This document shows positions 1 to 64,000 of a stretch of 64,000 nucleotides of DNA, in pieces. The notes beneath the pieces were generated by a model. The model did no database searches and was not told the origin of the DNA. It saw only the letters and a program-made list of their open reading frames with translations. The number at the start of each line of letters is the position of its first letter. Positions within the stretch are counted from its first letter, which is position 1. Origin of the DNA: Dyella acidisoli (GTDB taxonomy: Bacteria; Pseudomonadota; Gammaproteobacteria; Xanthomonadales; Rhodanobacteraceae); contig NZ_BSOB01000005.1 in assembly GCF_030160295.1 (NCBI RefSeq), forward strand, positions 124,001 to 188,000. The letters are read 5' to 3'. Made by a program: the position numbers and the translations under genes.

Positions 1-26
1 CATCAGTCGCTGGTTGCTGTCGAGTA

Positions 27-1310
27 TCAGTCTTCGAGCACACCAAGGTCGATGGAGTTCGCCATCGCCTGGTATCCAATGTCGTTGGGATGCAAATGAT
101 CGCCGCTGTCGTAAGCGGGCAATAGGGTGGTGGGATTGGACGGGTCTCGCACGATCTGGTCGAAATCGAGTACGCCGTCGGCGCCGTTCGCCGAGCGCAC
201 GAAGGCGTTCACGGCCTCGCGCTTCATTTCCCCTGCGGCGTCGTAATACGAGGCGCCGTTGTAAGGGGTGATTGTTCCCAGGTAAATCTTGATCCCGCTA
301 GCTTTCGCCTGAGCGATGGTGGCCTGCATGGCCGCGATGATCTGATCGGCGGAAACGTTTTGCTGCGGAATGAGCTCGCCGATGCCGATGTCGTTGATGC
401 CCAGCAGGATCATGACGTGGGTCGCGCCCGAAACACCGGCAACATCGTGGGCGAATCGCGTCACGCCGGCAGGGCCGACGCCGTCGTAGATCCAGCGGTT
501 ACCGGCGATGGCGGCATTGACTACGCTCGCACGGCCGAGGTCCTCAGCAGCGGCCTGTACGCGATTGTCGAGGAGGTTGGGCCAGCGATGGTTGGTATCC
601 GGGGTGGAACCGTATCCGTCGGTAATCGAGTCGCCGAACGCCACGACCACCTTGTACGGATGCGCCGCCTGGTCGGTAACGCTGGCAGATGCATCGGCTG
701 TCGATGCGTCAACTTCGCTGAGCCAGTAGTACATGCTCGTTGTCGTGGCATTGCCCATCACAACGGCACCCGCCTGATCGCCCGGTGAGAGGTAATTGGT
801 TTGCATACCTATCGTGTGAGTGGTGACGACGGGCGTGTTCAGTGGAACGTACAGGCTGATTGCCAGATCCGATTGCGTCGGTACTTGCAGGTAGACCGGG
901 TCGCTCCATCGCTCTTCGCCGGGCGCGAGCGTTACGGTGCTGTTGCCGCCGAATCGAAGCGTGTGATCGGTAGCGAGGTCGACGCCACCGTTGCCCGTGC
1001 TGCGTGCAATCCGGGCTTCGCCGAACGTGACGGGTGTGGTCCCGAAGAAATTGGACAGCTTGACGCGGATCAGGCTGCCGCCATGCGATGTGTGGACAAT
1101 CTGGCGAATTGACTGGTTTGAGATGGCGAGAGGCGGAACGGTGACGCCGGGGTAAAGGATGTTGTAGTTCTGCGGCGCCGCATACCAGGTTGCGAACCAC
1201 GGTGGTTGAACGCAGGCTGCCGACAAAAGCACAGCCAACGCCATGACGGCGATGACTCTTCCGAGTAAATAAAAGGTGCGAGTGCCTCTCTGGGATACGC
1301 GCTTACTCAT
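27..1310 (-). CDS. secreted SGNH/GDSL-family hydrolase
   Basis: This is probably an exported esterase or acetylesterase of the SGNH superfamily. The N-terminus has a basic stretch and a hydrophobic segment ending in LLSAAC, a non-ideal lipobox, so it may be a lipoprotein or a periplasmic/secreted protein. The C-terminal half carries the family blocks: block I FGDSITDG with the nucleophile Ser, block III-like LLGINDIG with the oxyanion Asn, and block V DHLHPN with the catalytic Asp and His. The N-terminal half (WFATWYAAPQ onward) is a beta-rich extension seen in many SGNH proteins of this length. I place the start at 1310, not 1316, because an AGGAG sits at 1319-1323, 8 nt before this ATG and only 2 nt before the other. 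It stands alone, followed on its upstream side by a long non-coding stretch. The substrate cannot be told from sequence. Confidence 0.88.
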   Translation of the reverse strand: MSKRVSQRGTRTFYLLGRVIAVMALAVLLSAACVQPPWFATWYAAPQNYNILYPGVTVPPLAISNQSIRQIVHTSHGGSLIRVKLSNFFGTTPVTFGEARIARSTGNGGVDLATDHTLRFGGNSTVTLAPGEERWSDPVYLQVPTQSDLAISLYVPLNTPVVTTHTIGMQTNYLSPGDQAGAVVMGNATTTSMYYWLSEVDASTADASASVTDQAAHPYKVVVAFGDSITDGYGSTPDTNHRWPNLLDNRVQAAAEDLGRASVVNAAIAGNRWIYDGVGPAGVTRFAHDVAGVSGATHVMILLGINDIGIGELIPQQNVSADQIIAAMQATIAQAKASGIKIYLGTITPYNGASYYDAAGEMKREAVNAFVRSANGADGVLDFDQIVRDPSNPTTLLPAYDSGDHLHPNDIGYQAMANSIDLGVLED

Positions 1311-1532
1311 AACCATTTCTCCTGTGTGGTGGTTTGCACGTGTGTTACTGAGGGCGTTTCGACTTAGGAGCAGGCAAAAGGTGGCAAGCCGCCCGGGCGG
1401 GCGGAGACGCGAAAACGTTCTTGAATACGTGTGGGGAGCGAGCGTTCTATCGCCAGTCGTGCGGTGAATTCGTTATGAAAGGTGGTGTCAAGGCGCTAGC
1501 CGGGCGCCCCGATTTCAATCCTGCAATAGCGA

Positions 1533-1560
1533 TCACCTTTGCAGCGCACAGCAAAGGTGA
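1533..1560. other. perfect inverted repeat (hairpin)
   Basis: Arms TCACCTTTGC (1533-1542) and GCAAAGGTGA (1551-1560) are perfectly complementary around an 8-nt spacer. There is no T-run on either side, and no gene ends toward it, so it is unlikely to be an intrinsic terminator. It could be an operator or a structured RNA element; its role is unknown. Confidence 0.5.
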
Positions 1561-1762
1561 AGTGCACGTGTAGCGACTCAGCGGTAACCCTTGAACTGGA
1601 ATCGCAAATCATTGCTTCATAACCAGTTGGGACGCCGCATCGTCATAACATCAGCTTCGACTAGAAAGATCCAATTGACCAAAACATCGCAAAGCCAATC
1701 GAACGTGCTGAGTGCCTGCGCGTAAAACAGTTTGATCACTCATGGCAGATCTGAGGAGCAGG

Positions 1763-1808
1763 GCGATTAGATTGGGTTATCGAGGGCAGGGCAGACTGAG
1801 TCCTCTAC
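1763..1808 (+). repeat. extragenic repeat copy A, with KOPS
   Basis: This copy has the shared core GGTTATCGAGGGCAGGG and the 3' extension CAGACTGAGTCCTCTAC, which closely matches copy C (27905-27949). It contains the octamer GGGCAGGG at 1784-1791, oriented toward the dif site at 43.2 kb. The GCGATTAG just before the core is shared with copies D and E. Confidence 0.65.
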
Positions 1809-2171
1809 ATGCGATGCTGGGGTTCGTATACGCTGAAGAGGCAGGCCATGCCAACGTGGACCTGAGGCTTGTCGCGTGACATGGGTTTGTAGACATTTCA
1901 TGCAAGCGCGCAGGAGAGCGCGGAGTTCAGCGCATGCCTGGATCAAGCACAGTGCCCAAGTTTTTCTGGCCACATTTTCCAATGGCAATGGTACAAGCAG
2001 TGCCTGCTTTGCTATGACGTCCAGCACTGGCTCGAAGCTACATTCCAATCTACCTTGCAGCGCCATCTGCTTCAACTTTTCGTGCCGAGTAACTCAAGTT
2101 TTTTGCGGTTCTTCCCCACAATTACGCATTACGACTCACTTTCAATTTGCTATGTGCAGTTGGAGGAATAA

Positions 2172-3884
2172 ATGCAGTCGACAAAGGTCGTCGAATCACT
2201 TCTCTCAGGCTCGGCGTGGACGCGCTTGATCGCGCCATGGATCTTCGTTCTTGTGCCATCGCAGGCCTTTGCTGATATCCATAGTGAGCAGGCCAAGCCG
2301 ATAAAGTCGGCGGGGCACATGATGGCTATGGCTTCCGCCAACCCCGTGCCGGCGGCGACAACTCTTTTAACGGGTTACGGCACCGGTGGATTTGCGGTGA
2401 AAACCTCGAGTCAGGAAGCCCAGGCCTATTTCAATAACGGGATGCAGCTCGCACATGCTTTCGCGCATAAGGCGGCTATCGCAGCGTTTCGGCGCGCCGA
2501 GCAACTCGACCCTCAATGCGCCATGTGCGCATGGGGAGAAGCGTGGGCTCGCGGACCTACGATTAACTATCCGATCAGCGAAACGGTTCAAGCGCAATTG
2601 GCCAGCCTTGCTGATCATGCCGCTGCGCTCGCGAAAGACAATTCGCCCAAGGAGCAGGCGCTGATTGCCGCCCTGCAAAAGCGCTATCACCAAGGTGGCG
2701 GCAAAGGTCCGGGCGATATGGCGTTTGCGCAAGCCATGGATACCTTGTACGAGTCCAATCCTTCAGATGATGAGATCGCGGTCATAACGGCCGACGCCTG
2801 GATGATCCCTGCTGCGCAGGAAGGTAACCGCGACCATCTGGATCGATCCGTGCAGATTCTCGAAAACGTGCTGCATCGGGCGCCCGACAACAGCGCCGCG
2901 ATCCATTTTTATATTCATGCGACGGAAATGGACGGGGTTGCGGGAGAGGCGCTTCCCTATGCAGAGAAATTGCCCGGGCTGGCGCCAGCAGCAAGTCACC
3001 TCATTCATATGCCATCTCATACATATTTTTGGGTGGGGCAATATCGCGCCGCAGAGAATGCGAATCTCGAAGCCGTGAAAATCGATAGTGAAAATGCAAT
3101 GCGATTGAAGCCAAGGGGTGGCGTCTTTGGGCTCCCTTATCACGGACACAACGTGCAGTATGGCGAGGCGGCAACGTTGATTGATGGCGATGCAAAAGAA
3201 GGGCTCGCACTGGCGACGGCACAGTTGCAGCAAGTGTCGGCGTCCAATGCTTCAAGCTTCCTCCATCAATTTGAGTTCGTCACCGCCTATTTCGTCTTCG
3301 GGCGATTTGCCTCGCCGCAAACGGTGGCGTCCCTGCCTCCGCCGGACAAAACACTCCCGTATGCGCTAGCCATGTGGCATTACGCGAGAGGGGAGTCCGA
3401 TGCGCGAAACGGCGACGCCCTGGGCGTTCAACGAGAAGCCCAAAAAATCGCGATCGATCACGCCGATCTCGCCAAATTCGGGGACTCCGCTGCGCAAGTG
3501 GAATCGATGGTCGATATAGCACGACTGGTTTTACAGGGCCGCGTTGCGATGATCGAGAAGCGGTGGAGCGACGCCGAAGCCGACTATCGCAAAGCGGCAG
3601 ATATCCAGGATGCGAAGCTAGGGGCATTCACCGATCCGCCGACCTGGTGGTATCCCATACGCAGAAGTGTTGCCGCTGCGCTGCTGGCCAAAGGCGATCC
3701 GATAGCCGCAGAGGTCGAGGTAAACGAGGCGCTCCTGCACTGGCCGTTGGATCCTCAGAGCCTGAAAATCTTGGCGGACTGCCAGCAAGCCACGGGGCAT
3801 TTGGAAGAAGCAAAACACCAAAATGCGCTTGCCCATAACAACTGGCTTGGCGATGCCGCTGCCTTGCCGATTGCGCTGCTTTAG
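2172..3884 (+). CDS. exported tetratricopeptide-repeat protein
   Basis: A 570-residue protein of unknown function, built mainly of TPR-like helical hairpins. The N-terminus has a hydrophobic segment ending in PSQAFA that fits a signal peptide, so it probably acts in the periplasm or outside. Residues around 85-125 hold the most distinctive part: an FNNG...LAHAFAH helix, then a DPQCAMCAWGEA motif with a CxxC pair and a conserved GP..N. This arrangement is typical of a widespread family of uncharacterised bacterial TPR proteins. Further degenerate TPR units follow up to the C-terminus (DPQSLKILADCQQATGHLEEA). A strong ribosome-binding site GGAGG at 2162-2166 supports the ATG at 2172. It appears monocistronic. 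No enzymatic motif is visible; a scaffold role is only inference. Confidence 0.85.
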   Translation: MQSTKVVESLLSGSAWTRLIAPWIFVLVPSQAFADIHSEQAKPIKSAGHMMAMASANPVPAATTLLTGYGTGGFAVKTSSQEAQAYFNNGMQLAHAFAHKAAIAAFRRAEQLDPQCAMCAWGEAWARGPTINYPISETVQAQLASLADHAAALAKDNSPKEQALIAALQKRYHQGGGKGPGDMAFAQAMDTLYESNPSDDEIAVITADAWMIPAAQEGNRDHLDRSVQILENVLHRAPDNSAAIHFYIHATEMDGVAGEALPYAEKLPGLAPAASHLIHMPSHTYFWVGQYRAAENANLEAVKIDSENAMRLKPRGGVFGLPYHGHNVQYGEAATLIDGDAKEGLALATAQLQQVSASNASSFLHQFEFVTAYFVFGRFASPQTVASLPPPDKTLPYALAMWHYARGESDARNGDALGVQREAQKIAIDHADLAKFGDSAAQVESMVDIARLVLQGRVAMIEKRWSDAEADYRKAADIQDAKLGAFTDPPTWWYPIRRSVAAALLAKGDPIAAEVEVNEALLHWPLDPQSLKILADCQQATGHLEEAKHQNALAHNNWLGDAAALPIALL

Positions 3885-4505
3885 TCAGGGAAAAGTAGCC
3901 TGCGAAATCCCAGATGCTGACAGGGTGTAGAACCAATGCCGCTGCGGCCCAAACCAAGAACCTGAAATCAAGAAGCTCCAGGGGCAACAACGTCCGATCG
4001 GACATTGCATCACTAAAGATGCGAGCGGTGGGTCATGAATAGCTTATTGACTTTATTAACCTTTGATGCGTTCGTGTCGCAACTTTACTCCGCAGGGCTA
4101 ACCAGAAAAGTTGAGAGTTTTTCAGGCAAACCACAAAATTTGTGATTTTTTTCGTTGTGATTAGGGAGCGTTATCGCGGGTAGGGTAGCCAAATGCTTTT
4201 CGGTAAAAGTGACATGGTTACTAGAACATGTTGGAGCGAAAAGAATCAGTGCCTGGCGTGCCCTCCAGGCGTGCACACTTTTTGTGTGCCGGATGAGTTC
4301 TGTTCTATCCGGGTGTTTCCGTTTGCATGAAGCCCTGCCTATTGATCACGCAGTCGCCTAGGGACTAACGTAACTTACGAGAGCACAGCAACTTGCGGAA
4401 GATTGAGTGCTGCTGACGCTTTGAGCTGATAGCACCTGAGTTATGGTTGTGCAGGCTCTCAACGATCTTCAGTCGCCTCGTCGTGATTCCAGCGCCCTAT
4501 ACGAG
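3885..4505. other. intergenic region between convergent genes
   Basis: The TPR gene and the flavin-reductase-like gene converge here. The region is visibly AT-richer than its neighbours. It contains repeat copy B (4159-4188) and a small hairpin near 4267-4288 (GCACAC, five T, GTGTGC). No gene is supported. Confidence 0.55.
4159..4188 (+). repeat. extragenic repeat copy B, with KOPS
   Basis: The core GATTAGGGAGCGTTATCG is followed by CGGGTAGGGTAG. It shares the GGAGCGTTATCG form with copy C. The octamer GGGTAGGG lies at 4178-4185 on the + strand, pointing toward dif. Confidence 0.6.
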
Positions 4506-5429
4506 TTAAACCTCCGCAAACGCCATATCCTGCCTTTGGCGATAAATTTGATGAAAACCTGCCGTGTGGTGCAGTTGCGCACCTTCCGCCCAGTGCTCGT
4601 CGGAAACGACGTGGCCAAGGAAAAAAGTGTGCAAGCCGATCACCTGACTGTGCACGATGTTCAACTCTTGAATACGTAGTGCTTCGACGACGGCGGGAAT
4701 ACCGAATTCCTTCGACGGTCGAATAGGAAATGGAAGTGCGTTCCAATCTTGAAGGGGCTCTTTGTGGTGCACAGAGAGCTTGTAAACGATCCCTTTCATG
4801 GCAGCGGGGACATTGGACAACACAACCCGGCGAACCTCGCGCATCACTGGCTCCGACACGTTGGTGCTACGTAGTGCGAAGGAAAAAAGTCCGCTCCGTT
4901 TCAGCGGGCCAATCAAATCCATCGGGAAGATATTTTGCTGACCGGGCGCGTCGACGGAGACGAGAACGACCGGCCGCGGGCACAGGTAAGCGACCATGAG
5001 CTGTTGCGCCGCCAAAGGGGCCATATTCAGGTGATTCGACGCACGGTTCTTCAGCATGCTTCGATTCTGAAGCCACGTGTTCCATGAGCGCCGCGGCCAC
5101 GCAAGACAATGATGCTCACCGGCTTCAACGTGGTAGATGGCAACCGATGCATCTTGGATAGCAATAAGGGCTGTCCGCGACAACCGCAAAAGGCCGAGCA
5201 ACTTTCCCGTGGCGTTATCGTTATACTCAAGCATCACCTGCTCGCTGGCATCAAAACTGATCGCAATCATGAGCGGATTGAGCGACGCCACCGTGTGATC
5301 AGTCGTGACATCCATCGACTGTCCATCCCAATGCAGGGTCGCAGTCACTGCATGCGACGGAGGCACAATAGCAACCGGCGACCATTGCGGTAGGGGGCGA
5401 ACGAACGGCCTTATCCAATCTTTCCACAT
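4506..5429 (-). CDS. flavin reductase-like, FMN-binding split-barrel protein
   Basis: A protein of about 307 residues resembling the flavin reductase-like (FMN-binding split beta-barrel) family. The supporting block is in the C-terminal two thirds: a RPVVLVSV strand, NIFPMDLIG, FALRSTN, LSNVP and a late GLHTFFLGHV strand. This order is typical of proteins that reduce or bind FMN. The family contains both reductases and non-enzymatic flavin binders, so activity is not assured. I start it at 5429, where ATG lies one base after the TGA of the upstream methyltransferase gene (5431-5433). This implies translational coupling and a two-gene operon. A longer frame to 5528 would overlap the methyltransferase extensively and is less likely. 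The joint role with the methyltransferase is unknown. Confidence 0.72.
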   Translation of the reverse strand: MWKDWIRPFVRPLPQWSPVAIVPPSHAVTATLHWDGQSMDVTTDHTVASLNPLMIAISFDASEQVMLEYNDNATGKLLGLLRLSRTALIAIQDASVAIYHVEAGEHHCLAWPRRSWNTWLQNRSMLKNRASNHLNMAPLAAQQLMVAYLCPRPVVLVSVDAPGQQNIFPMDLIGPLKRSGLFSFALRSTNVSEPVMREVRRVVLSNVPAAMKGIVYKLSVHHKEPLQDWNALPFPIRPSKEFGIPAVVEALRIQELNIVHSQVIGLHTFFLGHVVSDEHWAEGAQLHHTAGFHQIYRQRQDMAFAEV

Positions 5430-5430
5430 G

Positions 5431-6060
5431 TCAGATGCGCCGGAATAGCAGGAACATATAGAGCTGAGTGGCCAGCCCGAAGCCGCGCGGAGTGAGGCGT
5501 TCCAGTTGGAAATAGGGTTCTGCGGCACGCGCTACGGCACCCGGCGTAAAACGGTGGATACGGCTTTCGCTGTCGATGGCGTAATGGCCGCGTAGCAGAA
5601 GATTAAGGAGATTCGCCCGCCACCATGCGTAACGCGCATCGCTTAGGTAATAAGGGTTGAGCATACTAGTCAGCACAAAGCCGCCTCGATGAACTACGCG
5701 CGACAACTCTTCGAAAAGCAGTGCGTGGCTCTCGAAATGATTGAGCACCGCAAAGTTCGCGATAACACCTTGAACCTTGCAAGCAAGCGGCGATGGTACG
5801 GCGACGATGCTTTTGCGTTCGATTTCGTCGCTGCAATACTTTGCCAGATACTCACCCATTGCCTCCGACGGCTCATAAACGAAAGTACGATGACCTTTGG
5901 CGGCAAAGGCCTTGGCATCGATACCGGTCCCGGCGCCAAAGTCGAGCACATCCGCCCCCTCAGGCAGCAGATCCAATGCCATCTTCTGAAACCTGCCGCG
6001 TACCAGAAGATCACGCTGCGAGGTCAGAATGAAGTTGTGATACTGCTCTCCAGTGTGCAT
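5431..6060 (-). CDS. class I SAM-dependent methyltransferase
   Basis: A 209-residue Rossmann-fold methyltransferase. Motif I is VLDFGAGTGIDAKAF near residues 38-52, followed by an acidic end to strand 2 (VYEPSEAM), as expected for S-adenosylmethionine binding. The post-I region includes FAVLNHFE, comparable to motif IV of small-molecule methyltransferases. There is no signal peptide, so it is cytoplasmic. It is the first gene of a tight pair with the downstream flavin-reductase-like gene. The ribosome-binding site is weak (AAGG about 13 nt upstream), so the start could be slightly different. The substrate cannot be predicted. Confidence 0.82.
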   Translation of the reverse strand: MHTGEQYHNFILTSQRDLLVRGRFQKMALDLLPEGADVLDFGAGTGIDAKAFAAKGHRTFVYEPSEAMGEYLAKYCSDEIERKSIVAVPSPLACKVQGVIANFAVLNHFESHALLFEELSRVVHRGGFVLTSMLNPYYLSDARYAWWRANLLNLLLRGHYAIDSESRIHRFTPGAVARAAEPYFQLERLTPRGFGLATQLYMFLLFRRI

Positions 6061-6558
6061 GTCGTCGATTGCCTTCTGACAGACGTGTTTCCAATTTGAT
6101 GGCCGTGGCTACCTGACACCTCAGATTTGTGCCAAGTGTTAAACAACCTTCAAGCAAAGGCGCAAAAGGGTCTTGCGCGGATGAGTGCCGCCTAACTTGT
6201 GAAAGGTTGTATTGAGTTTGAAATCGGTTCGCCAAGCTGTGAGAGATTTCGGCATGGCCTATTTTGTAATGGCAACGATTCGCGCCTTGCGTCAACGACT
6301 ACGTAGTCTATGGTGTCGGAGACGTACTAGATGATCTTATCGAAGCGGCCAAGTCATCTCGGGACAGGTTTTGCAATCATGATGACATTGAGCAATAGGT
6401 CTCGAGGCGTTACCCTCCGGTGCGCTCTCGTGTGCCTGGTACGTCGAAGATGTGACTTTCGCTGAAGTCTGTCTCGATGATAGTTCGCGTACTGTCATGC
6501 AACCAGCTGATTGGAAGCGAAGCTTCGTCAAGATGCGCTAATTAAGAGGAAACAAGTG
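6061..6558. other. intergenic region upstream of the RHS locus
   Basis: This divergent intergenic region must hold the promoters of both the methyltransferase operon and the RHS operon. I see no repeat copy or strong hairpin in it, and no gene. Confidence 0.5.
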
Positions 6559-9500
6559 ATGCTTGGATGCCGGCATAGGATCTGCCGTAGTGTGTTTGCG
6601 TGCCTAAGTTTGTTGGTGACTTGGACAGCCTGGTCGCAAACCGTGACGCCAGAAAGCGAGTTCAAACAGCTTATCCGCGTTAATGAGGATATTCATCCAC
6701 TTGGAGAGAATCCGTTTGGCGAGAACGTAAGCCTGTACAACGGCAGCCTCTCGTTTCAGGAAACGGACATCGATTTAGCCGGGACAGGGCCGCGGCTGCA
6801 ATTAGTACGCACGTTTGCCGTGGCGGATACTGCCGATCCTTACAATCGCGCCTTTGTCGATTGGCGGCTCGAGTTGCCTCATATCGAGACGTTGGTTGCG
6901 GATGCGGACACATTCTTCTCCAGTTCAACAGACCGTTGCAGTAATTTCCGCGCAGCTCCCACGATCACCGTGACATCGGGTTCGTCAACGCAGCCGAACT
7001 TCTATTTTGCGGGTAACTGGTGGCGTGGCTACCAGTTGATTGTTCCAGGTCAGGGGAGCCAGGATCTTCTAAAGCGCGATGCGGCCGGCAATGCACTTTC
7101 TCCGCAGATGACGGCGGCCGATGGCTCCCCGATGAGCTTCGGCATTGTCACCAAGCAGCACTGGCAGGTGAGTTGCCTGGCCAAAACATCCAACGGGATG
7201 CCGGGCGAAGGTTTCCTGGTGGTATCTCCGGCAGGCGAAAAATACTGGATGGATTGGCTGGTTTTGCAATCAGCCAAGAACGTCGGCTTCGCCCAGCCGG
7301 GATTCGGCGGCATGGCTCGGCACGTTGCGATGATGATGGTGTCGCGTGAAGAGGATCGTTTCGGCAATAGCCTCTCCTACAGCTACGACGGCAATGGCAA
7401 CCTCACCGCCATTCAAGCCAGTGATGGTCGCGGACTATCGTTGAGCTACGAATTCTGGCAAGGGCCGGACATGACCTCGCCGACCACGAGGATCCATAGC
7501 GTTACCTTGCAACCATCTAATGCCGCAGCCCGAACCTGGGTCTACGGCTATGCAAATACCCCAGTACGCCTAGCAAGTGTGACGCTGCCCAATGGTTCGT
7601 CCTGGTCATTCAACCTAGGGAGCTTTCGCGCATCTAGCGAAAGCGTCATGATCCTTTATGACGCCTATGATGGTTGTCATTTCGATCTGCACCCTGAGGC
7701 CGCGGTCACCGCAACGGGTACCATCACGCATCCTTCTGGCTTGACCGGCACGTTTACTACTCAAACTACGATCCGCGGACGTTCATACGTTCCGCGCGCT
7801 TGCGACGTAACCAGTAGCGGTCATACCTACCTGGAACAACCGGACGTTTACGCCTCGACGGCATTGGTAAGCAAGCAATTCTCCGGTGCAGGGCTATCAG
7901 GCTCGCCAACCTGGACATACGCGTATTCTCCGGCCAACGCAAGCTGGGGCAGTGATTGTGCAAGCGGCTGCGCGACAACAGCCTGGACGGATGTTACCGA
8001 TCCTTCTGGCAACAGTACCCGTTACACCTTTAGCAATCGCTACGACGCAACGGAGAGCCAATTACTTTCCACTAGCCTTTATTCGGGAGGCATCAGTGGA
8101 AGTCCGGTACGCAGCGAAACCCTTGGCTATGCACCTACCACTACGGGGCCGTGGCCAACGCATCTTGGCAGCACCCTTCTGACCAACATGAATGCGGCAC
8201 AGTTGGAGCAGCTATCTCCTCAGAATCTTCGCGTGATTCAGCAGGATGGTGACACCTATACCTGGCAGGTCCAAACCTTCGACGCTTACGCACACCCCAG
8301 TCAGGTGGTGCGTTCCAACTCGATTGCAGGCCAAAGTGCCATTACCAAGAAGACGACGTATCTCAACGACCTACCACACTGGGTGCTTGGCTTGCTGCAG
8401 GAAACCGATAACCTCAGCACCGGCGAAGTCGAAACTCTCGATACGTACAATCTGACCAACGTAACCTTGCAATCGCGTGCGCGATTCGGCCAAGTGCTGA
8501 TGAGTTATGCGTTCAACGGCGCCGGCCAGCTGGCCAGTTTCACCGACGGCAATAGCCATACGACCAGCTTAAGCAACTACAAGCGCGGCATTCCGCAATC
8601 GATCGGCTACCCGGACGGCACGTCGGAAAGCCTCGCCGTCGACGATTTTGGTCAGATCACTGCCGTCACTGACCAAGCTGGCCATACCACCAACTACAAC
8701 TACGATGCGATTGGTCGCGTGACACAGGTCGCTTATCCCAGCGGGGACAGCGTGGCTTGGTATACCAAGCAAATCGCGTACAACTACGCCACTAGTGCCG
8801 AGCGAGGGGTTGCCGGCGGTCACTGGGACCGCACCATCACCATCGGCAATGCAAAGACGGTAACGTACTTTGATGCCATGTTGCGCCCAGTGCTTACCGA
8901 TGCATCTAGCGGCAGTGCAGACATTACTACAACAGGTACGTATGACTGGCGCGACCAAGCCACGTTCACCTCCTACCCAGTAACCGGGTCACCTGATATT
9001 GGAAGTGTCACCTCTGGTACGCATCACGGTTATGACTCTCTGGGACGGGAAACGCAAACCCAGGCTGACAGTGAACTGGGCGCGCTCACCACAGCTACGG
9101 TCTATCTGGCTGGCGCGGGCGAGCAAATCACGGATCCGAAGGGCAATGTCACAACGACCTATTTCCAGGTGTTCGACGAGCCCACTTACAACAATCCTAT
9201 CCGCGTGAATGCACCAGCGGGCATTACACAAAGCATTGCTCGCGATCTGTATGGCGACCCCACAACCATTACGCAATTCGGCACCTACGGTAGCGAAAAC
9301 GACAGCGTCACCAAAACGCTGGTGTACGACACCTATCATCGCGTGTGCCGCACCACCGAACCGGAGAGTGGTAGCACGGTGATGGCCTATGACGCGGCCA
9401 ACAATCTTGTCTGGAGTGCGGAAGGTTTAAGTATTTCGGGAAGCGGCTGCGGCCAGGATCAGGTGGCTTCCACGGCGCAGACGGCGCGCACGTATGATGC

Positions 9501-12378
9501 CATGAACCGGGTCCTGACTATCGCGCCACCGACTGGCACGCAAAGCACGATCTACACCTACGATGCGCTCGGCAACGTCAAGACTGCTGTCTCCGACATC
9601 GCCACTCAAACCTTTAACTACAACACGCGCAATCTGCTTACAAGCCAAACTCTGTCCATTGCAGGCACCAGCTACAACTGGGGCATTGGCTACAACTACG
9701 ATGGCTACGCTCACCTCAATGCTGTCGGTTATCCAGCTTCCAATGGCCTTAGCGAAGGCGTGGCTTACAATCCCGATGCGCTAGGCCGTGCTACGCAGGT
9801 GGGGAGCTATGCCAGCGGCATTACGTACTTCGCTAATGGGCAGGTGGCTGGCTTCAACTTCGCCAATGGTGCAAGTTACGTGGCCCAGCAGAATGGGCGA
9901 CAGCTGCTCAACAACTTCAGCTACGGTATTGGCAGCGCGCTCAATCTCAGCGAAGACCTGAGCTACGACAGCAACGGCAACATCACCAACGTCAACGACT
10001 TGGTGAACGGCCAACGTACCAAAGCATTCGGCTATGACGCACTGAACCGCCTCACCAGTGCGACGGCAAACAATCTATACGGCACGGAAAGCTACACCTA
10101 CGACGCTCTCAACAACTTGCGTAGCCGTCTTACCGGCGGCAACACATTGACTTTTAACTATGACGCTGCCAATCACTTGGCGAACGTCATGCAGGCCGGC
10201 AGCACGGTGACCAGCTACGGTTACGACGTGCAAGGCAACCGTAACCGTCTTTCCAGCAACGGCACCACCACGCAGTACAACTTCGACGCAGAAAATCGAT
10301 TGCTGCAGATCCCCGGCCTCGAAAACTACTCGTATGACGCCAGCGGACGGCGTGTCGCCAAAACCACAGCCGGTGATAGTGCGACGTATTACTTCTACGA
10401 TCAGGCCGGGCAGTTGATGTTTCAGTACAACCCGGCCACCTATCTCGCTACTAATTACATCTACCTGGGGCGACAACTGATCGCTAAGAACGTAACGGAC
10501 GTGAGCGTGCTGACGGCAGCACAGGTGAACGTCTCGGTGGCCTTGGTCGGTGTGCCAAGTCTGTCGGCTGATGGTCAGCAACTCATTGCCACCATCGATA
10601 TCAGCAATCACGGTAGCGCTACGTTGACCTCGTCGGGGCCACATCCCGTGCACCTGGGCACCCATCTGGTGGACGGTTCCGGCAACATCCTGGTGAACGA
10701 CCTTACACGCGCCAATATTCCAGATATTGCACCTGGCGCTCATGCGGCCGTCACTATCACTGTTCCGGCCAACCAAGTGCTCGGCACAGGCAAATCCATC
10801 CAGTATCTGCCGGTGCAGGAAGGTGTTGCCTGGTTCAACGCCTGGGGTACGCAGCCGGTAACGCTCGGGCCGTTTACCACATGCAGTGCAAGCAATAGCA
10901 CTGGACTTTGCAATACCAGCAATCGTTTTACTGCCGGCCAAGTCAATGTCGCGTTGAGTCTGACCAGTGGTCCGACGCTGTCTGCAGATGGCCAGACGCT
11001 GACTAGCGTGATCGATATCAGCAATCTAGGCATGATCACGCTGAGTTCCTCGGGTACGTATCCCGTGCACCTGGGCAGCCGTCTCATTGATGCATCAGGA
11101 AACTCCCCAGCGAACGATGTCAGCACACGTTCCAATATTCCGGACATCGCACCGGGCACGCACACGGCCGTCACCATCACGATGCCAAGCAACGGCGTGC
11201 TTGGTACCGGCAACAGCATTTTGTATGTGCCTGTGCAAGAAGGCCTCGCGTGGTTCACGGACTATGGCACCACACCGATCAAGATCGCGCCGCTGGTGAA
11301 TGTAAATGCGCCAATCAGTAGCTTCACTGGCAGCTTTAGCGTCAACTGGGGCGGTGTCGCTGGTGCCGCAACGTACAACCTGCAAGAGCAGGTCGACAGC
11401 GGCAATTGGTCGACTGTGCAGGCCAGCAGCGCAACGAGCTGGAGTACCAGCGGCCGCGGCAATGGAACGTATGGATATCGCGTACAGGCGTGCGGCAGCG
11501 GCGGATGCGGGCCATGGAGTACCGTTCAAAAAACGGGTGTGCTGTTACCGCCTCCAGCCCCAGCCAGCATCAGCACGCCAGTCAGCAGCTTCAATGGCAG
11601 CTTCAGCGTGAGCTGGAGCAGCGTAACTACACCCGCTACGGTGCAATACATCCTGCAGGAACAGGTCGATAACGGTGCTTGGACGACGGTGCAAGCCAGC
11701 AGTGTCACGAGTTGGTCCACTAGCGGCCGAGGTAACGGCACCTACCACTATCGTGTGCAAGCCTGCAATGCTGCTGGATGCAGCAACTGGAGCAGTACGG
11801 CCAGTGTAGGTGTGTTGTTGCCACCGAGCAGCGCACCGACCTTGAGCGTGCCCGGTAATAGCTACAACGGCAGTTACACCGTTAGCTGGAGCAGCGTAAG
11901 CACCCCGGCTGCCGTGCAATACACCTTGCAAGAGCAGGCAAACGGTGGAGGCTGGGCCACGGTGCAGTCAAACAGTGCAACAAGCTGGTCCACCAGTGGG
12001 AGAGGGAATGGCACGTACGGTTATCGCGTGCAGGCCTGTAACGTGGCCGGATGCGGCCCGTGGAGTAGCACCGCCAATATCACGGTGATTTTGCCTCCCA
12101 GCAGCGCACCCAGTGGATTGTCTGTCAGTGCGTCAGGTCCATCCTCTAACACCTTCGTGACGGTCACTTGGAATCAAGTTGCTACGGCCACTCAATATAA
12201 CGTTGAGCAGACGAACCCCGGCAACGTGGTGAGTATGCCCTACAGCGGCAATTCCACGGGATTCGGCCAGGTAATGAGGGTCAACGGCACAGTGAAGTTC
12301 CGAGTTCAAGCCTGCAACGCGGGCGGGTGCTCCGGCTGGAGCGGATATGTCTCCATCTTGCTTGCCTCAGGGAATTGA
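6559..12378 (+). CDS. secreted RHS/YD-repeat protein with C-terminal FnIII-like repeats
   Basis: A giant exported protein of about 1939 residues. The ATG at 6559 is preceded by AGAGGA (6545-6550) and opens a clear signal peptide (SVFACLSLLVTWTAWSQ). After an N-terminal region of about 270 residues it contains many YD repeats (YSYDGNGNLTAI, YDAIGRVTQV, YDALNRLTSA, YDASGRRVAK), which in this superfamily form a hollow beta-cocoon. The YD core stops at NYIYLGRQLIAKN (nt about 10495). Here a normal RHS protein would run straight into its hyperconserved C-terminal core. Instead there are two related blocks of about 125 residues (nt 10516-10890 and 10930-11290) and four fibronectin-III-like repeats. 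The missing core segment is encoded by the next gene. A secreted, surface or extracellular role is likely. Confidence 0.9.
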   Translation: MLGCRHRICRSVFACLSLLVTWTAWSQTVTPESEFKQLIRVNEDIHPLGENPFGENVSLYNGSLSFQETDIDLAGTGPRLQLVRTFAVADTADPYNRAFVDWRLELPHIETLVADADTFFSSSTDRCSNFRAAPTITVTSGSSTQPNFYFAGNWWRGYQLIVPGQGSQDLLKRDAAGNALSPQMTAADGSPMSFGIVTKQHWQVSCLAKTSNGMPGEGFLVVSPAGEKYWMDWLVLQSAKNVGFAQPGFGGMARHVAMMMVSREEDRFGNSLSYSYDGNGNLTAIQASDGRGLSLSYEFWQGPDMTSPTTRIHSVTLQPSNAAARTWVYGYANTPVRLASVTLPNGSSWSFNLGSFRASSESVMILYDAYDGCHFDLHPEAAVTATGTITHPSGLTGTFTTQTTIRGRSYVPRACDVTSSGHTYLEQPDVYASTALVSKQFSGAGLSGSPTWTYAYSPANASWGSDCASGCATTAWTDVTDPSGNSTRYTFSNRYDATESQLLSTSLYSGGISGSPVRSETLGYAPTTTGPWPTHLGSTLLTNMNAAQLEQLSPQNLRVIQQDGDTYTWQVQTFDAYAHPSQVVRSNSIAGQSAITKKTTYLNDLPHWVLGLLQETDNLSTGEVETLDTYNLTNVTLQSRARFGQVLMSYAFNGAGQLASFTDGNSHTTSLSNYKRGIPQSIGYPDGTSESLAVDDFGQITAVTDQAGHTTNYNYDAIGRVTQVAYPSGDSVAWYTKQIAYNYATSAERGVAGGHWDRTITIGNAKTVTYFDAMLRPVLTDASSGSADITTTGTYDWRDQATFTSYPVTGSPDIGSVTSGTHHGYDSLGRETQTQADSELGALTTATVYLAGAGEQITDPKGNVTTTYFQVFDEPTYNNPIRVNAPAGITQSIARDLYGDPTTITQFGTYGSENDSVTKTLVYDTYHRVCRTTEPESGSTVMAYDAANNLVWSAEGLSISGSGCGQDQVASTAQTARTYDAMNRVLTIAPPTGTQSTIYTYDALGNVKTAVSDIATQTFNYNTRNLLTSQTLSIAGTSYNWGIGYNYDGYAHLNAVGYPASNGLSEGVAYNPDALGRATQVGSYASGITYFANGQVAGFNFANGASYVAQQNGRQLLNNFSYGIGSALNLSEDLSYDSNGNITNVNDLVNGQRTKAFGYDALNRLTSATANNLYGTESYTYDALNNLRSRLTGGNTLTFNYDAANHLANVMQAGSTVTSYGYDVQGNRNRLSSNGTTTQYNFDAENRLLQIPGLENYSYDASGRRVAKTTAGDSATYYFYDQAGQLMFQYNPATYLATNYIYLGRQLIAKNVTDVSVLTAAQVNVSVALVGVPSLSADGQQLIATIDISNHGSATLTSSGPHPVHLGTHLVDGSGNILVNDLTRANIPDIAPGAHAAVTITVPANQVLGTGKSIQYLPVQEGVAWFNAWGTQPVTLGPFTTCSASNSTGLCNTSNRFTAGQVNVALSLTSGPTLSADGQTLTSVIDISNLGMITLSSSGTYPVHLGSRLIDASGNSPANDVSTRSNIPDIAPGTHTAVTITMPSNGVLGTGNSILYVPVQEGLAWFTDYGTTPIKIAPLVNVNAPISSFTGSFSVNWGGVAGAATYNLQEQVDSGNWSTVQASSATSWSTSGRGNGTYGYRVQACGSGGCGPWSTVQKTGVLLPPPAPASISTPVSSFNGSFSVSWSSVTTPATVQYILQEQVDNGAWTTVQASSVTSWSTSGRGNGTYHYRVQACNAAGCSNWSSTASVGVLLPPSSAPTLSVPGNSYNGSYTVSWSSVSTPAAVQYTLQEQANGGGWATVQSNSATSWSTSGRGNGTYGYRVQACNVAGCGPWSSTANITVILPPSSAPSGLSVSASGPSSNTFVTVTWNQVATATQYNVEQTNPGNVVSMPYSGNSTGFGQVMRVNGTVKFRVQACNAGGCSGWSGYVSILLASGN
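11305..12375 (+). repeat. four tandem FnIII-like coding repeats
   Basis: Four units of about 85-90 codons share a TWSVSW-like first strand, LQEQVD.G.W.TVQ, TSWSTSGRGNGTY and YRVQAC...GC..WS. The first three are very similar to each other even at the DNA level; the fourth is diverged. The two invariant Cys per unit could form a disulfide after export. They lie between the YD core and the stop codon. Confidence 0.8.
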
Positions 12379-12379
12379 C

Positions 12380-13243
12380 ATGGCGCCAATGATGAAAAAT
12401 CTGCTGATGATTCTCGCTTTCTGTATCGCGGCCGTTTCTGCGCATGCGGGCACCGTCACCTACGTGTATTCCGATCCGCAGGGCACGCCGCTCGCGGAAG
12501 CGGACGCGAAGGGCAACATCACTGCGACGTTCGATTACACGCCGTATGGTACGACTGCATTGGGAGCGCCTCCCAATGGGCCGGGATACACCGGGCATGT
12601 GAATGACCCTGAGACAAATCTCGTCTACATGCAAGCACGGTACTTTGACTCTGCCACCGGCCGCTTTCTGTCTGTGGACCCGAAAACGGTGAGGGCTGCG
12701 GACATCAGAACATTCAGTCGTTATACCTACGCAGATTCGAATCCGATCACTAAGATGGACCCTAATGGTGAATCGACCTGCGCCAATAAGGACTGCTCAA
12801 TGTCGACTATCGATGTACATCCTGCAGGGCCTAACGGACCAACCATTACGTTCGTCAACGATAATCCAAGGGGCGCTTCGCCTAATCAACCGGTCACGAC
12901 CGCCACCGCGAAAATGGTGGAGTCCGCAGTGATTCGATCAGGCGTATCATCCGTTAACATCAATAGCAGTACGGGTGGAACCCACAGTGCGACCAGTCGC
13001 CACCCAGGTGGTATGGCAGTAGACATCGATATGGTTAACGGACAAAACGTTCGAACTCAAGGATCGTCCAATGCAGTCCAAAATTTGCAAAATGCATTTG
13101 AGCAAGAACCCAATTCCAGAGAGAATTTTGGTCCCTCTAAAGTGGAAGTGACGCCGAAGCAGGGGGACGCGCCGAGGCCGGTAACGAACTCTTCCCTGGT
13201 AGAGCAACACGAAAACCACATTCATGAAGGCGGTCAACATTAA
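12380..13243 (+). CDS. secreted RHS core C-terminal half with LAS/M15-type peptidase tip
   Basis: A protein of about 287 residues with its own ribosome-binding site (CAGGGA before the ATG) and signal peptide (MILAFCIAAVSAHA). Mature residues start with GTVTYVYSDPQGTPLAEA, exactly the segment that normally follows the end of the YD core in the preceding gene. The hyperconserved RHS block follows: YMQARYFDSATGRFLSVDP, then the junction MDPNGES near residue 131. The rest is a toxin-like tip. SRHPGGMAVDID (His208, Asp215) and HENHIH (His282) match the zinc-ligand pattern SxHxxGxAxD plus a late HxH of LAS/M15 peptidoglycan peptidases. I infer cell-wall peptidase activity. It starts 1 nt after the stop of the first RHS gene, in another frame. 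Confidence 0.82.
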   Translation: MAPMMKNLLMILAFCIAAVSAHAGTVTYVYSDPQGTPLAEADAKGNITATFDYTPYGTTALGAPPNGPGYTGHVNDPETNLVYMQARYFDSATGRFLSVDPKTVRAADIRTFSRYTYADSNPITKMDPNGESTCANKDCSMSTIDVHPAGPNGPTITFVNDNPRGASPNQPVTTATAKMVESAVIRSGVSSVNINSSTGGTHSATSRHPGGMAVDIDMVNGQNVRTQGSSNAVQNLQNAFEQEPNSRENFGPSKVEVTPKQGDAPRPVTNSSLVEQHENHIHEGGQH

Positions 13244-13303
13244 GCAGCTGTTGAGCGATATTTTTCTACAAAGCAGAACCATTTTGGAAAAGGTGAGATG
13301 ATC

Positions 13304-13795
13304 ATGAGAGCCAGCATCAAAGTTTTGAATCTTCTTCTTTTTATTATGCTGGCGGCCATGGCTTCGAATATCTGTGCAGCTGAAAAAAATGAATGTTCGA
13401 ATGTGATTAAGTTCGAACCCATAGCAACGTTGCCGGTTAACTATTTAGGGTGGCTCGCAACCCCCATTTCGAGTTCGGATGCCGATGGTGGTGTTGTGTT
13501 TTGGCCGTTCGATGAGGAAAGTTACCCTACAAAAGGGGAATGGGCCTCGATAGGCATAGCGCTAGGTAATACGGGCGACATTGGCGCTCAATCTATTGGT
13601 GGCATCATCTGGGTGAAGAAGAACGTAAAGTCACGCGTAGACTATAAGGCGATCGACAAGAGCGCCCGCGTCATGTTCACCATTCGAGATGGGCAAGATG
13701 GTTGCAATCAAGCAATTGTCTTTGAAGTAGACAACAATCGGAACGTGAATTTCGGTGGGCTGTTGGTGGGAAAGGCTAAGTCGATTGTGGAATAG
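13304..13795 (+). CDS. exported small protein, candidate immunity to the RHS tip
   Basis: A protein of about 163 residues with a signal peptide (VLNLLLFIMLAAMASNICAA) and a compact mature part of about 135 residues. I do not recognise a family. It lies 60 nt after the RHS peptidase gene, in the same orientation, where polymorphic-toxin immunity genes normally sit. A periplasmic location is what an inhibitor of a peptidoglycan peptidase would need. AAGGTGA at 13290-13296 is well spaced for the ATG at 13304; the ATG at 13298 is too close. The sequence is visibly AT-richer than the RHS genes, as is common for tip/immunity cassettes. The immunity role is inferred from position and export only. 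Confidence 0.65.
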   Translation: MRASIKVLNLLLFIMLAAMASNICAAEKNECSNVIKFEPIATLPVNYLGWLATPISSSDADGGVVFWPFDEESYPTKGEWASIGIALGNTGDIGAQSIGGIIWVKKNVKSRVDYKAIDKSARVMFTIRDGQDGCNQAIVFEVDNNRNVNFGGLLVGKAKSIVE

Positions 13796-13925
13796 GGTGC
13801 TGCTTGGAGAATGCGATGCCTCAGAAGGCGTTTGCCCGAATATAACGTTGACGCAGGCGAATGTAATTATCCGCTTCTGTATCTCGTGATGCCTGTAACG
13901 ATGTTTCCCGCAACGATCGCGAGCC

Positions 13926-14060
13926 ATGAAGCAACTCATCGCAGAAGCGCGCGTGTACCAGGCACTCGGTCAAACCGTTTTGTGGGAACGGTTCCGCAAT
14001 AAGGCACAACAGTTGGCTGGTGACGTTCCATTGCCGGCGCCGGCAACGCTCGTATTTTAG
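13926..14060 (+). CDS. possible small protein or coding remnant
   Basis: A 44-codon frame beginning MKQLIAEARVYQALG with codon choice typical of the surrounding genes (for example GCG CGC GTG TAC CAG). No convincing ribosome-binding site precedes it and I do not recognise a family. It may be the 3' remnant of a larger gene. Confidence 0.25.
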   Translation: MKQLIAEARVYQALGQTVLWERFRNKAQQLAGDVPLPAPATLVF

Positions 14061-14201
14061 TCTGCCATGGCCTTCAACGACGCCGACATTCGTTAATCGA
14101 TCAAGATATTCGGCGCGGATTTACCCCTAACCTGCGAGCTCATTTGACAAGACGCTCGCTGCATCGGCAGCAACGCTACACCCTGCGTCACCGCATAGGG
14201 A

Positions 14202-14209
14202 GGGTAGGG
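14202..14209 (+). other. KOPS octamer GGGTAGGG
   Basis: A match to the FtsK-orienting octamer GGGNAGGG on the + strand, left of dif, in non-coding DNA. Confidence 0.5.
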
Positions 14210-14542
14210 GCGAGTCGATGATGTTCCATTAACTTCTATGCGATGGAAGTGGGTGGCCGTCCAGCAGCTATTACGATAGTTAACGTATAAGCCAGTATGC
14301 TGCATAGCTGTCCAAATGGCTTCTACGCCATCTGAAGCCAAGTGCTCAACCTCCGCGTTTCGAGGGTGATCGCGTCAAGCGTATGCCCCCGTTTCGAACC
14401 GAAAATACTTTACTCAAGCCAAACGTAGTAGACCTGCCAAGGTCTTACTAACTTTCTCGAAAGTAATGTCATTTAGTGAGATGCTACGTGGATGAAATGC
14501 AAACGCACATCCGACGGGCGACGACTGGATCACGTAACGCTA

Positions 14543-14822
14543 TGTTGATTTCCGCCGAAAACTGAGCCGGGTTTTTCATCGAAAAGTGAGCCACCCGTTT
14601 AGTGCTGCAGGTTAGCTTAGCTCGGGATGGGTGCCGGGTTCCGATTCTCCTTTTTGATGTCGGTTGCATGGTTTCTGAAGCGGTAACTGTCGTTGCCCGT
14701 TTCCAGGATGTGGCAGCGATGGGTTAGGCGGTCGAGCAGCGCTGTGGTCATCTTGGCATCGCCAAACACATTGGCCCATTCGGCGAAACTGAGGTTGGTG
14801 GTGATGAGCAGTACTCTGCTTA
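14543..14822 (-). mobile_element. IS21-family remnant (right end)
   Basis: The + strand at 14543 starts TGTTGATTTCCGCCGAAAA, the form of an IS21-family terminus. It is followed by internal repeats CGAAAACTGAGCC and CGAAAAGTGAGCCACC. Next to it is the C-terminal part of istB on the - strand. The istA gene and the other end are missing, so this is a dead remnant. Confidence 0.7.
14617..14822 (-). pseudogene. istB: istB C-terminal fragment (IS21 helper ATPase)
   Basis: Translation of the - strand gives [18 protein letters not shown], then [18 protein letters not shown], and ends [13 protein letters not shown] before a TAA at 14617-14619. This is the C-terminal quarter of an IstB AAA+ ATPase. 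The Walker motifs are absent because the frame is cut off at about 14820. It cannot be functional. Confidence 0.8.
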
Positions 14823-14870
14823 GTATCGATTGGCCGTTGGCTTAAATGTTTAATGTCCGTTTTCAACTGC

Positions 14871-14943
14871 GGATTCAGCCGGTCGATGCAACACTCCCGC
14901 TGCTCACGCAGCCTTTAGTGTGTTGCATCAACCAGCTGAATCC
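14871..14943. repeat. large imperfect hairpin resembling an IS end
   Basis: 24-bp arms at 14871-14894 and 14920-14943 are complementary at 22 of 24 positions around a loop of about 25 bp. The right arm (GTGTTGCATCAACCAGCTGA) has a close relative at 22724-22749. It sits 17 bp beyond the 3' end of the cellulase gene. Confidence 0.5.
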
Positions 14944-14960
14944 ATACGGTCATGCAGACA

Positions 14961-16175
14961 TTAGCCGCCTGGCGGCGGAAGCGCCGCGCCGCCCGTCAAC
15001 GCATGGGCGTCATCGGGGCGGGTCAGCACTCCGCTGGACCGATCGAAAATCCCGAAGGCATTGTTGCCGGAGCCGTTGTCGGCATCGTCCCAGTACACCG
15101 GACGGATGCCGAGGCTGTTGGCCTGGCTGACGATATATTTGTCGAAATACGTCCTCGACGCGAGATGCAAGTTGAGCTCGGTGCCCGTCAGACCTGTCGT
15201 GCCGGTGCGGCGAATGGCGCCGAATTCACCCAGCAGCACAGGGATTCCTTTGCGGGTGAACTGGGAGCTCATCTTCTGCAGTTCCGACGTCACGTAGGAT
15301 TCCTCCGTGGAGGACGTCGCGTTGCGGGTCGTTAGGATCGAGGAATGATAATTCTGCCCCCAGAAGTACCACATCGATCCCCAGGTGGCGTCAGCGGTCA
15401 TCAGTGCATATTGATAAGGCGCGTAGTAGTGCACTTCGAACACCAGGTGCTTTGCTGGATCGGATGGCAGCGACGTCACCCAGTTGTTGGTATCGTCGAT
15501 GTTGCTGCCGCCCGGCCCCTGCAGCACCAGCCAACGCTTGCTGTTGTTGCCTCCGGTGGAACGAACCGCATTGATGAAGTTTTGGTAGTACTGCAACAGA
15601 ACCGTGGTCTGCGCCTGCGAAGAAACGTTCGGCTCGTTGGCCACGGCGAAAAGCAGCTTCGTGTTATAGCCTCTGAAGTTGTTCGCGATCTGTGTCCAGT
15701 AGGAAACCAGCTTCGCATTGACGTTCGGGTCGTAGGTGTTGAAGTTCGAATCCTCGAACCAGCCGCCGTCCCAATGATCGTTAATGATCACGGTGAGATG
15801 GGCCGCCTGAGCCCATTGCACGACCTGTGTGACCGTTGCCATGTAGGAGGCATTGATCACGTGCGTATTCGGATCGGCGTTGTGATCCCACGCGCAAGGA
15901 ATGCGAATGGTATTGAAGCCCGCGGCCGCGACGTTATTGATCAGCGTTTGAGTGGGCATGGTCACACCCGACCACGTGGCTTCCAGGGTATTGCCGAGAT
16001 TCCATCCATAAGTGGGGTTCGCCAGCTGTGCCCGTCCGCTTGCGGAGAACAGCGACAAGCCGGCGGCCATAAGTAGCGCAGGCAGGATTCGGAACTTTGA
16101 TTGGCTTCCAGACGACCGACGGTGGGCGGCTGGAAGGGCTCGATCTCGTGCAGTGGTCGAATGGCGCAAAGGCAT
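14961..16175 (-). CDS. secreted GH5 cellulase (endoglucanase)
   Basis: A 404-residue glycoside hydrolase family 5 enzyme that should cleave beta-1,4-glucan. The N-terminus is long and basic, then a signal peptide (ILPALLMAAGLSLFSASGRA). The catalytic domain opens with YGWNLGNTLE and contains NTIRIPCAWD, the acid/base Glu in VANEPNV, VHYYAPYQ, and the nucleophile Glu in LLGEFGA. The late WDD and FGIFDR segments are also typical. AGAGGG about 9 nt upstream supports the start at 16175. The protein stops just after a linker-like GGAALPPPGG, where many homologues continue into a linker and a carbohydrate-binding module. The stop is next to a hairpin and an IS21 remnant, so a C-terminal module may have been lost. 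The catalytic domain appears intact. Confidence 0.9.
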   Translation of the reverse strand: MPLRHSTTARDRALPAAHRRSSGSQSKFRILPALLMAAGLSLFSASGRAQLANPTYGWNLGNTLEATWSGVTMPTQTLINNVAAAGFNTIRIPCAWDHNADPNTHVINASYMATVTQVVQWAQAAHLTVIINDHWDGGWFEDSNFNTYDPNVNAKLVSYWTQIANNFRGYNTKLLFAVANEPNVSSQAQTTVLLQYYQNFINAVRSTGGNNSKRWLVLQGPGGSNIDDTNNWVTSLPSDPAKHLVFEVHYYAPYQYALMTADATWGSMWYFWGQNYHSSILTTRNATSSTEESYVTSELQKMSSQFTRKGIPVLLGEFGAIRRTGTTGLTGTELNLHLASRTYFDKYIVSQANSLGIRPVYWDDADNGSGNNAFGIFDRSSGVLTRPDDAHALTGGAALPPPGG

Positions 16176-16701
16176 ACGGAAACCCTCTCGGTTGGGTGAA
16201 CTGCAGCGTTCATGCGGTACACGGGCATCACGGTGCTCGCTAGTGATCGATACTGAGAAGCTCCCCGGGCGGCAGGCAATTGCGAAATCGACGGGGGCGA
16301 ATGATGTTTATTCATTTGCAATCGCCGCATTTGAGGTGTGTCTACCCAGTCGCTGTCCTGCGGGAGGCGGTCATGCATCTGATGGATGCTTTCACATTTC
16401 CAGCCCAAGGCGAACGCTATAGGAAAGGCAGGTGGAGTGATGGTCATCGTTGATTTCAGCATCTTCTACATGGGTGGTTCGTACGGTCATGACGCTTTCG
16501 AGCATTGTGATGCCAAGGGAAAAACTGCTCGAAATACAAAATGACATTCTCGCCTCACGTGGACTCGAAGGCGAGGCGCCGTGGCCACCCATGGCGCCGT
16601 ATGTCGATATCGAAAAAATGGTTGAGCGTAACCACGGATGATGTTGAGCTTGAATAATGTTCGCTTTCTATTTGGCGTAGATGCTAAAGAGGTTCGTGCA
16701 T
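16176..16701. other. intergenic region upstream of the cellulase
   Basis: This region must hold the cellulase promoter. A 50-codon frame at 16489-16641 is possible. I see no repeat or clear operator. Confidence 0.45.
16489..16641 (+). CDS. possible small protein
   Basis: A 50-codon frame starting MTLSSIVMPREKLLEI and containing LEGEAPWPPMAPYVDIEKM. It reads like protein, but no strong ribosome-binding site is visible and I recognise no family. It lies 60 nt before the next gene on the same strand. Confidence 0.25.
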   Translation: MTLSSIVMPREKLLEIQNDILASRGLEGEAPWPPMAPYVDIEKMVERNHG

Positions 16702-17055
16702 ATGAGATTTCTGCAGATCGCGATGGGTGTTCTCGTAACGGCAATCCCGCTTTGTTCCATGGCCTGTAGTCCGGCTTCTCCGGATGCAAACGAAGCACGT
16801 CACGCCATTTATATTGCTCGTGGAACGGTCCAAAGCAGTCGCTGGGTTCCGCCATCACGGTTGCTTGTCCGTGTCACCGTCAATCAGGTGATCAAGGGGC
16901 TTGCTCCAAATAGCTTGGAGGCCATATCGCTGTGCGCATTGCCTGTCGAGGATAGTGAGGACGTGGTTGTCTTTAACCTTGATGGTGATCTGCTTGCCTA
17001 TCCAGAAAAGATCTATGGACAAGACATTCGATCAGCCATCAGCGGTATGCAATGA
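16702..17055 (+). CDS. small exported protein of unknown function
   Basis: A protein of about 117 residues with a hydrophobic N-terminus (IAMGVLVTAIPLCSMAC) that fits a signal peptide; the Cys could be a non-canonical lipoprotein site. The mature part has a beta-rich look (YIARGTVQSS, LLVRVTVNQVIKGL) with a Cys at ISLCALP. I recognise no family. The start at 16702 is chosen because AAAGAGG lies about 9 nt upstream; the frame also opens at 16681. Confidence 0.55.
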   Translation: MRFLQIAMGVLVTAIPLCSMACSPASPDANEARHAIYIARGTVQSSRWVPPSRLLVRVTVNQVIKGLAPNSLEAISLCALPVEDSEDVVVFNLDGDLLAYPEKIYGQDIRSAISGMQ

Positions 17056-17097
17056 CGGGTTGTGTTGATCTAAAACGACACGGTTGGTTTGTTCGAC

Positions 17098-17286
17098 TTA
17101 CTTTTTGATTATGTCTTTGTGGATCATTTGTTTGTCACAAAGTGACGTGGTTGCGGGAAGACTTCCATAACGATCTTGGTTCGCTTTTTGAAACCTTGTC
17201 CAAAGGTCCGTATATGGACCTACGGAGGTGTTAGCAGGAGGCATCTCATGAAGTATCAGGATGGCGATAAGGGTCCAACCCAACAT
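17098..17286 (-). CDS. possible small protein downstream of the ABC/peptidase gene
   Basis: A 62-codon frame starting 3 nt after the stop of the large permease-peptidase gene on the same strand. The N-terminus is hydrophobic (MLGWTLIAILILHEM); the rest is polar. No Shine-Dalgarno sequence is visible. Position suggests possible coupling, but it may be a chance frame. Confidence 0.3.
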   Translation of the reverse strand: MLGWTLIAILILHEMPPANTSVGPYTDLWTRFQKANQDRYGSLPATTSLCDKQMIHKDIIKK

Positions 17287-17289
17287 TTG

Positions 17290-20200
17290 CTATTCTGGTA
17301 ACCCGGAACGATGAGACCATGCTTCAACACGGGCATGATCCGAGCTCGGCAAGCTTGCACGCAATGCGTCGATGAAGTCGCGCGCGAGCGGGTAGGGTGC
17401 TTCCTTCTCTCGGTATTGGATAAGGAATTGACGCATTGTTTGCTCGGCGAGAGGAGCCCCAGCCAGCCGCTGGTAGTCCATCAGGGCCAGTGCCCCCTTG
17501 TGATAAGCCACAAAGTCTTGACGTTGCACTTCATCCAGTGGTTCTTCGGGTTCTGCAAGGCCTTGCTTGCCCGTTTGATAAGCGTCACGTTCGCTGGCCA
17601 GGAGTGCATTCAGGCTCGTGTGCTCGTGTTGATCAACCAATTGGATGGCGCTGAATTGAGCCATGGACTCGGTCAGTAGTCGCGCGCCTGGAGCATCAGC
17701 AGGAACAAGCAGATGCCCCCACCATTGATGGGCGAATTCATGGGCTGTGATGAAGTATGGATAGTCGATGCCACTGGGATCATCGCGGTGCGAAGTGAAG
17801 CCTAGGGCTTCCGAATATGCAATCAGTCCTGCAAAGGATTGCGCGAACACCCGGTAACTTGGGAATTCGGCCACACGAATCTCGCTGAGCGGATAGGGGC
17901 CATACGCCTTTCCATAGGCATCGAGCCCATCTTTCAATGCAGTGATGATGCGATTGACGTTCCATGGATGCTTCGGATCGGCATACACTTCTATGACGAC
18001 CCCTTTCCATGTTGTGCGAGTGACCTGCCAACGTGCGCTCAGGAACACGTAGAGATTGAGCATCGGACGCTCCGACACGTATTCCGCATAGGAACGTCCG
18101 TCTTTTCGCCATGCACGAACCTGGCGACCGGGCGCAAGCGGCGTTTGATCACCGTCGGTGGCCACCACCGCGTGAAAGGTAATGCGGCCTGCATCGTCAG
18201 ACACATACGGATGAGTAGCGTCCATGACGGCGATGTAGGGCGGTAATCCATGCGCGCTCCGAACTCGCGCATTGGTCAGTTCGCGCATGTGGTTATAGCC
18301 GATCGATGGCAGCAACCTGTTGTCCAGGAAGGTGCCATCGGCCACCAAATCATCGTCCTCGCTGTTGTTGGTGAATCCCTGTCGTTCATCCGTGGTCTCG
18401 AACGCCATGCGTAAAGACTGACCCGGAGCGATCGGCGCAGCGAGGTGAATCTGGATGACCCCGGCCATCGTATCGGTCGACATCGACCGCATCCCCATGA
18501 CATGCAGCGTAGTGTTCGTGGTTGGGTCGACGGAAACGATCAGTGTATCTATCGGCTGGCTGCTTTCGTTGGTCAGCAGATAGATGCCATCGACGCACAC
18601 ACGACGTTCCGAGGGGTGAAGGTCCACGCTTAGATTGACGTCTGTAACGCGCGGCTGCGGCACTTTGATCAAGCTGCGATAGTTGTGTTCATACGTGGCC
18701 TGTCGCGTTTGAGCGCTTTCCTCCGGATGGATATCGTTGAGCAGGTGCGTGTTGTAGAAAATCCAAGCGCCTGTGACCGCAAAGACGACCATGAGGCTGG
18801 CCAGCCATGCGCAGCGACGGCGGTTGCGAAAGGTGACTCTGGCCAACGCCCAGCGAGACCTGGCATCGTCCGAGTCACCGCGAATGTGAAGTGCCGATGC
18901 GAACAGGAGCAACGCCACCCCAACGACGCCCCAATAGAGGTCGAACGAACCCGCCGCGGCCAAGGACGAACCGAAGCCGCTCATGTCGGAATAACGTATC
19001 GGAGGTGTGGTGCCAAACAGGGCGAGATGGTCCTGGACACCGAGTTTGGCCAAGCCGATCGGTAATGCCCCGAGCAAGGCCGTCAGCGCATATCCGGCCA
19101 TCCGATTTCCGGCGAGCAATTGCATGGCCAACGCTGCAACCGCAAAGATGCCAAGCGGCAGCGCGATAAGAAGCGCCCCTTGTACATAAAGCGCTGGCTC
19201 GATGGCCGTGACGTCACGCAGCAACTGGAAGCCAATCGCGGTCATCACGCCAGTGTCCACCAGAACAGTAAGCAGCCCAAGCAGCGCTAAGGTCTTGCCA
19301 GCGAGCCAGGCGCCTTCACTCACAGGGTAGGCATCGACCAGTGAGGCCAAACGTTCCTCTCTCTCTCGATGGATCATTTCGCCTGAGTAGAAGGCCAGGA
19401 TCGCCGATATCGGAAGAGGGATTGCCGCTTCGATCTGTCGCAGCATGAAATGGGTCAACGGATAGACGGGCGTGCCTTCGATCGAGCGCTCGAACAGAAG
19501 GTAGACCGCAACCACACCAGCGATCAGAACAACGCAGCACAGAAAGGGAACGCCACTGACGTATTGCGCAAATTCAGTGCGGGCGATATGCCAGGCTTTG
19601 ATGACTTCTGACCATCCTCCCACACGAGGCACTGTGATGACGGAAGGTGTATGGGCAATCGGGGGGACTGCAGATTCCGTTGTGCTGTTGGCATGCGCCG
19701 CCTTGCCTGCATCGGGCAGTGAGCCGAACCGCCAATACGCACCCCATGCCAAGGCGGTTGATACCGCCAGCCAGAACAGTCGATTGAGCCAAAAAGTGCC
19801 ACTTAGTGGGATCGCGCTATTGAGCTGGTCGGCGGTCCACTTATCGGCCATCTGAATCATGGCCTGCCCAGCAAACGGGTCCAGCATGGCCGATAGCATC
19901 GAGGCACCATGCGTCATCGTGTTGCCGACGTTGTGCAACACCAAAACGCTAACGACAGCCACCACTGTGTATTTCATGGACCGGGTGAACGCGATGCTCG
20001 CCGCGACCATCGCAGCGCCGAAAAACAGGTTGGGTGCGATGAGCGCACCGGTGGCCATCGCAAATGCCGACCACGGCATCGGTCCAAGACTGTTGGCGGG
20101 AAGCCAAGGCATCTGGTAGCCCACGACTAGCGCCACGACCGTGGCAAGCAGGGTAAACAACGACAGCAGGTAACCCGCTGCGAAGCGCGCGCTGAAATAG

Positions 20201-20505
20201 CTGGCGCGCGGCACGCCCGTCATTTGGATGAGTTCGACTGTGCGTGCGCGATCATCTCGCAGCAGCGAAGTGCCCACGAACATGACCGCCACCAACTGAC
20301 CGATGATGCTCAGACCGCCCAGGGCAATCATCAACAGTGTTGGTCCATTTCGGTGAAATCCCTCCCTGACTGCGTTGATTGGGACAGGATCAGAGATGGC
20401 TAGGTCGAAGCCTATGGCCGCAAATGCAAGAACGACCAACCAGAACAATGGCCCAGCGCATTGCAGACGCATCTCGAAAACAAACAGACTTCGGAACGGA
20501 CTCAT
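17290..20505 (-). CDS. ABC-2 permease fused to an M1-type aminopeptidase domain
   Basis: About 1071 residues. The N-terminal half has two sets of membrane segments of the ABC-2 permease type (LFWLVVLAFAAIGFDL, LLSLFTLLATVVALVVGY, then later LCCVVLIAGVVAVYLLF and more). The C-terminal half, after a further membrane segment, is a gluzincin domain: HEFAHQWWGH gives the HExxH zinc site, and LTESMAQF supplies the third ligand Glu 18 residues on. This permease-M1 peptidase fusion is a known but uncharacterised bacterial family. The true start is 20505, where ATGA overlaps the stop of the ABC ATPase gene; the frame continuing to 20730 is an overlap artefact. With the ATPase it should form one transporter with a periplasmic peptidase. 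The substrate is unknown; the neighbouring peptide-export locus makes peptides a possible substrate. Confidence 0.85.
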   Translation of the reverse strand: MSPFRSLFVFEMRLQCAGPLFWLVVLAFAAIGFDLAISDPVPINAVREGFHRNGPTLLMIALGGLSIIGQLVAVMFVGTSLLRDDRARTVELIQMTGVPRASYFSARFAAGYLLSLFTLLATVVALVVGYQMPWLPANSLGPMPWSAFAMATGALIAPNLFFGAAMVAASIAFTRSMKYTVVAVVSVLVLHNVGNTMTHGASMLSAMLDPFAGQAMIQMADKWTADQLNSAIPLSGTFWLNRLFWLAVSTALAWGAYWRFGSLPDAGKAAHANSTTESAVPPIAHTPSVITVPRVGGWSEVIKAWHIARTEFAQYVSGVPFLCCVVLIAGVVAVYLLFERSIEGTPVYPLTHFMLRQIEAAIPLPISAILAFYSGEMIHREREERLASLVDAYPVSEGAWLAGKTLALLGLLTVLVDTGVMTAIGFQLLRDVTAIEPALYVQGALLIALPLGIFAVAALAMQLLAGNRMAGYALTALLGALPIGLAKLGVQDHLALFGTTPPIRYSDMSGFGSSLAAAGSFDLYWGVVGVALLLFASALHIRGDSDDARSRWALARVTFRNRRRCAWLASLMVVFAVTGAWIFYNTHLLNDIHPEESAQTRQATYEHNYRSLIKVPQPRVTDVNLSVDLHPSERRVCVDGIYLLTNESSQPIDTLIVSVDPTTNTTLHVMGMRSMSTDTMAGVIQIHLAAPIAPGQSLRMAFETTDERQGFTNNSEDDDLVADGTFLDNRLLPSIGYNHMRELTNARVRSAHGLPPYIAVMDATHPYVSDDAGRITFHAVVATDGDQTPLAPGRQVRAWRKDGRSYAEYVSERPMLNLYVFLSARWQVTRTTWKGVVIEVYADPKHPWNVNRIITALKDGLDAYGKAYGPYPLSEIRVAEFPSYRVFAQSFAGLIAYSEALGFTSHRDDPSGIDYPYFITAHEFAHQWWGHLLVPADAPGARLLTESMAQFSAIQLVDQHEHTSLNALLASERDAYQTGKQGLAEPEEPLDEVQRQDFVAYHKGALALMDYQRLAGAPLAEQTMRQFLIQYREKEAPYPLARDFIDALRASLPSSDHARVEAWSHRSGLPE
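17390..17397 (+). other. KOPS octamer GGGTAGGG
   Basis: GGGNAGGG match on the + strand, inside the permease-peptidase gene, left of dif. Confidence 0.45.
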
Positions 20506-21410
20506 GCGATCGCTGTTTCCTGCGTTACGCATGGCTGGGGCGAGGTGGTACCCAGGCGCGTGATGCAAAAGAAGACGTGGCCTAAATCCGGTTCGGCTTC
20601 GGTGCTTTGGTGGACCGCAGATGACTCTCCGATCGCGTAAGCCATGATCGAGCCCGCCACGCGGCGGGTGCAGATGATGGACGACGGTAGGGGCTTGCTC
20701 GCTTGTTCTGGCGTGAGGGGGTATTTCCAAAGGCGTCCGCGCAAGGCGGCGATGGCGTTCGCCGGCGTCGAAGTCAGGCGCACTTGCCCGTCAACCATGA
20801 TCGCCATGCGAGGGCAAAGGTCGGCGACGTCATCCACAAGGTGCGTGGACAGGATGACCACTGCGTGTTCGCCACGCTCCGCCAGAAGATCCAGCACACG
20901 GTTACGTTCCGTCGGATCCAGGCCTGCGGTCGGCTCATCCACAATGATCAATCGAGGGTTGCCGATGAGCGCCTGCGCGATACCAAAGCGTTGGCGCATG
21001 CCACCCGAGAATTCCTGTAGGCGAGCGCGCTGGTGTTTCCAAAGGTTGACGCTGGCCAGTAAACCTTCGATCAACTCTCTGCGCTCCGCACGAGCCGTCA
21101 TGCCCTTGAGCACGGCCAGATGATCGAGCATGGCTTGTGCGGTAGCGCGTGGATACAGCCCGAAGTCCTGCGGAAGGTAACCGATCAACTGGCGCGTGCG
21201 CTCCGGAGAAGCGAGCAAGTCCTGTTCATCCAGGGTGATCAAGCCAGCATCGGGCCGCTGCAGCGTAGCGATGGTGCGCATGAGTGTGGACTTGCCTGCG
21301 CCATTGGGCCCGAGCAAGCCGAAGACACCCGTCGGAATATCGAGGGTGACGCCTCCGAGCGCCCTATGGCCATTTGCATAGGTTTTGGTGAGTGCCTCGA
21401 TCTTGAGCAT
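20502..21410 (-). CDS. ABC transporter ATP-binding protein
   Basis: A 302-residue nucleotide-binding subunit. The Walker A motif is GPNGAGKST (residues about 35-43), the Q-loop is LPQDFG, the signature is FSGGMRQR, Walker B is LIIVDEPTAGLDP, and the switch His is in STHLVDDV. It is the partner of the downstream permease-M1 peptidase gene, with which it overlaps by ATGA, so the two are translationally coupled. The C-terminal 80 residues after the ATPase core are less conserved, as in other ATPases serving ABC-2 permeases. The operon is separated from the peptide gene upstream by a strong hairpin. Confidence 0.9.
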   Translation of the reverse strand: MLKIEALTKTYANGHRALGGVTLDIPTGVFGLLGPNGAGKSTLMRTIATLQRPDAGLITLDEQDLLASPERTRQLIGYLPQDFGLYPRATAQAMLDHLAVLKGMTARAERRELIEGLLASVNLWKHQRARLQEFSGGMRQRFGIAQALIGNPRLIIVDEPTAGLDPTERNRVLDLLAERGEHAVVILSTHLVDDVADLCPRMAIMVDGQVRLTSTPANAIAALRGRLWKYPLTPEQASKPLPSSIICTRRVAGSIMAYAIGESSAVHQSTEAEPDLGHVFFCITRLGTTSPQPCVTQETAIA

Positions 21411-21472
21411 GAATGATTCCGAGACGTGAGGAGCTGCAATACGATAACGTGGGATATCCCTCGCGAGACAAG

Positions 21473-21503
21473 AAAGACAGCCCAGTCATACTGGGCTGTC
21501 TTT
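21473..21503 (-). terminator. strong hairpin, terminator of the peptide gene
   Basis: Perfect 14-bp arms AAAGACAGCCCAGT and ACTGGGCTGTCTTT surround a 3-nt loop. On the - strand the stem ends in CTTT followed by CTTGTCT. It lies downstream of the GG-peptide gene (stop at 21547) and before the ABC ATPase gene, where a terminator is expected. It may work on both strands. Confidence 0.7.
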
Positions 21504-21507
21504 GCAT

Positions 21508-21515
21508 GGGCAGGG
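21508..21515 (+). other. KOPS octamer GGGCAGGG
   Basis: GGGNAGGG match on the + strand between the ABC ATPase and the peptide gene, left of dif. Confidence 0.5.
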
Positions 21516-21546
21516 CGTCCCCTTTCCATTTTAGATTGGCATCTGA

Positions 21547-21672
21547 TTAAAACTTGACGCCGTTGATGTAGCCAGTTGCCAAGTAGGCAATAAAGCCCAG
21601 CACGCTCGGCTCCGGCAAGCCACCGCTGACTTCCTCAACCTCGATCTCGGTCATTTCGATCATGTCGTTCAT
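21547..21672 (-). CDS. GG-leader peptide 1 (class II bacteriocin/microcin-like)
   Basis: A 41-codon gene. The first 18 residues (MNDMIEMTEIEVEEVSGG) form an acidic double-glycine leader of the type cut by C39 peptidase-ABC exporters. The mature 23-residue peptide begins LPEPSVLGFIAYLATGY and has no Cys. AAGGA lies 7 nt before the ATG. It lies just downstream of the collapsed exporter relic on the same strand, so it was probably the cargo of that exporter. It could still be handled by the intact exporter encoded at 24.3-26.5 kb. The function, antibacterial or signalling, is inferred from leader and context. Confidence 0.75.
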   Translation of the reverse strand: MNDMIEMTEIEVEEVSGGLPEPSVLGFIAYLATGYINGVKF

Positions 21673-21716
21673 GTTGCTTTCCTTTGAGTGGATGCGGTTT
21701 TTTCATGGCCGCGATT

Positions 21717-21739
21717 TTTGTGTGCACGATGCACACAAA
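21717..21739. other. perfect hairpin between exporter relic and peptide gene
   Basis: 10-bp arms TTTGTGTGCA and TGCACACAAA around CGA. No T-run follows in either direction. It lies between the relic ORF and GG-peptide 1 and could be an operator or an RNA processing or stability element. Confidence 0.5.
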
Positions 21740-21755
21740 GCTTTGAATAGGCATG

Positions 21756-22355
21756 TCATGCCATGACGGGTGTCGCGCTAACCGGCTCGGTTTTTAGGGC
21801 CGCCGTTATGTCCTCGATCTCATGGTTTTCGTGGCGCGTCCCCAAGAGCAGAATGCGGTCCGCGGAACCAAAGGTTTCTCGTCGGTGTGCGATGATGACT
21901 CGCGTCATCGGCAGGGCGCGGATGGCTTCGTTCATCATCCCTTCGTGTTGAATGTCCAGGCTGCTTGTGGCCTCATCGAGCAGCAGCAGCTTTGGTTTCC
22001 GGTATAGCGCCCGCGCCAGGGGGATGCGTTGGCCACCCGAGAGCATCGAGCCCATGGACCGTGCGACGATGCCCCCATGAATCGATGCGAGTTCTGCTGC
22101 GTCTTCGATGTTTTGCTTGGTGGCGTGTTCATCGAAGAACGAGATGTTCTCAGCGATTGAGCCAGCGAAGAGGTGACCCTCCTGCATCGTGGCTACAACC
22201 AACTTGCAGTAGCAGAGCAAGGCGATCAACGCGACCGTCAGGGAGCCGATTAAACCGGCCAACGCCTGGCGGCGAAGAGGCGATACGATTTCGATAGCAC
22301 CCAGCGAGTCGCTGAATTGAGCTTCCAACACTTCCCGACGGAATGTGACCTCCAC
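21756..22355 (-). pseudogene. chimeric relic: membrane-fusion N-terminus joined to ABC exporter C-terminus
   Basis: A 199-residue frame that joins two different genes. Residues 1 to about 54 (TFRREVLEAQ, SLGAIEIVSPLRRQ, then a membrane segment) are the N-terminus of an HlyD-type fusion protein. They align with VVYRSEVLQAQ..SMGSI of the intact homologue at 23062. Residues from about 56 (VATMQEGHLFAGSIAENI) to the end are the distal nucleotide-binding domain of a C39-type ABC exporter, with signature LSGGQRIPLARAL, Walker B LLLLDEATSSLD and switch IIAHRRE. The Walker A, the exporter membrane and peptidase domains and most of the fusion protein are missing. The simplest reading is one in-frame deletion within a former fusion-protein/exporter operon. 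The product should not transport. Confidence 0.82.
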
Positions 22356-23061
22356 TCCTTCCCTCTCATCCGGATCATCCGTCCGGCTCCATCTAAACTC
22401 AGTGGCGACAACTCACCGCCACGACCTTGTTCGACTGCTTGAGGATCCTTCTGATCAATTACCAAACTGCTATTGAGGAGCAATATGTCGGGCGTGCAAC
22501 AGGTGCACACATCCTGCGTGTAAACAGCTTCACGTCAGAATTAACGTAGAGGGCAGTGATGTATGTTGGACGATAATCTGCTTCATGAATGGCCGCGCTC
22601 AAGGTCAGAATGGGCCAAGAAATGCACAGGACAGACAGGCGAATGAATTTGCGGACAGATAGCGACACAGATTTGGCTGTGCGCCGGCTTCTTGCACTGA
22701 GTTAGGAGCTTGCGCGTCTATAGTGTGCTGCGTCGACCGGCTGAATTCGCACCCCGCAGCGGGCATAGGAATGACGGTGTTACCTCTTGGTAATTGGAAT
22801 CAGTTCTAGCCTTTACGTGATCGCATTGCTCATGGTTAATCTCAAACGAGCAATTGATAACACTGTCAGATTGGGACAATTTATTGTCGCGACATTGCTA
22901 TCAATTTGGGACAGATGCGCGCTTATATCGATCTGATGATTCACGCAAAGAAATTCTTTCAATTGATAGCAAAGAATGCGTCATTTGCTGTTGCAGAGGT
23001 GCAGGCTGTTTGTTAGCTTCGATTGCATGGATAACAAGGAAGCTTGTGCAGGGGGCGCACG
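22356..23061. other. divergent intergenic region between the two exporter loci
   Basis: This AT-richer stretch must carry the promoters of the relic and the intact export operon. Around 22724-22753 lies a sequence related to the hairpin arm near the cellulase. Small frames here lack ribosome-binding sites. I see no further GG-leader peptide that I can defend. Confidence 0.45.
22724..22753 (+). repeat. sequence related to the 14.9-kb hairpin arm
   Basis: AGTGTGCTGCGTCGACCGGC followed by TGAATTCGC resembles the right arm at 14918-14943 and the complement of its left arm. It probably marks a decayed copy of the same IS end. Confidence 0.4.
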
Positions 23062-24330
23062 TTGTCAGTTGTCTATCGTTCTGAAGTTTTGCAAGCACAA
23101 CGAACGTCATCGATGGGTTCGATTGTGGTTGCGTCGAAACCATCCCATTGGATTATCAGCATCTTTGCATTGACGTTGGTCATATGCCTGGTGCTCTTCG
23201 GATGCTTTGCGAAATACACTCGCCGTGAATCGGTGTCGGGTCAATTGCTGCCCGGCACTGGACTTATCTCCGTCGATGCTTCATCGAAAGGGGCCATCAC
23301 CAAGCTTTATGTGCGTGAAGGGCAGGCCGTTTCCAAAGGTCAGTTGATTGCGGAGCTGACGGAACCTCAAAGTTCCACGACGTTGGGCGACACGCACACC
23401 ATTGTTTCAACGGAGTTAGATAAGGAGCGCTCTCATCTTGAGAGCGACATGGCCGAGCGTTCGAAGGAAGCGAAGCTTCAGTCCGATGAGCTCATCAGGC
23501 GGATTGCGTTGCTTCAAGCGCAGGTGGATGAGATCAGCAGCCAAGAAGTTTTGATCAACCAAAAAGCGACGGCCTCCAAGGAAATGGTGGGCCGCATGAA
23601 GCCGCTGAATAAATCGGGATACATTTCAGACCTTCAGCTTCAACAACAGGAAGCCGTTTCCCTGGATAACGAGGGGCAACAGAAGCTCTTGGCACGACAG
23701 CGCCTGGATTTGCTGACACAGATCAGCGCTGCCAAACGCGACCTTGAGCAGATTCCGCTGGAGACGACAACGCGCAACAACGAAACCTCCCGGCAGATGG
23801 CAGAACTGAATCGCACGCAAGCGGAGAGTGAAGAGAAGCATCGTTTGATGCTGCATGCACCGGCAGACGGGATTGTCTCTGCATTGATTGTCGAACCGGG
23901 TCAAACGCTCAGTGCCGGACAATCGCTGATGACGATATTGCCCCGTGGCTCTGCACTCTATGCCCAGTTGCTGGTGCCTAGTCGGGCTATCGGATTCATT
24001 CGTCAGGGAGATACGGTCACTCTTCGCTATCGGGCGTTCCCTTATCAAGAGTTCGGCCAATATTTTGGCCGCATTACCGACATTTCACGAACGGCTCTGT
24101 CAGCGGAGCAGGTGAGTGCGGTGGGTGGACCAACCCATCCGGACGAGCCGGTGTATCGCGTCATGGTGGACCTCAACGAGGACAGTGTTCAGGCCTATGG
24201 ACGGAAGGAACCGCTCCTACCCGGAATGGCCCTGGATGCGGACGTCCGCATAGACCGGCGAACACTGTTGCAGTGGATGTTTGAGCCGCTCTATGGCGCG
24301 CAACGTAGATTGGATGCAGGGCATGGCTGA
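23062..24330 (+). CDS. HlyD/CvaA-type membrane fusion protein for peptide export
   Basis: About 422 residues. It has a short cytoplasmic N-terminus, one membrane segment (IISIFALTLVICLVLFGCFA), a first lipoyl half-motif, a long coiled-coil region (residues about 120-250) and a second lipoyl half (LHAPADGIVSALIVEPGQ). A beta-barrel C-terminus follows. It should bridge the inner-membrane exporter to an outer-membrane channel. I place the start at the TTG at 23062 because AGGGGG lies 6 nt upstream; the frame opens earlier at 23044. Its stop overlaps the start of the exporter gene, so the two are coupled. It is the intact homologue of the N-terminal part of the relic at 22.3 kb. Confidence 0.88.
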   Translation: MSVVYRSEVLQAQRTSSMGSIVVASKPSHWIISIFALTLVICLVLFGCFAKYTRRESVSGQLLPGTGLISVDASSKGAITKLYVREGQAVSKGQLIAELTEPQSSTTLGDTHTIVSTELDKERSHLESDMAERSKEAKLQSDELIRRIALLQAQVDEISSQEVLINQKATASKEMVGRMKPLNKSGYISDLQLQQQEAVSLDNEGQQKLLARQRLDLLTQISAAKRDLEQIPLETTTRNNETSRQMAELNRTQAESEEKHRLMLHAPADGIVSALIVEPGQTLSAGQSLMTILPRGSALYAQLLVPSRAIGFIRQGDTVTLRYRAFPYQEFGQYFGRITDISRTALSAEQVSAVGGPTHPDEPVYRVMVDLNEDSVQAYGRKEPLLPGMALDADVRIDRRTLLQWMFEPLYGAQRRLDAGHG

Positions 24331-26461
24331 TGGATCGCAGGCTTCTTCAGGAAAGCCAGGTGGCAACTTAAGCAGTCGACTCCAGTTTTCGTGGCGTCCT
24401 CAGTTGAGCATGGTGCACCAGAGCGAGGTCACGGAATGTGGCTTGGCGTGTTTGGCCATGGTGGCTAATTTTCATGGCCATGATGTGGACTTGCCAGCGC
24501 TGCGGGCGCGGTTTGTCTCGTCACTCAAAGGTTTGACCCTTGCTCAAATCATCGGCATGGCAGGTCGATTGGGTCTCAACTGTCGACCCGTCAAGGTAGA
24601 ACTCTCAGCACTACCCAAGTTGAAGGTTCCCGCCATCCTGCATTGGGATCTTAATCATTTCGTGGTCATGAAATCGGCATCAGCAAAATTTGCCGTGATT
24701 CATGACCCTGCCGTGGGCATTCGAAAAATGCCGATGGCAGAGGTGTCGAAGCATTTCACTGGCATTGCGTTGGAAGTCGTTCGGTCCGAGACATTTGAGC
24801 CGGTACAGGACCGTCGAAAGGTTTCCATCGGCGCATTGGTTGGAAAGGTCGAAGGGTTGGGTAGCGCGACCATCCAAATTTTCCTGCTGGCGGTGGCACT
24901 GGAGGCACTCAATCTCACCGTCCCGTTTTACATGCAATGGATCATGGACCAAGTCTTGGTTGGGGCTGACCGAGACCTGTTGTTGGTGTTAGGCATCGGG
25001 TTTACGTTCATTGTTGTTTTCCAAACTGCGATCACAGCTCTTCGTTCCTGGATGACCACGTGGCTGGGTGCTGTGATCAATGTGCAGTGGATGGGCAACA
25101 TCGCCCATCACCTGCTACGCCTGCCGCTGTCGTGGTTTGAGAAGCGACATGTGGGGGATGTGATTTCAAGGATTGGTGCGACGCAAACCATCCAGAGGAC
25201 GTTGACAACCCAATTCATCGGCTCCGTGCTCGATGGGGTGATGTCAATTGCAACGCTGGTCGTTCTGGGGTTTTACAGTGTCCCGTTGATGCTGTTTGTA
25301 CTGGCGATGTTTATCGTCTACAGCATTGCCAGAACTGCTTTCTTCAAACCTCTGCGCCGGGCCAATGAAGAGCAAATCATTGCCAATGCAAAGCAGCAGA
25401 CGGAAATCCTGGAATCGATTCGAGCCATCATGGCCATCCAATTGGCGAACCAGCAGGCATCGCGTGCTGGCCGGTATATCAACACGGTAGTGACCACCAC
25501 CAACCGGGAGGTTCACACTCAACGGCTGGCCATCAGCTTCAGCGCTGTCAATCAGGCGCTCTTTGGGTTGGGGCGTGTGCTGCTTCTTTGGTTTGCTGCC
25601 ACCAAAGTGCTGGACGGGCAATTGTCGGCCGGCATGCTGGTGGCTTTTGTCGCCTACGCGGACCAGTTTTCAACGCGGGCATCAGGGCTCATCGACAAGT
25701 TGATTGAGTTCCGAATGCTAGGGCTCCATGCCGAGCGCCTGGCCGACATCGCCTTGTCTCCTGTCGAAGCCGAGACCATCACGCCATGGGATGGCCCGTT
25801 GGCCAACGGGCGACTGAGCGTGCGGAATGTGTCGTTTCGATACTCGGACCAGGAGCCCTGGATCCTTCACAACGTTAGTTTCGAAGTGGGTGATGGTGAG
25901 TCGGTGGCCATCTGTGGGCCATCGGGGTGTGGAAAGACCACCCTGGCCAAAATCGTGGCTGGACTGCTCAAGCCGACCGAAGGGGAGGTGTGCTTTGCGG
26001 ACGTTCCCATTGAGAAGCTGGGGATGGAGCGGTATCGGTCTGTCCTTGCCGCGGTGATGCAGGACGACAGTCTTTTGGCTGGCTCTATTGCAGAAAACAT
26101 CGTCTTTGGGGCTCAGGTCATGCAACCCGAACGCATGATCGAGGCTGCGAAGGTCGCTGAGCTGCACGACGACATTGCGCGATTGCCCATGGGCTACCAG
26201 TCAGCGGTAGGGGACATGGGATCAGCCCTATCCGGCGGTCAAAAGCAGCGCCTCATTTTGGCGCGAGCGCTCTATCGGGAACCCAGGCTCTTGATACTGG
26301 ATGAAGCCACCAGTCATCTCGACTTGGTCTGCGAAAGCAAGGTCAACAGCGCCGTCAAAACACTTCGAACGACACGGCTCATCATCGCGCACCGGCCAGA
26401 GACCATTGCCAGTGCGGACCGCGTTGTGCAGCTCCCATCGTTGAGCGGGAAACGGACATAG
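24323..26461 (+). CDS. C39 peptidase-containing ABC exporter (CvaB type)
   Basis: About 712 residues that both cut double-glycine leaders and export the peptide. The N-terminal C39 peptidase has its catalytic Cys39 in TECGLACLAM, His112 in LNHFVVM and Asp128 in IHDPAVG. Then come six membrane segments (residues about 165-440) and a nucleotide-binding domain with Walker A GPSGCGKTT, signature LSGGQKQR, Walker B LLILDEATSHLD and switch IIAHRPE. I choose the ATG at 24323, which overlaps the stop of the fusion-protein gene by 8 nt; earlier in-frame starts exist to 24281 but have no ribosome-binding site. Its likely cargo is the GG-leader peptide encoded 112 nt downstream. An outer-membrane partner is not encoded beside it. 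Confidence 0.92.
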   Translation: MADGSQASSGKPGGNLSSRLQFSWRPQLSMVHQSEVTECGLACLAMVANFHGHDVDLPALRARFVSSLKGLTLAQIIGMAGRLGLNCRPVKVELSALPKLKVPAILHWDLNHFVVMKSASAKFAVIHDPAVGIRKMPMAEVSKHFTGIALEVVRSETFEPVQDRRKVSIGALVGKVEGLGSATIQIFLLAVALEALNLTVPFYMQWIMDQVLVGADRDLLLVLGIGFTFIVVFQTAITALRSWMTTWLGAVINVQWMGNIAHHLLRLPLSWFEKRHVGDVISRIGATQTIQRTLTTQFIGSVLDGVMSIATLVVLGFYSVPLMLFVLAMFIVYSIARTAFFKPLRRANEEQIIANAKQQTEILESIRAIMAIQLANQQASRAGRYINTVVTTTNREVHTQRLAISFSAVNQALFGLGRVLLLWFAATKVLDGQLSAGMLVAFVAYADQFSTRASGLIDKLIEFRMLGLHAERLADIALSPVEAETITPWDGPLANGRLSVRNVSFRYSDQEPWILHNVSFEVGDGESVAICGPSGCGKTTLAKIVAGLLKPTEGEVCFADVPIEKLGMERYRSVLAAVMQDDSLLAGSIAENIVFGAQVMQPERMIEAAKVAELHDDIARLPMGYQSAVGDMGSALSGGQKQRLILARALYREPRLLILDEATSHLDLVCESKVNSAVKTLRTTRLIIAHRPETIASADRVVQLPSLSGKRT

Positions 26462-26573
26462 TTTTTGAAGCCACTGGCTCTTTGGGACGGTGGTGCTGCA
26501 TGGATATGTCGACGACGCGTCCCGTCGACATGCTTGGCAAAGTGGACGCATTCAAGTGCAAAGGAAGAAGCAA

Positions 26574-26711
26574 ATGGAAAACATGGGCATTCAGGAAATC
26601 TCGATGGCTCAGGCCGATGAAGTCGGTGGTGGCATCCTCCCGTTGATCGCGCTGGCCGTGTTCGACGTCGCCATCATTGCGTATGACGCCTATCAGATCT
26701 CCAAGCTGTAA
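26574..26711 (+). CDS. GG-leader peptide 2 (class II bacteriocin/microcin-like)
   Basis: A 45-codon gene with AAGGA 8 nt before the ATG. The leader MENMGIQEISMAQADEVGG ends in a double glycine (a third Gly follows). The mature peptide is strongly hydrophobic (ILPLIALAVFDVAIIAYDAY) and ends QISKL, with no Cys. It lies directly after the C39 exporter gene and before a DUF3267 zincin gene, all on the same strand. Its leader resembles that of peptide 1 (acidic, EV.GG), so both are probably recognised by the same kind of peptidase. Membrane-active or signalling function is inference. Confidence 0.78.
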   Translation: MENMGIQEISMAQADEVGGGILPLIALAVFDVAIIAYDAYQISKL

Positions 26712-26795
26712 GTAATTTGAGGCCGACGGGCTAAAGATTATGCTGTACGCCGGGATGCGTGCACCGTCCCGGTTCCACACGCAGTAGAGGTGTCC

Positions 26796-27380
26796 ATGCG
26801 TTTCAAAGTAGGAATGCCCCCGGCGGTCAGTTACAGGCTTGTGGAAGCCCGTAAGTTGGTGACCGACTATTCAAGGGTTCACATCATTGCCCTGATGATA
26901 GGGGTTTTCGTGGTCGGCCCTATCCTCTATGCCGCCTGGCGCATGCGCTGGGAAAACCACATCATTTTCGGTGTTTTCGACCAGCCTCCTGGCATCTTTC
27001 TGGGGACGTTGGCGGCCATCATCGTGGTGCATGAATTCGTTCACCTACTGGCTCATCCTTGGATGGGGCTGTCGCGACATTCCATTGTTGGCGTGTTGCC
27101 GAAAAGCTTTCTCTTCTACGCCGCCTACAATGGTGAGCACAGTCGTGGCCGCGCCATTGTCATGCTCCTGGCGCCATTCGTTGTTCTGACCATCGTTCCT
27201 TATGTGGTTTCGACGATGGTGCCAGCGGAGTGGGTGCCTTTCTTGGCCTCGCTCTCCATCATCAACGGATTGGCCGCGTCCGGCGATGTGCTGCTGACCT
27301 ACCAAGTTCTGAAAACCATTCCATCGTCGGCCGTACTTCACGGTGAGTATTACGGGTTTCTGCCGTCTTCCGGCTCATAA
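26796..27380 (+). CDS. DUF3267 putative zincin membrane peptidase
   Basis: About 194 residues, four predicted membrane segments. Segment two runs into HEFVHLLAH, an HExxH zinc motif, and the last segment holds NGLAASGDVLL, with the GD pair that is typical of DUF3267 integral-membrane metallopeptidases. AGAGG lies 5 nt before the ATG at 26796; a GTG at 26790 is less likely. It follows the GG-peptide gene by 84 nt in the same operon. It could mature or degrade the peptide, or act as an immunity protein as some membrane proteases do. No experiment is known to me for this combination. Confidence 0.75.
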   Translation: MRFKVGMPPAVSYRLVEARKLVTDYSRVHIIALMIGVFVVGPILYAAWRMRWENHIIFGVFDQPPGIFLGTLAAIIVVHEFVHLLAHPWMGLSRHSIVGVLPKSFLFYAAYNGEHSRGRAIVMLLAPFVVLTIVPYVVSTMVPAEWVPFLASLSIINGLAASGDVLLTYQVLKTIPSSAVLHGEYYGFLPSSGS

Positions 27381-27455
27381 TTTTCCCATCGACGGGCATT
27401 AACAGCGAATATCCATCCTGGTTTGACCTGGGTTTCTACCAATAAGGAGCAGGTT

Positions 27456-27536
27456 GTGGGTAAGTTTCTTTTCGTCGCAAGCTTGCTGTGCTTCTCGGTT
27501 CTGGCGAACGCAGTTTGCGTAGGATTTCTGCCGTGA
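27456..27536 (+). CDS. possible signal-peptide-only micropeptide or truncated gene
   Basis: A GTG with AAGGAG at an ideal 6-nt spacing opens the frame MGKFLFVASLLCFSVLANA, then VCVGFLP and stop. The N-terminal 19 residues are a textbook signal peptide ending ANA. Either a tiny secreted peptide or the start of a gene cut short by a nonsense or frameshift mutation. Confidence 0.35.
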   Translation: MGKFLFVASLLCFSVLANAVCVGFLP

Positions 27537-27904
27537 GTGCTGAGGTCTTGCTGCCGAGAACAGCAGTCGGGTTTTGTCGCAGTTTCATTAACTCGGTCGT
27601 CGAAATTATATTTTTAGAAATCAATCGGTTGCATAACTTGCCGCCGTCCGTGGCGACTTCTAGCTGAGAACCATGACCTGATTAGCAGGCCAATCCAAGG
27701 AATGCGACCTAGTTTGCGAACAGGTCGCGCCCCAAGTGGCAGGACACGCGTATCAATGCTCACTGCGGTTTGCACGACACCCCAGGCATTTCCGGTGCCG
27801 GCGTGCCTTGCGGCGCATGACACGTGCCTTTGCCGTGGGGCGTAACGGTTAGCGCCATGGCCAGCGAATTCGTCATGGGAGAACCATGGCGCGGGGTTTG
27901 GCTA

Positions 27905-27949
27905 GCGATTGGGGAGCGTTATCGGGGTAGGGCAGACTGATCCCTCTAC
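27905..27949 (+). repeat. extragenic repeat copy C, with KOPS
   Basis: GCGATTGGGGAGCGTTATCG then GGGTAGGG (27925-27932), followed by CAGACTGATCCCTCTAC, which matches the extension of copy A. Oriented toward dif. Confidence 0.65.
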
Positions 27950-27969
27950 GAGCAAATCAGGGCTAGGGT

Positions 27970-28584
27970 TCATCCTTCCGCATCACCATTCCCGTATGCC
28001 GCCATAAAGGCATCCACCGCTCGTGCGACAACTTTCGCAACATTGCGAGGCGAAGTGTCCACTGATACGCCCAACGAGCTGGGCTCCAACAATTCAGCTT
28101 CGTACAACGCGCGAAGATGCGCCGCCGCCACCGTTGCATTGCACTTGCGTAGGTGCCCAAGTCGGATGGCTTGCTGCAAGAATTCTGTCACCAGGCTCCA
28201 GCCGTGCTTCGGTCCTCGCTCATAGAATTGCACGCCGATCGAAGAGCGCCCCGCCTCATGCATGGCCAGGCGGCGCATCGCAAGCAACTGCGGCTTGAGC
28301 AAAGCAGTCAGGTACTGTTTGCCCAAGTTCATCAACGTCTCGCGAATAGGCTTCGAAACATCGAGTAAAGCGATCGCGATTTTGATTTCGTCAGCTGCCG
28401 ATCCAAGCATGACCTCGATGAACATTTCTTCCTTGGATTCGAAGTAGCCATAGAGCGTTGCCTTAGATCCGCCGACGCGAGCGGCGATTTCGGCCATCGA
28501 CGCCTGCTCGTATCCAAGTTCGAGGAATACCTCAAGGGCGGTGTCGATGATCGCCTGTCGTTTTTCTTCCGTCTTCTTTCTCAT
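27970..28584 (-). CDS. TetR/AcrR-family repressor of the adjacent efflux operon
   Basis: A protein of about 204 residues. The N-terminal helix-turn-helix reads AIIDTALEVFLELGYEQASM, then IAARVGGSKATLYGYFESKE, the classical TetR recognition region. The C-terminal ligand-binding domain resembles AcrR_C-type regulators (LLAMRRLAMHEAGR). The start at 28584 has GAGGAA about 6 nt upstream; a frame to 28611 exists but is less likely. It is divergent from the efflux operon at 28752, and two operator-like palindromes lie between them, so it most likely represses that operon and itself until an effector binds. Confidence 0.88.
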   Translation of the reverse strand: MRKKTEEKRQAIIDTALEVFLELGYEQASMAEIAARVGGSKATLYGYFESKEEMFIEVMLGSAADEIKIAIALLDVSKPIRETLMNLGKQYLTALLKPQLLAMRRLAMHEAGRSSIGVQFYERGPKHGWSLVTEFLQQAIRLGHLRKCNATVAAAHLRALYEAELLEPSSLGVSVDTSPRNVAKVVARAVDAFMAAYGNGDAEG

Positions 28585-28621
28585 CGAATTTCCTCGCGTG
28601 AGGTGCGCCAACGTCAGCCAA

Positions 28622-28629
28622 GGGCAGGG
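28622..28629 (+). other. KOPS octamer GGGCAGGG
   Basis: GGGNAGGG match on the + strand in the tetR-efflux intergenic region, left of dif. Confidence 0.45.
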
Positions 28630-28673
28630 CGGGTATGACTGTGGTTATGCCGGCGGGGGATTCTATCAAAACT

Positions 28674-28731
28674 AAACCAGTCGGTCTGGATATGTTGACA
28701 CTCGCCAAATTATAACTAGACTGTACGGTAT
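28674..28731. promoter_or_regulatory. efflux promoter with two candidate TetR operators
   Basis: Box 1 at 28674-28687 reads AGACCGACTGGTTT on the - strand, an imperfect palindrome close to common TetR-family operators. Box 2 at 28718-28731, AGACTGTACGGTAT, matches that form at about 9 of 14 positions. A promoter TTGACA (28695-28700), 16-nt spacer, TAGACT (28717-28722) overlaps box 2, so binding would block transcription. Confidence 0.45.
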
Positions 28732-28751
28732 TGTTATGAAGGGGCGTTACT

Positions 28752-30233
28752 GTGAAGAAGGTCGTGAGGACATGGGGTGTACCCAGCCAAATGGGCGGCG
28801 CATTGGCAGTAGCGATGCTCTTGAGCGCGTGCGCGCAATTTCCCAGCATGCCACCCAAGCCGGTGACGAAAGACGTGCAGAGCTACCAGACCGCGCAGAG
28901 TTTCGTGGCCGATGCAGCGCAGCCTGCATCCACTTGGCCGGACGAGCAGTGGTGGCAGCGCTACAACGATCCGCAGTTGAACGCATTGATTGCCGAAGCA
29001 CTGAAGGGTGAGCCAACGCTGGCGGCTGCCGAAGCACGCCTGCACAACGCCGAGGCTTCGGCGCAGGAAGCGGGCGCGGCATTGCTGCCTCAGGTCAGCG
29101 CACAGGGATTGGTGGAGAAGGAAAAGCAGAGTTACAACAACGGTATTCCTGCGGCATTCGTGCCCCAGGGGTGGCGCGAATACGGTAGCGCCGAACTCAA
29201 TTTCAGCTACGAAATAGACTTCTGGGGCAAGAACCGCGCCGCGCTGGCGGCTGCGACGTCCGAACTTGATGCATCCCGGGCAGACCTAGCGCAAGCCAGG
29301 ATGGTGCTGGCGGCCTCGATCGCCGATGCGTACGCCGATCTCGCGCGCCTCTATGCCGAACGCGACAGCGCCGAGGCCGCCGTGAAAGTACGCACGCAAT
29401 CCGCGCAATTGTTCGCCGACCGCTTTGCTCATGGGTTGGAAACGCAGGCGAGCGTGCAGCAAGCCGAATCGAGACGGCAGAGCGCAGAAGCGGACCTGCT
29501 GTCACTGGATGAATCGATAGGGCTCGCACGCAACCGGATTGCCGCGTTGATGGGCGAAGGCCCCGATCGCGGCTTGAGCATCCAGCGTCCGGCCGTGAAT
29601 TTGACGCAGCCCGCCGACATGCCCGCGAATCTCGCCCTGGGCCTGCTTGGCCGTCGCCCGGACGTGGTGATTGCGCGACTGCGCGCCGAGGCGGCTGGCA
29701 AACGCATTGATGTCGCACGCGCCGGGTTTTATCCGAACGTCAATCTGGGCGCGATGATCGGTGTGCAATCGCTCGGCTTGAACATGTTGAGCAAATCAGG
29801 ATCGGAAGTCGGCAACGTAGGTCCGGCGATCACCTTGCCGATCTTCAATGGTGGACGTTTGCGCGGCGAATTGCGCGGTGCTCGTGCCACTTATGACGAG
29901 GCTGTGGCCAACTACGACGAAACGTTGACCAAAGCGCTGCATGACGTCGCGGACGTTGCGGTGAGCCGGCGTGCGTTGGCCGATCGGCTGCGCGCGACGC
30001 AGGCGGCTTACGACGCTGCGGCGCAGGCGCATCGTGTTGCTGTCGACCGCTACCGAGTGGGTCTTTCCGGTTACCTGGACGTACTGAGTGCTGCCGACAC
30101 CATGACCACGGCACAGCGCCAATTGGCCGACATCCAGTCAAGAACCTTCACGCTCGATGTATCGCTGGTGCGCGCCCTCGGCGGCGGTTACCAGCACCCG
30201 TCGATTTCAACAAACACGAAACCAGCAAGCTAA
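28752..30233 (+). CDS. outer-membrane efflux lipoprotein (NodT/OprM-type)
   Basis: 493 residues. The signal peptide ends at a good lipobox, LLSAC. The body has the two OEP repeats of TolC-like channels (WWQRYNDPQLNALIAEAL near the start; ITLPIFNGGRLRGELR and VGLSGYLDVL in the second half). It should form the outer-membrane duct of the tripartite pump encoded with the next two genes. The GTG at 28752 is supported by AAGGGG 7 nt upstream. It is the first gene of an operon divergent from tetR. Confidence 0.92.
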   Translation: MKKVVRTWGVPSQMGGALAVAMLLSACAQFPSMPPKPVTKDVQSYQTAQSFVADAAQPASTWPDEQWWQRYNDPQLNALIAEALKGEPTLAAAEARLHNAEASAQEAGAALLPQVSAQGLVEKEKQSYNNGIPAAFVPQGWREYGSAELNFSYEIDFWGKNRAALAAATSELDASRADLAQARMVLAASIADAYADLARLYAERDSAEAAVKVRTQSAQLFADRFAHGLETQASVQQAESRRQSAEADLLSLDESIGLARNRIAALMGEGPDRGLSIQRPAVNLTQPADMPANLALGLLGRRPDVVIARLRAEAAGKRIDVARAGFYPNVNLGAMIGVQSLGLNMLSKSGSEVGNVGPAITLPIFNGGRLRGELRGARATYDEAVANYDETLTKALHDVADVAVSRRALADRLRATQAAYDAAAQAHRVAVDRYRVGLSGYLDVLSAADTMTTAQRQLADIQSRTFTLDVSLVRALGGGYQHPSISTNTKPAS

Positions 30234-30249
30234 TTTTAAGGATTTGAAC

Positions 30250-31428
30250 ATGTCTCAGAGCCAATCTGTGGCCGCTGAAGGGCCAATCACGTCCGCTTCG
30301 CCTGCCGATCTCACCGCGCATGGTGTCCAGCGTAAAAAGTTATTCTCTGTGTTGGCGGGTGTCGTAGCGGTAGCGGGCCTGGGATATGCCGGCTACTGGC
30401 ATTTCATCGGCTCACGCTTCGTATCGACCGACAATGCTTATACCGGTGCGGAAGTCGCTTCGATCACTCCATCGGTAAGTGGCATCGTGAAAAGTGTCAA
30501 CGCAGTCGATACGCAGTACGTGCACAAAGGTGATGTGCTCGTGGTGATCGATGATACCGACGCAAAACTCGCACTCGCACAGGCCGAAGCCGAAGTCGGC
30601 TCGGCTGAGCGGAAAGTCCGGGCGTATCTTGCGACCGATGCTGGCCTGACCGCACAGATCGATGCACGGGCCGCCGATGAGTCGCGCATGGCCGCGCAGG
30701 TTACCTCGGCGCAGGCCGACTATGATCGTGCGGCGCTTGATCTGAAGCGTCGCGAAGCGTTGGCCAATTCCGGTTCCGTGTCCGGAGAGGAACTGAGCAA
30801 CGCGCGAACGTCCTTCGCCAGCGCCCAAGCGGCTTTGGCCTCCGCACGCGCATCCGCCTTGCAAGCAAAGGCCAATCGCGAAGCCGCGATCGGATCGCGA
30901 AATGCAAACAAGGTGCTGATCATCGACACAACGGTCGACACCAATCCGGAAGTGTTGCTGGCGCGCGCCAAGCGAGACCAAGCGCGCGTCGATCTCGATC
31001 GCACTGTGTTGCGCGCTCCGGTCGATGGGATTGTCGCAAGCCGTCAGGTTCAGATCGGGCAGCGGGTTCAGCCGGGCGCGTCGCTGTTGTCGGTGGTACC
31101 CATCGATGCTGTGCATGTCGACGCCAATTTCAAGGAAGTGCAGCTGGAAAAGGTGGATTTGGGTCAACCGGTCGAACTGACTTCCGACCTTTATGGAAGC
31201 CATGTCATTTACCACGGTAAGGTCGCAGGCATCGCCGGCGGTAGCGGCTCCGCATTTGCGATGATTCCGGCGCAGAACGCTACCGGCAACTGGATCAAAG
31301 TGGTGCAGCGCTTGCCGATTCGCGTGGCGATTGATCCGAACGATCTTCGCGCGCATCCGCTCGGCGTCGGGCTCTCCATGGAAGCGACCGTGGATACCCG
31401 CGGCGGCAAAGACACCCCGGCAAGCTGA
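30250..31428 (+). CDS. emrA: EmrA-type membrane fusion protein
   Basis: About 392 residues. One N-terminal membrane segment (LFSVLAGVVAVAGLGYAGYW) is followed by the EmrA hallmark STDNAYTGAEVASITP, a lipoyl half (SGIVKSVNAVDTQYVHKGD), an alpha-hairpin of about 150 residues, and the return half (LRAPVDGIVASRQVQIGQ). It should link the MFS pump to the outer-membrane lipoprotein. TTAAGGA sits about 7 nt before the ATG at 30250, while the frame itself runs back to 30157 inside the upstream gene. A 9-nt gap separates it from emrB. Confidence 0.92.
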   Translation: MSQSQSVAAEGPITSASPADLTAHGVQRKKLFSVLAGVVAVAGLGYAGYWHFIGSRFVSTDNAYTGAEVASITPSVSGIVKSVNAVDTQYVHKGDVLVVIDDTDAKLALAQAEAEVGSAERKVRAYLATDAGLTAQIDARAADESRMAAQVTSAQADYDRAALDLKRREALANSGSVSGEELSNARTSFASAQAALASARASALQAKANREAAIGSRNANKVLIIDTTVDTNPEVLLARAKRDQARVDLDRTVLRAPVDGIVASRQVQIGQRVQPGASLLSVVPIDAVHVDANFKEVQLEKVDLGQPVELTSDLYGSHVIYHGKVAGIAGGSGSAFAMIPAQNATGNWIKVVQRLPIRVAIDPNDLRAHPLGVGLSMEATVDTRGGKDTPAS

Positions 31429-31437
31429 GGCCTCCCC

Positions 31438-32979
31438 ATGTCTTCCCAGCAAAGTCGGGATATCCCGTTACCCCCGCTATCGGGCGGCATGCTGATCGCT
31501 GCCGGTTTGATCCTGGCCGCGGCAAACTTTGTGGCGGTGCTCGACACGACCATCGCCAATGTCTCCGTGCCGACCATCGCCGGTGCCTTGGGCGCGTCGT
31601 CCAGTCAGGGCACCAACGTCATCACGTCCTATTCTGTGGCCGAGGCCATTACCGTGCCGCTGACCGGCTGGCTCGCTAATCGGTTCGGCACCGTGCGGGT
31701 TTTCATCACCTCGCTGATCATGTTTGGCGTGTGTTCCGCGCTCTGCGGTATGGCGACGTCGCTCAGCATGCTGGTGGTGTTTCGTGTGTTTCAGGGGTTT
31801 GCCGGCGGTCCGCTGATGCCACTGTCGCAAACTTTGCTGCTGCAGATTTTTCCCAAAGAAAAGGCCGCTATGGCGATCGGCATGTGGAGCATGACGACGC
31901 TGCTGGGGCCCGTCGTCGGCCCCGTTCTCGGCGGCGTGATTTGCGACTGGATGCACTGGGGCTACATCTTCTATATCAACGTGCCGGTGACGCTGTTCTG
32001 CGGCTACTTCGGCTGGCGTCTGCTCAAGCCCCATGAGACATCGCTCGTGCGGCTGCCCATCGACAGGGTGGGGATCGTGCTGTTGATCGTTTGGGTCGGA
32101 TCGCTGCAGATCTTGCTCGACGAAGGTAAGGATGCGGATTGGTTCGCCTCTCCTGAAATCCGCGTGCTGGGCATCATTGCAGCCATCGGCTTTGCGGCGT
32201 TCATGATCTGGGAGTTGACGGAGCGCCATCCGGCGGTGGACTTGCGAGTGTTCCGCCATCGCGGATTCAGTGCGAGCGTCATCACCATCGTGCTGGCGTT
32301 CGGTGCATTCTTCGGCACGGCCGTGCTCACGCCCTTGTGGCTGCAGAACAACATGGGCTACACCGCGACGTGGTCCGGCTGTGCTGTAGCGATGACCGGT
32401 ATTCTTGCTGTGGCGTCGGCGCCCTTGGCGGCCATGCTGTCTTCCAAGATAGATGGTCGCTGGCTCGTCTTCTTTGGCGTGATGTGGTTGGGCGTGGTGA
32501 CCATCGTACGCACACACGCCAACACGGATATGCCTTTCTGGGGCATTGCTTTTCCGCTGTTGTTGCAAGGCGTCGGCTTGCCGTTCTTCTTCGTACCATT
32601 GACGGGACTCGCGCTAAGCAGCGTCGACGAGGCTGAAACCGCCTCCGCGGCGGGCCTGATGAGTTTTTGTCGAACGTTCAGTGGAGCAATCGCCACGGCA
32701 CTGGTCAATACGTCGTGGGAGAACAAGACCAAATACGCTCGCGCGGAACTGTCTGGACTGGTCGACAAGGCGGGGCACTATGCAACCACGTTGACGCATG
32801 CAGGATGGAGTGCTGAGCAGGCGCGCGGCCAAATCAGCAATCTTGCGCAGTCGCAGTCGGTAATGCTCGCCACCAACCAACTCTTTATGGTGGTTGGATT
32901 CTGTTTCGTGTTCGCCGCGGTGGCGGTGTGGTTTTCGCCGAAACCCACACGTATTGCCGATACGTCGCAGGCGCACTAG
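31438..32979 (+). CDS. emrB: EmrB/QacA-type MFS drug exporter (DHA2, 14 TM)
   Basis: 513 residues, with the hydrophobicity of a 14-helix DHA2 transporter. Diagnostic motifs are LDTTIANVSVPTIAG in helix 1, GWLANRFGTVRVF (motif A) and LGPVVGPVLGGVI (motif C, proton antiporter type). It should use the proton gradient to push hydrophobic drugs or metabolites through the EmrA/outer-membrane duct. It follows emrA by 9 nt, and the pqi genes start 131 nt later on the same strand, possibly in the same transcript. Confidence 0.93.
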   Translation: MSSQQSRDIPLPPLSGGMLIAAGLILAAANFVAVLDTTIANVSVPTIAGALGASSSQGTNVITSYSVAEAITVPLTGWLANRFGTVRVFITSLIMFGVCSALCGMATSLSMLVVFRVFQGFAGGPLMPLSQTLLLQIFPKEKAAMAIGMWSMTTLLGPVVGPVLGGVICDWMHWGYIFYINVPVTLFCGYFGWRLLKPHETSLVRLPIDRVGIVLLIVWVGSLQILLDEGKDADWFASPEIRVLGIIAAIGFAAFMIWELTERHPAVDLRVFRHRGFSASVITIVLAFGAFFGTAVLTPLWLQNNMGYTATWSGCAVAMTGILAVASAPLAAMLSSKIDGRWLVFFGVMWLGVVTIVRTHANTDMPFWGIAFPLLLQGVGLPFFFVPLTGLALSSVDEAETASAAGLMSFCRTFSGAIATALVNTSWENKTKYARAELSGLVDKAGHYATTLTHAGWSAEQARGQISNLAQSQSVMLATNQLFMVVGFCFVFAAVAVWFSPKPTRIADTSQAH

Positions 32980-33110
32980 TTCATATCGAGAGGTATGACG
33001 GTTGGGACTGTTTCCAATTTCCCACGGCATTACGGCAACCACGTAGTGCGCATTCGATTACTTGCCGCCGGCTCCTCGTTTCGCAGGAAGTTGGCAGGTG
33101 TTGTGAAATC

Positions 33111-33725
33111 ATGAAAGCCTTTCCGACTCTTATCGTCTGCGAACATTGCGACGCTGTGTACCGACGTCCAACGCTGGCGCCAGGTGAAGGCGTGCGCTGC
33201 GAAATCTGTGCGGCGCCGTTCTTACGCCTGAGCCGGCTGGATGTCGATCACTGGCTGGCCCTGACCATGACGTCCGCCGTCATCTACGTCATAGCCAACG
33301 TATGTCCAATCATACGTGTCAGCTTCAACGGACTGCATAACGAGACCACGCTCTGGCGGTCCGTTGCCGCGCTGGCACACGGTCCCGTCACATTGATGGC
33401 CGTACCGGCGACACTGACGGTGATCGTCGTGCCCTTGCTGCATATGCTGCTGCTTGGATGGGTGCTGCTGTACGCACGTCGAGGCCGTCGGGCGCCGGGC
33501 TTCCGCATCGTGATGAAACTTCTCGTCACGCTTCGTCCATGGAGCATGATCGAAGTGGCGCTGATCGGCATCCTGGTCTCGATCATCAAGCTCGCAGGCT
33601 TTCTGCACGTGGTCCCTGGCGTTGGCCTGTGGGCCATGGGTGTGTTGACGGTGTTGTTTACGCTCATCGCCAGTCCTGACACACGCCATCTGTGGTCACT
33701 TACCGAAAGCGACGTGGCGGTATGA
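33111..33725 (+). CDS. pqiA: PqiA-like membrane protein, first half
   Basis: About 204 residues. An N-terminal zinc ribbon with CEHC and CEIC is followed by four membrane segments (WLALTMTSAVIYVIANVCPI and so on). This is one of the two repeated halves that make up E. coli PqiA, which delivers lipids to or from PqiB. Here the halves are separate genes. The ATG at 33111 has no strong Shine-Dalgarno sequence; the open frame extends back to 32928. Its stop overlaps the next start (ATGA), indicating tight coupling. Confidence 0.85.
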   Translation: MKAFPTLIVCEHCDAVYRRPTLAPGEGVRCEICAAPFLRLSRLDVDHWLALTMTSAVIYVIANVCPIIRVSFNGLHNETTLWRSVAALAHGPVTLMAVPATLTVIVVPLLHMLLLGWVLLYARRGRRAPGFRIVMKLLVTLRPWSMIEVALIGILVSIIKLAGFLHVVPGVGLWAMGVLTVLFTLIASPDTRHLWSLTESDVAV

Positions 33726-34345
33726 GCATGCGTCCACGCGCTCACGAACTCGGTGTGATCGGCTGCCATGCCTGTGGTCTGGTTTGCGAAGCACCCGGCA
33801 CCACAACCCATGCAACGCAGTGCCTTCTTTGCGGCGCTGTTCTGCATGCACGTCGTCCAAATAGTCTTTCACTTGCGTGGGCATTGCTGTGGGCGGCGAT
33901 GATCTTCTATATCCCGGCCAACCTGTTGCCGGTGATGCATACCGACATGCTGGGAAGCAGCAGCGGCAGCACCATCGCCGCGGGCATTGTCGAGTTCTGG
34001 AAGTCGGGCTCCTACGGCATCGCACTGGTCATTTTCACCGCCAGCGTTGCGGTGCCATGTGCCAAATTTTTGATTATCGGTTTACTGCTGGTGACCGCCC
34101 AACGTCGCACGCCGTGGGCTCGACGCGAGCGGGCGCTGCTCTATCGCCTGGTGGAACAGATCGGTTACTGGTCGATGCTAGATGTGCTGGTAGTGGCGAT
34201 CGTCGCGGGGCTCGTCAAGTTCAAGTCGCTGGCTGACATCGAGCCGCGCCTGGGCATTCTTTTTTTCGGTGGCATGGTGATCCTCACCATGCTCTCCGCC
34301 ATGCAATTTGATCCCCGGTTGACCTGGGATGGTAACGAAACATGA
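33722..34345 (+). CDS. pqiA: PqiA-like membrane protein, second half
   Basis: About 207 residues, homologous in layout to the preceding gene: zinc ribbon CHAC...CLLC, then four membrane segments. It carries SWALLWAAMIFYIPANLLPV-like features and the FWKSGSYGIAL and GYWSMLDVLVV motifs of PqiA domains. It overlaps both neighbours by ATGA. The two proteins presumably assemble into one PqiA-like unit in the inner membrane, in contact with the PqiB tube. Confidence 0.85.
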   Translation: MSMRPRAHELGVIGCHACGLVCEAPGTTTHATQCLLCGAVLHARRPNSLSLAWALLWAAMIFYIPANLLPVMHTDMLGSSSGSTIAAGIVEFWKSGSYGIALVIFTASVAVPCAKFLIIGLLLVTAQRRTPWARRERALLYRLVEQIGYWSMLDVLVVAIVAGLVKFKSLADIEPRLGILFFGGMVILTMLSAMQFDPRLTWDGNET

Positions 34346-36003
34346 GTGACGCAATGAAGCACGTGCTGCCTCCGGATGAAGCCGCAATCATTCGGCCCCG
34401 TCGACGTATTTCCGTGATCTGGATCGTTCCAGTGCTGGCGGCCCTGATCGGTTTATCGATGCTGATTCATGCGTGGCTCTCGGTCGGACCGGAGATATCC
34501 ATCATGTTCCAAACGGCCGAGGGTCTTGAAGTAGACAAGACGCCGGTGAAGTACAAGGACGTGACGGTTGGCGTGGTTTCCGCCATTTCCTTGAGCGAGG
34601 ACGGCTCCTATGTTGTCGCGACCGTAACGTTGGACAAGCGTGCCGAGAACCTGGCCCGCGCCGATACACGCTTCTGGGTCGTTCGGCCACGCATTGGCTT
34701 ACAGGGCGTGTCGGGCATCGACACCTTGCTGTCTGGCGCATACATCGGTGTCGACAAGGGAGCGTCTCATCGGCCGGGCAACAGCTTTGTCGGGCTGGAA
34801 ACACCGCCTACCGTTATCAACGGTACGGCGGGGAAAAGCTTCGTGTTGCATGCCGATGATCTGGGTTCGCTGGATATTGGCTCGCCCGTCTACTACTGCC
34901 GTATCCGCGTCGGCCGTGTAGCTTCCTACCAGCTGGATGCCAATGGCCGCGGCGTTACCCTGGAGATATTCATCGATGCGCCGTATGACCGTTTCGTCAC
35001 CGCACAAACACGTTTTTGGCACGCGAGCGGCGTAGATATTTCGCTGGGCGCGGATGGTTTGAAATTGGATACGCAATCATTGACCACCGTGCTTGCCGGC
35101 GGCATTGCGTTCGCGAATCCAGCCAACGTCGCTGACGCGCCCGCGCCGGCCCGGCGCACGTTCGACCTGGCGAAGGATCAGCAAACGGCCATGGCGCCGC
35201 CCGATGGCCCTTCGCAGTATTTGCAGTTGCGTTTTGAGGATTCATTGCGTGGCCTGGTCATAGGTGCACCGGTGGAGTTCGCCGGACTGAATATCGGGCG
35301 GGTAGCATCGCTCGATCTTGGTTATGACGCGGCCAAGCACCGCTTTCCGACCGTAGTCGGCGTCGTCATTTATCCCAGCCGCCTTGGTGGCGTGCTGGCG
35401 CAACTACCGAAGTACAGCGGTAACCCCGACCAGCAGGCGGCTTCCTTTCTTGCCAATATGATCCAGCATGGTCTGCGCGCCCAGGCGCGCTCTGGCAACT
35501 TACTCACTGGGCAGCTCTACATCTCATTTGAATTCGTGCCCAATGCAACGAAAGTCGACTTCGACCCTGACGCGCGTCCGATCGCAGTACCCACCGTTCC
35601 CAGCAGCTTCGATCACATGCAGGAACAAGTGGCCAGCATCGTGAGCAAAATCGAGAAGATGCCACTGGATGCCATGGGCCAGCACCTTGATGCTTCGTTG
35701 GTGGACCTGGACAAGAGCCTCAAGCAAGTCAACGGACAGGTACTGCCTGCCACCACGCAAACCCTGCAGCAGGCGGACCGCACTTTTCAGACGGTACAAG
35801 GCGCGTTCAGTGATAACGCGCCGTTGCAGCAAAACCTTCAACAGACGTTGCTGGAAGTTCAACGTACCGCGCAATCGGTACGTACGCTCACCGACATGCT
35901 CGGCCGCCATCCCGATGCGTTGCTCAAGGGTTTGCCGAACGATCCACCGGCGGCAGATTTTCCCTCTTCCTCCCATGTCACCAACCCGGGACATTCGCCA
36001 TGA
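34342..36003 (+). CDS. pqiB: PqiB-like MCE protein (intermembrane lipid tunnel)
   Basis: 553 residues, close to the 546 of E. coli PqiB. One N-terminal membrane anchor (ISVIWIVPVLAALIGLSMLI) precedes three MCE domains: one starting at ISIMFQTAEGLEVDKTPVKY, a second around LGSLDIGSPVYYCRIRVGRV and a third around GLVIGAPVEFAGLNIGRV. The C-terminal part is a helical needle region (SFDHMQEQVASIVSKIEKMP and onward). It should form a hexameric tube across the periplasm for lipid transport and membrane integrity. Coupled by ATGA to both neighbours. Confidence 0.93.
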   Translation: MSDAMKHVLPPDEAAIIRPRRRISVIWIVPVLAALIGLSMLIHAWLSVGPEISIMFQTAEGLEVDKTPVKYKDVTVGVVSAISLSEDGSYVVATVTLDKRAENLARADTRFWVVRPRIGLQGVSGIDTLLSGAYIGVDKGASHRPGNSFVGLETPPTVINGTAGKSFVLHADDLGSLDIGSPVYYCRIRVGRVASYQLDANGRGVTLEIFIDAPYDRFVTAQTRFWHASGVDISLGADGLKLDTQSLTTVLAGGIAFANPANVADAPAPARRTFDLAKDQQTAMAPPDGPSQYLQLRFEDSLRGLVIGAPVEFAGLNIGRVASLDLGYDAAKHRFPTVVGVVIYPSRLGGVLAQLPKYSGNPDQQAASFLANMIQHGLRAQARSGNLLTGQLYISFEFVPNATKVDFDPDARPIAVPTVPSSFDHMQEQVASIVSKIEKMPLDAMGQHLDASLVDLDKSLKQVNGQVLPATTQTLQQADRTFQTVQGAFSDNAPLQQNLQQTLLEVQRTAQSVRTLTDMLGRHPDALLKGLPNDPPAADFPSSSHVTNPGHSP

Positions 36004-36599
36004 GCCTGATCTTCCGCCCGGTACCTATTGCGCTGGCTCTCGCGCTAACGGCGTGTGCTTCAACACCTGTCCACTACCACACCATGCTACCGCCCATGAC
36101 TCATGAGGCAGCCGCGCAACCGCCAGCCGCATTTCTGATCGATGTGTTGCCAGTCGGCATTCCCGCTCAACTCGACCAGTCACAGTTGGTGGTGCGACAA
36201 GGCCAGAGCGATATGGTTGTGCTCGATAGCGAGCGCTGGGTCAGTCCCTTTGGCGACGAGGTTCGCGGCGCACTCTCTTCCGAACTGAGCGCGTTGTTGA
36301 GCACGCAAGATGTGGCCGGATTGCCCATCCAGTCCGACAAGCCTGTTATGAAAGTGAAGGTTCAAATCCGCCGCCTTGATGCGTGGCCCGGCAAGCAAGT
36401 CCAACTAGTCGCGGATTGGGAATTGAGCTTTACAAATGACCCGGGAAGCGCGCGCGTGGTGCATACCGATCGCTTCGATGAAGCTACTGCTGACGGCTAT
36501 GTAAAGATGGTGAGCGCCTGTCAGCGTGCAGCTGTGGACTTGGCTGGACGCATTGCGTTGGATGCCAGGGAATTGGCGCGTTTGAGTCGTCCACATTAA
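36000..36599 (+). CDS. pqiC: PqiC-like outer-membrane lipoprotein
   Basis: 199 residues with a signal peptide and lipobox (LALTACA). The body matches the ABC-type transport auxiliary lipoprotein (PqiC, formerly DUF330) family: FLIDVLPVGIPAQLDQSQLVVR, then VLDSERWVSPFGDEV and the late QLVADWELSF strand. It should sit in the outer membrane and cap the PqiB tube. It starts inside the stop of pqiB (ATGA) and ends the operon. Confidence 0.9.
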   Translation: MSLIFRPVPIALALALTACASTPVHYHTMLPPMTHEAAAQPPAAFLIDVLPVGIPAQLDQSQLVVRQGQSDMVVLDSERWVSPFGDEVRGALSSELSALLSTQDVAGLPIQSDKPVMKVKVQIRRLDAWPGKQVQLVADWELSFTNDPGSARVVHTDRFDEATADGYVKMVSACQRAAVDLAGRIALDARELARLSRPH

Positions 36600-37098
36600 C
36601 CAATGCAGTTGTAAATTTAGTTTAAGTAGAAGTTGAGGCAGGCCCCGGTGGTCCCGATACCCCTCTCTTATCGCGATGACGATTAGATGGGGTTATCGAG
36701 GGTAGGGTGGGAGCCTGCTTTCGCCTATAGCTGCCATTGCCCGACGAGAAGAAGCAAGCTGAGGTTATCGATCCACAGAATTAGAGGCACACTCGTTTAC
36801 GAGCTTCTGATCGGGACACTTAAACCTGGCAAGCATGAAGGCTGCGGGATTTGCTCGCGCGGCCTATGATTCCTGATCGCAAATTAAAACGAATGGCCGA
36901 ATGCGTTGCGCATTCAACTTAGCCTGATGGATCCTGATTTCGTTACAACCGTTTTTTCGAGGAACCTTGGTCAACACGGCAGGTCTACTGGGCTGGCTGC
37001 AATACACGCGTGGATACTAGCGTTAGTGTTGTGTGAGCAATCAGCTTGAATGAGGCGGGGTTATCGAAGCGCCCGGACAGGATCGCGATCAAGTACAT
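36600..37098. other. intergenic region with extragenic repeat D
   Basis: Repeat copy D lies at 36679-36710. A weaker relative (GGGGTTATCGAAGCGCCCGG) is at 37057-37076. I see no gene and no clear terminator for the pqi operon. Confidence 0.5.
36679..36710 (+). repeat. extragenic repeat copy D, with KOPS
   Basis: ACGATTAGATGGGGTTATCG followed by AGGGTAGGGTGG; the octamer GGGTAGGG is at 36700-36707, oriented toward dif. Confidence 0.6.
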
Positions 37099-38067
37099 GT
37101 GCAGGACGCTGCGCGTTGCAAGATTGATACGTATAAAAATCAGGTGCCCTGGTCCGCGCGGTCCTTGAATCCGCGGGAGAGGGTGCTGGTGCTTGCCGTA
37201 GTGCTGGCTCTACACGCGCTTTTCGCCCTGGTGCTCTGGAACGCGATGCGACCGCCCTCGGAGGATAGAGAGCAGCCGCTAAGCGTGCGTTTGATCGACG
37301 TGGCAACACCAGCGAAACAGTTGCCGTCGCCCGCGGCACCCGTCATGGTGTCGCTGGCATCGGCGCCGCCTGTGAAACCCAAGCCAACTGAAAAGCCGCA
37401 TAAAGCGTTGATCGATGCGTCGGCTACAAAGCCCGCGCCAACGCCAGCCCCGCCTGGCAACAAACCTGACGCCAGCCAAATATTTTCCGCCAGCGGCTCG
37501 ATCCGGCTGCCGCCCGAACATATCCAGTACTCGGCCAATACACCATCCGAGGTAAAGACGAGCAAGCCGAAGGATGACCGTCAGATCATGGAGCATACCG
37601 ACTTCACGCATTACCGGCCGACTCGCTTCAACAAGTATTTCCCGCCGCCGAACGAAACCCTTGGTGGCGCGGTAGGCCGGCATATCGACGATGTGATCAA
37701 GGAAATAGCTAAGACCATGTGCGATCCGGAAAAGCGCAGCACGGCTACTAATCTGCTGTGCGGCGCGCCGCCGATACCTCCTGACCCGAAGGACACCGAC
37801 GAGCGCCTCAATCTGCCGCCATCGGCGTTGGCTGGAGGCGGCACGCCAGCCAAGCCGGTACCACTTCTAACCTGCATCGATGAGTACAGCCAAGGCAAGG
37901 GCCTGTCGCAAGGCTGCCCGGTCAATACGCCTGAAATTATTTTCCAGGCTCAAATGCGCGAGTGCGTCGATCTCTATCGGGCTGGCAAGCGCCTCAAGAG
38001 CTGGTGTCCAACCGATACTCCCAAGCGTGCTGCGGCGGAGGCGCCGGCAAGCGCCGATTTGCATTGA
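37099..38067 (+). CDS. proline-rich single-TM protein, TonB-like N-terminus, unknown function
   Basis: About 322 residues. A short basic N-terminus leads to one membrane segment (VLVLAVVLALHALFALVLWN) followed by SVRLID and a Pro/Lys/Ala-rich stretch (residues about 75-125), the layout of TonB-like proteins. The C-terminal half is not a TonB domain. Instead it has spaced Cys pairs in related units (MCDPEKR...LLCGAPP, CIDEYSQGKGLSQGCPVNTP, CVDLYRAGKRLKSWCPTDTP), suggesting a disulfide-stabilised periplasmic domain. The GTG start at 37099 is uncertain, since no ribosome-binding site is visible. It stands alone. Function is unknown. Confidence 0.68.
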   Translation: MQDAARCKIDTYKNQVPWSARSLNPRERVLVLAVVLALHALFALVLWNAMRPPSEDREQPLSVRLIDVATPAKQLPSPAAPVMVSLASAPPVKPKPTEKPHKALIDASATKPAPTPAPPGNKPDASQIFSASGSIRLPPEHIQYSANTPSEVKTSKPKDDRQIMEHTDFTHYRPTRFNKYFPPPNETLGGAVGRHIDDVIKEIAKTMCDPEKRSTATNLLCGAPPIPPDPKDTDERLNLPPSALAGGGTPAKPVPLLTCIDEYSQGKGLSQGCPVNTPEIIFQAQMRECVDLYRAGKRLKSWCPTDTPKRAAAEAPASADLH

Positions 38068-38683
38068 TAACCCGGCAGCTCGGAATGCAAGAGTGAAGCC
38101 CCGCTTCCGACCCGTAGCCAGCATCAGGGCAGGGCGATTAGCCTGTGTTATCGAGAGTACGGATGTAACTTCCAATGTTCATTTGGACTCTCCATCACTC
38201 TCATGGATTGGCCTGACGCGCTGCTTGCTGGTTTATGGGCGTAAATACCGCCATACGTGTTTCGACTACAAATAATTCAGTCGGTTTGCACGTTTTCTGT
38301 AGCCGCCAGCTAATAATGTGCTGATCAAGGGCGCCTGAAACAGCAAAAGTGGAGCTCACCGCCCTTACGCCGCAAATCTGAAGGCTGCGCCGTCGCGGAC
38401 TGTGTGGCCGGCGGTGGGGTGGCAAAGTGGGGCCGATGACAAGGATCGTTTGGTCAGCGCATCCGGCAAAGCGGAGCGAGCGGGCAAGTGCATGGCCTCC
38501 GGATCATTGTTGCCAAGCGACTAGTCCGGGTGCGGCATCTGGCGGGGCGATGGGTCATGTCGCCGGTGATCACCGTCCGAACGCCCTGAAATATCTGCCA
38601 GCCATCGTTGATGCTTGCACAAAGACAAATTCATATACGATATCCCTACTGTCTTCTGAATAGGGCTCGCAGGGGGAGCATCT
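38068..38683. other. intergenic region bordering the defence island
   Basis: Holds extragenic repeat copy E (38126-38162) and presumably the promoter of the SIR2-STAND gene. No gene is supported. Base composition becomes AT-richer to the right. Confidence 0.5.
38126..38162 (+). repeat. extragenic repeat copy E, with KOPS
   Basis: The octamer GGGCAGGG (38127-38134) directly precedes CGATTAGCCTGTGTTATCG and a diverged tail. The GGGCGATTAG part matches copy A. Oriented toward dif. Confidence 0.55.
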
Positions 38684-41600
38684 ATGCAAAGGAAGTTGCA
38701 GTTGTCGCCGCGCCTTATCCAGCAGATCAAGGAAGGTAAGGCAATCCTATTTCTCGGTGCCGGCGCTTCTTATGGGTGCAAGTCTGCCGATGGGGCAAAG
38801 AGTGCGCTGACCGGAAGGCAGCTGGGCGAGGCACTTTCCAATGAATTTCTTGGTGGGAGGCGCGCAGACGAAGCTCTTGCGCGAATTGCGGATTACGCTT
38901 CTACGGACGGCAGCGTCTTGGAAGTGCAGCATTTCATTCGAAATGCATTCGATCCTATCGACCCTCTGGATTTTCATCAGATTATCCCTCGTTTCAAATG
39001 GAAGGCCATTGTTACTACCAACTATGACCGTGTAGTTGAGAAGGCATATGAGAAGGTCAAGGAGCGCCTCCAGGATCCACTCGTCTTAGTTCGGGATGGA
39101 GATATCCGCACATACGAGGGGGAGGCGAACGCTGTCCCTATTTTTAAAATTCATGGCTGCATAAGCAACGCTTCGGACACGCAGCTTCCCTTGATCATTG
39201 CGAACGAACAGTATGCAAAGTACAGGGATGGGAGAGGAAGGCTAATTACTGCCTTTCAGGAGATGGCCAAGGACTATCCGGTCATCTTTTGCGGGTATGA
39301 GTTGGGCGATGCCCATATTGCTCAAATACTGTTTTCGTTGGAAGAGGGCTTCCAGGATCGCCCCTCCTACACAGCCATAAATCCCCGTTTCGACGACCAC
39401 GATCGTCGGTATTGGGCAAAGTACAAAATGGACGCGATTCCGGGAACGTTTGAGGAGTTCCTGAGGACCATCGACAAGGAGATTCTTCCCAACCAACGTG
39501 TTTTGGGTCAGCTTTTCACTGGGTCAATGGGATCGATTTCACGCTGGATAAAAGTTAATGCGACCCTTAGCCACAGCTTGCAGGCCGTCATGACCGGACG
39601 CTTACTACATGTCCATCATGACATGCCAGTTGAGAATCCAGATCCGTCGAAGTTCTATCGCGGAGACTCGACGTCCTGGGCCCCGATAAAACATGGCTTT
39701 GACTTCCCTCGACGGACTACCTATGGGTTAGTGACGGGACTATCTCGGCTCGATAAAGGTGCGGAATTCGTGCTCGTGAATGGCCATGCAGGTTCCGGAA
39801 AGAGCGTCGTGCTGAAGAGGGCTGCATGGGGGCTCGCAGGCGATTCGAATCCCGCACTCTGTTTTTACTGCGACACCTCGTTGAAGGGCGTAAAAGAGGT
39901 TCTTCAGGAGCTGCATGAGGTCTCTGGCGAGCGAATTTTCATTTTCGTGGACAATGCGCTCTTTGACATTGCTAGCCTCAACGAGTGCTACAGCTACGCG
40001 GAAAGAGCTGGACTTCCAGTGACGTTCATCTGCGGAGCGCGTACCAATGAGTGGAACACTGCGCATTCCGGCGCAAAATTTATCCAAGGTGAGGAGTACA
40101 CAGTTGGAGATTTGTCTCGTGATGAGGCTGGCATGCTGTGCGATCTATTGGAGAGACATGATTGCTTAGGTGAGCTTAAGCACGTCCCGTCTGCGGAAAG
40201 AATTGATCGATTGATGCAGCTGTATGAGCGTCAGCTTCTGGTTGCGCTTCATGAGGCGACAATGGGGTCTGATATTCGAAATATTCTTCGCGACGAATAT
40301 CGAAACATCACACCACCAGAAGCCCAGGTTTTGTATCTGGACATTTGTTCGCTCCATCGCCTGAACATCCCTGTTAGGGCGGGCTTAATATCGCGTATGA
40401 GTGGAACCAGCTTCCACCAATTTGAGGACCGCTTCTTTCGGCCGTTGGAGAAAGTAGTCACTTCCTATTCTGATTGGCGATCCAAGGACTTTGCGTATCG
40501 AACGCGGCACACCGAAATTGCTCAAATTGTATTTGAAGAGGCGTTTCCCGCCCCTTCCGATAAAGCGAACCAGATTGCGCGCGTAGTTCATTCACTCAAC
40601 ACGGACTACTCCAGTGACGACGACGCGGCAACCCTTCTTCTGAGGGGGCGCGTCATGGCGGATGAATTTGCCGATCGATCCCTGGCAGATCGAATCTTCG
40701 ATGCAGCCGAGCAATCCGGCGTTGATAGGTCTTTTCTTCTTCAGCAGCGGGCGATCTTCGAATTGAGGCATCCTGGCGGATCCGCTGCTCGTGCTCAAAA
40801 GTACATTGACGAGGCCATTGCTTCAGGTAAGAGATCCACTGGTGTTCTACATCACACTAAGGCAGTGGTCTTGCGTGAGCTTTCTCGCGAAGAGGGCATA
40901 GATCCTGTTCTCGCGGAGAGATATCGCGAGGCTGCGTTAAATGAGATTAAGGATCACGGACTTCTCAAGTCTTCTAAGCATGGAGTAGTCACATACTGCG
41001 AAGTCTTGCTGGATCAGATCACTTTACGTATGGACGCAGATTCGTCCAATGCGCAGAAACTGTCCGAGGAAGTGGCGATTCGAAAGATGGGGGAACTGGA
41101 AAGGAGCTTGGCAGAGGGTCTGCAAAGATGGCCTGACGACACCTATTTGATGGGGGTCAGAACTAGCCTCTATGGTGTTCTAAGTAAGCATCCGCAGGCT
41201 CTGGCTATGCTGCGTTCTGCTTTCCAGCGTGGACCGGGAAATGAGTTCGTTGCGTTGCGTCTTTCAAGACAACTAATTGATAGCGAGGAAACTGCGCAAG
41301 TCGAAGAGGGTAAGGCAGTGTTGCGTAAAGCTGTATCATTAAATCCTTCATCCAAGGCGCTCAGCTATCAACTTGCCAAAATTTTGATGCGAGAAGACGA
41401 AGTAGCAAATGCTGGGGAGATATCTAAGCTTTTGCGACGTAGCTTCACTGACGGGGACACTCACTTTGAAGCCCAATTCTGGAGTGCACGACATGAGTTC
41501 CTGTATGGCGACCGTCAGAAGGGTCTGACGATGTATGCTCAGTTCAAAGCAGTCCCCGTGCCCTATGTGGACTCAAGCGAGCGGCGAGGAATCGTCAAAG

Positions 41601-41815
41601 ATCGGAGGGGCTTAGCGACTGACTTTGAAGGAACAGTAAGAAGCCTAAAGGGTGACTTTGGCTTTGTCGATTGCTCTGCTCTTAGCGGATCGATCTTCCT
41701 ACACAGCACACAGCTAAGAGGCGGGGGATGGCAAGACTTGCGTCCCGGAGATAGGTTGAAGTTTAAGGTTGCTTTTTCTTTCCGAGGCCCGTGTTGCGTA
41801 GACGCCCATAAGTAG
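38684..41815 (+). CDS. SIR2-STAND NTPase with TPR region and C-terminal cold-shock-like domain
   Basis: A 1043-residue protein with the build of an Avs-like antiphage sensor. Residues about 20-270 are SIR2-like: ILFLGAGASYG (21-31), TTNYDR (Asn113), IHG (His157) and VIFCGYELGD, typical of NAD-cleaving effectors. Around residues 367-375 GHAGSGKSV is a Walker A, and IFIFVDNAL is Walker B, as in STAND ATPases. A long helical, TPR-like region follows (for example LRKAVSLNPSSKALSYQLAKIL). The last 65 residues (GTVRSLKGDFGFVDCSALSG, then IFLHSTQL and LRPGDRLKFKV) resemble a cold-shock/OB nucleic-acid-binding domain. AGGGGGAG precedes the ATG. It should sense a phage product and deplete NAD. The locus is AT-richer than the core genome, as expected for transferred DNA. 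Confidence 0.85.
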   Translation: MQRKLQLSPRLIQQIKEGKAILFLGAGASYGCKSADGAKSALTGRQLGEALSNEFLGGRRADEALARIADYASTDGSVLEVQHFIRNAFDPIDPLDFHQIIPRFKWKAIVTTNYDRVVEKAYEKVKERLQDPLVLVRDGDIRTYEGEANAVPIFKIHGCISNASDTQLPLIIANEQYAKYRDGRGRLITAFQEMAKDYPVIFCGYELGDAHIAQILFSLEEGFQDRPSYTAINPRFDDHDRRYWAKYKMDAIPGTFEEFLRTIDKEILPNQRVLGQLFTGSMGSISRWIKVNATLSHSLQAVMTGRLLHVHHDMPVENPDPSKFYRGDSTSWAPIKHGFDFPRRTTYGLVTGLSRLDKGAEFVLVNGHAGSGKSVVLKRAAWGLAGDSNPALCFYCDTSLKGVKEVLQELHEVSGERIFIFVDNALFDIASLNECYSYAERAGLPVTFICGARTNEWNTAHSGAKFIQGEEYTVGDLSRDEAGMLCDLLERHDCLGELKHVPSAERIDRLMQLYERQLLVALHEATMGSDIRNILRDEYRNITPPEAQVLYLDICSLHRLNIPVRAGLISRMSGTSFHQFEDRFFRPLEKVVTSYSDWRSKDFAYRTRHTEIAQIVFEEAFPAPSDKANQIARVVHSLNTDYSSDDDAATLLLRGRVMADEFADRSLADRIFDAAEQSGVDRSFLLQQRAIFELRHPGGSAARAQKYIDEAIASGKRSTGVLHHTKAVVLRELSREEGIDPVLAERYREAALNEIKDHGLLKSSKHGVVTYCEVLLDQITLRMDADSSNAQKLSEEVAIRKMGELERSLAEGLQRWPDDTYLMGVRTSLYGVLSKHPQALAMLRSAFQRGPGNEFVALRLSRQLIDSEETAQVEEGKAVLRKAVSLNPSSKALSYQLAKILMREDEVANAGEISKLLRRSFTDGDTHFEAQFWSARHEFLYGDRQKGLTMYAQFKAVPVPYVDSSERRGIVKDRRGLATDFEGTVRSLKGDFGFVDCSALSGSIFLHSTQLRGGGWQDLRPGDRLKFKVAFSFRGPCCVDAHK

Positions 41816-41919
41816 CTCCATGTCTCTCCCCAAACATCTGCAGTCCATGCGTCAATCTCGATAAATTCATGAAAGAAGAAGGCTCGGTATCTTAGCAAGT
41901 TCACGTCGCGGGGATTGAT

Positions 41920-42702
41920 ATGACTACAAAGTTCGACGCCTTGAGAGACGAAGTGTCAGCACTTGCTGCTCAAGGTGAGCTCCTCTATTTTTCTCTGCGC
42001 AAAGCCTGCAAAAATCTCTCAAAAGCTGAGCTCGCCATTATCGAGGAGCGGAAGTTTCAACTTCCCAAGTTTGGAGATAAGTACGAAATTTGGTACTCGG
42101 AAGCTCTTCAGTTAGTAAAACAATTGCTCCCCGATCGTTTCGGTGACTTCACTCGACAATACAAAGACGAAAAACGAAAGGAAATCACATATGCGTCATA
42201 CGGAATTTCCGACGCATTGAATAGCCTCGTCGTCAAATTTGGCGTAAACATTGTAGCGGATGCGAACGCGTCTATCCCAAAAATGGGAGCCCAGGTAGCA
42301 ATTGTCAAATCCGCCGAAAAGCGATTTTCGAGTTCGCTATTTGACATTCGCGAAGTTGTCCAGGCTGATCTATTTGATTCCGAACTGGACGCTGCACGCT
42401 CTCTGGTGAAAAACGGCTTCGTTCGCGCCTCAGGCGCCGTGGCAGGGGTCGTACTTGAAAAACATCTGGGCAATGTTTGTTCGACGCATCAGATTAAGAG
42501 CAGAAAGGGACATCCAACCATCGGTGACTTCAATCAACTGCTCAAAGACGCAAGCATCATTGACCTCGTCAAGTGGCGTTTCGTGCAACATCTCACTGAT
42601 ATTCGGAATCTCTGCGACCACGGCAAGCATCGCGAGCCAACTGACGAAGAGGTGCTGGAACTAATTGATGGCGTAGATAAGGTTATCAAAACCGTTTTCT
42701 GA
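41920..42702 (+). CDS. HEPN-like protein next to the SIR2-STAND gene
   Basis: 260 residues. The C-terminal third is a helical domain with VRASGAVAGVVLEKHLGNV, then WRFVQHLTDIRNLCDHGKH. RNLCDH is the R-x4-H motif of HEPN ribonucleases (Arg229, His234). The N-terminal 150 residues are helical and unfamiliar. It lies 104 nt after the SIR2-STAND gene on the same strand, in similarly AT-rich DNA, so it may be an accessory or independent defence toxin. No antitoxin such as an MNT nucleotidyltransferase is next to it. Its 3' end overlaps the end of the convergent XafT-like gene by 42 nt. Confidence 0.65.
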   Translation: MTTKFDALRDEVSALAAQGELLYFSLRKACKNLSKAELAIIEERKFQLPKFGDKYEIWYSEALQLVKQLLPDRFGDFTRQYKDEKRKEITYASYGISDALNSLVVKFGVNIVADANASIPKMGAQVAIVKSAEKRFSSSLFDIREVVQADLFDSELDAARSLVKNGFVRASGAVAGVVLEKHLGNVCSTHQIKSRKGHPTIGDFNQLLKDASIIDLVKWRFVQHLTDIRNLCDHGKHREPTDEEVLELIDGVDKVIKTVF

Positions 42703-43128
42703 CACACGATAGCTTCTTCGCATGAGGCTCTCCGCGGTGTGGAAACTAAAGATTTTCTCGATAAATTGATCGAATTGCTTTTGTTTCCACAAGGCGCGCA
42801 TATGGCGGTGGCGGCGCACGGCAAAAGAGCAGCAGGGCGGTTCGCCAGGCGCGCGGCGATCATAGTCATCACGCCAGAAACGGGCCTGTTCACTGGTCAG
42901 CCACCAGCGCCGCATGGACGCCTCCGAATACCGCTTGCCATCCGGGGACCACAAGCCATTACGGTTAAGGGTCCAGCCGTTCCAACTGTCATGCAGCGCG
43001 CCAAGGTCACCAAGCCGTACCAGCCGTACCGCCGACCAAGGGACCCGACAACGGCCAGCGTCCCAGTGTCGAATCGTGCGCACGCTGAGCCGCAGCTCGC
43101 GGAATCCGTCAGGAGACAGGAGCCACAT
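42661..43128 (-). CDS. XafT-like / DUF3653 phage regulatory protein (Xer recombination activation factor family)
   Basis: 155 residues. The N-terminal half (FRELRLSVRTIRHWDAGRC, then RVPWSAVRLVRLGDLGALH and LWSPDGKRY...MRRWWLT) is the hallmark of DUF3653 proteins. These include the VC1465/XafT family that activates XerCD recombination for phages integrating at dif, and related genes of Xanthomonas filamentous phages. The dif site is 100 bp upstream of its start. The last 14 residues are read from DNA antisense to the end of the HEPN gene, so the original C-terminus was probably lost when the flanking DNA changed. It is therefore a phage remnant that may or may not be active. Confidence 0.72.
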   Translation of the reverse strand: MWLLSPDGFRELRLSVRTIRHWDAGRCRVPWSAVRLVRLGDLGALHDSWNGWTLNRNGLWSPDGKRYSEASMRRWWLTSEQARFWRDDYDRRAPGEPPCCSFAVRRHRHMRALWKQKQFDQFIEKIFSFHTAESLMRRSYRVSENGFDNLIYAIN

Positions 43129-43214
43129 GCGGCGGCAACTTGGACGGCGACGGCCAGGGCGAGCAGCAGTAGGGCCAGCTCCAGCCAGGTCTGGTCCGGG
43201 TCCTGATTCTTCAT
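42897..43214 (-). CDS. possible small membrane protein overlapping the XafT-like gene
   Basis: A frame starting MKNQDPDQTWLELALLLLAL has an excellent ribosome-binding site (AAGGA, 8-nt spacing) and one membrane segment. It overlaps the XafT-like gene by over 200 nt in another frame; the overlapping part looks like a shadow. It could be the start of a phage gene whose frame was later disturbed. Confidence 0.22.
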   Translation of the reverse strand: MKNQDPDQTWLELALLLLALAVAVQVAAACGSCLLTDSASCGSACARFDTGTLAVVGSLGRRYGWYGLVTLARCMTVGTAGPLTVMACGPRMASGIRRRPCGAGG

Positions 43215-43228
43215 CGGACCCATCCTTG

Positions 43229-43256
43229 ATTGCGCATAATGTATATTATGTCAAAT
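43229..43256 (+). other. dif: dif site (XerCD recombination site, chromosome dimer resolution)
   Basis: A 28-bp match to E. coli dif at 25 positions. The XerC half is ATTGCGCATAA (two differences at its outer end), the 6-bp centre TGTATA is identical, and the XerD half is TTATGTCAAAT (one difference). XerC and XerD should recombine here to resolve chromosome dimers at the division septum under FtsK control. A XafT-like phage gene lies next to it, as expected since filamentous phages integrate at dif. GGGNAGGG octamers switch strand across this site, which supports it being the chromosomal dif rather than only a phage attachment copy. No second dif copy was seen in the window. Confidence 0.88.
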
Positions 43257-43437
43257 TGAATTCGAAGCCTCCGAAACGCTGGTACACGCCTGGCTACATG
43301 GACCTTCCAACCGCATGGCGCTGATTTGTGCCACGGAAACGCCCTCGCCTGAAGGCGTATGCGTGGCGACCGGCTATACCCACCCGGATCGACCGCAGCG
43401 CTCAAGCCCGATACGACACGAGCATTCCTTCGATGGA

Positions 43438-43734
43438 TCAACGCAGCCTACGATCAGACAACATCGCACAACGATAATCGGTCTGACGCATATGCGACTG
43501 ATCTATCCGCTCAATCACAAAACCTGTGCCCGCACACAACCAGCGTGGTCCAAGTAGCTCCCGACGAGACATTTCCTCAGGAGGCATCACCTCCGGAAAA
43601 GAATCAGCAATCGGCCGCACCACAATCGGCTGAGAATCAGCATGTAAGACACCCAGCAAAGCGGCACCGGCTACGACCAAGCCGGAAAAAACCAAAAGCG
43701 CGCAAAGCACGCCCCAGAACACACGAGTATCCAT
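43438..43734 (-). CDS. small single-TM protein of unknown function
   Basis: About 98 residues, beginning MDTRVFWGVLCALLVFSGLV with one N-terminal membrane segment and a polar C-terminus (HADSQPIVVRPIADSFPEVM). AGGGGCAGGG lies just before the ATG at 43734. It is on the same strand as the XafT-like gene, on the other side of dif. It may be a remnant of the same phage or another insertion. I recognise no family. Confidence 0.5.
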   Translation of the reverse strand: MDTRVFWGVLCALLVFSGLVVAGAALLGVLHADSQPIVVRPIADSFPEVMPPEEMSRRELLGPRWLCAGTGFVIERIDQSHMRQTDYRCAMLSDRRLR

Positions 43735-43742
43735 CCCTGCCC
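43735..43742 (-). other. KOPS octamer on the - strand
   Basis: CCCTGCCC on the + strand is GGGCAGGG on the - strand. It is right of dif and therefore points back toward it. It also overlaps the ribosome-binding region of the small membrane protein. Confidence 0.45.
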
Positions 43743-43876
43743 CTGCACTCATCGACGAGTAGAAGATACCCAAAAGCAGGTTTGGCGAGGAACTGAAAAC
43801 GCACGATTCCCACGCCGCCGGATAAGGCGGCGTGGGCTGATTACAAAACGCGGCCTGAGGCCTAGCTCTCGTGTCG

Positions 43877-44482
43877 CTACGGCGTCCGCACGAATCCGTT
43901 CACGACGCCCGCGGAGTTCACATAGAGCCCCACGATGACACCGCCAGGGTTGATCCCTGTCGCCTCAGTGAAACTCGCTCCGGGGTAGTCGAACGACGTG
44001 TAAGCACCATTAAACAGAAAACCGTGGCTGACGCCCGAAGCATCGGTGTAAACCCCCACGACGTCACCCGGCGCGTTGGCACCGCCAGCAAACGTAAACG
44101 CGGCGCCTGGATAGTTGATGGTGGCATACGATCCGTGGAACAGCAGATACCCTTGGCACTGTGTGGAACATGTCGTTCCACTTAGGTGTGTGTAAGCACC
44201 AACGACTGCGCCAGATGGGATCACCACACTGCTGGTACTACTGGCCGCACCCGGTGGGTCGAAGGTCGCTGAGAAGACGCCCTGCTTGGACACCAGGAAA
44301 CTGTGGGTAACGTTGGTGTTGCCGGTGACGCCGCAGGCAGCGTCGGAACAGGTAGCGCCTGACAATTCACCTGAAGGGTTAGAGGGATGGCCGACATTTG
44401 CCCGAAAACGCTCACTTCGGCGATAACACATTGATATATAAATAAGATCGTCGCCTCGTTGGGTGCCGGCCACCGGCACCAT
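43877..44482 (-). pseudogene. fragment of an exported HAF-like repeat protein
   Basis: A frame of about 200 codons made of repeated units such as GFLFNGAYTSFDYPGASFTE and GGVIVGLYVNSAGVVNGF, typical of HAF-repeat extracellular proteins. There is no signal peptide. The first 35 residues (up to RANVGHPSN) do not resemble the family, so the gene appears truncated at its 5' end, just after the KfrA-like gene. It is probably non-functional. Confidence 0.55.
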
Positions 44483-44486
44483 GCAG

Positions 44487-45509
44487 TTATGTCGATGGTG
44501 ACAACGTTGCGACGGCCGAGGGCTGCAACTTGGAAAGGATCTCCTCTAACGTGCTGAGCCGCGTTTGGATTTTCGAGCTATGGTCTTCAGCGCGTTGCCG
44601 CTTTACACACTCCAAATCTAGTGATCGCGTGGCGGCTTCCAAGTCAGCCCGCAGGCATTCGAGAGTTTTTACATCCTGGCCCCACCTCGTGCGCAAATCG
44701 GCCAATTCTGTTACGACGGGCTTCAATGTAGCCACTTCCTCTTGCGCGAGGCGCGTCGCGCTCCGTGCCTGCTGCAAATCCTTGTCCAGTCGTGCGACGT
44801 GTTCGGTCAAACGGCCGTTATCGCGATTGAGTTGCATCAGATCGTGGTTCTTGGCTGTGAGGGTTTCATTGGCTTGGCGCAATGCGACCTGTAACTCTTG
44901 GACCTGGTGTTCATGCCGACGCTGCTCTTGATCGCGCTGTTCCTTGATAGAAGTTCGGTAATGCTCCAGCGCGTCGCGGGCATGTTGATGCTTCTCCTCT
45001 AGTGATTGCGCATGTGCTTCGTGCTCAGCCAAACGGGTCTGCAATCCTGTAATGCGCTCTTCGAGTTGTCGAAGGTGCGCCGTGGTGTCACTCAGCGCTT
45101 GACGAGTTGTATCGTGCTGGGCGCGTTCCTCGTGGAGCGCGGTTTCCGTACGCTGTAGCTGCGTAAGGGCATCCGCCGATTCGCGCCGAGCTTGCTCCAG
45201 AAGGCTCCCCTGCTCTCTCCGTTGTGCCTCAAAACGAAGTGTGGCCTCCGCTACCTTGGCATCTGCTTCCTCATTGAGCCGCCCGGCCAAGCGACCGACC
45301 AGATCAGCTAACACGCCGCTGATCGGGAATTTGTCGCCTCCGGCCGTATCTTCTGCCTCCAGCTCCTTCAGGTAGCGGTGAATCGTCGTTTTCGATCCGG
45401 TATTTCCCAGCGCCACACGTACTGCGTCAACAGACGGGCGCTTTCCTTGCGCAATCAACGTATTACGCGCCTTTTCGATATCGGTTCTGTATATCCCGCC
45501 GCGAGCCAT
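44487..45509 (-). CDS. KfrA-like DNA-binding coiled-coil protein 1
   Basis: About 340 residues. The N-terminal 60 residues (IEKARNTLIAQGKRPSVDAV, ALGNTGSKTTIHRYLKEL) match the KfrA_N DNA-binding helix-turn-helix. The rest, residues about 90-330, is a continuous coiled coil. KfrA proteins of plasmids bind operators in their own promoter and build filamentous scaffolds near partition loci. I start it at the ATG at 45509. Just upstream lie inverted repeats (45530-45563) that fit an autoregulatory operator. It is a distant paralogue of the protein at 50357-51235. On a chromosome next to dif and a recombinase, a role in mobile-element maintenance is plausible but unproven. Confidence 0.82.
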   Translation of the reverse strand: MARGGIYRTDIEKARNTLIAQGKRPSVDAVRVALGNTGSKTTIHRYLKELEAEDTAGGDKFPISGVLADLVGRLAGRLNEEADAKVAEATLRFEAQRREQGSLLEQARRESADALTQLQRTETALHEERAQHDTTRQALSDTTAHLRQLEERITGLQTRLAEHEAHAQSLEEKHQHARDALEHYRTSIKEQRDQEQRRHEHQVQELQVALRQANETLTAKNHDLMQLNRDNGRLTEHVARLDKDLQQARSATRLAQEEVATLKPVVTELADLRTRWGQDVKTLECLRADLEAATRSLDLECVKRQRAEDHSSKIQTRLSTLEEILSKLQPSAVATLSPST

Positions 45510-45529
45510 GGTGGTGCCCTGTTTATTTC

Positions 45530-45563
45530 GTAATGTATTACATACCATGCAATTACGTAATAC
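45530..45563. promoter_or_regulatory. candidate KfrA operator
   Basis: GTATTAC (45535-45541) and GTAATAC (45557-45563) form a 7-bp inverted repeat, and ATTACGTAAT (45552-45561) is a perfect palindrome. The site lies 21-54 bp upstream of the KfrA-like start, where KfrA proteins bind their own promoter. Confidence 0.5.
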
Positions 45564-45592
45564 TTCAAGCAATCATAACCAGGGGTCGGACC

Positions 45593-45633
45593 AAAAAACT
45601 AACACCGGATAATTGGACGTTATCCGGTGTTAG
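45593..45633 (-). terminator. intrinsic terminator
   Basis: Read on the - strand, perfect 14-bp arms CTAACACCGGATAA and TTATCCGGTGTTAG around a 7-nt loop are followed at once by six T. It isolates the KfrA-like gene from transcription coming from the regulator gene at 46416-48770. Confidence 0.85.
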
Positions 45634-45790
45634 CTCATTCTCGGGCGGGTTATACGGCGGGACGTGGTACACATCGCTGCTGGCTTACCGAGTCCATCCT
45701 CGGATCCGGATCGGCCAGTGAAATGGAAAAGCTGATTCGATGCATGAACACAACGGGCGTCTGCCGCGCTGAATGAGGGGTTTGGGGAGC

Positions 45791-45850
45791 AATGGAACGT
45801 AAAACAGTTACAAGGCCGATTCGACCTTCTTAATCAAGAAGATACAGGAT
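45791..45850 (+). repeat. 60-bp direct repeat, copy 1
   Basis: Begins AATGGAACGTAAAACAGTTA and contains a hairpin AAGGCCGA/T/TCGACCTT, then TTAATCAAGAAGATACAGG. About 50 of 60 positions match copy 2. Confidence 0.7.
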
Positions 45851-45990
45851 TGACGGTTCTGCTTTTTATGACACAGCTTTCGGGTTTGGTTGGTCAGAAC
45901 CAGGCTTGGTAGCCCCCATCGTCGCCTAATCGGCAGACGGCAGCGTCGGAAACACTAAGCATCAAGCGCAAGTTTTCGAATGAAGGTGCC

Positions 45991-46050
45991 AATGGAACGT
46001 AAAACAGTTATAGGGCCGGTTCGCCCCTTTTAATCAATAAGATACAGAAC
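45991..46050 (+). repeat. 60-bp direct repeat, copy 2
   Basis: Begins with the same 20 bases as copy 1. The hairpin stem is AGGG...CCCT instead of AAGG...CCTT, so an A-T pair has become G-C on both sides, a compensatory change. Confidence 0.7.
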
Positions 46051-46125
46051 GATCCGCGCTGCATTCTGGGGACTCTTTCTCGGCTTAGTTTTCGTTCACT
46101 CGCCCCGCTTGATGGGCGACCGCAA

Positions 46126-46177
46126 GGCAAGACCGTAGCGACTCCATTTAGGGCAAGACCGTAGCGACTCCATTTAG
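46126..46177 (+). repeat. perfect 26-bp tandem duplication
   Basis: The unit GGCAAGACCGTAGCGACTCC plus ATTTAG occurs twice head to tail. Only two copies, no spacers, so not a CRISPR. Confidence 0.8.
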
Positions 46178-46415
46178 GGGTTGTCTTGATTTTCGTGCAA
46201 TTTGTAGCGACCTAAATTTTTACCCCACCTAGCGCCAATCTTGCGATTTGGGTTGGCGGTCTAGAGCCTCGGCTCCCCAGGAAATACCCTCCGCCATGAC
46301 TCACACCACTCCGTTTATGGGTTACCTAGGCTTCTGCCCTGTTAGGCCTTACAGAAGCATCGATTCTCCGACATGCGAAGCATTCGCTCTATAAAGTGGG
46401 TGTAATTCCTTCTCC

Positions 46416-48770
46416 TCAAAACCCCAGCACGGCGGATTCCGTCAAGGGCTGGCGATCACCAGCGAGCTCCTGGGCTTTGCTTCGAGACTTCTCCCACGCA
46501 GGCATCTGCCCTAAAGCTTTATACACACAGGCTTCCGTCCAGGCTGCGCGCCAGTCGAGTTGGCTCCAGTTCGACAACCGGCCACTCACGGCTACGGCCG
46601 GATCCACATTGCCGCTATTGAGCAAAGCCTGCGCATACGACTGCCCAACACTCACGATAAGTTCGGGTACACCGAGTCTGTCTGCCTGGGCCATGGCCAG
46701 TTTCAGCTGATCGAGCGCCTGTTGGTGCTGGTCTTGACTCCAGGCTTCTGCCGCTGTCGCGCGCACGAGGTAAAGCTTGATCCAATCATCTTGCTCCTTC
46801 AGTGGCGTTGCCCAGGTTTGCATGGCGGCGACGCTGTGCTTGAGCTCGTCGAGCTTGCCTGCACGCAACAGAATGTTGATGTGGATCAACCACGCTTCGG
46901 CGTAATGGCGCTTGTCTTCGTCCTGTGTCAACGCCGATCCTTCCATCGCCTTGGCTATCCACGACAAAGCCACTCGCGTATCGCCACGCTCCAACGCCAG
47001 TTTGGCCAGCAAGGCTTCTACCCATGCACGCTGGGCCGGTTTGTCATCGGTCTTGAATTGTGTGCTCAGTTGTTCGAGCACGGCGCTGGCTTCGGACGTG
47101 CGGCCGTTATCGGCCAGCGCGATGGCACGCAGGATGGTCATGTCTCTGCGCACATAGTCGTCGTAAAACTGCAGGTTTTTCTGCTCAAACGGCCAGTACC
47201 GATCGGTGACCGCCAGTTCTTCAGGAAACTGCAGCAGCATCTTGTGCGAGTAAGCCAGCCCTTGTAGCGGCAAGGAAAGCAGCTCGCGCAGACCTAAGCG
47301 CTGATACTGCTCATACGCCTGCTGCTGCAGCTGCAGGGCTTGAACAAATTGCCCGCGCTGCATGGCGATCATCGCCATCGCCACGTCCGCCTTCGATGGT
47401 CCTGCGCTATCGCCTGCCAGCGTGTAATTGACACGTGCCAGGCCTAGATCCCCGGCAGCCTCCTCCAGCTTGCCGTCGAAGAATTCAAGATGCGAGCGAT
47501 CCAGGTAAGCGGTAGCTAACGCTTCGGCATCCTTTTGTCCTTGCAGGAGACGAATCGCTTCGCTCAGAGCCGCCTCTCCCTGCGCAAACTGACGCTCCTG
47601 GTAGTAGCTGTACCACAGGCTGGTCAGCACCTTGGCACGCAACAGCGGTTTTTTATCGGCTGGCAATTGCTGGAGCAGATCGGTAAGTCCTTGCTTGCAG
47701 CGCGCGAGGTCGCCCTGCTTGCAATGGACATTGGCTTCCGCATAGACGAACTCCGGCATCCGGCGCACCGCGGGCGGCGCCTGGTCGATCAGCGTGCGCG
47801 CAAGATCCGAACGGTTCGCCAGATGGGCCGCATCGATCCGTAGCAAATATTCCTGCTGCGGATCGCCACCATGCCGCATGGAAACGGCACCGTAGCCGAG
47901 CTGCGCCAGTAGCATGTCACTTGCCGCATGCGCCGCGTCGAGCACACTGGTGGAGGAAGATTCTGCTTGCCAGTTCTGTCCATTGCGGACTTTCGCGTCC
48001 AGATGTACGTGCCAGGTAGTGCCGGTCAACGTCACTCGCGGACTGATGATCAGCGCGGAAGAGGCCAGACTGTCGCCATGCTCCTTATTCGCCTGCTTCA
48101 ACAGTCGGAGTACGTTTTGGCTGCTTTCGGTGGGTATCGCCGCAATGCGCAAGTGGTTTGAAATCAACTCCATCAAACCAAGCTGCAGCCATTTCCAATC
48201 TTCCGGGCCATTCACGGTGGCCGGCAGCACGATTGCCAGATTGTGATCGAAGCGCTGCACTGGCGAAGCCGGTTTGTTGCGCTGGTACTGCAAAACGCCA
48301 TACCCCGTAGCTGCGACGATCGTCAGCAGCAAGGCGATCAACAGCGAAGGGGGCCGCAGCCACTTAGGCGATGACGCGCTGTTGCGCGGGCCCAGTGCGA
48401 TCAACGGCTCAGTCACCTGCCCCTGCGCCGATACCGCCCCGGTCGTTTGAAATTCCACCACCGTATCCAGCGCCCAGCGATATCCCACGCGAGGAACGGT
48501 CTTGATGCAACGCTGCTCATGGCCGGCATCGCTCAACGAACGCCGTAGACGCACGATGGTTTGCGCCAGCAAATTGTCGCTGACGTCCGCGCGACCCCAC
48601 ACGGCGGCAATCAACTCGTCCTTTCCAACGGCGCGCGCCCGGTTTTCGATCAGATACACCAGGCAATCGAACGTGCTGGCGGGCAACACAATCGGCGAGC
48701 CATTCCGAGTCAACTCCCGTGCAAGAGGATCGAGACGAAAATCATCGAAGCAATAGACTAGATTCCCCAT
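46416..48770 (-). CDS. CadC-like membrane transcriptional regulator with TPR domain
   Basis: 784 residues. Residues 1-100 are an OmpR/PhoB-type winged helix (Trans_Reg_C): LIENRARAVGKDELIAAVWG, RLRRSLSDAGHE and TVPRVGYRW. One membrane segment (LLIALLLTIVAATGYGVLQY) lies near residue 145. The large periplasmic part starts with a TolB-like domain and continues into TPR-like helices to the C-terminus. This layout is common to one-component membrane regulators of the CadC/ToxR kind in this group of bacteria. No clear ribosome-binding site precedes the ATG at 48770. The target genes are unknown; no obvious target lies beside it. Confidence 0.85.
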   Translation of the reverse strand: MGNLVYCFDDFRLDPLARELTRNGSPIVLPASTFDCLVYLIENRARAVGKDELIAAVWGRADVSDNLLAQTIVRLRRSLSDAGHEQRCIKTVPRVGYRWALDTVVEFQTTGAVSAQGQVTEPLIALGPRNSASSPKWLRPPSLLIALLLTIVAATGYGVLQYQRNKPASPVQRFDHNLAIVLPATVNGPEDWKWLQLGLMELISNHLRIAAIPTESSQNVLRLLKQANKEHGDSLASSALIISPRVTLTGTTWHVHLDAKVRNGQNWQAESSSTSVLDAAHAASDMLLAQLGYGAVSMRHGGDPQQEYLLRIDAAHLANRSDLARTLIDQAPPAVRRMPEFVYAEANVHCKQGDLARCKQGLTDLLQQLPADKKPLLRAKVLTSLWYSYYQERQFAQGEAALSEAIRLLQGQKDAEALATAYLDRSHLEFFDGKLEEAAGDLGLARVNYTLAGDSAGPSKADVAMAMIAMQRGQFVQALQLQQQAYEQYQRLGLRELLSLPLQGLAYSHKMLLQFPEELAVTDRYWPFEQKNLQFYDDYVRRDMTILRAIALADNGRTSEASAVLEQLSTQFKTDDKPAQRAWVEALLAKLALERGDTRVALSWIAKAMEGSALTQDEDKRHYAEAWLIHINILLRAGKLDELKHSVAAMQTWATPLKEQDDWIKLYLVRATAAEAWSQDQHQQALDQLKLAMAQADRLGVPELIVSVGQSYAQALLNSGNVDPAVAVSGRLSNWSQLDWRAAWTEACVYKALGQMPAWEKSRSKAQELAGDRQPLTESAVLGF

Positions 48771-49118
48771 GAGAGAACTTTATCGTTCACGCTAAACCAC
48801 TTGCCGTTTCAAACAGCGAGACGCGCACGACCTAATAATGTTTCCCCTGCTGGTAGATAACGCAAGACAGATCATCGCGATCGCACTGCACTGTCAAAGC
48901 AGCTTGAATAAAATACCCGGATGGCTGGCGTCGCTCGGTCCGAATGTGCCGAAACGGACCCAAGTGCCATTGTCAGGCACGTAATAATTTTTCTCTTAAA
49001 CATCATGGATATCCTTTTGCCCCCCTACGCTCGGATGCGTTTCATGCGAAAAAGATAGCCTATGATGGATTGTGGATCGTAGCCTTCAATTCTACAAAGA
49101 TCGGAAAATATGTCGCCG
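48771..49118. other. intergenic region
   Basis: Upstream region of the CadC-like regulator; its promoter must lie here. I see no repeat, hairpin or gene. Confidence 0.45.
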
Positions 49119-49475
49119 CTAAGGCAACTTTTCTACAGTAGGATCCTCAAACGAGCGTACCGCGGCTGCGACATCCGCGATGACGGTTGGGCGCAATATT
49201 TTCCCTTGCGCCCTTTCCAGCCGTTGTTGGAGCACCTTCACCTGTTGACGCGCCTGATCAACCTGCTGGCGGGCACGATCCTCCACCGTGCGCACGTGAG
49301 CTTGCGTGGTGGTGTGCTCCGTGCGCAAGACGTCCCATTCGGCCTGTTGCCGCTCCATTTGCGCTTGCGCGCGATCACGCTGCTGCAGCAGGTCGATCCG
49401 CTGGGCTTCTAATTGGCTATCTATGCCCATCCCCCGATGAGCGTATTCTCCGAGCATCTCGGCCAATGTAGACAA
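49119..49475 (-). pseudogene. fragment of a KfrA-like coiled-coil gene
   Basis: The 118-codon frame includes QLEAQRIDLLQQRDRAQAQ and HVRTVEDRARQQVDQARQQV, which match the middle of the KfrA-like protein at 50357-51235 closely (QLEAQRTDLLQQRDRLQEQ; HIRTVEDRAHQQVDQARQEI). The DNA-binding N-terminus and the C-terminal end are missing. It marks a former second copy of that gene. Confidence 0.75.
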
Positions 49476-49489
49476 GGAATGGCGCGACT

Positions 49490-49768
49490 ATGTTCAAGAT
49501 AGAAGGGCTCGACGAACTGACTCGGCAATTGTCCGAGGCGGAACAAGCCATTGCATCTATTGATGGCGATTTGGGCGCCGTCAATTTCGATCCTCATGAC
49601 TCGGCGAGCATTGAACGGGCGATTCAGGCGGCTGAAACGCTAGTTGATGAGAAGCTCAAGGCCTATGCCGGCAATTCGCTAGTTGAATCATTGGTGGAAC
49701 AAATGAAGGAGCAACTTCGCCAGGGCATCATCGACAAGGCTGCGCAAGCAAGAACGGAACAAGGATAG
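49490..49768 (+). CDS. small acidic protein of unknown function
   Basis: 92 residues, mostly helical and acidic at the start (LDELTRQLSEAEQAIASIDG), with a basic-to-neutral C-terminus (VEQMKEQLRQGIIDKAA). AAGGAA lies 10 nt before the ATG. It resembles the small hypothetical proteins often found in integrative elements, but I recognise no named family. Confidence 0.55.
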   Translation: MFKIEGLDELTRQLSEAEQAIASIDGDLGAVNFDPHDSASIERAIQAAETLVDEKLKAYAGNSLVESLVEQMKEQLRQGIIDKAAQARTEQG

Positions 49769-49873
49769 GAGGTGTGCCGGAGCCTTTTGAATCGTTATTG
49801 ATCTTGTGCCGTATTTGAACATCACGACTTGAGCAATGTTTGTGGATCGTCGAGGGCGACTTCGATAAGGTCG

Positions 49874-50224
49874 CTAGCCCCCGATGATATACATGTCCGT
49901 TGCCGCAACAAGGCTGGACAAGGCGATGATCCCCAATGAACAAACGATCAACCATCCCTGCGTTTTAGTGGGTTCGATGTTTTTGTTCAAGAGTAGCGAT
50001 ACGAGCCTCCAAGAGCCCACTATCGTTATCAATAGCAAGGACGCTGAAAAAGCGAACGCACACGCGGTGAGCAGCCAAGCCTTCGGCCCGTGAAGATAGC
50101 CCTCAACCGCGGGGCTACGTGATATGCGACCTATATCTATTTCACCGCGAAGTGCGCCATGTAAGCAGTAAACGAACGGTAACGCGAATAGTCCACTCAT
50201 ACCCCAGAGGGTGGCCACCCCCAT
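49874..50224 (-). CDS. small three-TM membrane protein of unknown function
   Basis: 116 residues with three hydrophobic segments (TLWGMSGLFALPFVYCLHG, WLLTACAFAFSASLLLITIV, GWLIVCSLGIIALSSLVAAT). I recognise no family. It lies between the KfrA fragment and the intact KfrA-like gene and is probably cargo of the mobile region. Confidence 0.5.
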   Translation of the reverse strand: MGVATLWGMSGLFALPFVYCLHGALRGEIDIGRISRSPAVEGYLHGPKAWLLTACAFAFSASLLLITIVGSWRLVSLLLNKNIEPTKTQGWLIVCSLGIIALSSLVAATDMYIIGG

Positions 50225-50356
50225 GATGCTTTACCTCTTATCCATTTTCTTTTCTTCCCCTTGGCGCAAAGTGGAAATGCCAGCCCAACTGGGCGACTTA
50301 GACAGCTGATTAGAATACCTGGATAGGCACCACCCATTTCCGATGGGTCCACGTAA

Positions 50357-51235
50357 CTATTGTGGGGTCTTTTTTGCTCGATTTCGCGGCTTGCTTTTGC
50401 CCACTGGCGACGCTTTGCGTGATTGACGTTTAGATGGTGACACCTGGCTACGCCATTGACTGAGCGTGGCTTCCAAGGCCGCCACCCGGCCGGCCTGATG
50501 TGCGGCCGCCTGTTCGGCCGTGCGCATGACATTTCGTATTTCGTCCTGCTGTGTTGAGAGTTGTGTCACGAGCTTATGGTGGTCGCGTTGCTCTCGTTCC
50601 AGCCGATGCTGCAGCAACTTAATTTCCTGGCGGGCCTGGTCAACCTGCTGGTGCGCACGGTCTTCCACGGTGCGGATGTGCTCCTGTGCAGCACTGTGTT
50701 TGGCCTGCAGGCCGTCCATCTCAACCCGGTGCCGTTCGAGCTGCTCTTGCAATCGATCGCGTTGCTGCAAAAGGTCGGTTCGTTGAGCTTCCAACTGGTC
50801 GACTAGTGCTTGACGTTCATGCAATTGTGCATCGGCTTGCGTGAGTTTCACGGAGCTCTCGGCCACATTCGCCTGGGCTTCGGTGAGGGCAATCTCCCAC
50901 AGCTTGCGCTCTTGGGTGAGCGTCGTTTGCGCGGCAAAGAGGGCATTCCGGTCTTCCGTCAGCGCCGCGCGGGCCGTGACCTCGGCATGTTCGAGCGCTA
51001 ACCGCCATGTCTCCGCATACGCCTGCGCCACCGCACCCGGCAACTCCGGCAGCAGTGCGTGACCTTTTAGACGCTGTGCGAGGTGCTCCCACCATTGCTC
51101 GAGTAATTGGCCGACGCGCGCCGGACTGCCACGGCCCAATTGCACACGTACACGTTCCACCGTGGGGCGTTCGCCACGGGCCAGCACCGCATCCGCGGCT
51201 TGGAAAACGTCCGTTTCAGGTACCCCGATGGCCAT
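50357..51235 (-). CDS. KfrA-like DNA-binding coiled-coil protein 2
   Basis: 292 residues. The N-terminus (VFQAADAVLARGERPTVERV, VQLGRGSPARVGQLLEQWWE) is a KfrA_N-type helix-turn-helix. Residues about 85-265 form a coiled coil, and the end is a basic tail (KRQSRKASPVGKSKPRNRAK) likely to contact DNA. It is divergent from the tyrosine recombinase gene at 51323, with an 87-bp gap that holds an inverted repeat. This tight pairing suggests joint control, and possibly that the KfrA-like protein works with the recombinase. Confidence 0.82.
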   Translation of the reverse strand: MAIGVPETDVFQAADAVLARGERPTVERVRVQLGRGSPARVGQLLEQWWEHLAQRLKGHALLPELPGAVAQAYAETWRLALEHAEVTARAALTEDRNALFAAQTTLTQERKLWEIALTEAQANVAESSVKLTQADAQLHERQALVDQLEAQRTDLLQQRDRLQEQLERHRVEMDGLQAKHSAAQEHIRTVEDRAHQQVDQARQEIKLLQHRLEREQRDHHKLVTQLSTQQDEIRNVMRTAEQAAAHQAGRVAALEATLSQWRSQVSPSKRQSRKASPVGKSKPRNRAKKTPQ

Positions 51236-51236
51236 G

Positions 51237-51244
51237 CCCTGCCC
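51237..51244 (-). other. KOPS octamer on the - strand
   Basis: CCCTGCCC on the + strand, GGGCAGGG on the - strand; right of dif and pointing toward it. Confidence 0.45.
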
Positions 51245-51261
51245 CTTTGGTGATTAGGTAT

Positions 51262-51278
51262 GATAAGTAAACCTTATC
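51262..51278. promoter_or_regulatory. candidate operator between KfrA-like 2 and recombinase
   Basis: GATAAG and CTTATC arms around TAAAC lie in the 87-bp divergent spacer. It could be the KfrA-like binding site controlling both genes. Confidence 0.4.
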
Positions 51279-51322
51279 CGACCTGATTGGCTAAAATTCG
51301 CTCTTTTCATACGGTGTACGTA

Positions 51323-52444
51323 ATGAATCATACGCTCATTTTGGCTGATGGCACTGCACCCACACTGGACCTGGCCACGCTGGACGCGGCCAGTCAGTCC
51401 GCCGCCGCCGCGTTTGTCGCCGCGGGCACCGCCGCCAACACGGTGCGCAGCTACCGCAGCGCCCTCACCTATTGGACGGCCTGGCTGCAGGGACGCTACG
51501 GGCAACCGTTGGGTGACAAGCCATTGCCGGTCACGGTCGTCGTGCAATTCGTGCTCGACCATTTGGCGTGCCCGCAGGATGACGGCGTGTGGGCGCATTT
51601 GCTGCCTCCGGCGTTGGACACCGCGCTGGTCGCCGCCGGCATCAAAGGTCATCCGGGCTCGTTGGCGTACACCACGGTCAGCCATCGCCTGGCCGTCCTC
51701 GCGACCTGGCATCGCGTGCATGAGTGGGAGTCGCCGACCGAAGCTACCGCGGTGAAGAAACTGTTGCAGCAGGCGCGCAAGGCGCAGGCCCGAAACGGGA
51801 TCACCGTGCGCAAGAAGACCGCAGCGGTGGCCGAACCGCTGCAGGCGTTGCTGGCGACCTGCACGGATGGCGTGCGCGGTGTGCGCGATCGCGCCCTACT
51901 CCTCTTGGCCTGGAGTGGCGGCGGACGGCGACGTTCGGAGGTGGTCGGCTTGCAGGTCACCGACGTGCGGCGCCTGGATGCCGACACCTGGGTGTATGCG
52001 CTGGGCAGTACCAAGACCGATACCAGCGGCGTGCGCCGCGAAAAACCGTTAAAAGGCGCAGCGGCCCAGGCGTTGGCGGCCTGGCTCGCCGCGGCGCCAG
52101 CTACCAACGGCCCCCTCTTCCGCCGCTTGCATCGCGGCGGCCACGTCGGTGTCACGGCGCTGACCGCCGATCATGTGGCGCGCATGGTGCAACGTCGCGC
52201 CAAGTTGGCCGGATTAGAAGGCGATTGGGCCGCGCACAGCTTGCGCTCGGGCTTCGTCACCGAAGCCGGTCGCCAGGGCGTGCCGCTCGGTGAAGTGATG
52301 GCGATGACCGAGCATCGCGGCGTCAGCACGGTGATGGGGTATTTTCAAGCAGGCAGCCTGCTGACCAGTCGGGCGACGGACTTGCTGGCTACCCCGCCCG
52401 GAGATGTGGGTGGCGCTAGCTCCCCTGCGACGAAAGACACCTAG
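51323..52444 (+). CDS. tyrosine recombinase (integrase)
   Basis: About 373 residues. An N-terminal SAM-like core-binding domain (NTVRSYRSALTYWTAWLQG) is followed by the catalytic domain. The R-HxxR-H-Y residues are visible: Arg in GGGRRRSEVVGL, the HSLR box in AAHSLRSGFV, His in TEHRGVST and Tyr in VMGYFQAGS. I choose the ATG at 51323; the frame opens at 51287. No attachment site could be identified. It is divergent from the KfrA-like gene and lies 230 bp before the CBASS operon, so it may have carried that operon. Confidence 0.9.
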   Translation: MNHTLILADGTAPTLDLATLDAASQSAAAAFVAAGTAANTVRSYRSALTYWTAWLQGRYGQPLGDKPLPVTVVVQFVLDHLACPQDDGVWAHLLPPALDTALVAAGIKGHPGSLAYTTVSHRLAVLATWHRVHEWESPTEATAVKKLLQQARKAQARNGITVRKKTAAVAEPLQALLATCTDGVRGVRDRALLLLAWSGGGRRRSEVVGLQVTDVRRLDADTWVYALGSTKTDTSGVRREKPLKGAAAQALAAWLAAAPATNGPLFRRLHRGGHVGVTALTADHVARMVQRRAKLAGLEGDWAAHSLRSGFVTEAGRQGVPLGEVMAMTEHRGVSTVMGYFQAGSLLTSRATDLLATPPGDVGGASSPATKDT

Positions 52445-52675
52445 TTCGTTGGTTCCCAGTCCCTCCCGCGGCCCAGGCCTGTCGCCGGAGGCCGTCGGCC
52501 GGGGGCCTCCATGGGTCGATTCCCAGTTGCCTGTCCGGCGCATCGTCTCGGCGAATGAGACCACCCGCTGCTAGCGTTCACTCGGAACAATTTTCACGTA
52601 GCCTTGAATTTTGTGAAGAACACCACATGCAGTGGTGTGCTTGGTGTGTTAGCGCCATTGGTTGGGGAGTAGCTA

Positions 52676-53770
52676 GTGAGCAATGCCACGGCAAATCGAC
52701 CCTTTCGTGTCCTGAGCCTGGACGGTGGGGGGATGCGCGGCACCTATACTGCCACTTACCTGGAACAGGTCAGTAGCGCTTTCGCAATGCGCCGGGGGTT
52801 AACTACGCTCGACCTGGGCGGTGCGTTTGACCTGATCGTCGGCACCAGTACTGGCGCGATCATTGGTTGTGCCCTTGCCGCCAAAGTACCGCTGCCACGG
52901 ATCATCGCCCTGTACCGCGAGCACGGCGCAAAGATTTTCGCGCGACATCTCCCTACTGGTTTGGCCGGGCTTCCCGCTGACCTGATGCGGCGCCCCGCCG
53001 CGTTGGCCAAGGGCACGAAGGCACTTGAAGCTGCCCTGCACGCCGAGCTGGGCGATACCACTTTGGCGGAGATTTATGCGAACCGGGGCATCGCGCTGGC
53101 GATCGCCACCATCGAGATGAGTCAGCACCGCAGTTGGGTATTCAAGACGCCGCATCTGCCTGGGACCAATCACCGCGATGATAACTATCGCCTGGTCGAC
53201 GTCTGCCTGGCGAGCAGCGCCGCGCCGCTCTTTCGTTCATTGGCCGTCCTCGATCACCCGGAGAACGGTGAAGGCACGGCAGGCTATCGCGTGTTCGCGG
53301 ATGGCGGCTTATGGGCCAATAATCCGGTGCTGTTGGGCTTGATTGATGCGCTGGAACTGGCCTGTCCAGGGCAAGCCATCGAAATCTTCTGCATGGGCAC
53401 GTGCCCTCTTCCGGCGGGCGAACAGATCCCGCGCCATGCGGTCGACCGCGGCTTGACGCAATGGCGTTTCGGTGCCGAGGCGGCGGTCTTGGCCATCGAC
53501 GCCCAAGAATTCGCCTACGACAACATGGCGCGGATGCTGGCGCGTCATGTGAATCGGCCCTGCCGCGTCATTCGGTTTCCTCGTGAAAAGGTTCCTGCCG
53601 CGTTGTTGCCGTATCTCGGGTTGGATGACACCCGGGATGCTGCGGCCGTTGCCTTGATCAATCAGGCACGCACCGATGCAGATATGTTGAACAGCCGTTG
53701 CACCAATCCCGTGGACGAAGAGGCGAAAGCCATATGCAGCCTCTTTGACGATGCCCCGGGCCTAACGTAA
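52676..53770 (+). CDS. capV: CBASS effector CapV, patatin-like phospholipase
   Basis: 364 residues. The phospholipase signature is complete: DGGGMRG at residues 16-22 (oxyanion hole), the GTSTG nucleophile elbow with Ser58, and the catalytic Asp209 in ADGG. CapV is switched on by the cyclic dinucleotide made by the next gene and destroys the inner membrane, killing the infected cell. The GTG at 52676 is preceded by GGGGAG. It is the first gene of a four-gene type II CBASS operon, 80 nt before the CD-NTase gene. Confidence 0.93.
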   Translation: MSNATANRPFRVLSLDGGGMRGTYTATYLEQVSSAFAMRRGLTTLDLGGAFDLIVGTSTGAIIGCALAAKVPLPRIIALYREHGAKIFARHLPTGLAGLPADLMRRPAALAKGTKALEAALHAELGDTTLAEIYANRGIALAIATIEMSQHRSWVFKTPHLPGTNHRDDNYRLVDVCLASSAAPLFRSLAVLDHPENGEGTAGYRVFADGGLWANNPVLLGLIDALELACPGQAIEIFCMGTCPLPAGEQIPRHAVDRGLTQWRFGAEAAVLAIDAQEFAYDNMARMLARHVNRPCRVIRFPREKVPAALLPYLGLDDTRDAAAVALINQARTDADMLNSRCTNPVDEEAKAICSLFDDAPGLT

Positions 53771-53850
53771 CCAGGAGCCGGTGTGCTTTCGCTCGCCGAG
53801 TGCATCGGACTTAATTCGTGGTGAGCATCAATCCGAGTAGTGGAGCGTGT

Positions 53851-54927
53851 ATGTATAACTGTCATGACGATGTACTGGCGTACCACGATAAAGAAGTGAC
53901 GCTACCCACGCCAGAGCAAACCAAGATGCGTGAGCGAAGGAATGCAAATCGCAACCGACTCGATCGTGGGTTGACGAAAGCAGGTCACCCGTTACCTGCC
54001 GAGCACAAGAGCCAAGGCTCTTACGCCATGAAAACCATGGTGCAACATTCGGATAACGACTACGACATCGACGATGGAGTGTATTTCGATAGAGCAGATC
54101 TCGTCGGGCCGCGCGGTGCTGAATTGACTGCACTGCAGGCGCGCCAACGAATCCGTGACGCGGTTGATGACGGCACTTTCAAAACACCGCCTGAAGTGCA
54201 TACGAACTGCGTACGTGTTGTATACGACGCCGGTTATCACGTCGACCTACCCGTCTACCGCCGCGTCGTCACTACGGATTTTTTCGGCAAGGAACAGACG
54301 ATCAACGAACTCGCCAGCGCCGACTGGAAGCGCTCGGACGCCCGCGACGTCACCGCTTGGTTTGATGAAGAAAACCGGCGCCAAAGCCCCGACGATACAA
54401 ATGGGCGGCAACTGCGGCGGATCACTCGCTTCATCAAGAAGTTTGCCCGTAGCCGAAGCAGTTGGCAGGGGCAGATGTTGAGTGGCTTCGGCATCACCAA
54501 GCTGGTGACCGAATGTTTTCGTGCCAATGCCGAACGGGAAGATCAGTCCCTGTACGACACCATGCAGGCCATCCAGAATCGGCTGGCGTTCGATCTAGTA
54601 GTTAAACACCCAGTCACCCCGAACGAAACCATTACGAACGGGAGTGATGATGCTAAAGCACGGCAACTGCGCGATAAGCTCAAAGACGCGCTGGACTGGC
54701 TGGCACCTACGCAGGCTGGTGACTGCACGCGTGCTCAGGCGCTCAAATGCTGGGATAAGGTGTTCAACACCGACTTTTTCAGCGAACGTGCCGAGGAGAA
54801 AGCTGCAAAGTCGGAGCGGATATCCTCGACGGCCCCCGCGATTTTGACGGACTGGCTGCGTCAGCAGAGCGACGAGGCGGCACAGCAAGGTGCGATGCGC
54901 AAGGAAGGTGGCGGGCGCTATGCCTGA
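53851..54927 (+). CDS. cdnA: CBASS CD-NTase, DncV-like (clade A)
   Basis: About 358 residues. The cGAS/DncV nucleotidyltransferase core is clear: GS motif QGSYAMKT (Gly56-Ser57), DYDIDDGVYF with Asp72 and Asp74, and the third acidic residue Asp132 in YHVDLPVY. DncV-type enzymes make cyclic GMP-AMP, but the product here is inferred from family resemblance. GGAG about 7 nt before the ATG at 53851 decides the start; the frame opens at 53818. Its stop overlaps the Cap2 start by 8 nt. Cap2 is expected to conjugate its C-terminus (it ends GGGRYA) to a target to prime synthesis. Confidence 0.93.
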   Translation: MYNCHDDVLAYHDKEVTLPTPEQTKMRERRNANRNRLDRGLTKAGHPLPAEHKSQGSYAMKTMVQHSDNDYDIDDGVYFDRADLVGPRGAELTALQARQRIRDAVDDGTFKTPPEVHTNCVRVVYDAGYHVDLPVYRRVVTTDFFGKEQTINELASADWKRSDARDVTAWFDEENRRQSPDDTNGRQLRRITRFIKKFARSRSSWQGQMLSGFGITKLVTECFRANAEREDQSLYDTMQAIQNRLAFDLVVKHPVTPNETITNGSDDAKARQLRDKLKDALDWLAPTQAGDCTRAQALKCWDKVFNTDFFSERAEEKAAKSERISSTAPAILTDWLRQQSDEAAQQGAMRKEGGGRYA

Positions 54928-56773
54928 CGCCACACCCGGCGAGCGTCGGTCCGTTCACGTCGATGCACGTGCGACGCTCGCGGCGTTCCTTCAACCCGAT
55001 CCGATCCGGGCGCATGAACTCAGTGCGGCCGAACTGCATCGACGTTATCCCGCCCGCCACTTTGTGGCGGGTTGGCGATTTACGTTGCCCATTGCGACAA
55101 CAGCCCTCGAACTCGATGTTTTAGTAGGGGACGAATTCCCGTGGCAGGCACCACGGGTCGCCCTGGCAGGCGCTTCTCGTTTCCTGCAATGGCCACACGT
55201 TGAACGCGATGGTGTGCTTTGTCTTGTCGCTACACACGTCACGGTCGACGCGAGCAAGCCCGTCGCCGTATTGAAAGAACTTTTGGGACGCGCCGTCAAC
55301 CTGCTAGAAGCCTCGCTGGCCGGGACAAATGTCGACGATTTTCGTTCCGAATTTATGTCGTATTGGGAGTGGAGTTGGCGTAGCGAGGAATTACATCGAA
55401 CGGTGTATACGCTCAGCACGCCTGAGTCTCCGAGTCGCTTTCTGGTGGCTTGGCGAGGTAATCAATGCCATGTGGTCGCAGATGATGAATCTACGTTGCG
55501 TCGCTGGCTCAGCCACCGTCATGACGAAACAGTTGCGCAGCAATCGCTGAGTGAGGGCGTTTTGCTTTGGCTTCCACAACCGTTGCTTCCGGCCGAATAT
55601 CCGAAAACCGGCATGGATATGCTGCATCTCTTGCATGAGCATGCACCGGCGTTGAAAGAGAAGTTTCTCAGCACCATGGCTCAAACACCGTCACAACTTC
55701 CGATTGTGATGGCCTCCCCAACTACAGCGGGACCCGGCCAGATAGCTGTGACCTTGATAAAACCGTCGTCGACGCGTCTGCCGGCCGGAGTTCGCCGCGA
55801 CCCGCTGACCAGCGGATTCCGCGCTGGCCACGTCCCTACCGATGTACTCGCACAACGCTATCTGGGGATGGTGAGCATAGAACGTGGGGTAGCGGTTCGT
55901 TTGGATGCGGACTGGGTACACGGTCGAGGGCGAGATCCGCGCGCCCAGAGATTGCGCGACGCACGCGTGGTCGTCTTGGGTTGCGGCTCCGTTGGCGCGC
56001 CCGTTGCTATGAAACTCGCTTCAGCCGGCGTCGGTCATCTCGCCGTCGTTGATCCGGAGAGCTTGAGCGCGGCGAATGTGGGGAGGCATCCACTGGGCAT
56101 CTCTGATTGCGGCCTCGGAAAGGCTAACGCATTGGCGCAGCGCCTACGTGCTGCTTACCCGCATATGATTGAGGTAACCGCGCATTCGAGTTCCTGGCAA
56201 GTTGTTGCATCCACCACGCCTCACGTGCTGCAACAGGCCGATCTGATCGTTAGCGCGATTGGCGATTGGGCAGATGAAAGCGCACTCAATGCATGGCAGA
56301 TTGCCAACGGCAGGCGTATACCGATTCTGTATGGATGGACAGAAGCTTATGCCGCAGCGGGCCACAGCGTCTTGATAGGTTCCGTGGGCGGCTGTTTAGC
56401 GTGTGGCTTCACGGGCCTCGGCGTCCCATCCCTTGCGGTTGCCCAGAGCAATGGAGCGATTGATCTCCAGCAGGAGCCTGCGTGTGGCACAACATTCCAA
56501 ATGTACGGCCCGGTGGAATTGACGCACGTTGAAGCGCTGATCGCAGAGCATGCGCTTGATACGCTGCTCGGCATCAACGATGGTGGATTGAATCACCGTA
56601 TTTGGGTGGGGCGAAGACGAGGCTTGATCGACCCAAACGTTGAATGGACCCCCGAGTGGCTCGCGTTTACGAACTGGCCCCCGCATGAAGGACGCATCTA
56701 TGAACGGGCATGGCCCTGTCGCGCAACCTGCACTTGCCGGAGCCAGGACGGTGATCATCTTTGCAATAGGTAA
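54920..56773 (+). CDS. cap2: CBASS Cap2, E2-E1 fusion conjugation enzyme
   Basis: About 617 residues. The N-terminal part is an E2/UBC-like domain with the expected catalytic Cys101 in GVLCLV. The C-terminal half is an E1/ThiF-type adenylation domain (VVVLGCGSVGAPVAMKLASA, VVDPESLSAANVGRHPLG). A Cys in PACGTTFQMYGPVEL is a candidate E1 thioester Cys. A Cys cluster ends the protein (CRATCTC). Cap2 links the CD-NTase C-terminus to cellular targets and so raises its activity. The ATG at 54920 overlaps the CD-NTase stop; AAGGTGG is about 9 nt upstream. Confidence 0.92.
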   Translation: MPDATPGERRSVHVDARATLAAFLQPDPIRAHELSAAELHRRYPARHFVAGWRFTLPIATTALELDVLVGDEFPWQAPRVALAGASRFLQWPHVERDGVLCLVATHVTVDASKPVAVLKELLGRAVNLLEASLAGTNVDDFRSEFMSYWEWSWRSEELHRTVYTLSTPESPSRFLVAWRGNQCHVVADDESTLRRWLSHRHDETVAQQSLSEGVLLWLPQPLLPAEYPKTGMDMLHLLHEHAPALKEKFLSTMAQTPSQLPIVMASPTTAGPGQIAVTLIKPSSTRLPAGVRRDPLTSGFRAGHVPTDVLAQRYLGMVSIERGVAVRLDADWVHGRGRDPRAQRLRDARVVVLGCGSVGAPVAMKLASAGVGHLAVVDPESLSAANVGRHPLGISDCGLGKANALAQRLRAAYPHMIEVTAHSSSWQVVASTTPHVLQQADLIVSAIGDWADESALNAWQIANGRRIPILYGWTEAYAAAGHSVLIGSVGGCLACGFTGLGVPSLAVAQSNGAIDLQQEPACGTTFQMYGPVELTHVEALIAEHALDTLLGINDGGLNHRIWVGRRRGLIDPNVEWTPEWLAFTNWPPHEGRIYERAWPCRATCTCRSQDGDHLCNR

Positions 56774-57245
56774 TTCAGGCCAAGAACTGATCTTGCACGA
56801 TCGTGTGCTGGATCATTTCAAGCGGCATCGCCAACTGACCTCGAAGTCGGCGGAAGCCGGAGGTCAGTTGTTTGCGCGCTTTGAGGGATACCAGATTCAT
56901 GTTGTCGAGGCGACTGGTCCTCATCAAGAGGATAAACGTGGTCGATTCAGTTTCCTCCCCAATCGAAATAAAGAACAGCGCGATATCGACAACTTTTATC
57001 GCAATGGGCTTATTTTCATTGGAGATTGGCATACACATCCACAAGACATACCAGTCCCCTCCGTCACGGATATCGCATCCATCACTGATTGCTTTCGGAA
57101 GTCTCAACACAACCTGTACGCTTTTGTATTGATTGTTGTTGGCCGCCGTGAAGCTCCAGAAGGATTAAACATCTCATTGCATAACGGCACGGAGATGTGG
57201 ACCCCGCAGACAGAAGAAGTCAACGATCGGCACTCGTCTATTTGA
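56700..57245 (+). CDS. cap3: CBASS Cap3, JAB/JAMM isopeptidase
   Basis: About 181 residues. The JAMM zinc motif is complete: Glu52 in EAGGQLF, His111 and His113 in WHTHP, and Asp124 in PSVTD, with the HxHPx6SxxD spacing exact. Cap3 removes the CD-NTase from Cap2-made conjugates and resets the system. AAGGA, 7 nt before the ATG at 56700, fixes the start, so the gene overlaps the end of cap2 by 74 nt in another frame. It is the last gene of the CBASS operon. Confidence 0.92.
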   Translation: MNGHGPVAQPALAGARTVIIFAIGNSGQELILHDRVLDHFKRHRQLTSKSAEAGGQLFARFEGYQIHVVEATGPHQEDKRGRFSFLPNRNKEQRDIDNFYRNGLIFIGDWHTHPQDIPVPSVTDIASITDCFRKSQHNLYAFVLIVVGRREAPEGLNISLHNGTEMWTPQTEEVNDRHSSI

Positions 57246-57418
57246 TAAGGCATGACATCCACGGCGGCTTCTTTCATTAATCCTGTTATCGTCAAGATTC
57301 ATGCGTGTCTGATAGCAAACGCATTGGGAACATTGACTTCCAGACGCTTTCAGCATCCCGTGAGTGGCTATGAAACCTCTTACCAAAGCACCACCATGCC
57401 CAGGAAGGAGTATGTCAA

Positions 57419-58270
57419 ATGGGGCTTTTCTATCACTACTGCGTTCCATCGACGTTCCATTCAATCGTCAGTGGGCGATCACTTTGGCTATCGTCGCTCT
57501 CCATGTCCAATGACAGCATGGAGGGAAAGTTGGTTTCGAACATTGTTTCCACTTTAGCCAAAGATGACAAAGTGGAAGCGAAGGTTTTGGAAGAAATCAA
57601 AACCATTGTCGGTTTTTATGAATATGTGGCTGACGGGTTTGGTATCTGCCTCTCCGTAGAGGGAGACTTATTAAGCCAATGGCGCGGATATGCCGGTGAT
57701 GCAACGGGCTTTTCGATCGGCTTCAACGGGCTTTACCTGGCGCAACTCGCAGAACAACAAAAGGACGCCAACATCGTCGTTCAACGTGTCATCTATGACA
57801 AACAGCAGCAAGTTGATCTGGTCAAGCCACTCTATGAGACTATCAAAAAACGTGTCGAAAGCGGCCCGCTGGGAGAGCAAGATGAGACATCTGCTGAGGC
57901 TACGGAATCGTTTGGTCAAGCATTGGCCTATGAGGAAAAGTTGAATAAAGCGCGTGTAAACCTCATCCAGCGCTTTGGGCCTACCATTCCCCCCTCTCTA
58001 TTTGCGATGAAAAGCTCAGCTTTTGCTGAGGAAAAGGAGTGGCGTGTGATTTCTCTTGGTGTTGCGCTGGGGAACTGCTCGTTTCGTGTTTCGGGAAATA
58101 AGATTGTTCCCTATCGGTCATTGGCGCTCGACGACCTAACGCAACCTGCGATCGTCAAGGTGATCCTTGGTCCCAAAAATCCCACGCCAAAGCGAGTCGT
58201 CGAACGATTTCTTGAAAACAACGGCTTCAAAGATGTCCGGGTGGAGCAGTCCACGTTAACCTATCGTTGA
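57419..58270 (+). CDS. DUF2971 protein
   Basis: 283 residues. It shows the DUF2971 pattern: an N-terminal YHYCVPSTFHSIVSGRSLWL followed by MSNDSMEG, a middle CLSVEGDLLSQWRGYAG, and the late AFAEEKEWRVISL. The family is common in defence islands, but its activity is not established. AGGAAGGAG with 8-nt spacing gives a strong start at 57419. It follows the CBASS operon by 173 nt on the same strand and overlaps the end of the convergent HNH gene by 44 nt. Confidence 0.78.
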   Translation: MGLFYHYCVPSTFHSIVSGRSLWLSSLSMSNDSMEGKLVSNIVSTLAKDDKVEAKVLEEIKTIVGFYEYVADGFGICLSVEGDLLSQWRGYAGDATGFSIGFNGLYLAQLAEQQKDANIVVQRVIYDKQQQVDLVKPLYETIKKRVESGPLGEQDETSAEATESFGQALAYEEKLNKARVNLIQRFGPTIPPSLFAMKSSAFAEEKEWRVISLGVALGNCSFRVSGNKIVPYRSLALDDLTQPAIVKVILGPKNPTPKRVVERFLENNGFKDVRVEQSTLTYR

Positions 58271-59312
58271 TTGGCACGACACGCAGACGCCCCTGTAAGC
58301 TCAGCCATTCGCAAAACGCAGGGATGAATTCGGACAGGTCGAACACGCCCGTCTTCGCTCCATTGAGACTAGATATGTACACCTTACCGAATCCTTGCGG
58401 CATATCGGCCACAACGATCGGTGCGTCGAAGCGATAGGCAACCGCGATACCAATCATCGAGAGTACGACGCCTGTCTGCATGACCAATGCAATGTGGTAT
58501 TCATGCTTTTTTCCCTGAGTCAAAAAATCGATCAGTTTGTCGATGGGCGGGATGACTACGGCAACTGAGTTCAGGCGTGTCATCACGTCCGACACATTCC
58601 AGGGCAACGGTTCTTTTGAAGATTGGCCAATTAGAAAATTACGCATCTGCGACCCTGTGCGGGACTCAATGTATTGCAGGCCGAATTCTATGCAACAAAT
58701 TTCATAGATCACCTTGGCTTGTTCGGCAAACAGCACGTCGAAATCGGCACCGAACGGTGCCGTGAACGAAGAATCCACACTCCTCTCAAACGGCCTGCCT
58801 GCAATGACGGCGCTTGCCACGGCTTCGATCTGTTGATCCGTGCAATTGAATTTTTTGCCGTCTCCGTTTTTAAAAAAGCGAGTTACTGCTTTTCGAACAA
58901 TCGAGGGAATTTTCGCCTCGTCGGCGAAATCAAGCGACATTTTGAATGTAAACAAGCCGTCGACGAATGAAATTTCGGGTGCTTGACCAACAACCGTTGG
59001 TTTCCAGTTTTCGTCGAGCTTGAACCTAATGGATGTTTCGCCGTCCTTCGCCATAAAGATGTCATCGAATGGGCGCGGTAGGTGTCCCTGTTTGCCCGCA
59101 ACGCGATAAGTTGCGCGCGCGAGGCGTACGACGGCTTGATTGACGAAAGCCGCGTCTATGGTGTGGCCAAGCTTGCTATTGCAAGATTTGCACAGAATGA
59201 AATCCGAAATATCGCCACCCGCAGCTTCGGGAAAGATATGTTCGTCAGTTAATGGCAATGTTGGGTCGAGACAAAGAATGCAGAAGCTGTGCTCTTTTGT
59301 GGTGGCTCGCAT
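58227..59312 (-). CDS. HNH-endonuclease-like protein
   Basis: 361 residues. The N-terminal 60 residues carry an HNH/zinc-finger nuclease motif: CILC (Cys11, Cys14), DEHIFPEAAGG with the catalytic His, and CKSCNS (Cys42, Cys45). The remaining 300 residues are unfamiliar and may form a sensor or target-recognition domain, with a hydrophobic patch (IALVMQTGVVLSMIGIAVAY). It converges with the DUF2971 gene. The ribosome-binding site is weak. Nuclease activity in defence is inferred from motif and context. Confidence 0.72.
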   Translation of the reverse strand: MRATTKEHSFCILCLDPTLPLTDEHIFPEAAGGDISDFILCKSCNSKLGHTIDAAFVNQAVVRLARATYRVAGKQGHLPRPFDDIFMAKDGETSIRFKLDENWKPTVVGQAPEISFVDGLFTFKMSLDFADEAKIPSIVRKAVTRFFKNGDGKKFNCTDQQIEAVASAVIAGRPFERSVDSSFTAPFGADFDVLFAEQAKVIYEICCIEFGLQYIESRTGSQMRNFLIGQSSKEPLPWNVSDVMTRLNSVAVVIPPIDKLIDFLTQGKKHEYHIALVMQTGVVLSMIGIAVAYRFDAPIVVADMPQGFGKVYISSLNGAKTGVFDLSEFIPAFCEWLSLQGRLRVVPINDRLTWTAPPGHL

Positions 59313-59564
59313 AGTTCGGTTTCCCTATTCCCTTTCAGAACGCGCTCCCCACCACTGAAGGCGGCTTACTAGCTATCGTCTATTACCCATCGGCGAGGAA
59401 ATCTGGACTCTAGTGAAAATCCTTCGGTGGGTGTCAGATAGCATCGAAGGAACGCAAACCTCTACGGAAGGAGTCATAACGCTCTTGTGTGTCCTGCGCG
59501 ACTGTTATCGAGGATTTGTCCTTGCCTCGACGCCCGGACTTCAGATTACCAAGCAGCGGTAGAG

Positions 59565-59882
59565 CTAGGTGTGCTGAAGCAACGCCATCAGGCGCCGCCT
59601 TTTGACCAGGGAAAGGCGATGAAATGTGGCGATGAGAGTAGCTAAGTCATCATCGTTGGCGAAAAAATAAGCAATCGGCACATCAAGTACTTCCCCGAGC
59701 TTGGCCAGGGTGCTGGTATCCGGCGTATGTTTGCCCCGTTCGTACTGATTGATCCTGGGAGAAGCTACAGAGGGATCTAAACCCGCACGCACTCCCAGCT
59801 CGCGCTGGGATAGCCCGGTGACCGTTCTGGCCTCGCGCAGGCGAGCAGCGACCACCGCCTCCTTTTTGCCTCCACGTGCCAC
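59565..59882 (-). CDS. XRE-family helix-turn-helix regulator
   Basis: 105 residues. The helix-turn-helix reads LREARTVTGLSQRELGVRAG, then ASPRINQYERGKHTPD and LAKLGEVLDVPIAYFF, as in Cro/C1-type regulators. It starts at a GTG (59882); the ribosome-binding site is not strong. It is divergent from the next operon (60030), which it may control. It lies just outside the defence genes. Confidence 0.82.
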   Translation of the reverse strand: MARGGKKEAVVAARLREARTVTGLSQRELGVRAGLDPSVASPRINQYERGKHTPDTSTLAKLGEVLDVPIAYFFANDDDLATLIATFHRLSLVKRRRLMALLQHT

Positions 59883-60029
59883 CAGTTCCGTCGCCCTCGC
59901 TGTATTGCGAGAAGCTTCGATGGCATGGATTTGCCTGCATACTAAGACTTCCTTAGTATAGGCGAGCTATGGTGGGGTTAAAGGCCACACTGCCTCCTGC
60001 TTCTTAATTCAACGACTTAAAGGTTTGAC

Positions 60030-60824
60030 GTGAATCCAACCGATCTGACCGCCAGCCTTTTCTTTTCGGCGGCCGTACGGGTGGGGGCAGACATCGCCCT
60101 GACACGCCTGCTGCCTCTGGATGCCCTCAACAAGCCGCTTGCACCGCACGACAACTACTCACAGCGCGTGCTGCTATCGCTTCACGCGCTGGGGATCATC
60201 GAGCCGGAACTGTCTCAGTCTCATGCTGAGGACTGGCTGCTCGCGCGAGACTGGATGCGCCATGGGTTTGACAGCATCGCGTGGCGGATTCGCTGGGCGT
60301 CGCGTGACTGCCGCCGGCAGCACGAAGAAGTCAAGGAGCTGCTCCGTGACATCGAGTTCTCCGAAGACACATCCCAGGCACTCCTAGCACTGTGGGAGGA
60401 CCTCGCATTAGCGGAAGTCACTCAATATGCGCGGTGGACCTTGGCCAAGTCGGGCTACAACCCCGAGTGGACGGATCAAGCGGTTGATGCATTGCGTCGG
60501 GCGCTGGAAGACTTCAGCGTCGGCCAGGTGATGTACCTGATCTATCTGGCCATGCGCACATTGGCGATGACGCATCAACAAGGTGGAATGGATGTCGCCC
60601 GGCTAAGCCTAGTCTTCGCAGATACGATCGCCGGCTACGCTCGTCGTGCCCAGGTTGAAAGCTGGGCCATTCGCGGCATGAGCAGGCCCACCGATCTACC
60701 CATGAGCACCCTCGCACTCATCTTCGCGCACGAAGTGACACGGCTGGATGACGAATACCTGACGGTCAGACCCTCGGCCGAAGCACTAGCAAACGCCATG
60801 ACACGGCACCGCACGCTCCATTAA
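60030..60824 (+). CDS. conserved-looking protein of unknown function
   Basis: 264 residues, no signal peptide, mainly helical (for example VTQYARWTLAKSGYNPEWTD and VGQVMYLIYLAMRTLAMTHQ). I recognise no family. It starts at a GTG with AAAGG upstream. It is followed 59 nt later by an SseB-like gene on the same strand, so the two probably form an operon. Confidence 0.65.
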   Translation: MNPTDLTASLFFSAAVRVGADIALTRLLPLDALNKPLAPHDNYSQRVLLSLHALGIIEPELSQSHAEDWLLARDWMRHGFDSIAWRIRWASRDCRRQHEEVKELLRDIEFSEDTSQALLALWEDLALAEVTQYARWTLAKSGYNPEWTDQAVDALRRALEDFSVGQVMYLIYLAMRTLAMTHQQGGMDVARLSLVFADTIAGYARRAQVESWAIRGMSRPTDLPMSTLALIFAHEVTRLDDEYLTVRPSAEALANAMTRHRTLH

Positions 60825-60883
60825 CTCGTTCTGGCGATGCATGGAGAGTCTGCAACGAGTAATGACTGAGTAGGAATACGCGG

Positions 60884-61633
60884 ATGGCACACGCGGGAGA
60901 TGATCGATTAGAGGCATTGTGGCTTCACGCCAGTCATAGCAATCAGGCAGAAACGGCCTTTTTGCGCGAGTTGAGCGATCAGCGGGTAACGGCAATCCTA
61001 CGGCAACCCCCGGGAGCTGGTGAGGCCGCTCCAGAACGTAACCTTGTGCAATGGCACCGTGAGACCGATGGCACTACGTTTGTTCCTGTCTTCACCCGCG
61101 CAACCCACCTGCCCTTCGCGCTGCCGTCACCGGCTCAGGGCGTGCAGGTTCTCATGCGCGTGCTGTTGGCAGCGGGCGGTGACCAAACGTACATCGTTAA
61201 TCCACTATCAGAGGCGCCCTTCGAACTGCGGGCAACGCAGCGCGTGTTGCTGCGTCGTTTTATCGCGGAATCGCATCACGACGCTGAATGGCCTTCCCGT
61301 CGCGCGCCTTGGATCTTTCGGCTACCCGACGATGCGCTTTATCCGGTGGCGGTCAAATTAGTGGAGTGGTTCAACGCTACGGGCCGTGTTGATCAAGCAT
61401 TCCTTTATGAACTCACGCGAGGCAAGGAACGTCGGACTGAGATCGTGTTGGGGTTGAATGAGCCTACGGATAGAAGGCTTGCAGACACGCTGAAAACGAT
61501 AGCGACTCAAGCCGGACTCGATACAGCATCCTTTATCGTTCGCTTTCTGCCAGACGAACCATCGCACCGGGAAGGCTTGGCACAAGCCGGTATGACACCG
61601 TTTTATCAACGACCGGGGACATCACGCCACTAA
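60884..61633 (+). CDS. SseB-family protein
   Basis: 249 residues. The N-terminal half follows the SseB N-terminal pattern (ETAFLRELSDQRVTAILRQP, TTFVPVFTRATHLPFALPSP, then YIVNPLSEAPFEL), and the C-terminal half resembles the SseB C-terminal domain (VEWFNATGRVDQAFLYEL, IVLGLNEPTD, FIVRFLPDEP). E. coli SseB is linked to serine sensitivity and the family has no agreed biochemical role. It is the second gene of a pair with the unknown protein upstream. Confidence 0.68.
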   Translation: MAHAGDDRLEALWLHASHSNQAETAFLRELSDQRVTAILRQPPGAGEAAPERNLVQWHRETDGTTFVPVFTRATHLPFALPSPAQGVQVLMRVLLAAGGDQTYIVNPLSEAPFELRATQRVLLRRFIAESHHDAEWPSRRAPWIFRLPDDALYPVAVKLVEWFNATGRVDQAFLYELTRGKERRTEIVLGLNEPTDRRLADTLKTIATQAGLDTASFIVRFLPDEPSHREGLAQAGMTPFYQRPGTSRH

Positions 61634-61706
61634 GGTGGTCGCCTGCCCTAGTGTGACCATAGTTTATGGGGATCACGGATTAATGGACGTGGCGTTATCT
61701 CCTCAC

Positions 61707-61734
61707 GCCCTCCCCTGCTGTCGCAGAGGAGGGC
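61707..61734 (-). terminator. candidate terminator hairpin, containing a - strand KOPS
   Basis: Arms GCCCTCC (61707-61713) and GGAGGGC (61728-61734), with extra pairing inside, lie 23 nt after the autotransporter stop. No T-run follows, so it may be a weak or Rho-assisted terminator. CCCTCCCC at 61708-61715 is GGGGAGGG on the - strand, a KOPS match right of dif and pointing toward it. Confidence 0.45.
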
Positions 61735-61756
61735 ACAGCATCGCGAGCATTCAGGC

Positions 61757-64000
61757 TTACCAATTAATACGAATGCCCGCCTTGCCGCCATAACCATTGG
61801 CATGATTGCTGACGCCGACGTCATAGCCGACGTTGGCATAGACGAACACGTTGCGAGCCAGTTGCGCACTGAGGCCACCGCGCAGTCCAACCCACGAACC
61901 TTCGAGGTTGGAATGGAAGCTCACCGGCGCGGTGGGCGTAGAGAACGAAACGCGCGGATTGGCCATGAACTCGCGCCACAGGTCTACGCGCAACCAGGTG
62001 CTCATCAGCGTGGGTTGCGTGGCGTCGTTGCCAAGCTTCCAGTTCTTCTTCGCCTCGGCGCCGACGCGACCGGCGAGCGAGTTGGCGTTGTTGAAATACA
62101 CGCTGGACGCCGTATCGGAAGCATCATTGAAGGAGGCAGTTTGATAGACCAACTGCGCTTGCGGCACGAACACCCAGCCGGCGCGCAGCGGTATCGGATA
62201 GCCACCCTCCAGTGATGCAGCGACACCACGACCGTCGGTTTTCAGCGGAGCCATGCGCGCGGAGCTGGCCTTGACGTTGTAACCGGTGCCCTGCACGACA
62301 GCGTCCGTGTACCAGCCGGACGCACCGAAGTGCGTCCAGTAGCCACCCAGCGTGTAATTCTGTAGCTGATCGTGGCCGGCCGTAATGCCGTCAAAGTGCT
62401 TCACGTCACCAGCAATCTGACCAAGCGCAATGTAGACGCCAGCGACATCGCGGCTGCCATCGTCGTGCTGACCACGATAAAGATCGACGCCGGCCTGCAA
62501 GGCGAACATGTCATCGGTGTAGCTCGGTCCCTTGTCACCATAAATACCGAGCGAACCGCCGTCACGCGAACCGTGCTGAGCGATGACGCGCGCCCAGCTG
62601 CTGTCGCTCTTAGCACCCGCGGCCTGCAGCACGTCCTCGCCAACGCGCTCCTGCAAACTGTCCATCAGGTCCAACCCATAGGACAACGCCATCGAAGGCA
62701 CGGCGGTGTAAAGCGAGACTTCCTGGCGATAGAGCGGAATGGTTTTCTGCGTTGCGGTGTTGCCCGCGCTGGAAGACGACGAAGGCGTGGGCGTGGGTGT
62801 AGGAGTGGGAGTCGGCACTGGCGTAGGTGATGGGACCGGAGTGGGCGTTGGCGCTGGTGTGGGAGTCGGTGCCGGAGACGGTGTTGGAGTGGGACTCGGT
62901 GCAGGCGTTGGTGAAGGCGCACATGCCGCAGCACCTGGCACCAGCGAACAATCGAGCTGCGAACGCAAGTACCAGCTCTGCGCACTGCTGCTATCCGTGC
63001 TACCACGATAAAGCGAATACTCGTAAGGACCGGCCGCCACTGCACTGGCCAAGCTGAAAGCACCGGCGGACGTCGTACCACCGTTGATCGCTTGCACCAC
63101 TTCGATACCGTTGGCTGTGGTCAGTGCACCCGAGCCACCCGCGTTAGTAATGCGCAATGCGGTGCTGCCGGTAGCCGTGCCGCCGTTGATCACCAAAAGA
63201 TCCGACGGTGAACCATCGCCGCCGAGATAGGTGTTGAGCGCAACGACACTGCCGCTACCGCCCACGTAGTTGGTGGTCACGAGCTTGTTGCCTGTGCCAG
63301 TGCCACCTACTTGCACCAGGCCGTTGTTGTTCAACGTGTCGTTGATGGTGAAACTGCCTTTGGCAGTGCTGCCCTGCGCCGACAACGCATCAGCCACGGC
63401 GATCGTGCCGTTGTTGGTCACAGTGCCGCTTACGCTGCCATAGCCGCCCAACGTCGTGCCCGACGCTACCGTGGTGCTACCGCCACCGCTCAACGCTGCG
63501 CTGGCATGACTGTCGTCGCCCACCACGAGCGTACCTGCACTTACGTTGGTATCACCGGTATAGGTGTTGTCGGCATTGAGAATGGTAGTACCGCCGCCGA
63601 GCTGGTTCACGCCGCCCGTACCAGAGATGGTGTTGGCGAAGGTATAGGTATCCGAGCGATCGAAGGCGAGTGTGCCGTTGTCGGTGACGTTGCCAGTGAT
63701 GGAACCGCTGGTGCCATCATTGCCGAGCTGCAACGTTCCAGCAGTGATCGTGGTGCCGCCTGTGTAAGTGTTGTCGTTCGTCAACACCGTGGTGCCGCTA
63801 CCGAGCTGGTTGACTGCACCGCTGCCGGAAATCACGCCGCCAAAGCTGTGGACATCGGAACGATTGAAAGCGAGTGTTCCGTTGTCGGCGACATTGCCAG
63901 TGATGGAACCGCTAGTGCCACCATTACCAAGCTGCACTGTGCCAGCCGTGATCGTGGTGCCGCCCGTGTAAGTGTTGTCACTCGTCAGCACCGTGGTGCC
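61757..64000 (-). CDS. autotransporter (type Va), 3' part; gene continues beyond the window
   Basis: At least 747 codons are present; the start lies past 64000. The passenger end consists of repeats of about 70 residues (DNTYTGGTTITAGTLQLGN, GSITGNVTDNGTLAFDRSDT, the PATR type) that build a beta-helix. A Pro-rich linker (PTPAPSPTPTPSPAP and so on) follows. The last 280 residues are an autotransporter beta-barrel ending in GGKAGIRINW, a typical outer-membrane C-terminus with a terminal aromatic residue. It should be displayed on or released from the cell surface, perhaps as an adhesin. The repeats are highly similar in DNA, so copy number may vary. Confidence 0.92.
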   Translation of the reverse strand, partial: GTTVLTSDNTYTGGTTITAGTVQLGNGGTSGSITGNVADNGTLAFNRSDVHSFGGVISGSGAVNQLGSGTTVLTNDNTYTGGTTITAGTLQLGNDGTSGSITGNVTDNGTLAFDRSDTYTFANTISGTGGVNQLGGGTTILNADNTYTGDTNVSAGTLVVGDDSHASAALSGGGSTTVASGTTLGGYGSVSGTVTNNGTIAVADALSAQGSTAKGSFTINDTLNNNGLVQVGGTGTGNKLVTTNYVGGSGSVVALNTYLGGDGSPSDLLVINGGTATGSTALRITNAGGSGALTTANGIEVVQAINGGTTSAGAFSLASAVAAGPYEYSLYRGSTDSSSAQSWYLRSQLDCSLVPGAAACAPSPTPAPSPTPTPSPAPTPTPAPTPTPVPSPTPVPTPTPTPTPTPSSSSSAGNTATQKTIPLYRQEVSLYTAVPSMALSYGLDLMDSLQERVGEDVLQAAGAKSDSSWARVIAQHGSRDGGSLGIYGDKGPSYTDDMFALQAGVDLYRGQHDDGSRDVAGVYIALGQIAGDVKHFDGITAGHDQLQNYTLGGYWTHFGASGWYTDAVVQGTGYNVKASSARMAPLKTDGRGVAASLEGGYPIPLRAGWVFVPQAQLVYQTASFNDASDTASSVYFNNANSLAGRVGAEAKKNWKLGNDATQPTLMSTWLRVDLWREFMANPRVSFSTPTAPVSFHSNLEGSWVGLRGGLSAQLARNVFVYANVGYDVGVSNHANGYGGKAGIRINW

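Follow-up and report, generated by a model that had tools for sequence, protein, structure and literature searches.

A dif site at the replication terminus of Dyella acidisoli and a nearby Cre-like kfrA-int module that is probably a terminus-linked resolution-type system

The window, i.e. the whole stretch of 64,000 nucleotides of Dyella acidisoli DNA that was analysed, corresponds to positions 124001-188000 of contig C5 in a draft genome of 64 contigs and contains a dif site on the + strand at 43229-43256 (C5:167229). Left of this site lie a gene for a SIR2 + STAND NTPase protein, a probable anti-phage defence gene (38684..41815, + strand), and a degenerate gene with similarity to the VC1465/DUF3653 family of Xer recombination activation factors (XafT-like; 42661..43128, - strand). 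To the right, two KfrA_N coiled-coil genes are located on the - strand: kfrA2 (44487..45572), beside which no recombinase partner was recognised, and kfrA1 (50357..51235), which encodes a DNA-binding protein and is transcribed toward dif. A fragment of a further kfrA1-type gene is found at 49206..49439 (- strand). Divergent from kfrA1 and transcribed away from dif, int (51287..52444, + strand; likelier start ATG 51323) encodes a Cre-like tyrosine recombinase, and a candidate recombination core site of the form GATAA-N7-TTATC (51254..51286) lies between the two genes. Together these elements comprise the kfrA-int module (50357-52444), about 8 kb right of dif. Downstream of int, an effector (phospholipase), a CD-NTase, an E1-E2 and a JAB gene follow one another in a single run (52676..57245, + strand), the arrangement of a type II CBASS.

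The dif site reads ATTGCGCATAATGTATATTATGTCAAAT. A recount confirmed the identity at 25 of 28 positions to E. coli dif that the initial annotation had claimed. By analogy with the arm boundaries of E. coli dif, the site would consist of a XerC-type arm (43229-43239), a central region of 6 bp (43240-43245) and a XerD-type arm (43246-43256), all on the + strand. No second site with at least 19 of 28 identical positions was found elsewhere in the 64-kb window, and a search of the 5,344,344 bp of the 64-contig draft genome with up to three mismatches to the dif pattern returned this one match, as expected if no better dif lies elsewhere. The 25/28 match together with the single copy in the genome rules out a chance match. 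Among the genomes of the genus, exactly one dif match was determined in 15 of 16 and none in the remaining one. Concerning the proteins acting on such a site, one protein encoded outside the window exceeded the cut-off of the XerD model, a second match to this model, the only Xer model applied, lay below the cut-off and was read as XerC-like, and a single protein of the genome exceeded the cut-off for FtsK_gamma.

All 12 KOPS octamers listed in the initial annotation were found at exactly the positions and on the strands given there. Nine GGGNAGGG octamers (1784, 4178, 14202, 17390, 21508, 27925, 28622, 36700 and 38127; 1784..38134) lie left of dif on the + strand and three (43735, 51237 and 61708; 43735..61715) right of it on the - strand (Fisher P 0.0045), with the octamer at 51237 being the conserved one inside the kfrA-int module, to which the initial annotation makes no reference. 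For the whole of C5 (354,567 bp, 49 octamers), 19 + and 5 - were counted left of dif compared to 0 + and 25 - on the right (Fisher P 2e-9). The best single strand switch on this contig was located between C5:162127 and 167735, an interval that contains dif, and its score was matched by 0 of 20,000 label shuffles. The cumulative GC skew, calculated for C5 alone, peaked at C5:166856, only 373 bp from dif, so that the predicted coincidence of both switches with dif was borne out on this contig. The expectation of a single octamer strand on each side held completely for the right side, while on the left side of C5 five octamers occur on the wrong strand, all of them more than 88 kb from dif. Genome-wide, KOPS (411 + 484) were about twice as common as a reversed-pattern control (223 + 224). 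In ten congeners, counted over 20 kb in each direction from the respective dif (in G003 over 15.6 kb to the left), 37 + and 4 - octamers were found on the left and 5 + and 33 - on the right (P 1e-12). Window, contig and congeners thus agree that KOPS aim at dif from both sides. Among the matches listed, paired GGGGAGGG octamers on opposite strands with starts 11-19 bp apart were also seen at C5:71212-71368 and on contigs C2-C4, representing a dispersed palindromic repeat with KOPS-like words; on C5 none of those listed lies closer than 95 kb to dif.

There is hardly any doubt that the chromosomal dif is located at 43229-43256, where KOPS and GC skew switch, and that it hence marks the replication terminus, which the window spans as originally proposed. 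Since the genome is a draft and Xer-using elements are described in PMC9765430 to carry dif mimics, the 28-bp site could in principle be a decoy or the attachment copy of an element, with the true dif elsewhere; as the sole match in the genome, located at the switch of both KOPS and skew, it makes this extremely improbable. With the KOPS of both replichores aiming at dif, FtsK would pump the last DNA there, and XerC and XerD would resolve chromosome dimers at the site, as in known systems. The dif itself is an ordinary representative of its kind and fixes the terminus of the genome.

Compared to the site itself, its surroundings are less conserved. DNA of ten congeners matched the flanks of dif, 20 kb on each side, in short and scattered stretches only, and a protein search with 31 open reading frames of the window showed few genes in common, with dif as the stable landmark. 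The XafT-like gene lies 100 bp left of dif. It lacks stretches of 15 and 3 residues that are retained in its relatives from D. tabacisoli and Fulvimonas, and scored 53 bits against NCBIfam NF040522, below the curated cut-off of 70 bits, while two relatives scored 69.9 and 69.2 bits, just under this cut-off. XafT-like matches within about 0.75 kb of dif were found in 7 of 79 genome stretches (L057, L067, L103, L117, L121, L125 and L126). In two of the relatives, dif and a half-dif enclose such a match, at a distance from one another of 2.4 kb in D. tabacisoli (L057) and of 1.7 kb in G121 (L161), and the relatives L057, L161 and L176 contain elements that end in dif on one side and in a second dif or half-dif on the other. 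Neither in the window (up to four mismatches, which gave chance-level words only) nor on C5 (up to three mismatches) was a second or half dif found, and therefore no intact dif-integrated element was recognised in the window. Given the position of the gene between dif and half-dif in relatives and the missing partner site in the window, the window copy is read as a remnant, likely left by an element that exploited Xer recombination at the dif site. Altogether, the flanks of dif look like a hot spot for mobile DNA. The earlier proposal of an island at a dif insertion hot spot thus gains support in kind, though no proof, from the few genes common to the congeners, the XafT-like remnant and the dif/half-dif elements of relatives.

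Further observations concern the DNA around dif in individual genomes. A protein with repeats, as judged by eye, is encoded in the window at 43877-44482 and shares 96% identity across 167 residues with a protein of G007, whose gene lies about 11.5 kb left of dif amid unrelated DNA. In G036 (L149) and G121 (L161) the DNA is common on both sides of dif, while dif itself is oppositely oriented, as if it had been inverted alone in place. In L200 a further open frame of a different kind, about 435 codons long, lies 2.2-0.9 kb left of dif; frames of this type occur 0.9-5 kb from dif in G035, G043, G005 and G075, are 83-87% identical between genera and overlap weak (about 29%) Int matches in G035, G043 and G005. 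G269 showed two dif matches (C1:8374 and 4622568), which are near one another only if the contig is circular, and a partial int begins 55 bp from one of them.

In the window, the core site of the kfrA-int module has a 7-bp spacer between 13-bp arms, of which 10 of 13 positions match. The only other copy of the core in the 354-kb contig is a perfect 13-7-13-bp inverted repeat of the same form at 45600..45632, which precedes the listed kfrA2 start by 27 bp; in L153, a similar additional core site, likewise perfect, was observed between kfrA and dif. All kfrA-int pairs of chromosomal or metagenomic origin (38 of 38) have a GATAA-N7-TTATC core no more than 300 bp from the start of int, mostly at position -55, while the related pairs carried by pQBR103 and by pWW0 lack it. 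Within the 75 bp that adjoin the core toward kfrA, an exact KOPS octamer was determined on the kfrA strand in 26 of these 38 pairs, and on the opposite strand in none (0/38). Two close Xanthomonas plasmid copies contain this octamer as well, and 12 of 38 modules lack the exact word, so that FtsK does not have to be the reason for its evolution. In 34 whole modules, 47 KOPS point toward dif and 3 away, as raw counts uncorrected for base composition, and 27 of the 47 lie outside the 160 bp before int. The Int residues R214/R216, K243, H317, R320, H343 and Y352, which we take to be the catalytic ones, were identical in all 34 copies aligned. Cre is the nearest solved protein both in sequence and in fold; due to the weak scores of the Int structure model (mean pLDDT 73, pTM 0.51, best TM about 0.5), only the fold class was used. 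Intact modules account for 32 of 43 copies, and some of the other 11 are cut by contig ends.

Defence genes accompany int at several places, and this raises the question whether Int acts as an island integrase of the common type, which places defence cargo close to dif. Besides the CBASS downstream of int in the window, a gene annotated as CBASS phospholipase adjoins the int of a kfrA-int pair on a Rhodanobacter plasmid, and Pycsar-type genes adjoin that of a Xanthomonas plasmid (plasmid loci L205, L206). Several defence families were also found downstream of int in relatives. PADLOC reported 185 families for 74 open reading frames downstream of int (74 of 96 used, one being excluded for overlap with int itself) compared to 57 for 66 control frames near module-free dif sites, but one protein matches many PADLOC models, and the enrichment is a hint rather than a count. 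On insertion, an integrase would split its own attachment site, while the core remained intact between kfrA and int in all 38 pairs, and the loci have no common far end. A role of Int as island integrase is therefore unlikely. For the same reason, the presumed core being uninterrupted between the two genes, an integrase that targets dif itself is disfavoured.

The position and direction of the module were compared in a larger set of genomes. Int was found in 10 of 16 genomes of the genus (E<=1e-20), in 39 of 117 of the family (1e-30) and, with the G049 protein as query, in 66 of 298 of the order (1e-60), resulting in 79 different genomes. The last of these numbers indicates that most species do without the module. 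In 60 of the 79 genomes Int and dif lie on one contig, including G237, G261 and G311, in which the dif core has two mismatches. In seven genomes they are on separate contigs (G001, G008, G032, G073, G101, G135 and G333), eleven showed no dif match (G023, G031, G046, G050, G054, G083, G095, G110, G122, G241 and G246), and in G091, where a half-dif lies beside kfrA, the distance would be about 49 kb only if the contig is circular. For the 60 genomes, the nearest Int-dif distance had a median of 2.35 kb, with 37 at or below 3.5 kb, 49 at or below 10 kb and all at or below 105 kb, kinship being ignored. On the 17 contigs of 1 Mb or more (lengths in part rounded) it was always 63 kb or less. Dyella nitratireducens and D. 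ginsengisoli are examples of the linkage, as is, for kfrA, Frateuria sp. Soil773. Fragments included, Int is directed away from dif at 62 of 64 places (binomial P 2e-16, likewise ignoring kinship), and both exceptions occur in G012, at 63 and 224 kb from dif. Modules were found on one side of dif in 33 cases and on the other in 27. At 16 loci without dif in the stretch, dif-like sites beside kfrA were only partial and restricted to G023, G050 and G095; in G031 one dif-like word lies inside the module. The DNA past the int stop showed no evident sharing among 27 loci and two plasmids, except between the congeners G050 and G110, while an open reading frame between kfrA and dif is common to some loci (G036, G102, G121 and G069) and the DNA on the far side of dif to G036, G121 and G051.

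Within two genus-spanning subclades, Int showed 85-94% amino-acid identity, while four-fold degenerate sites were only 45-67% identical. The high protein identity despite these diverged sites speaks for an old divergence under purifying selection. For kfrA, an identity of about 60-77% was determined in the comparisons made. The Int tree required 24 changes of genus label, compared to a minimum of 17 and a shuffled mean of 30.1. Since the tree follows the genera only partly, the module has moved between lineages. Close relatives also occur on plasmids, with the Xanthomonas plasmid copies being 86-88% identical to the G049 protein.

These data can be explained in more than one way. The module could be a hitch-hiker without a chromosomal role, which came with plasmids or with Xer-using elements that integrate at dif and whose remaining parts decayed; copies in the wrong direction would have been lost because their KOPS misdirect FtsK. 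The plasmid relatives, the Int tree, the elements between dif and half-dif in relatives and the broken module copies are consistent with this explanation, and we consider it a possibility to be taken seriously, although not one that we expect to be correct. It fits less well with the strong purifying selection across genera and with the DNA past int, which is unshared save in two congeners, though some loci share the frame between kfrA and dif. Xer integration is directional, while modules occur on both sides of dif in similar numbers. In addition, the best dif-like word in the plasmid and phage stretches L204-L207 had 8 mismatches. Sequence alone cannot separate a function at the terminus from hitch-hiking. 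Nonetheless, selection for a terminus function is favoured, since it fits the intact copies, the purifying selection, the direction and the unshared DNA past int.

A function at the terminus could also consist in its organisation, with KfrA as a MatP-like binding protein and Int as secondary. The KfrA_N coiled-coil genes near dif, among them kfrA2 with its own site, point in this direction. On the other hand, Int retains every residue presumed to be catalytic and is more conserved within the subclades than kfrA, and the core sites are not spread over the terminus, with only two in the 354-kb contig. Organisation of the terminus by KfrA is thus the weaker reading and appears improbable.

Taken as a whole, the locus is best explained by a chromosomal dif and, beside it, a self-contained Cre-like resolution module independent of Xer, an interpretation in which we have reasonable confidence. 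For its parts our confidence differs. The kfrA-int module probably represents a terminus-linked system of the resolution type, judging from its architecture and distribution. That it acts on chromosome dimers is conceivable, but is put forward here with reserve. More tentatively still, many Xanthomonadales might possess a second, Xer-independent Cre-like dimer resolution near dif that uses a KfrA helper and a 33-bp site of its own, was derived from plasmids or transposons and is held in place and direction by selection. In the resolution module favoured here, Int would recombine the inverted-repeat site between kfrA and int, and KfrA would bind near the core site and aid synapsis. The module would be kept beside dif because only there sister sites might be held at the septum long enough for resolution, and the polarity of KOPS would fix its direction.

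The module near dif matters more than the routine dif. If it resolves dimers, two unrelated resolution systems share one spot, and the question arises why the terminus is the sole workable place. If it does not, the module is a clean natural case of FtsK and KOPS polarity dictating the place and direction of a mobile gene pair. In a literature search covering the best matches, chiefly open-access, no paper was found that joins KfrA or TnpS/TnpT with dif, and the linkage of the module to dif, its direction and its core site appear undescribed within this literature. PMC6312765 contains dif, KfrA and XerC with one occurrence each, PMC10561277 treats KfrA as a plasmid protein and does not use the terms 'dif site' and 'tyrosine recombinase', and PMC2731167 reports that, of 161 dif-related sequences, 14.2% have insertion sequences or genes for a transposase or integrase nearby.

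Compared to the known dimer resolution by dif, XerCD and FtsK, the site in the window shares the 28-bp two-arm structure, the single copy and the position at the KOPS and GC-skew switch, with genes for XerD, a XerC-like protein and FtsK-gamma in other parts of the genome; it differs from E. coli dif at three positions and in nothing essential. With XafT of TLC-phi and other dif-integrating elements (IMEX), the locus has in common that a gene like the VC1465 family abuts dif, while here this gene is degenerate and a half-dif was not found. Compared to Cre/loxP of phage P1, whose site comprises 13-bp arms and an 8-bp spacer, the module showed the closest solved sequence and fold and the same arm length, but it has a spacer of 7 bp, a KfrA partner and a location at the chromosomal terminus.

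The closest similarity in architecture exists to TnpS/TnpT. The divergent pair at 29463-31613 of pWW0, presumably TnpS/TnpT, comprises a recombinase that is 25-28% identical to Int-type proteins and a helper that aligns with kfrA1 in the KfrA_N region only. As in TnpS/TnpT with the rst site between the genes, known from Tn4651 and TnXax1 and described in PMC7157771 and PMC4619425, the window contains a tyrosine recombinase, a divergent KfrA_N coiled-coil helper and an inverted repeat between them, which is imperfect in the window (10/13) and differs from the pWW0 word, the module core word being missing from the pWW0 pair. A further difference is the location near a chromosomal dif. No Tn3-family tnpA was detected among the 40 window frames scanned with Pfam, and no Tn3 transposase was present within 8 kb of the module among the genes listed in two Xanthomonas plasmid records. 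As no transposase was found with the module in the window or among these listed genes, membership in the Tn3 family is not established, and the module was rejected as a Tn3 transposon. Near the module on one plasmid, a Tn3 transposase was seen. Based on the matching architecture, it is assumed that the module would work like a resolution system. A genetic linkage of recombinase gene and site is also described for XerS and difSL in PMC2731167, and the module resembles XerS/difSL and XerH/difH in that a recombinase gene is linked to a terminus site. While those enzymes serve their hosts as dif recombinases, the genome analysed here has XerCD-type proteins and a dif in addition to the module, which has a site of its own.
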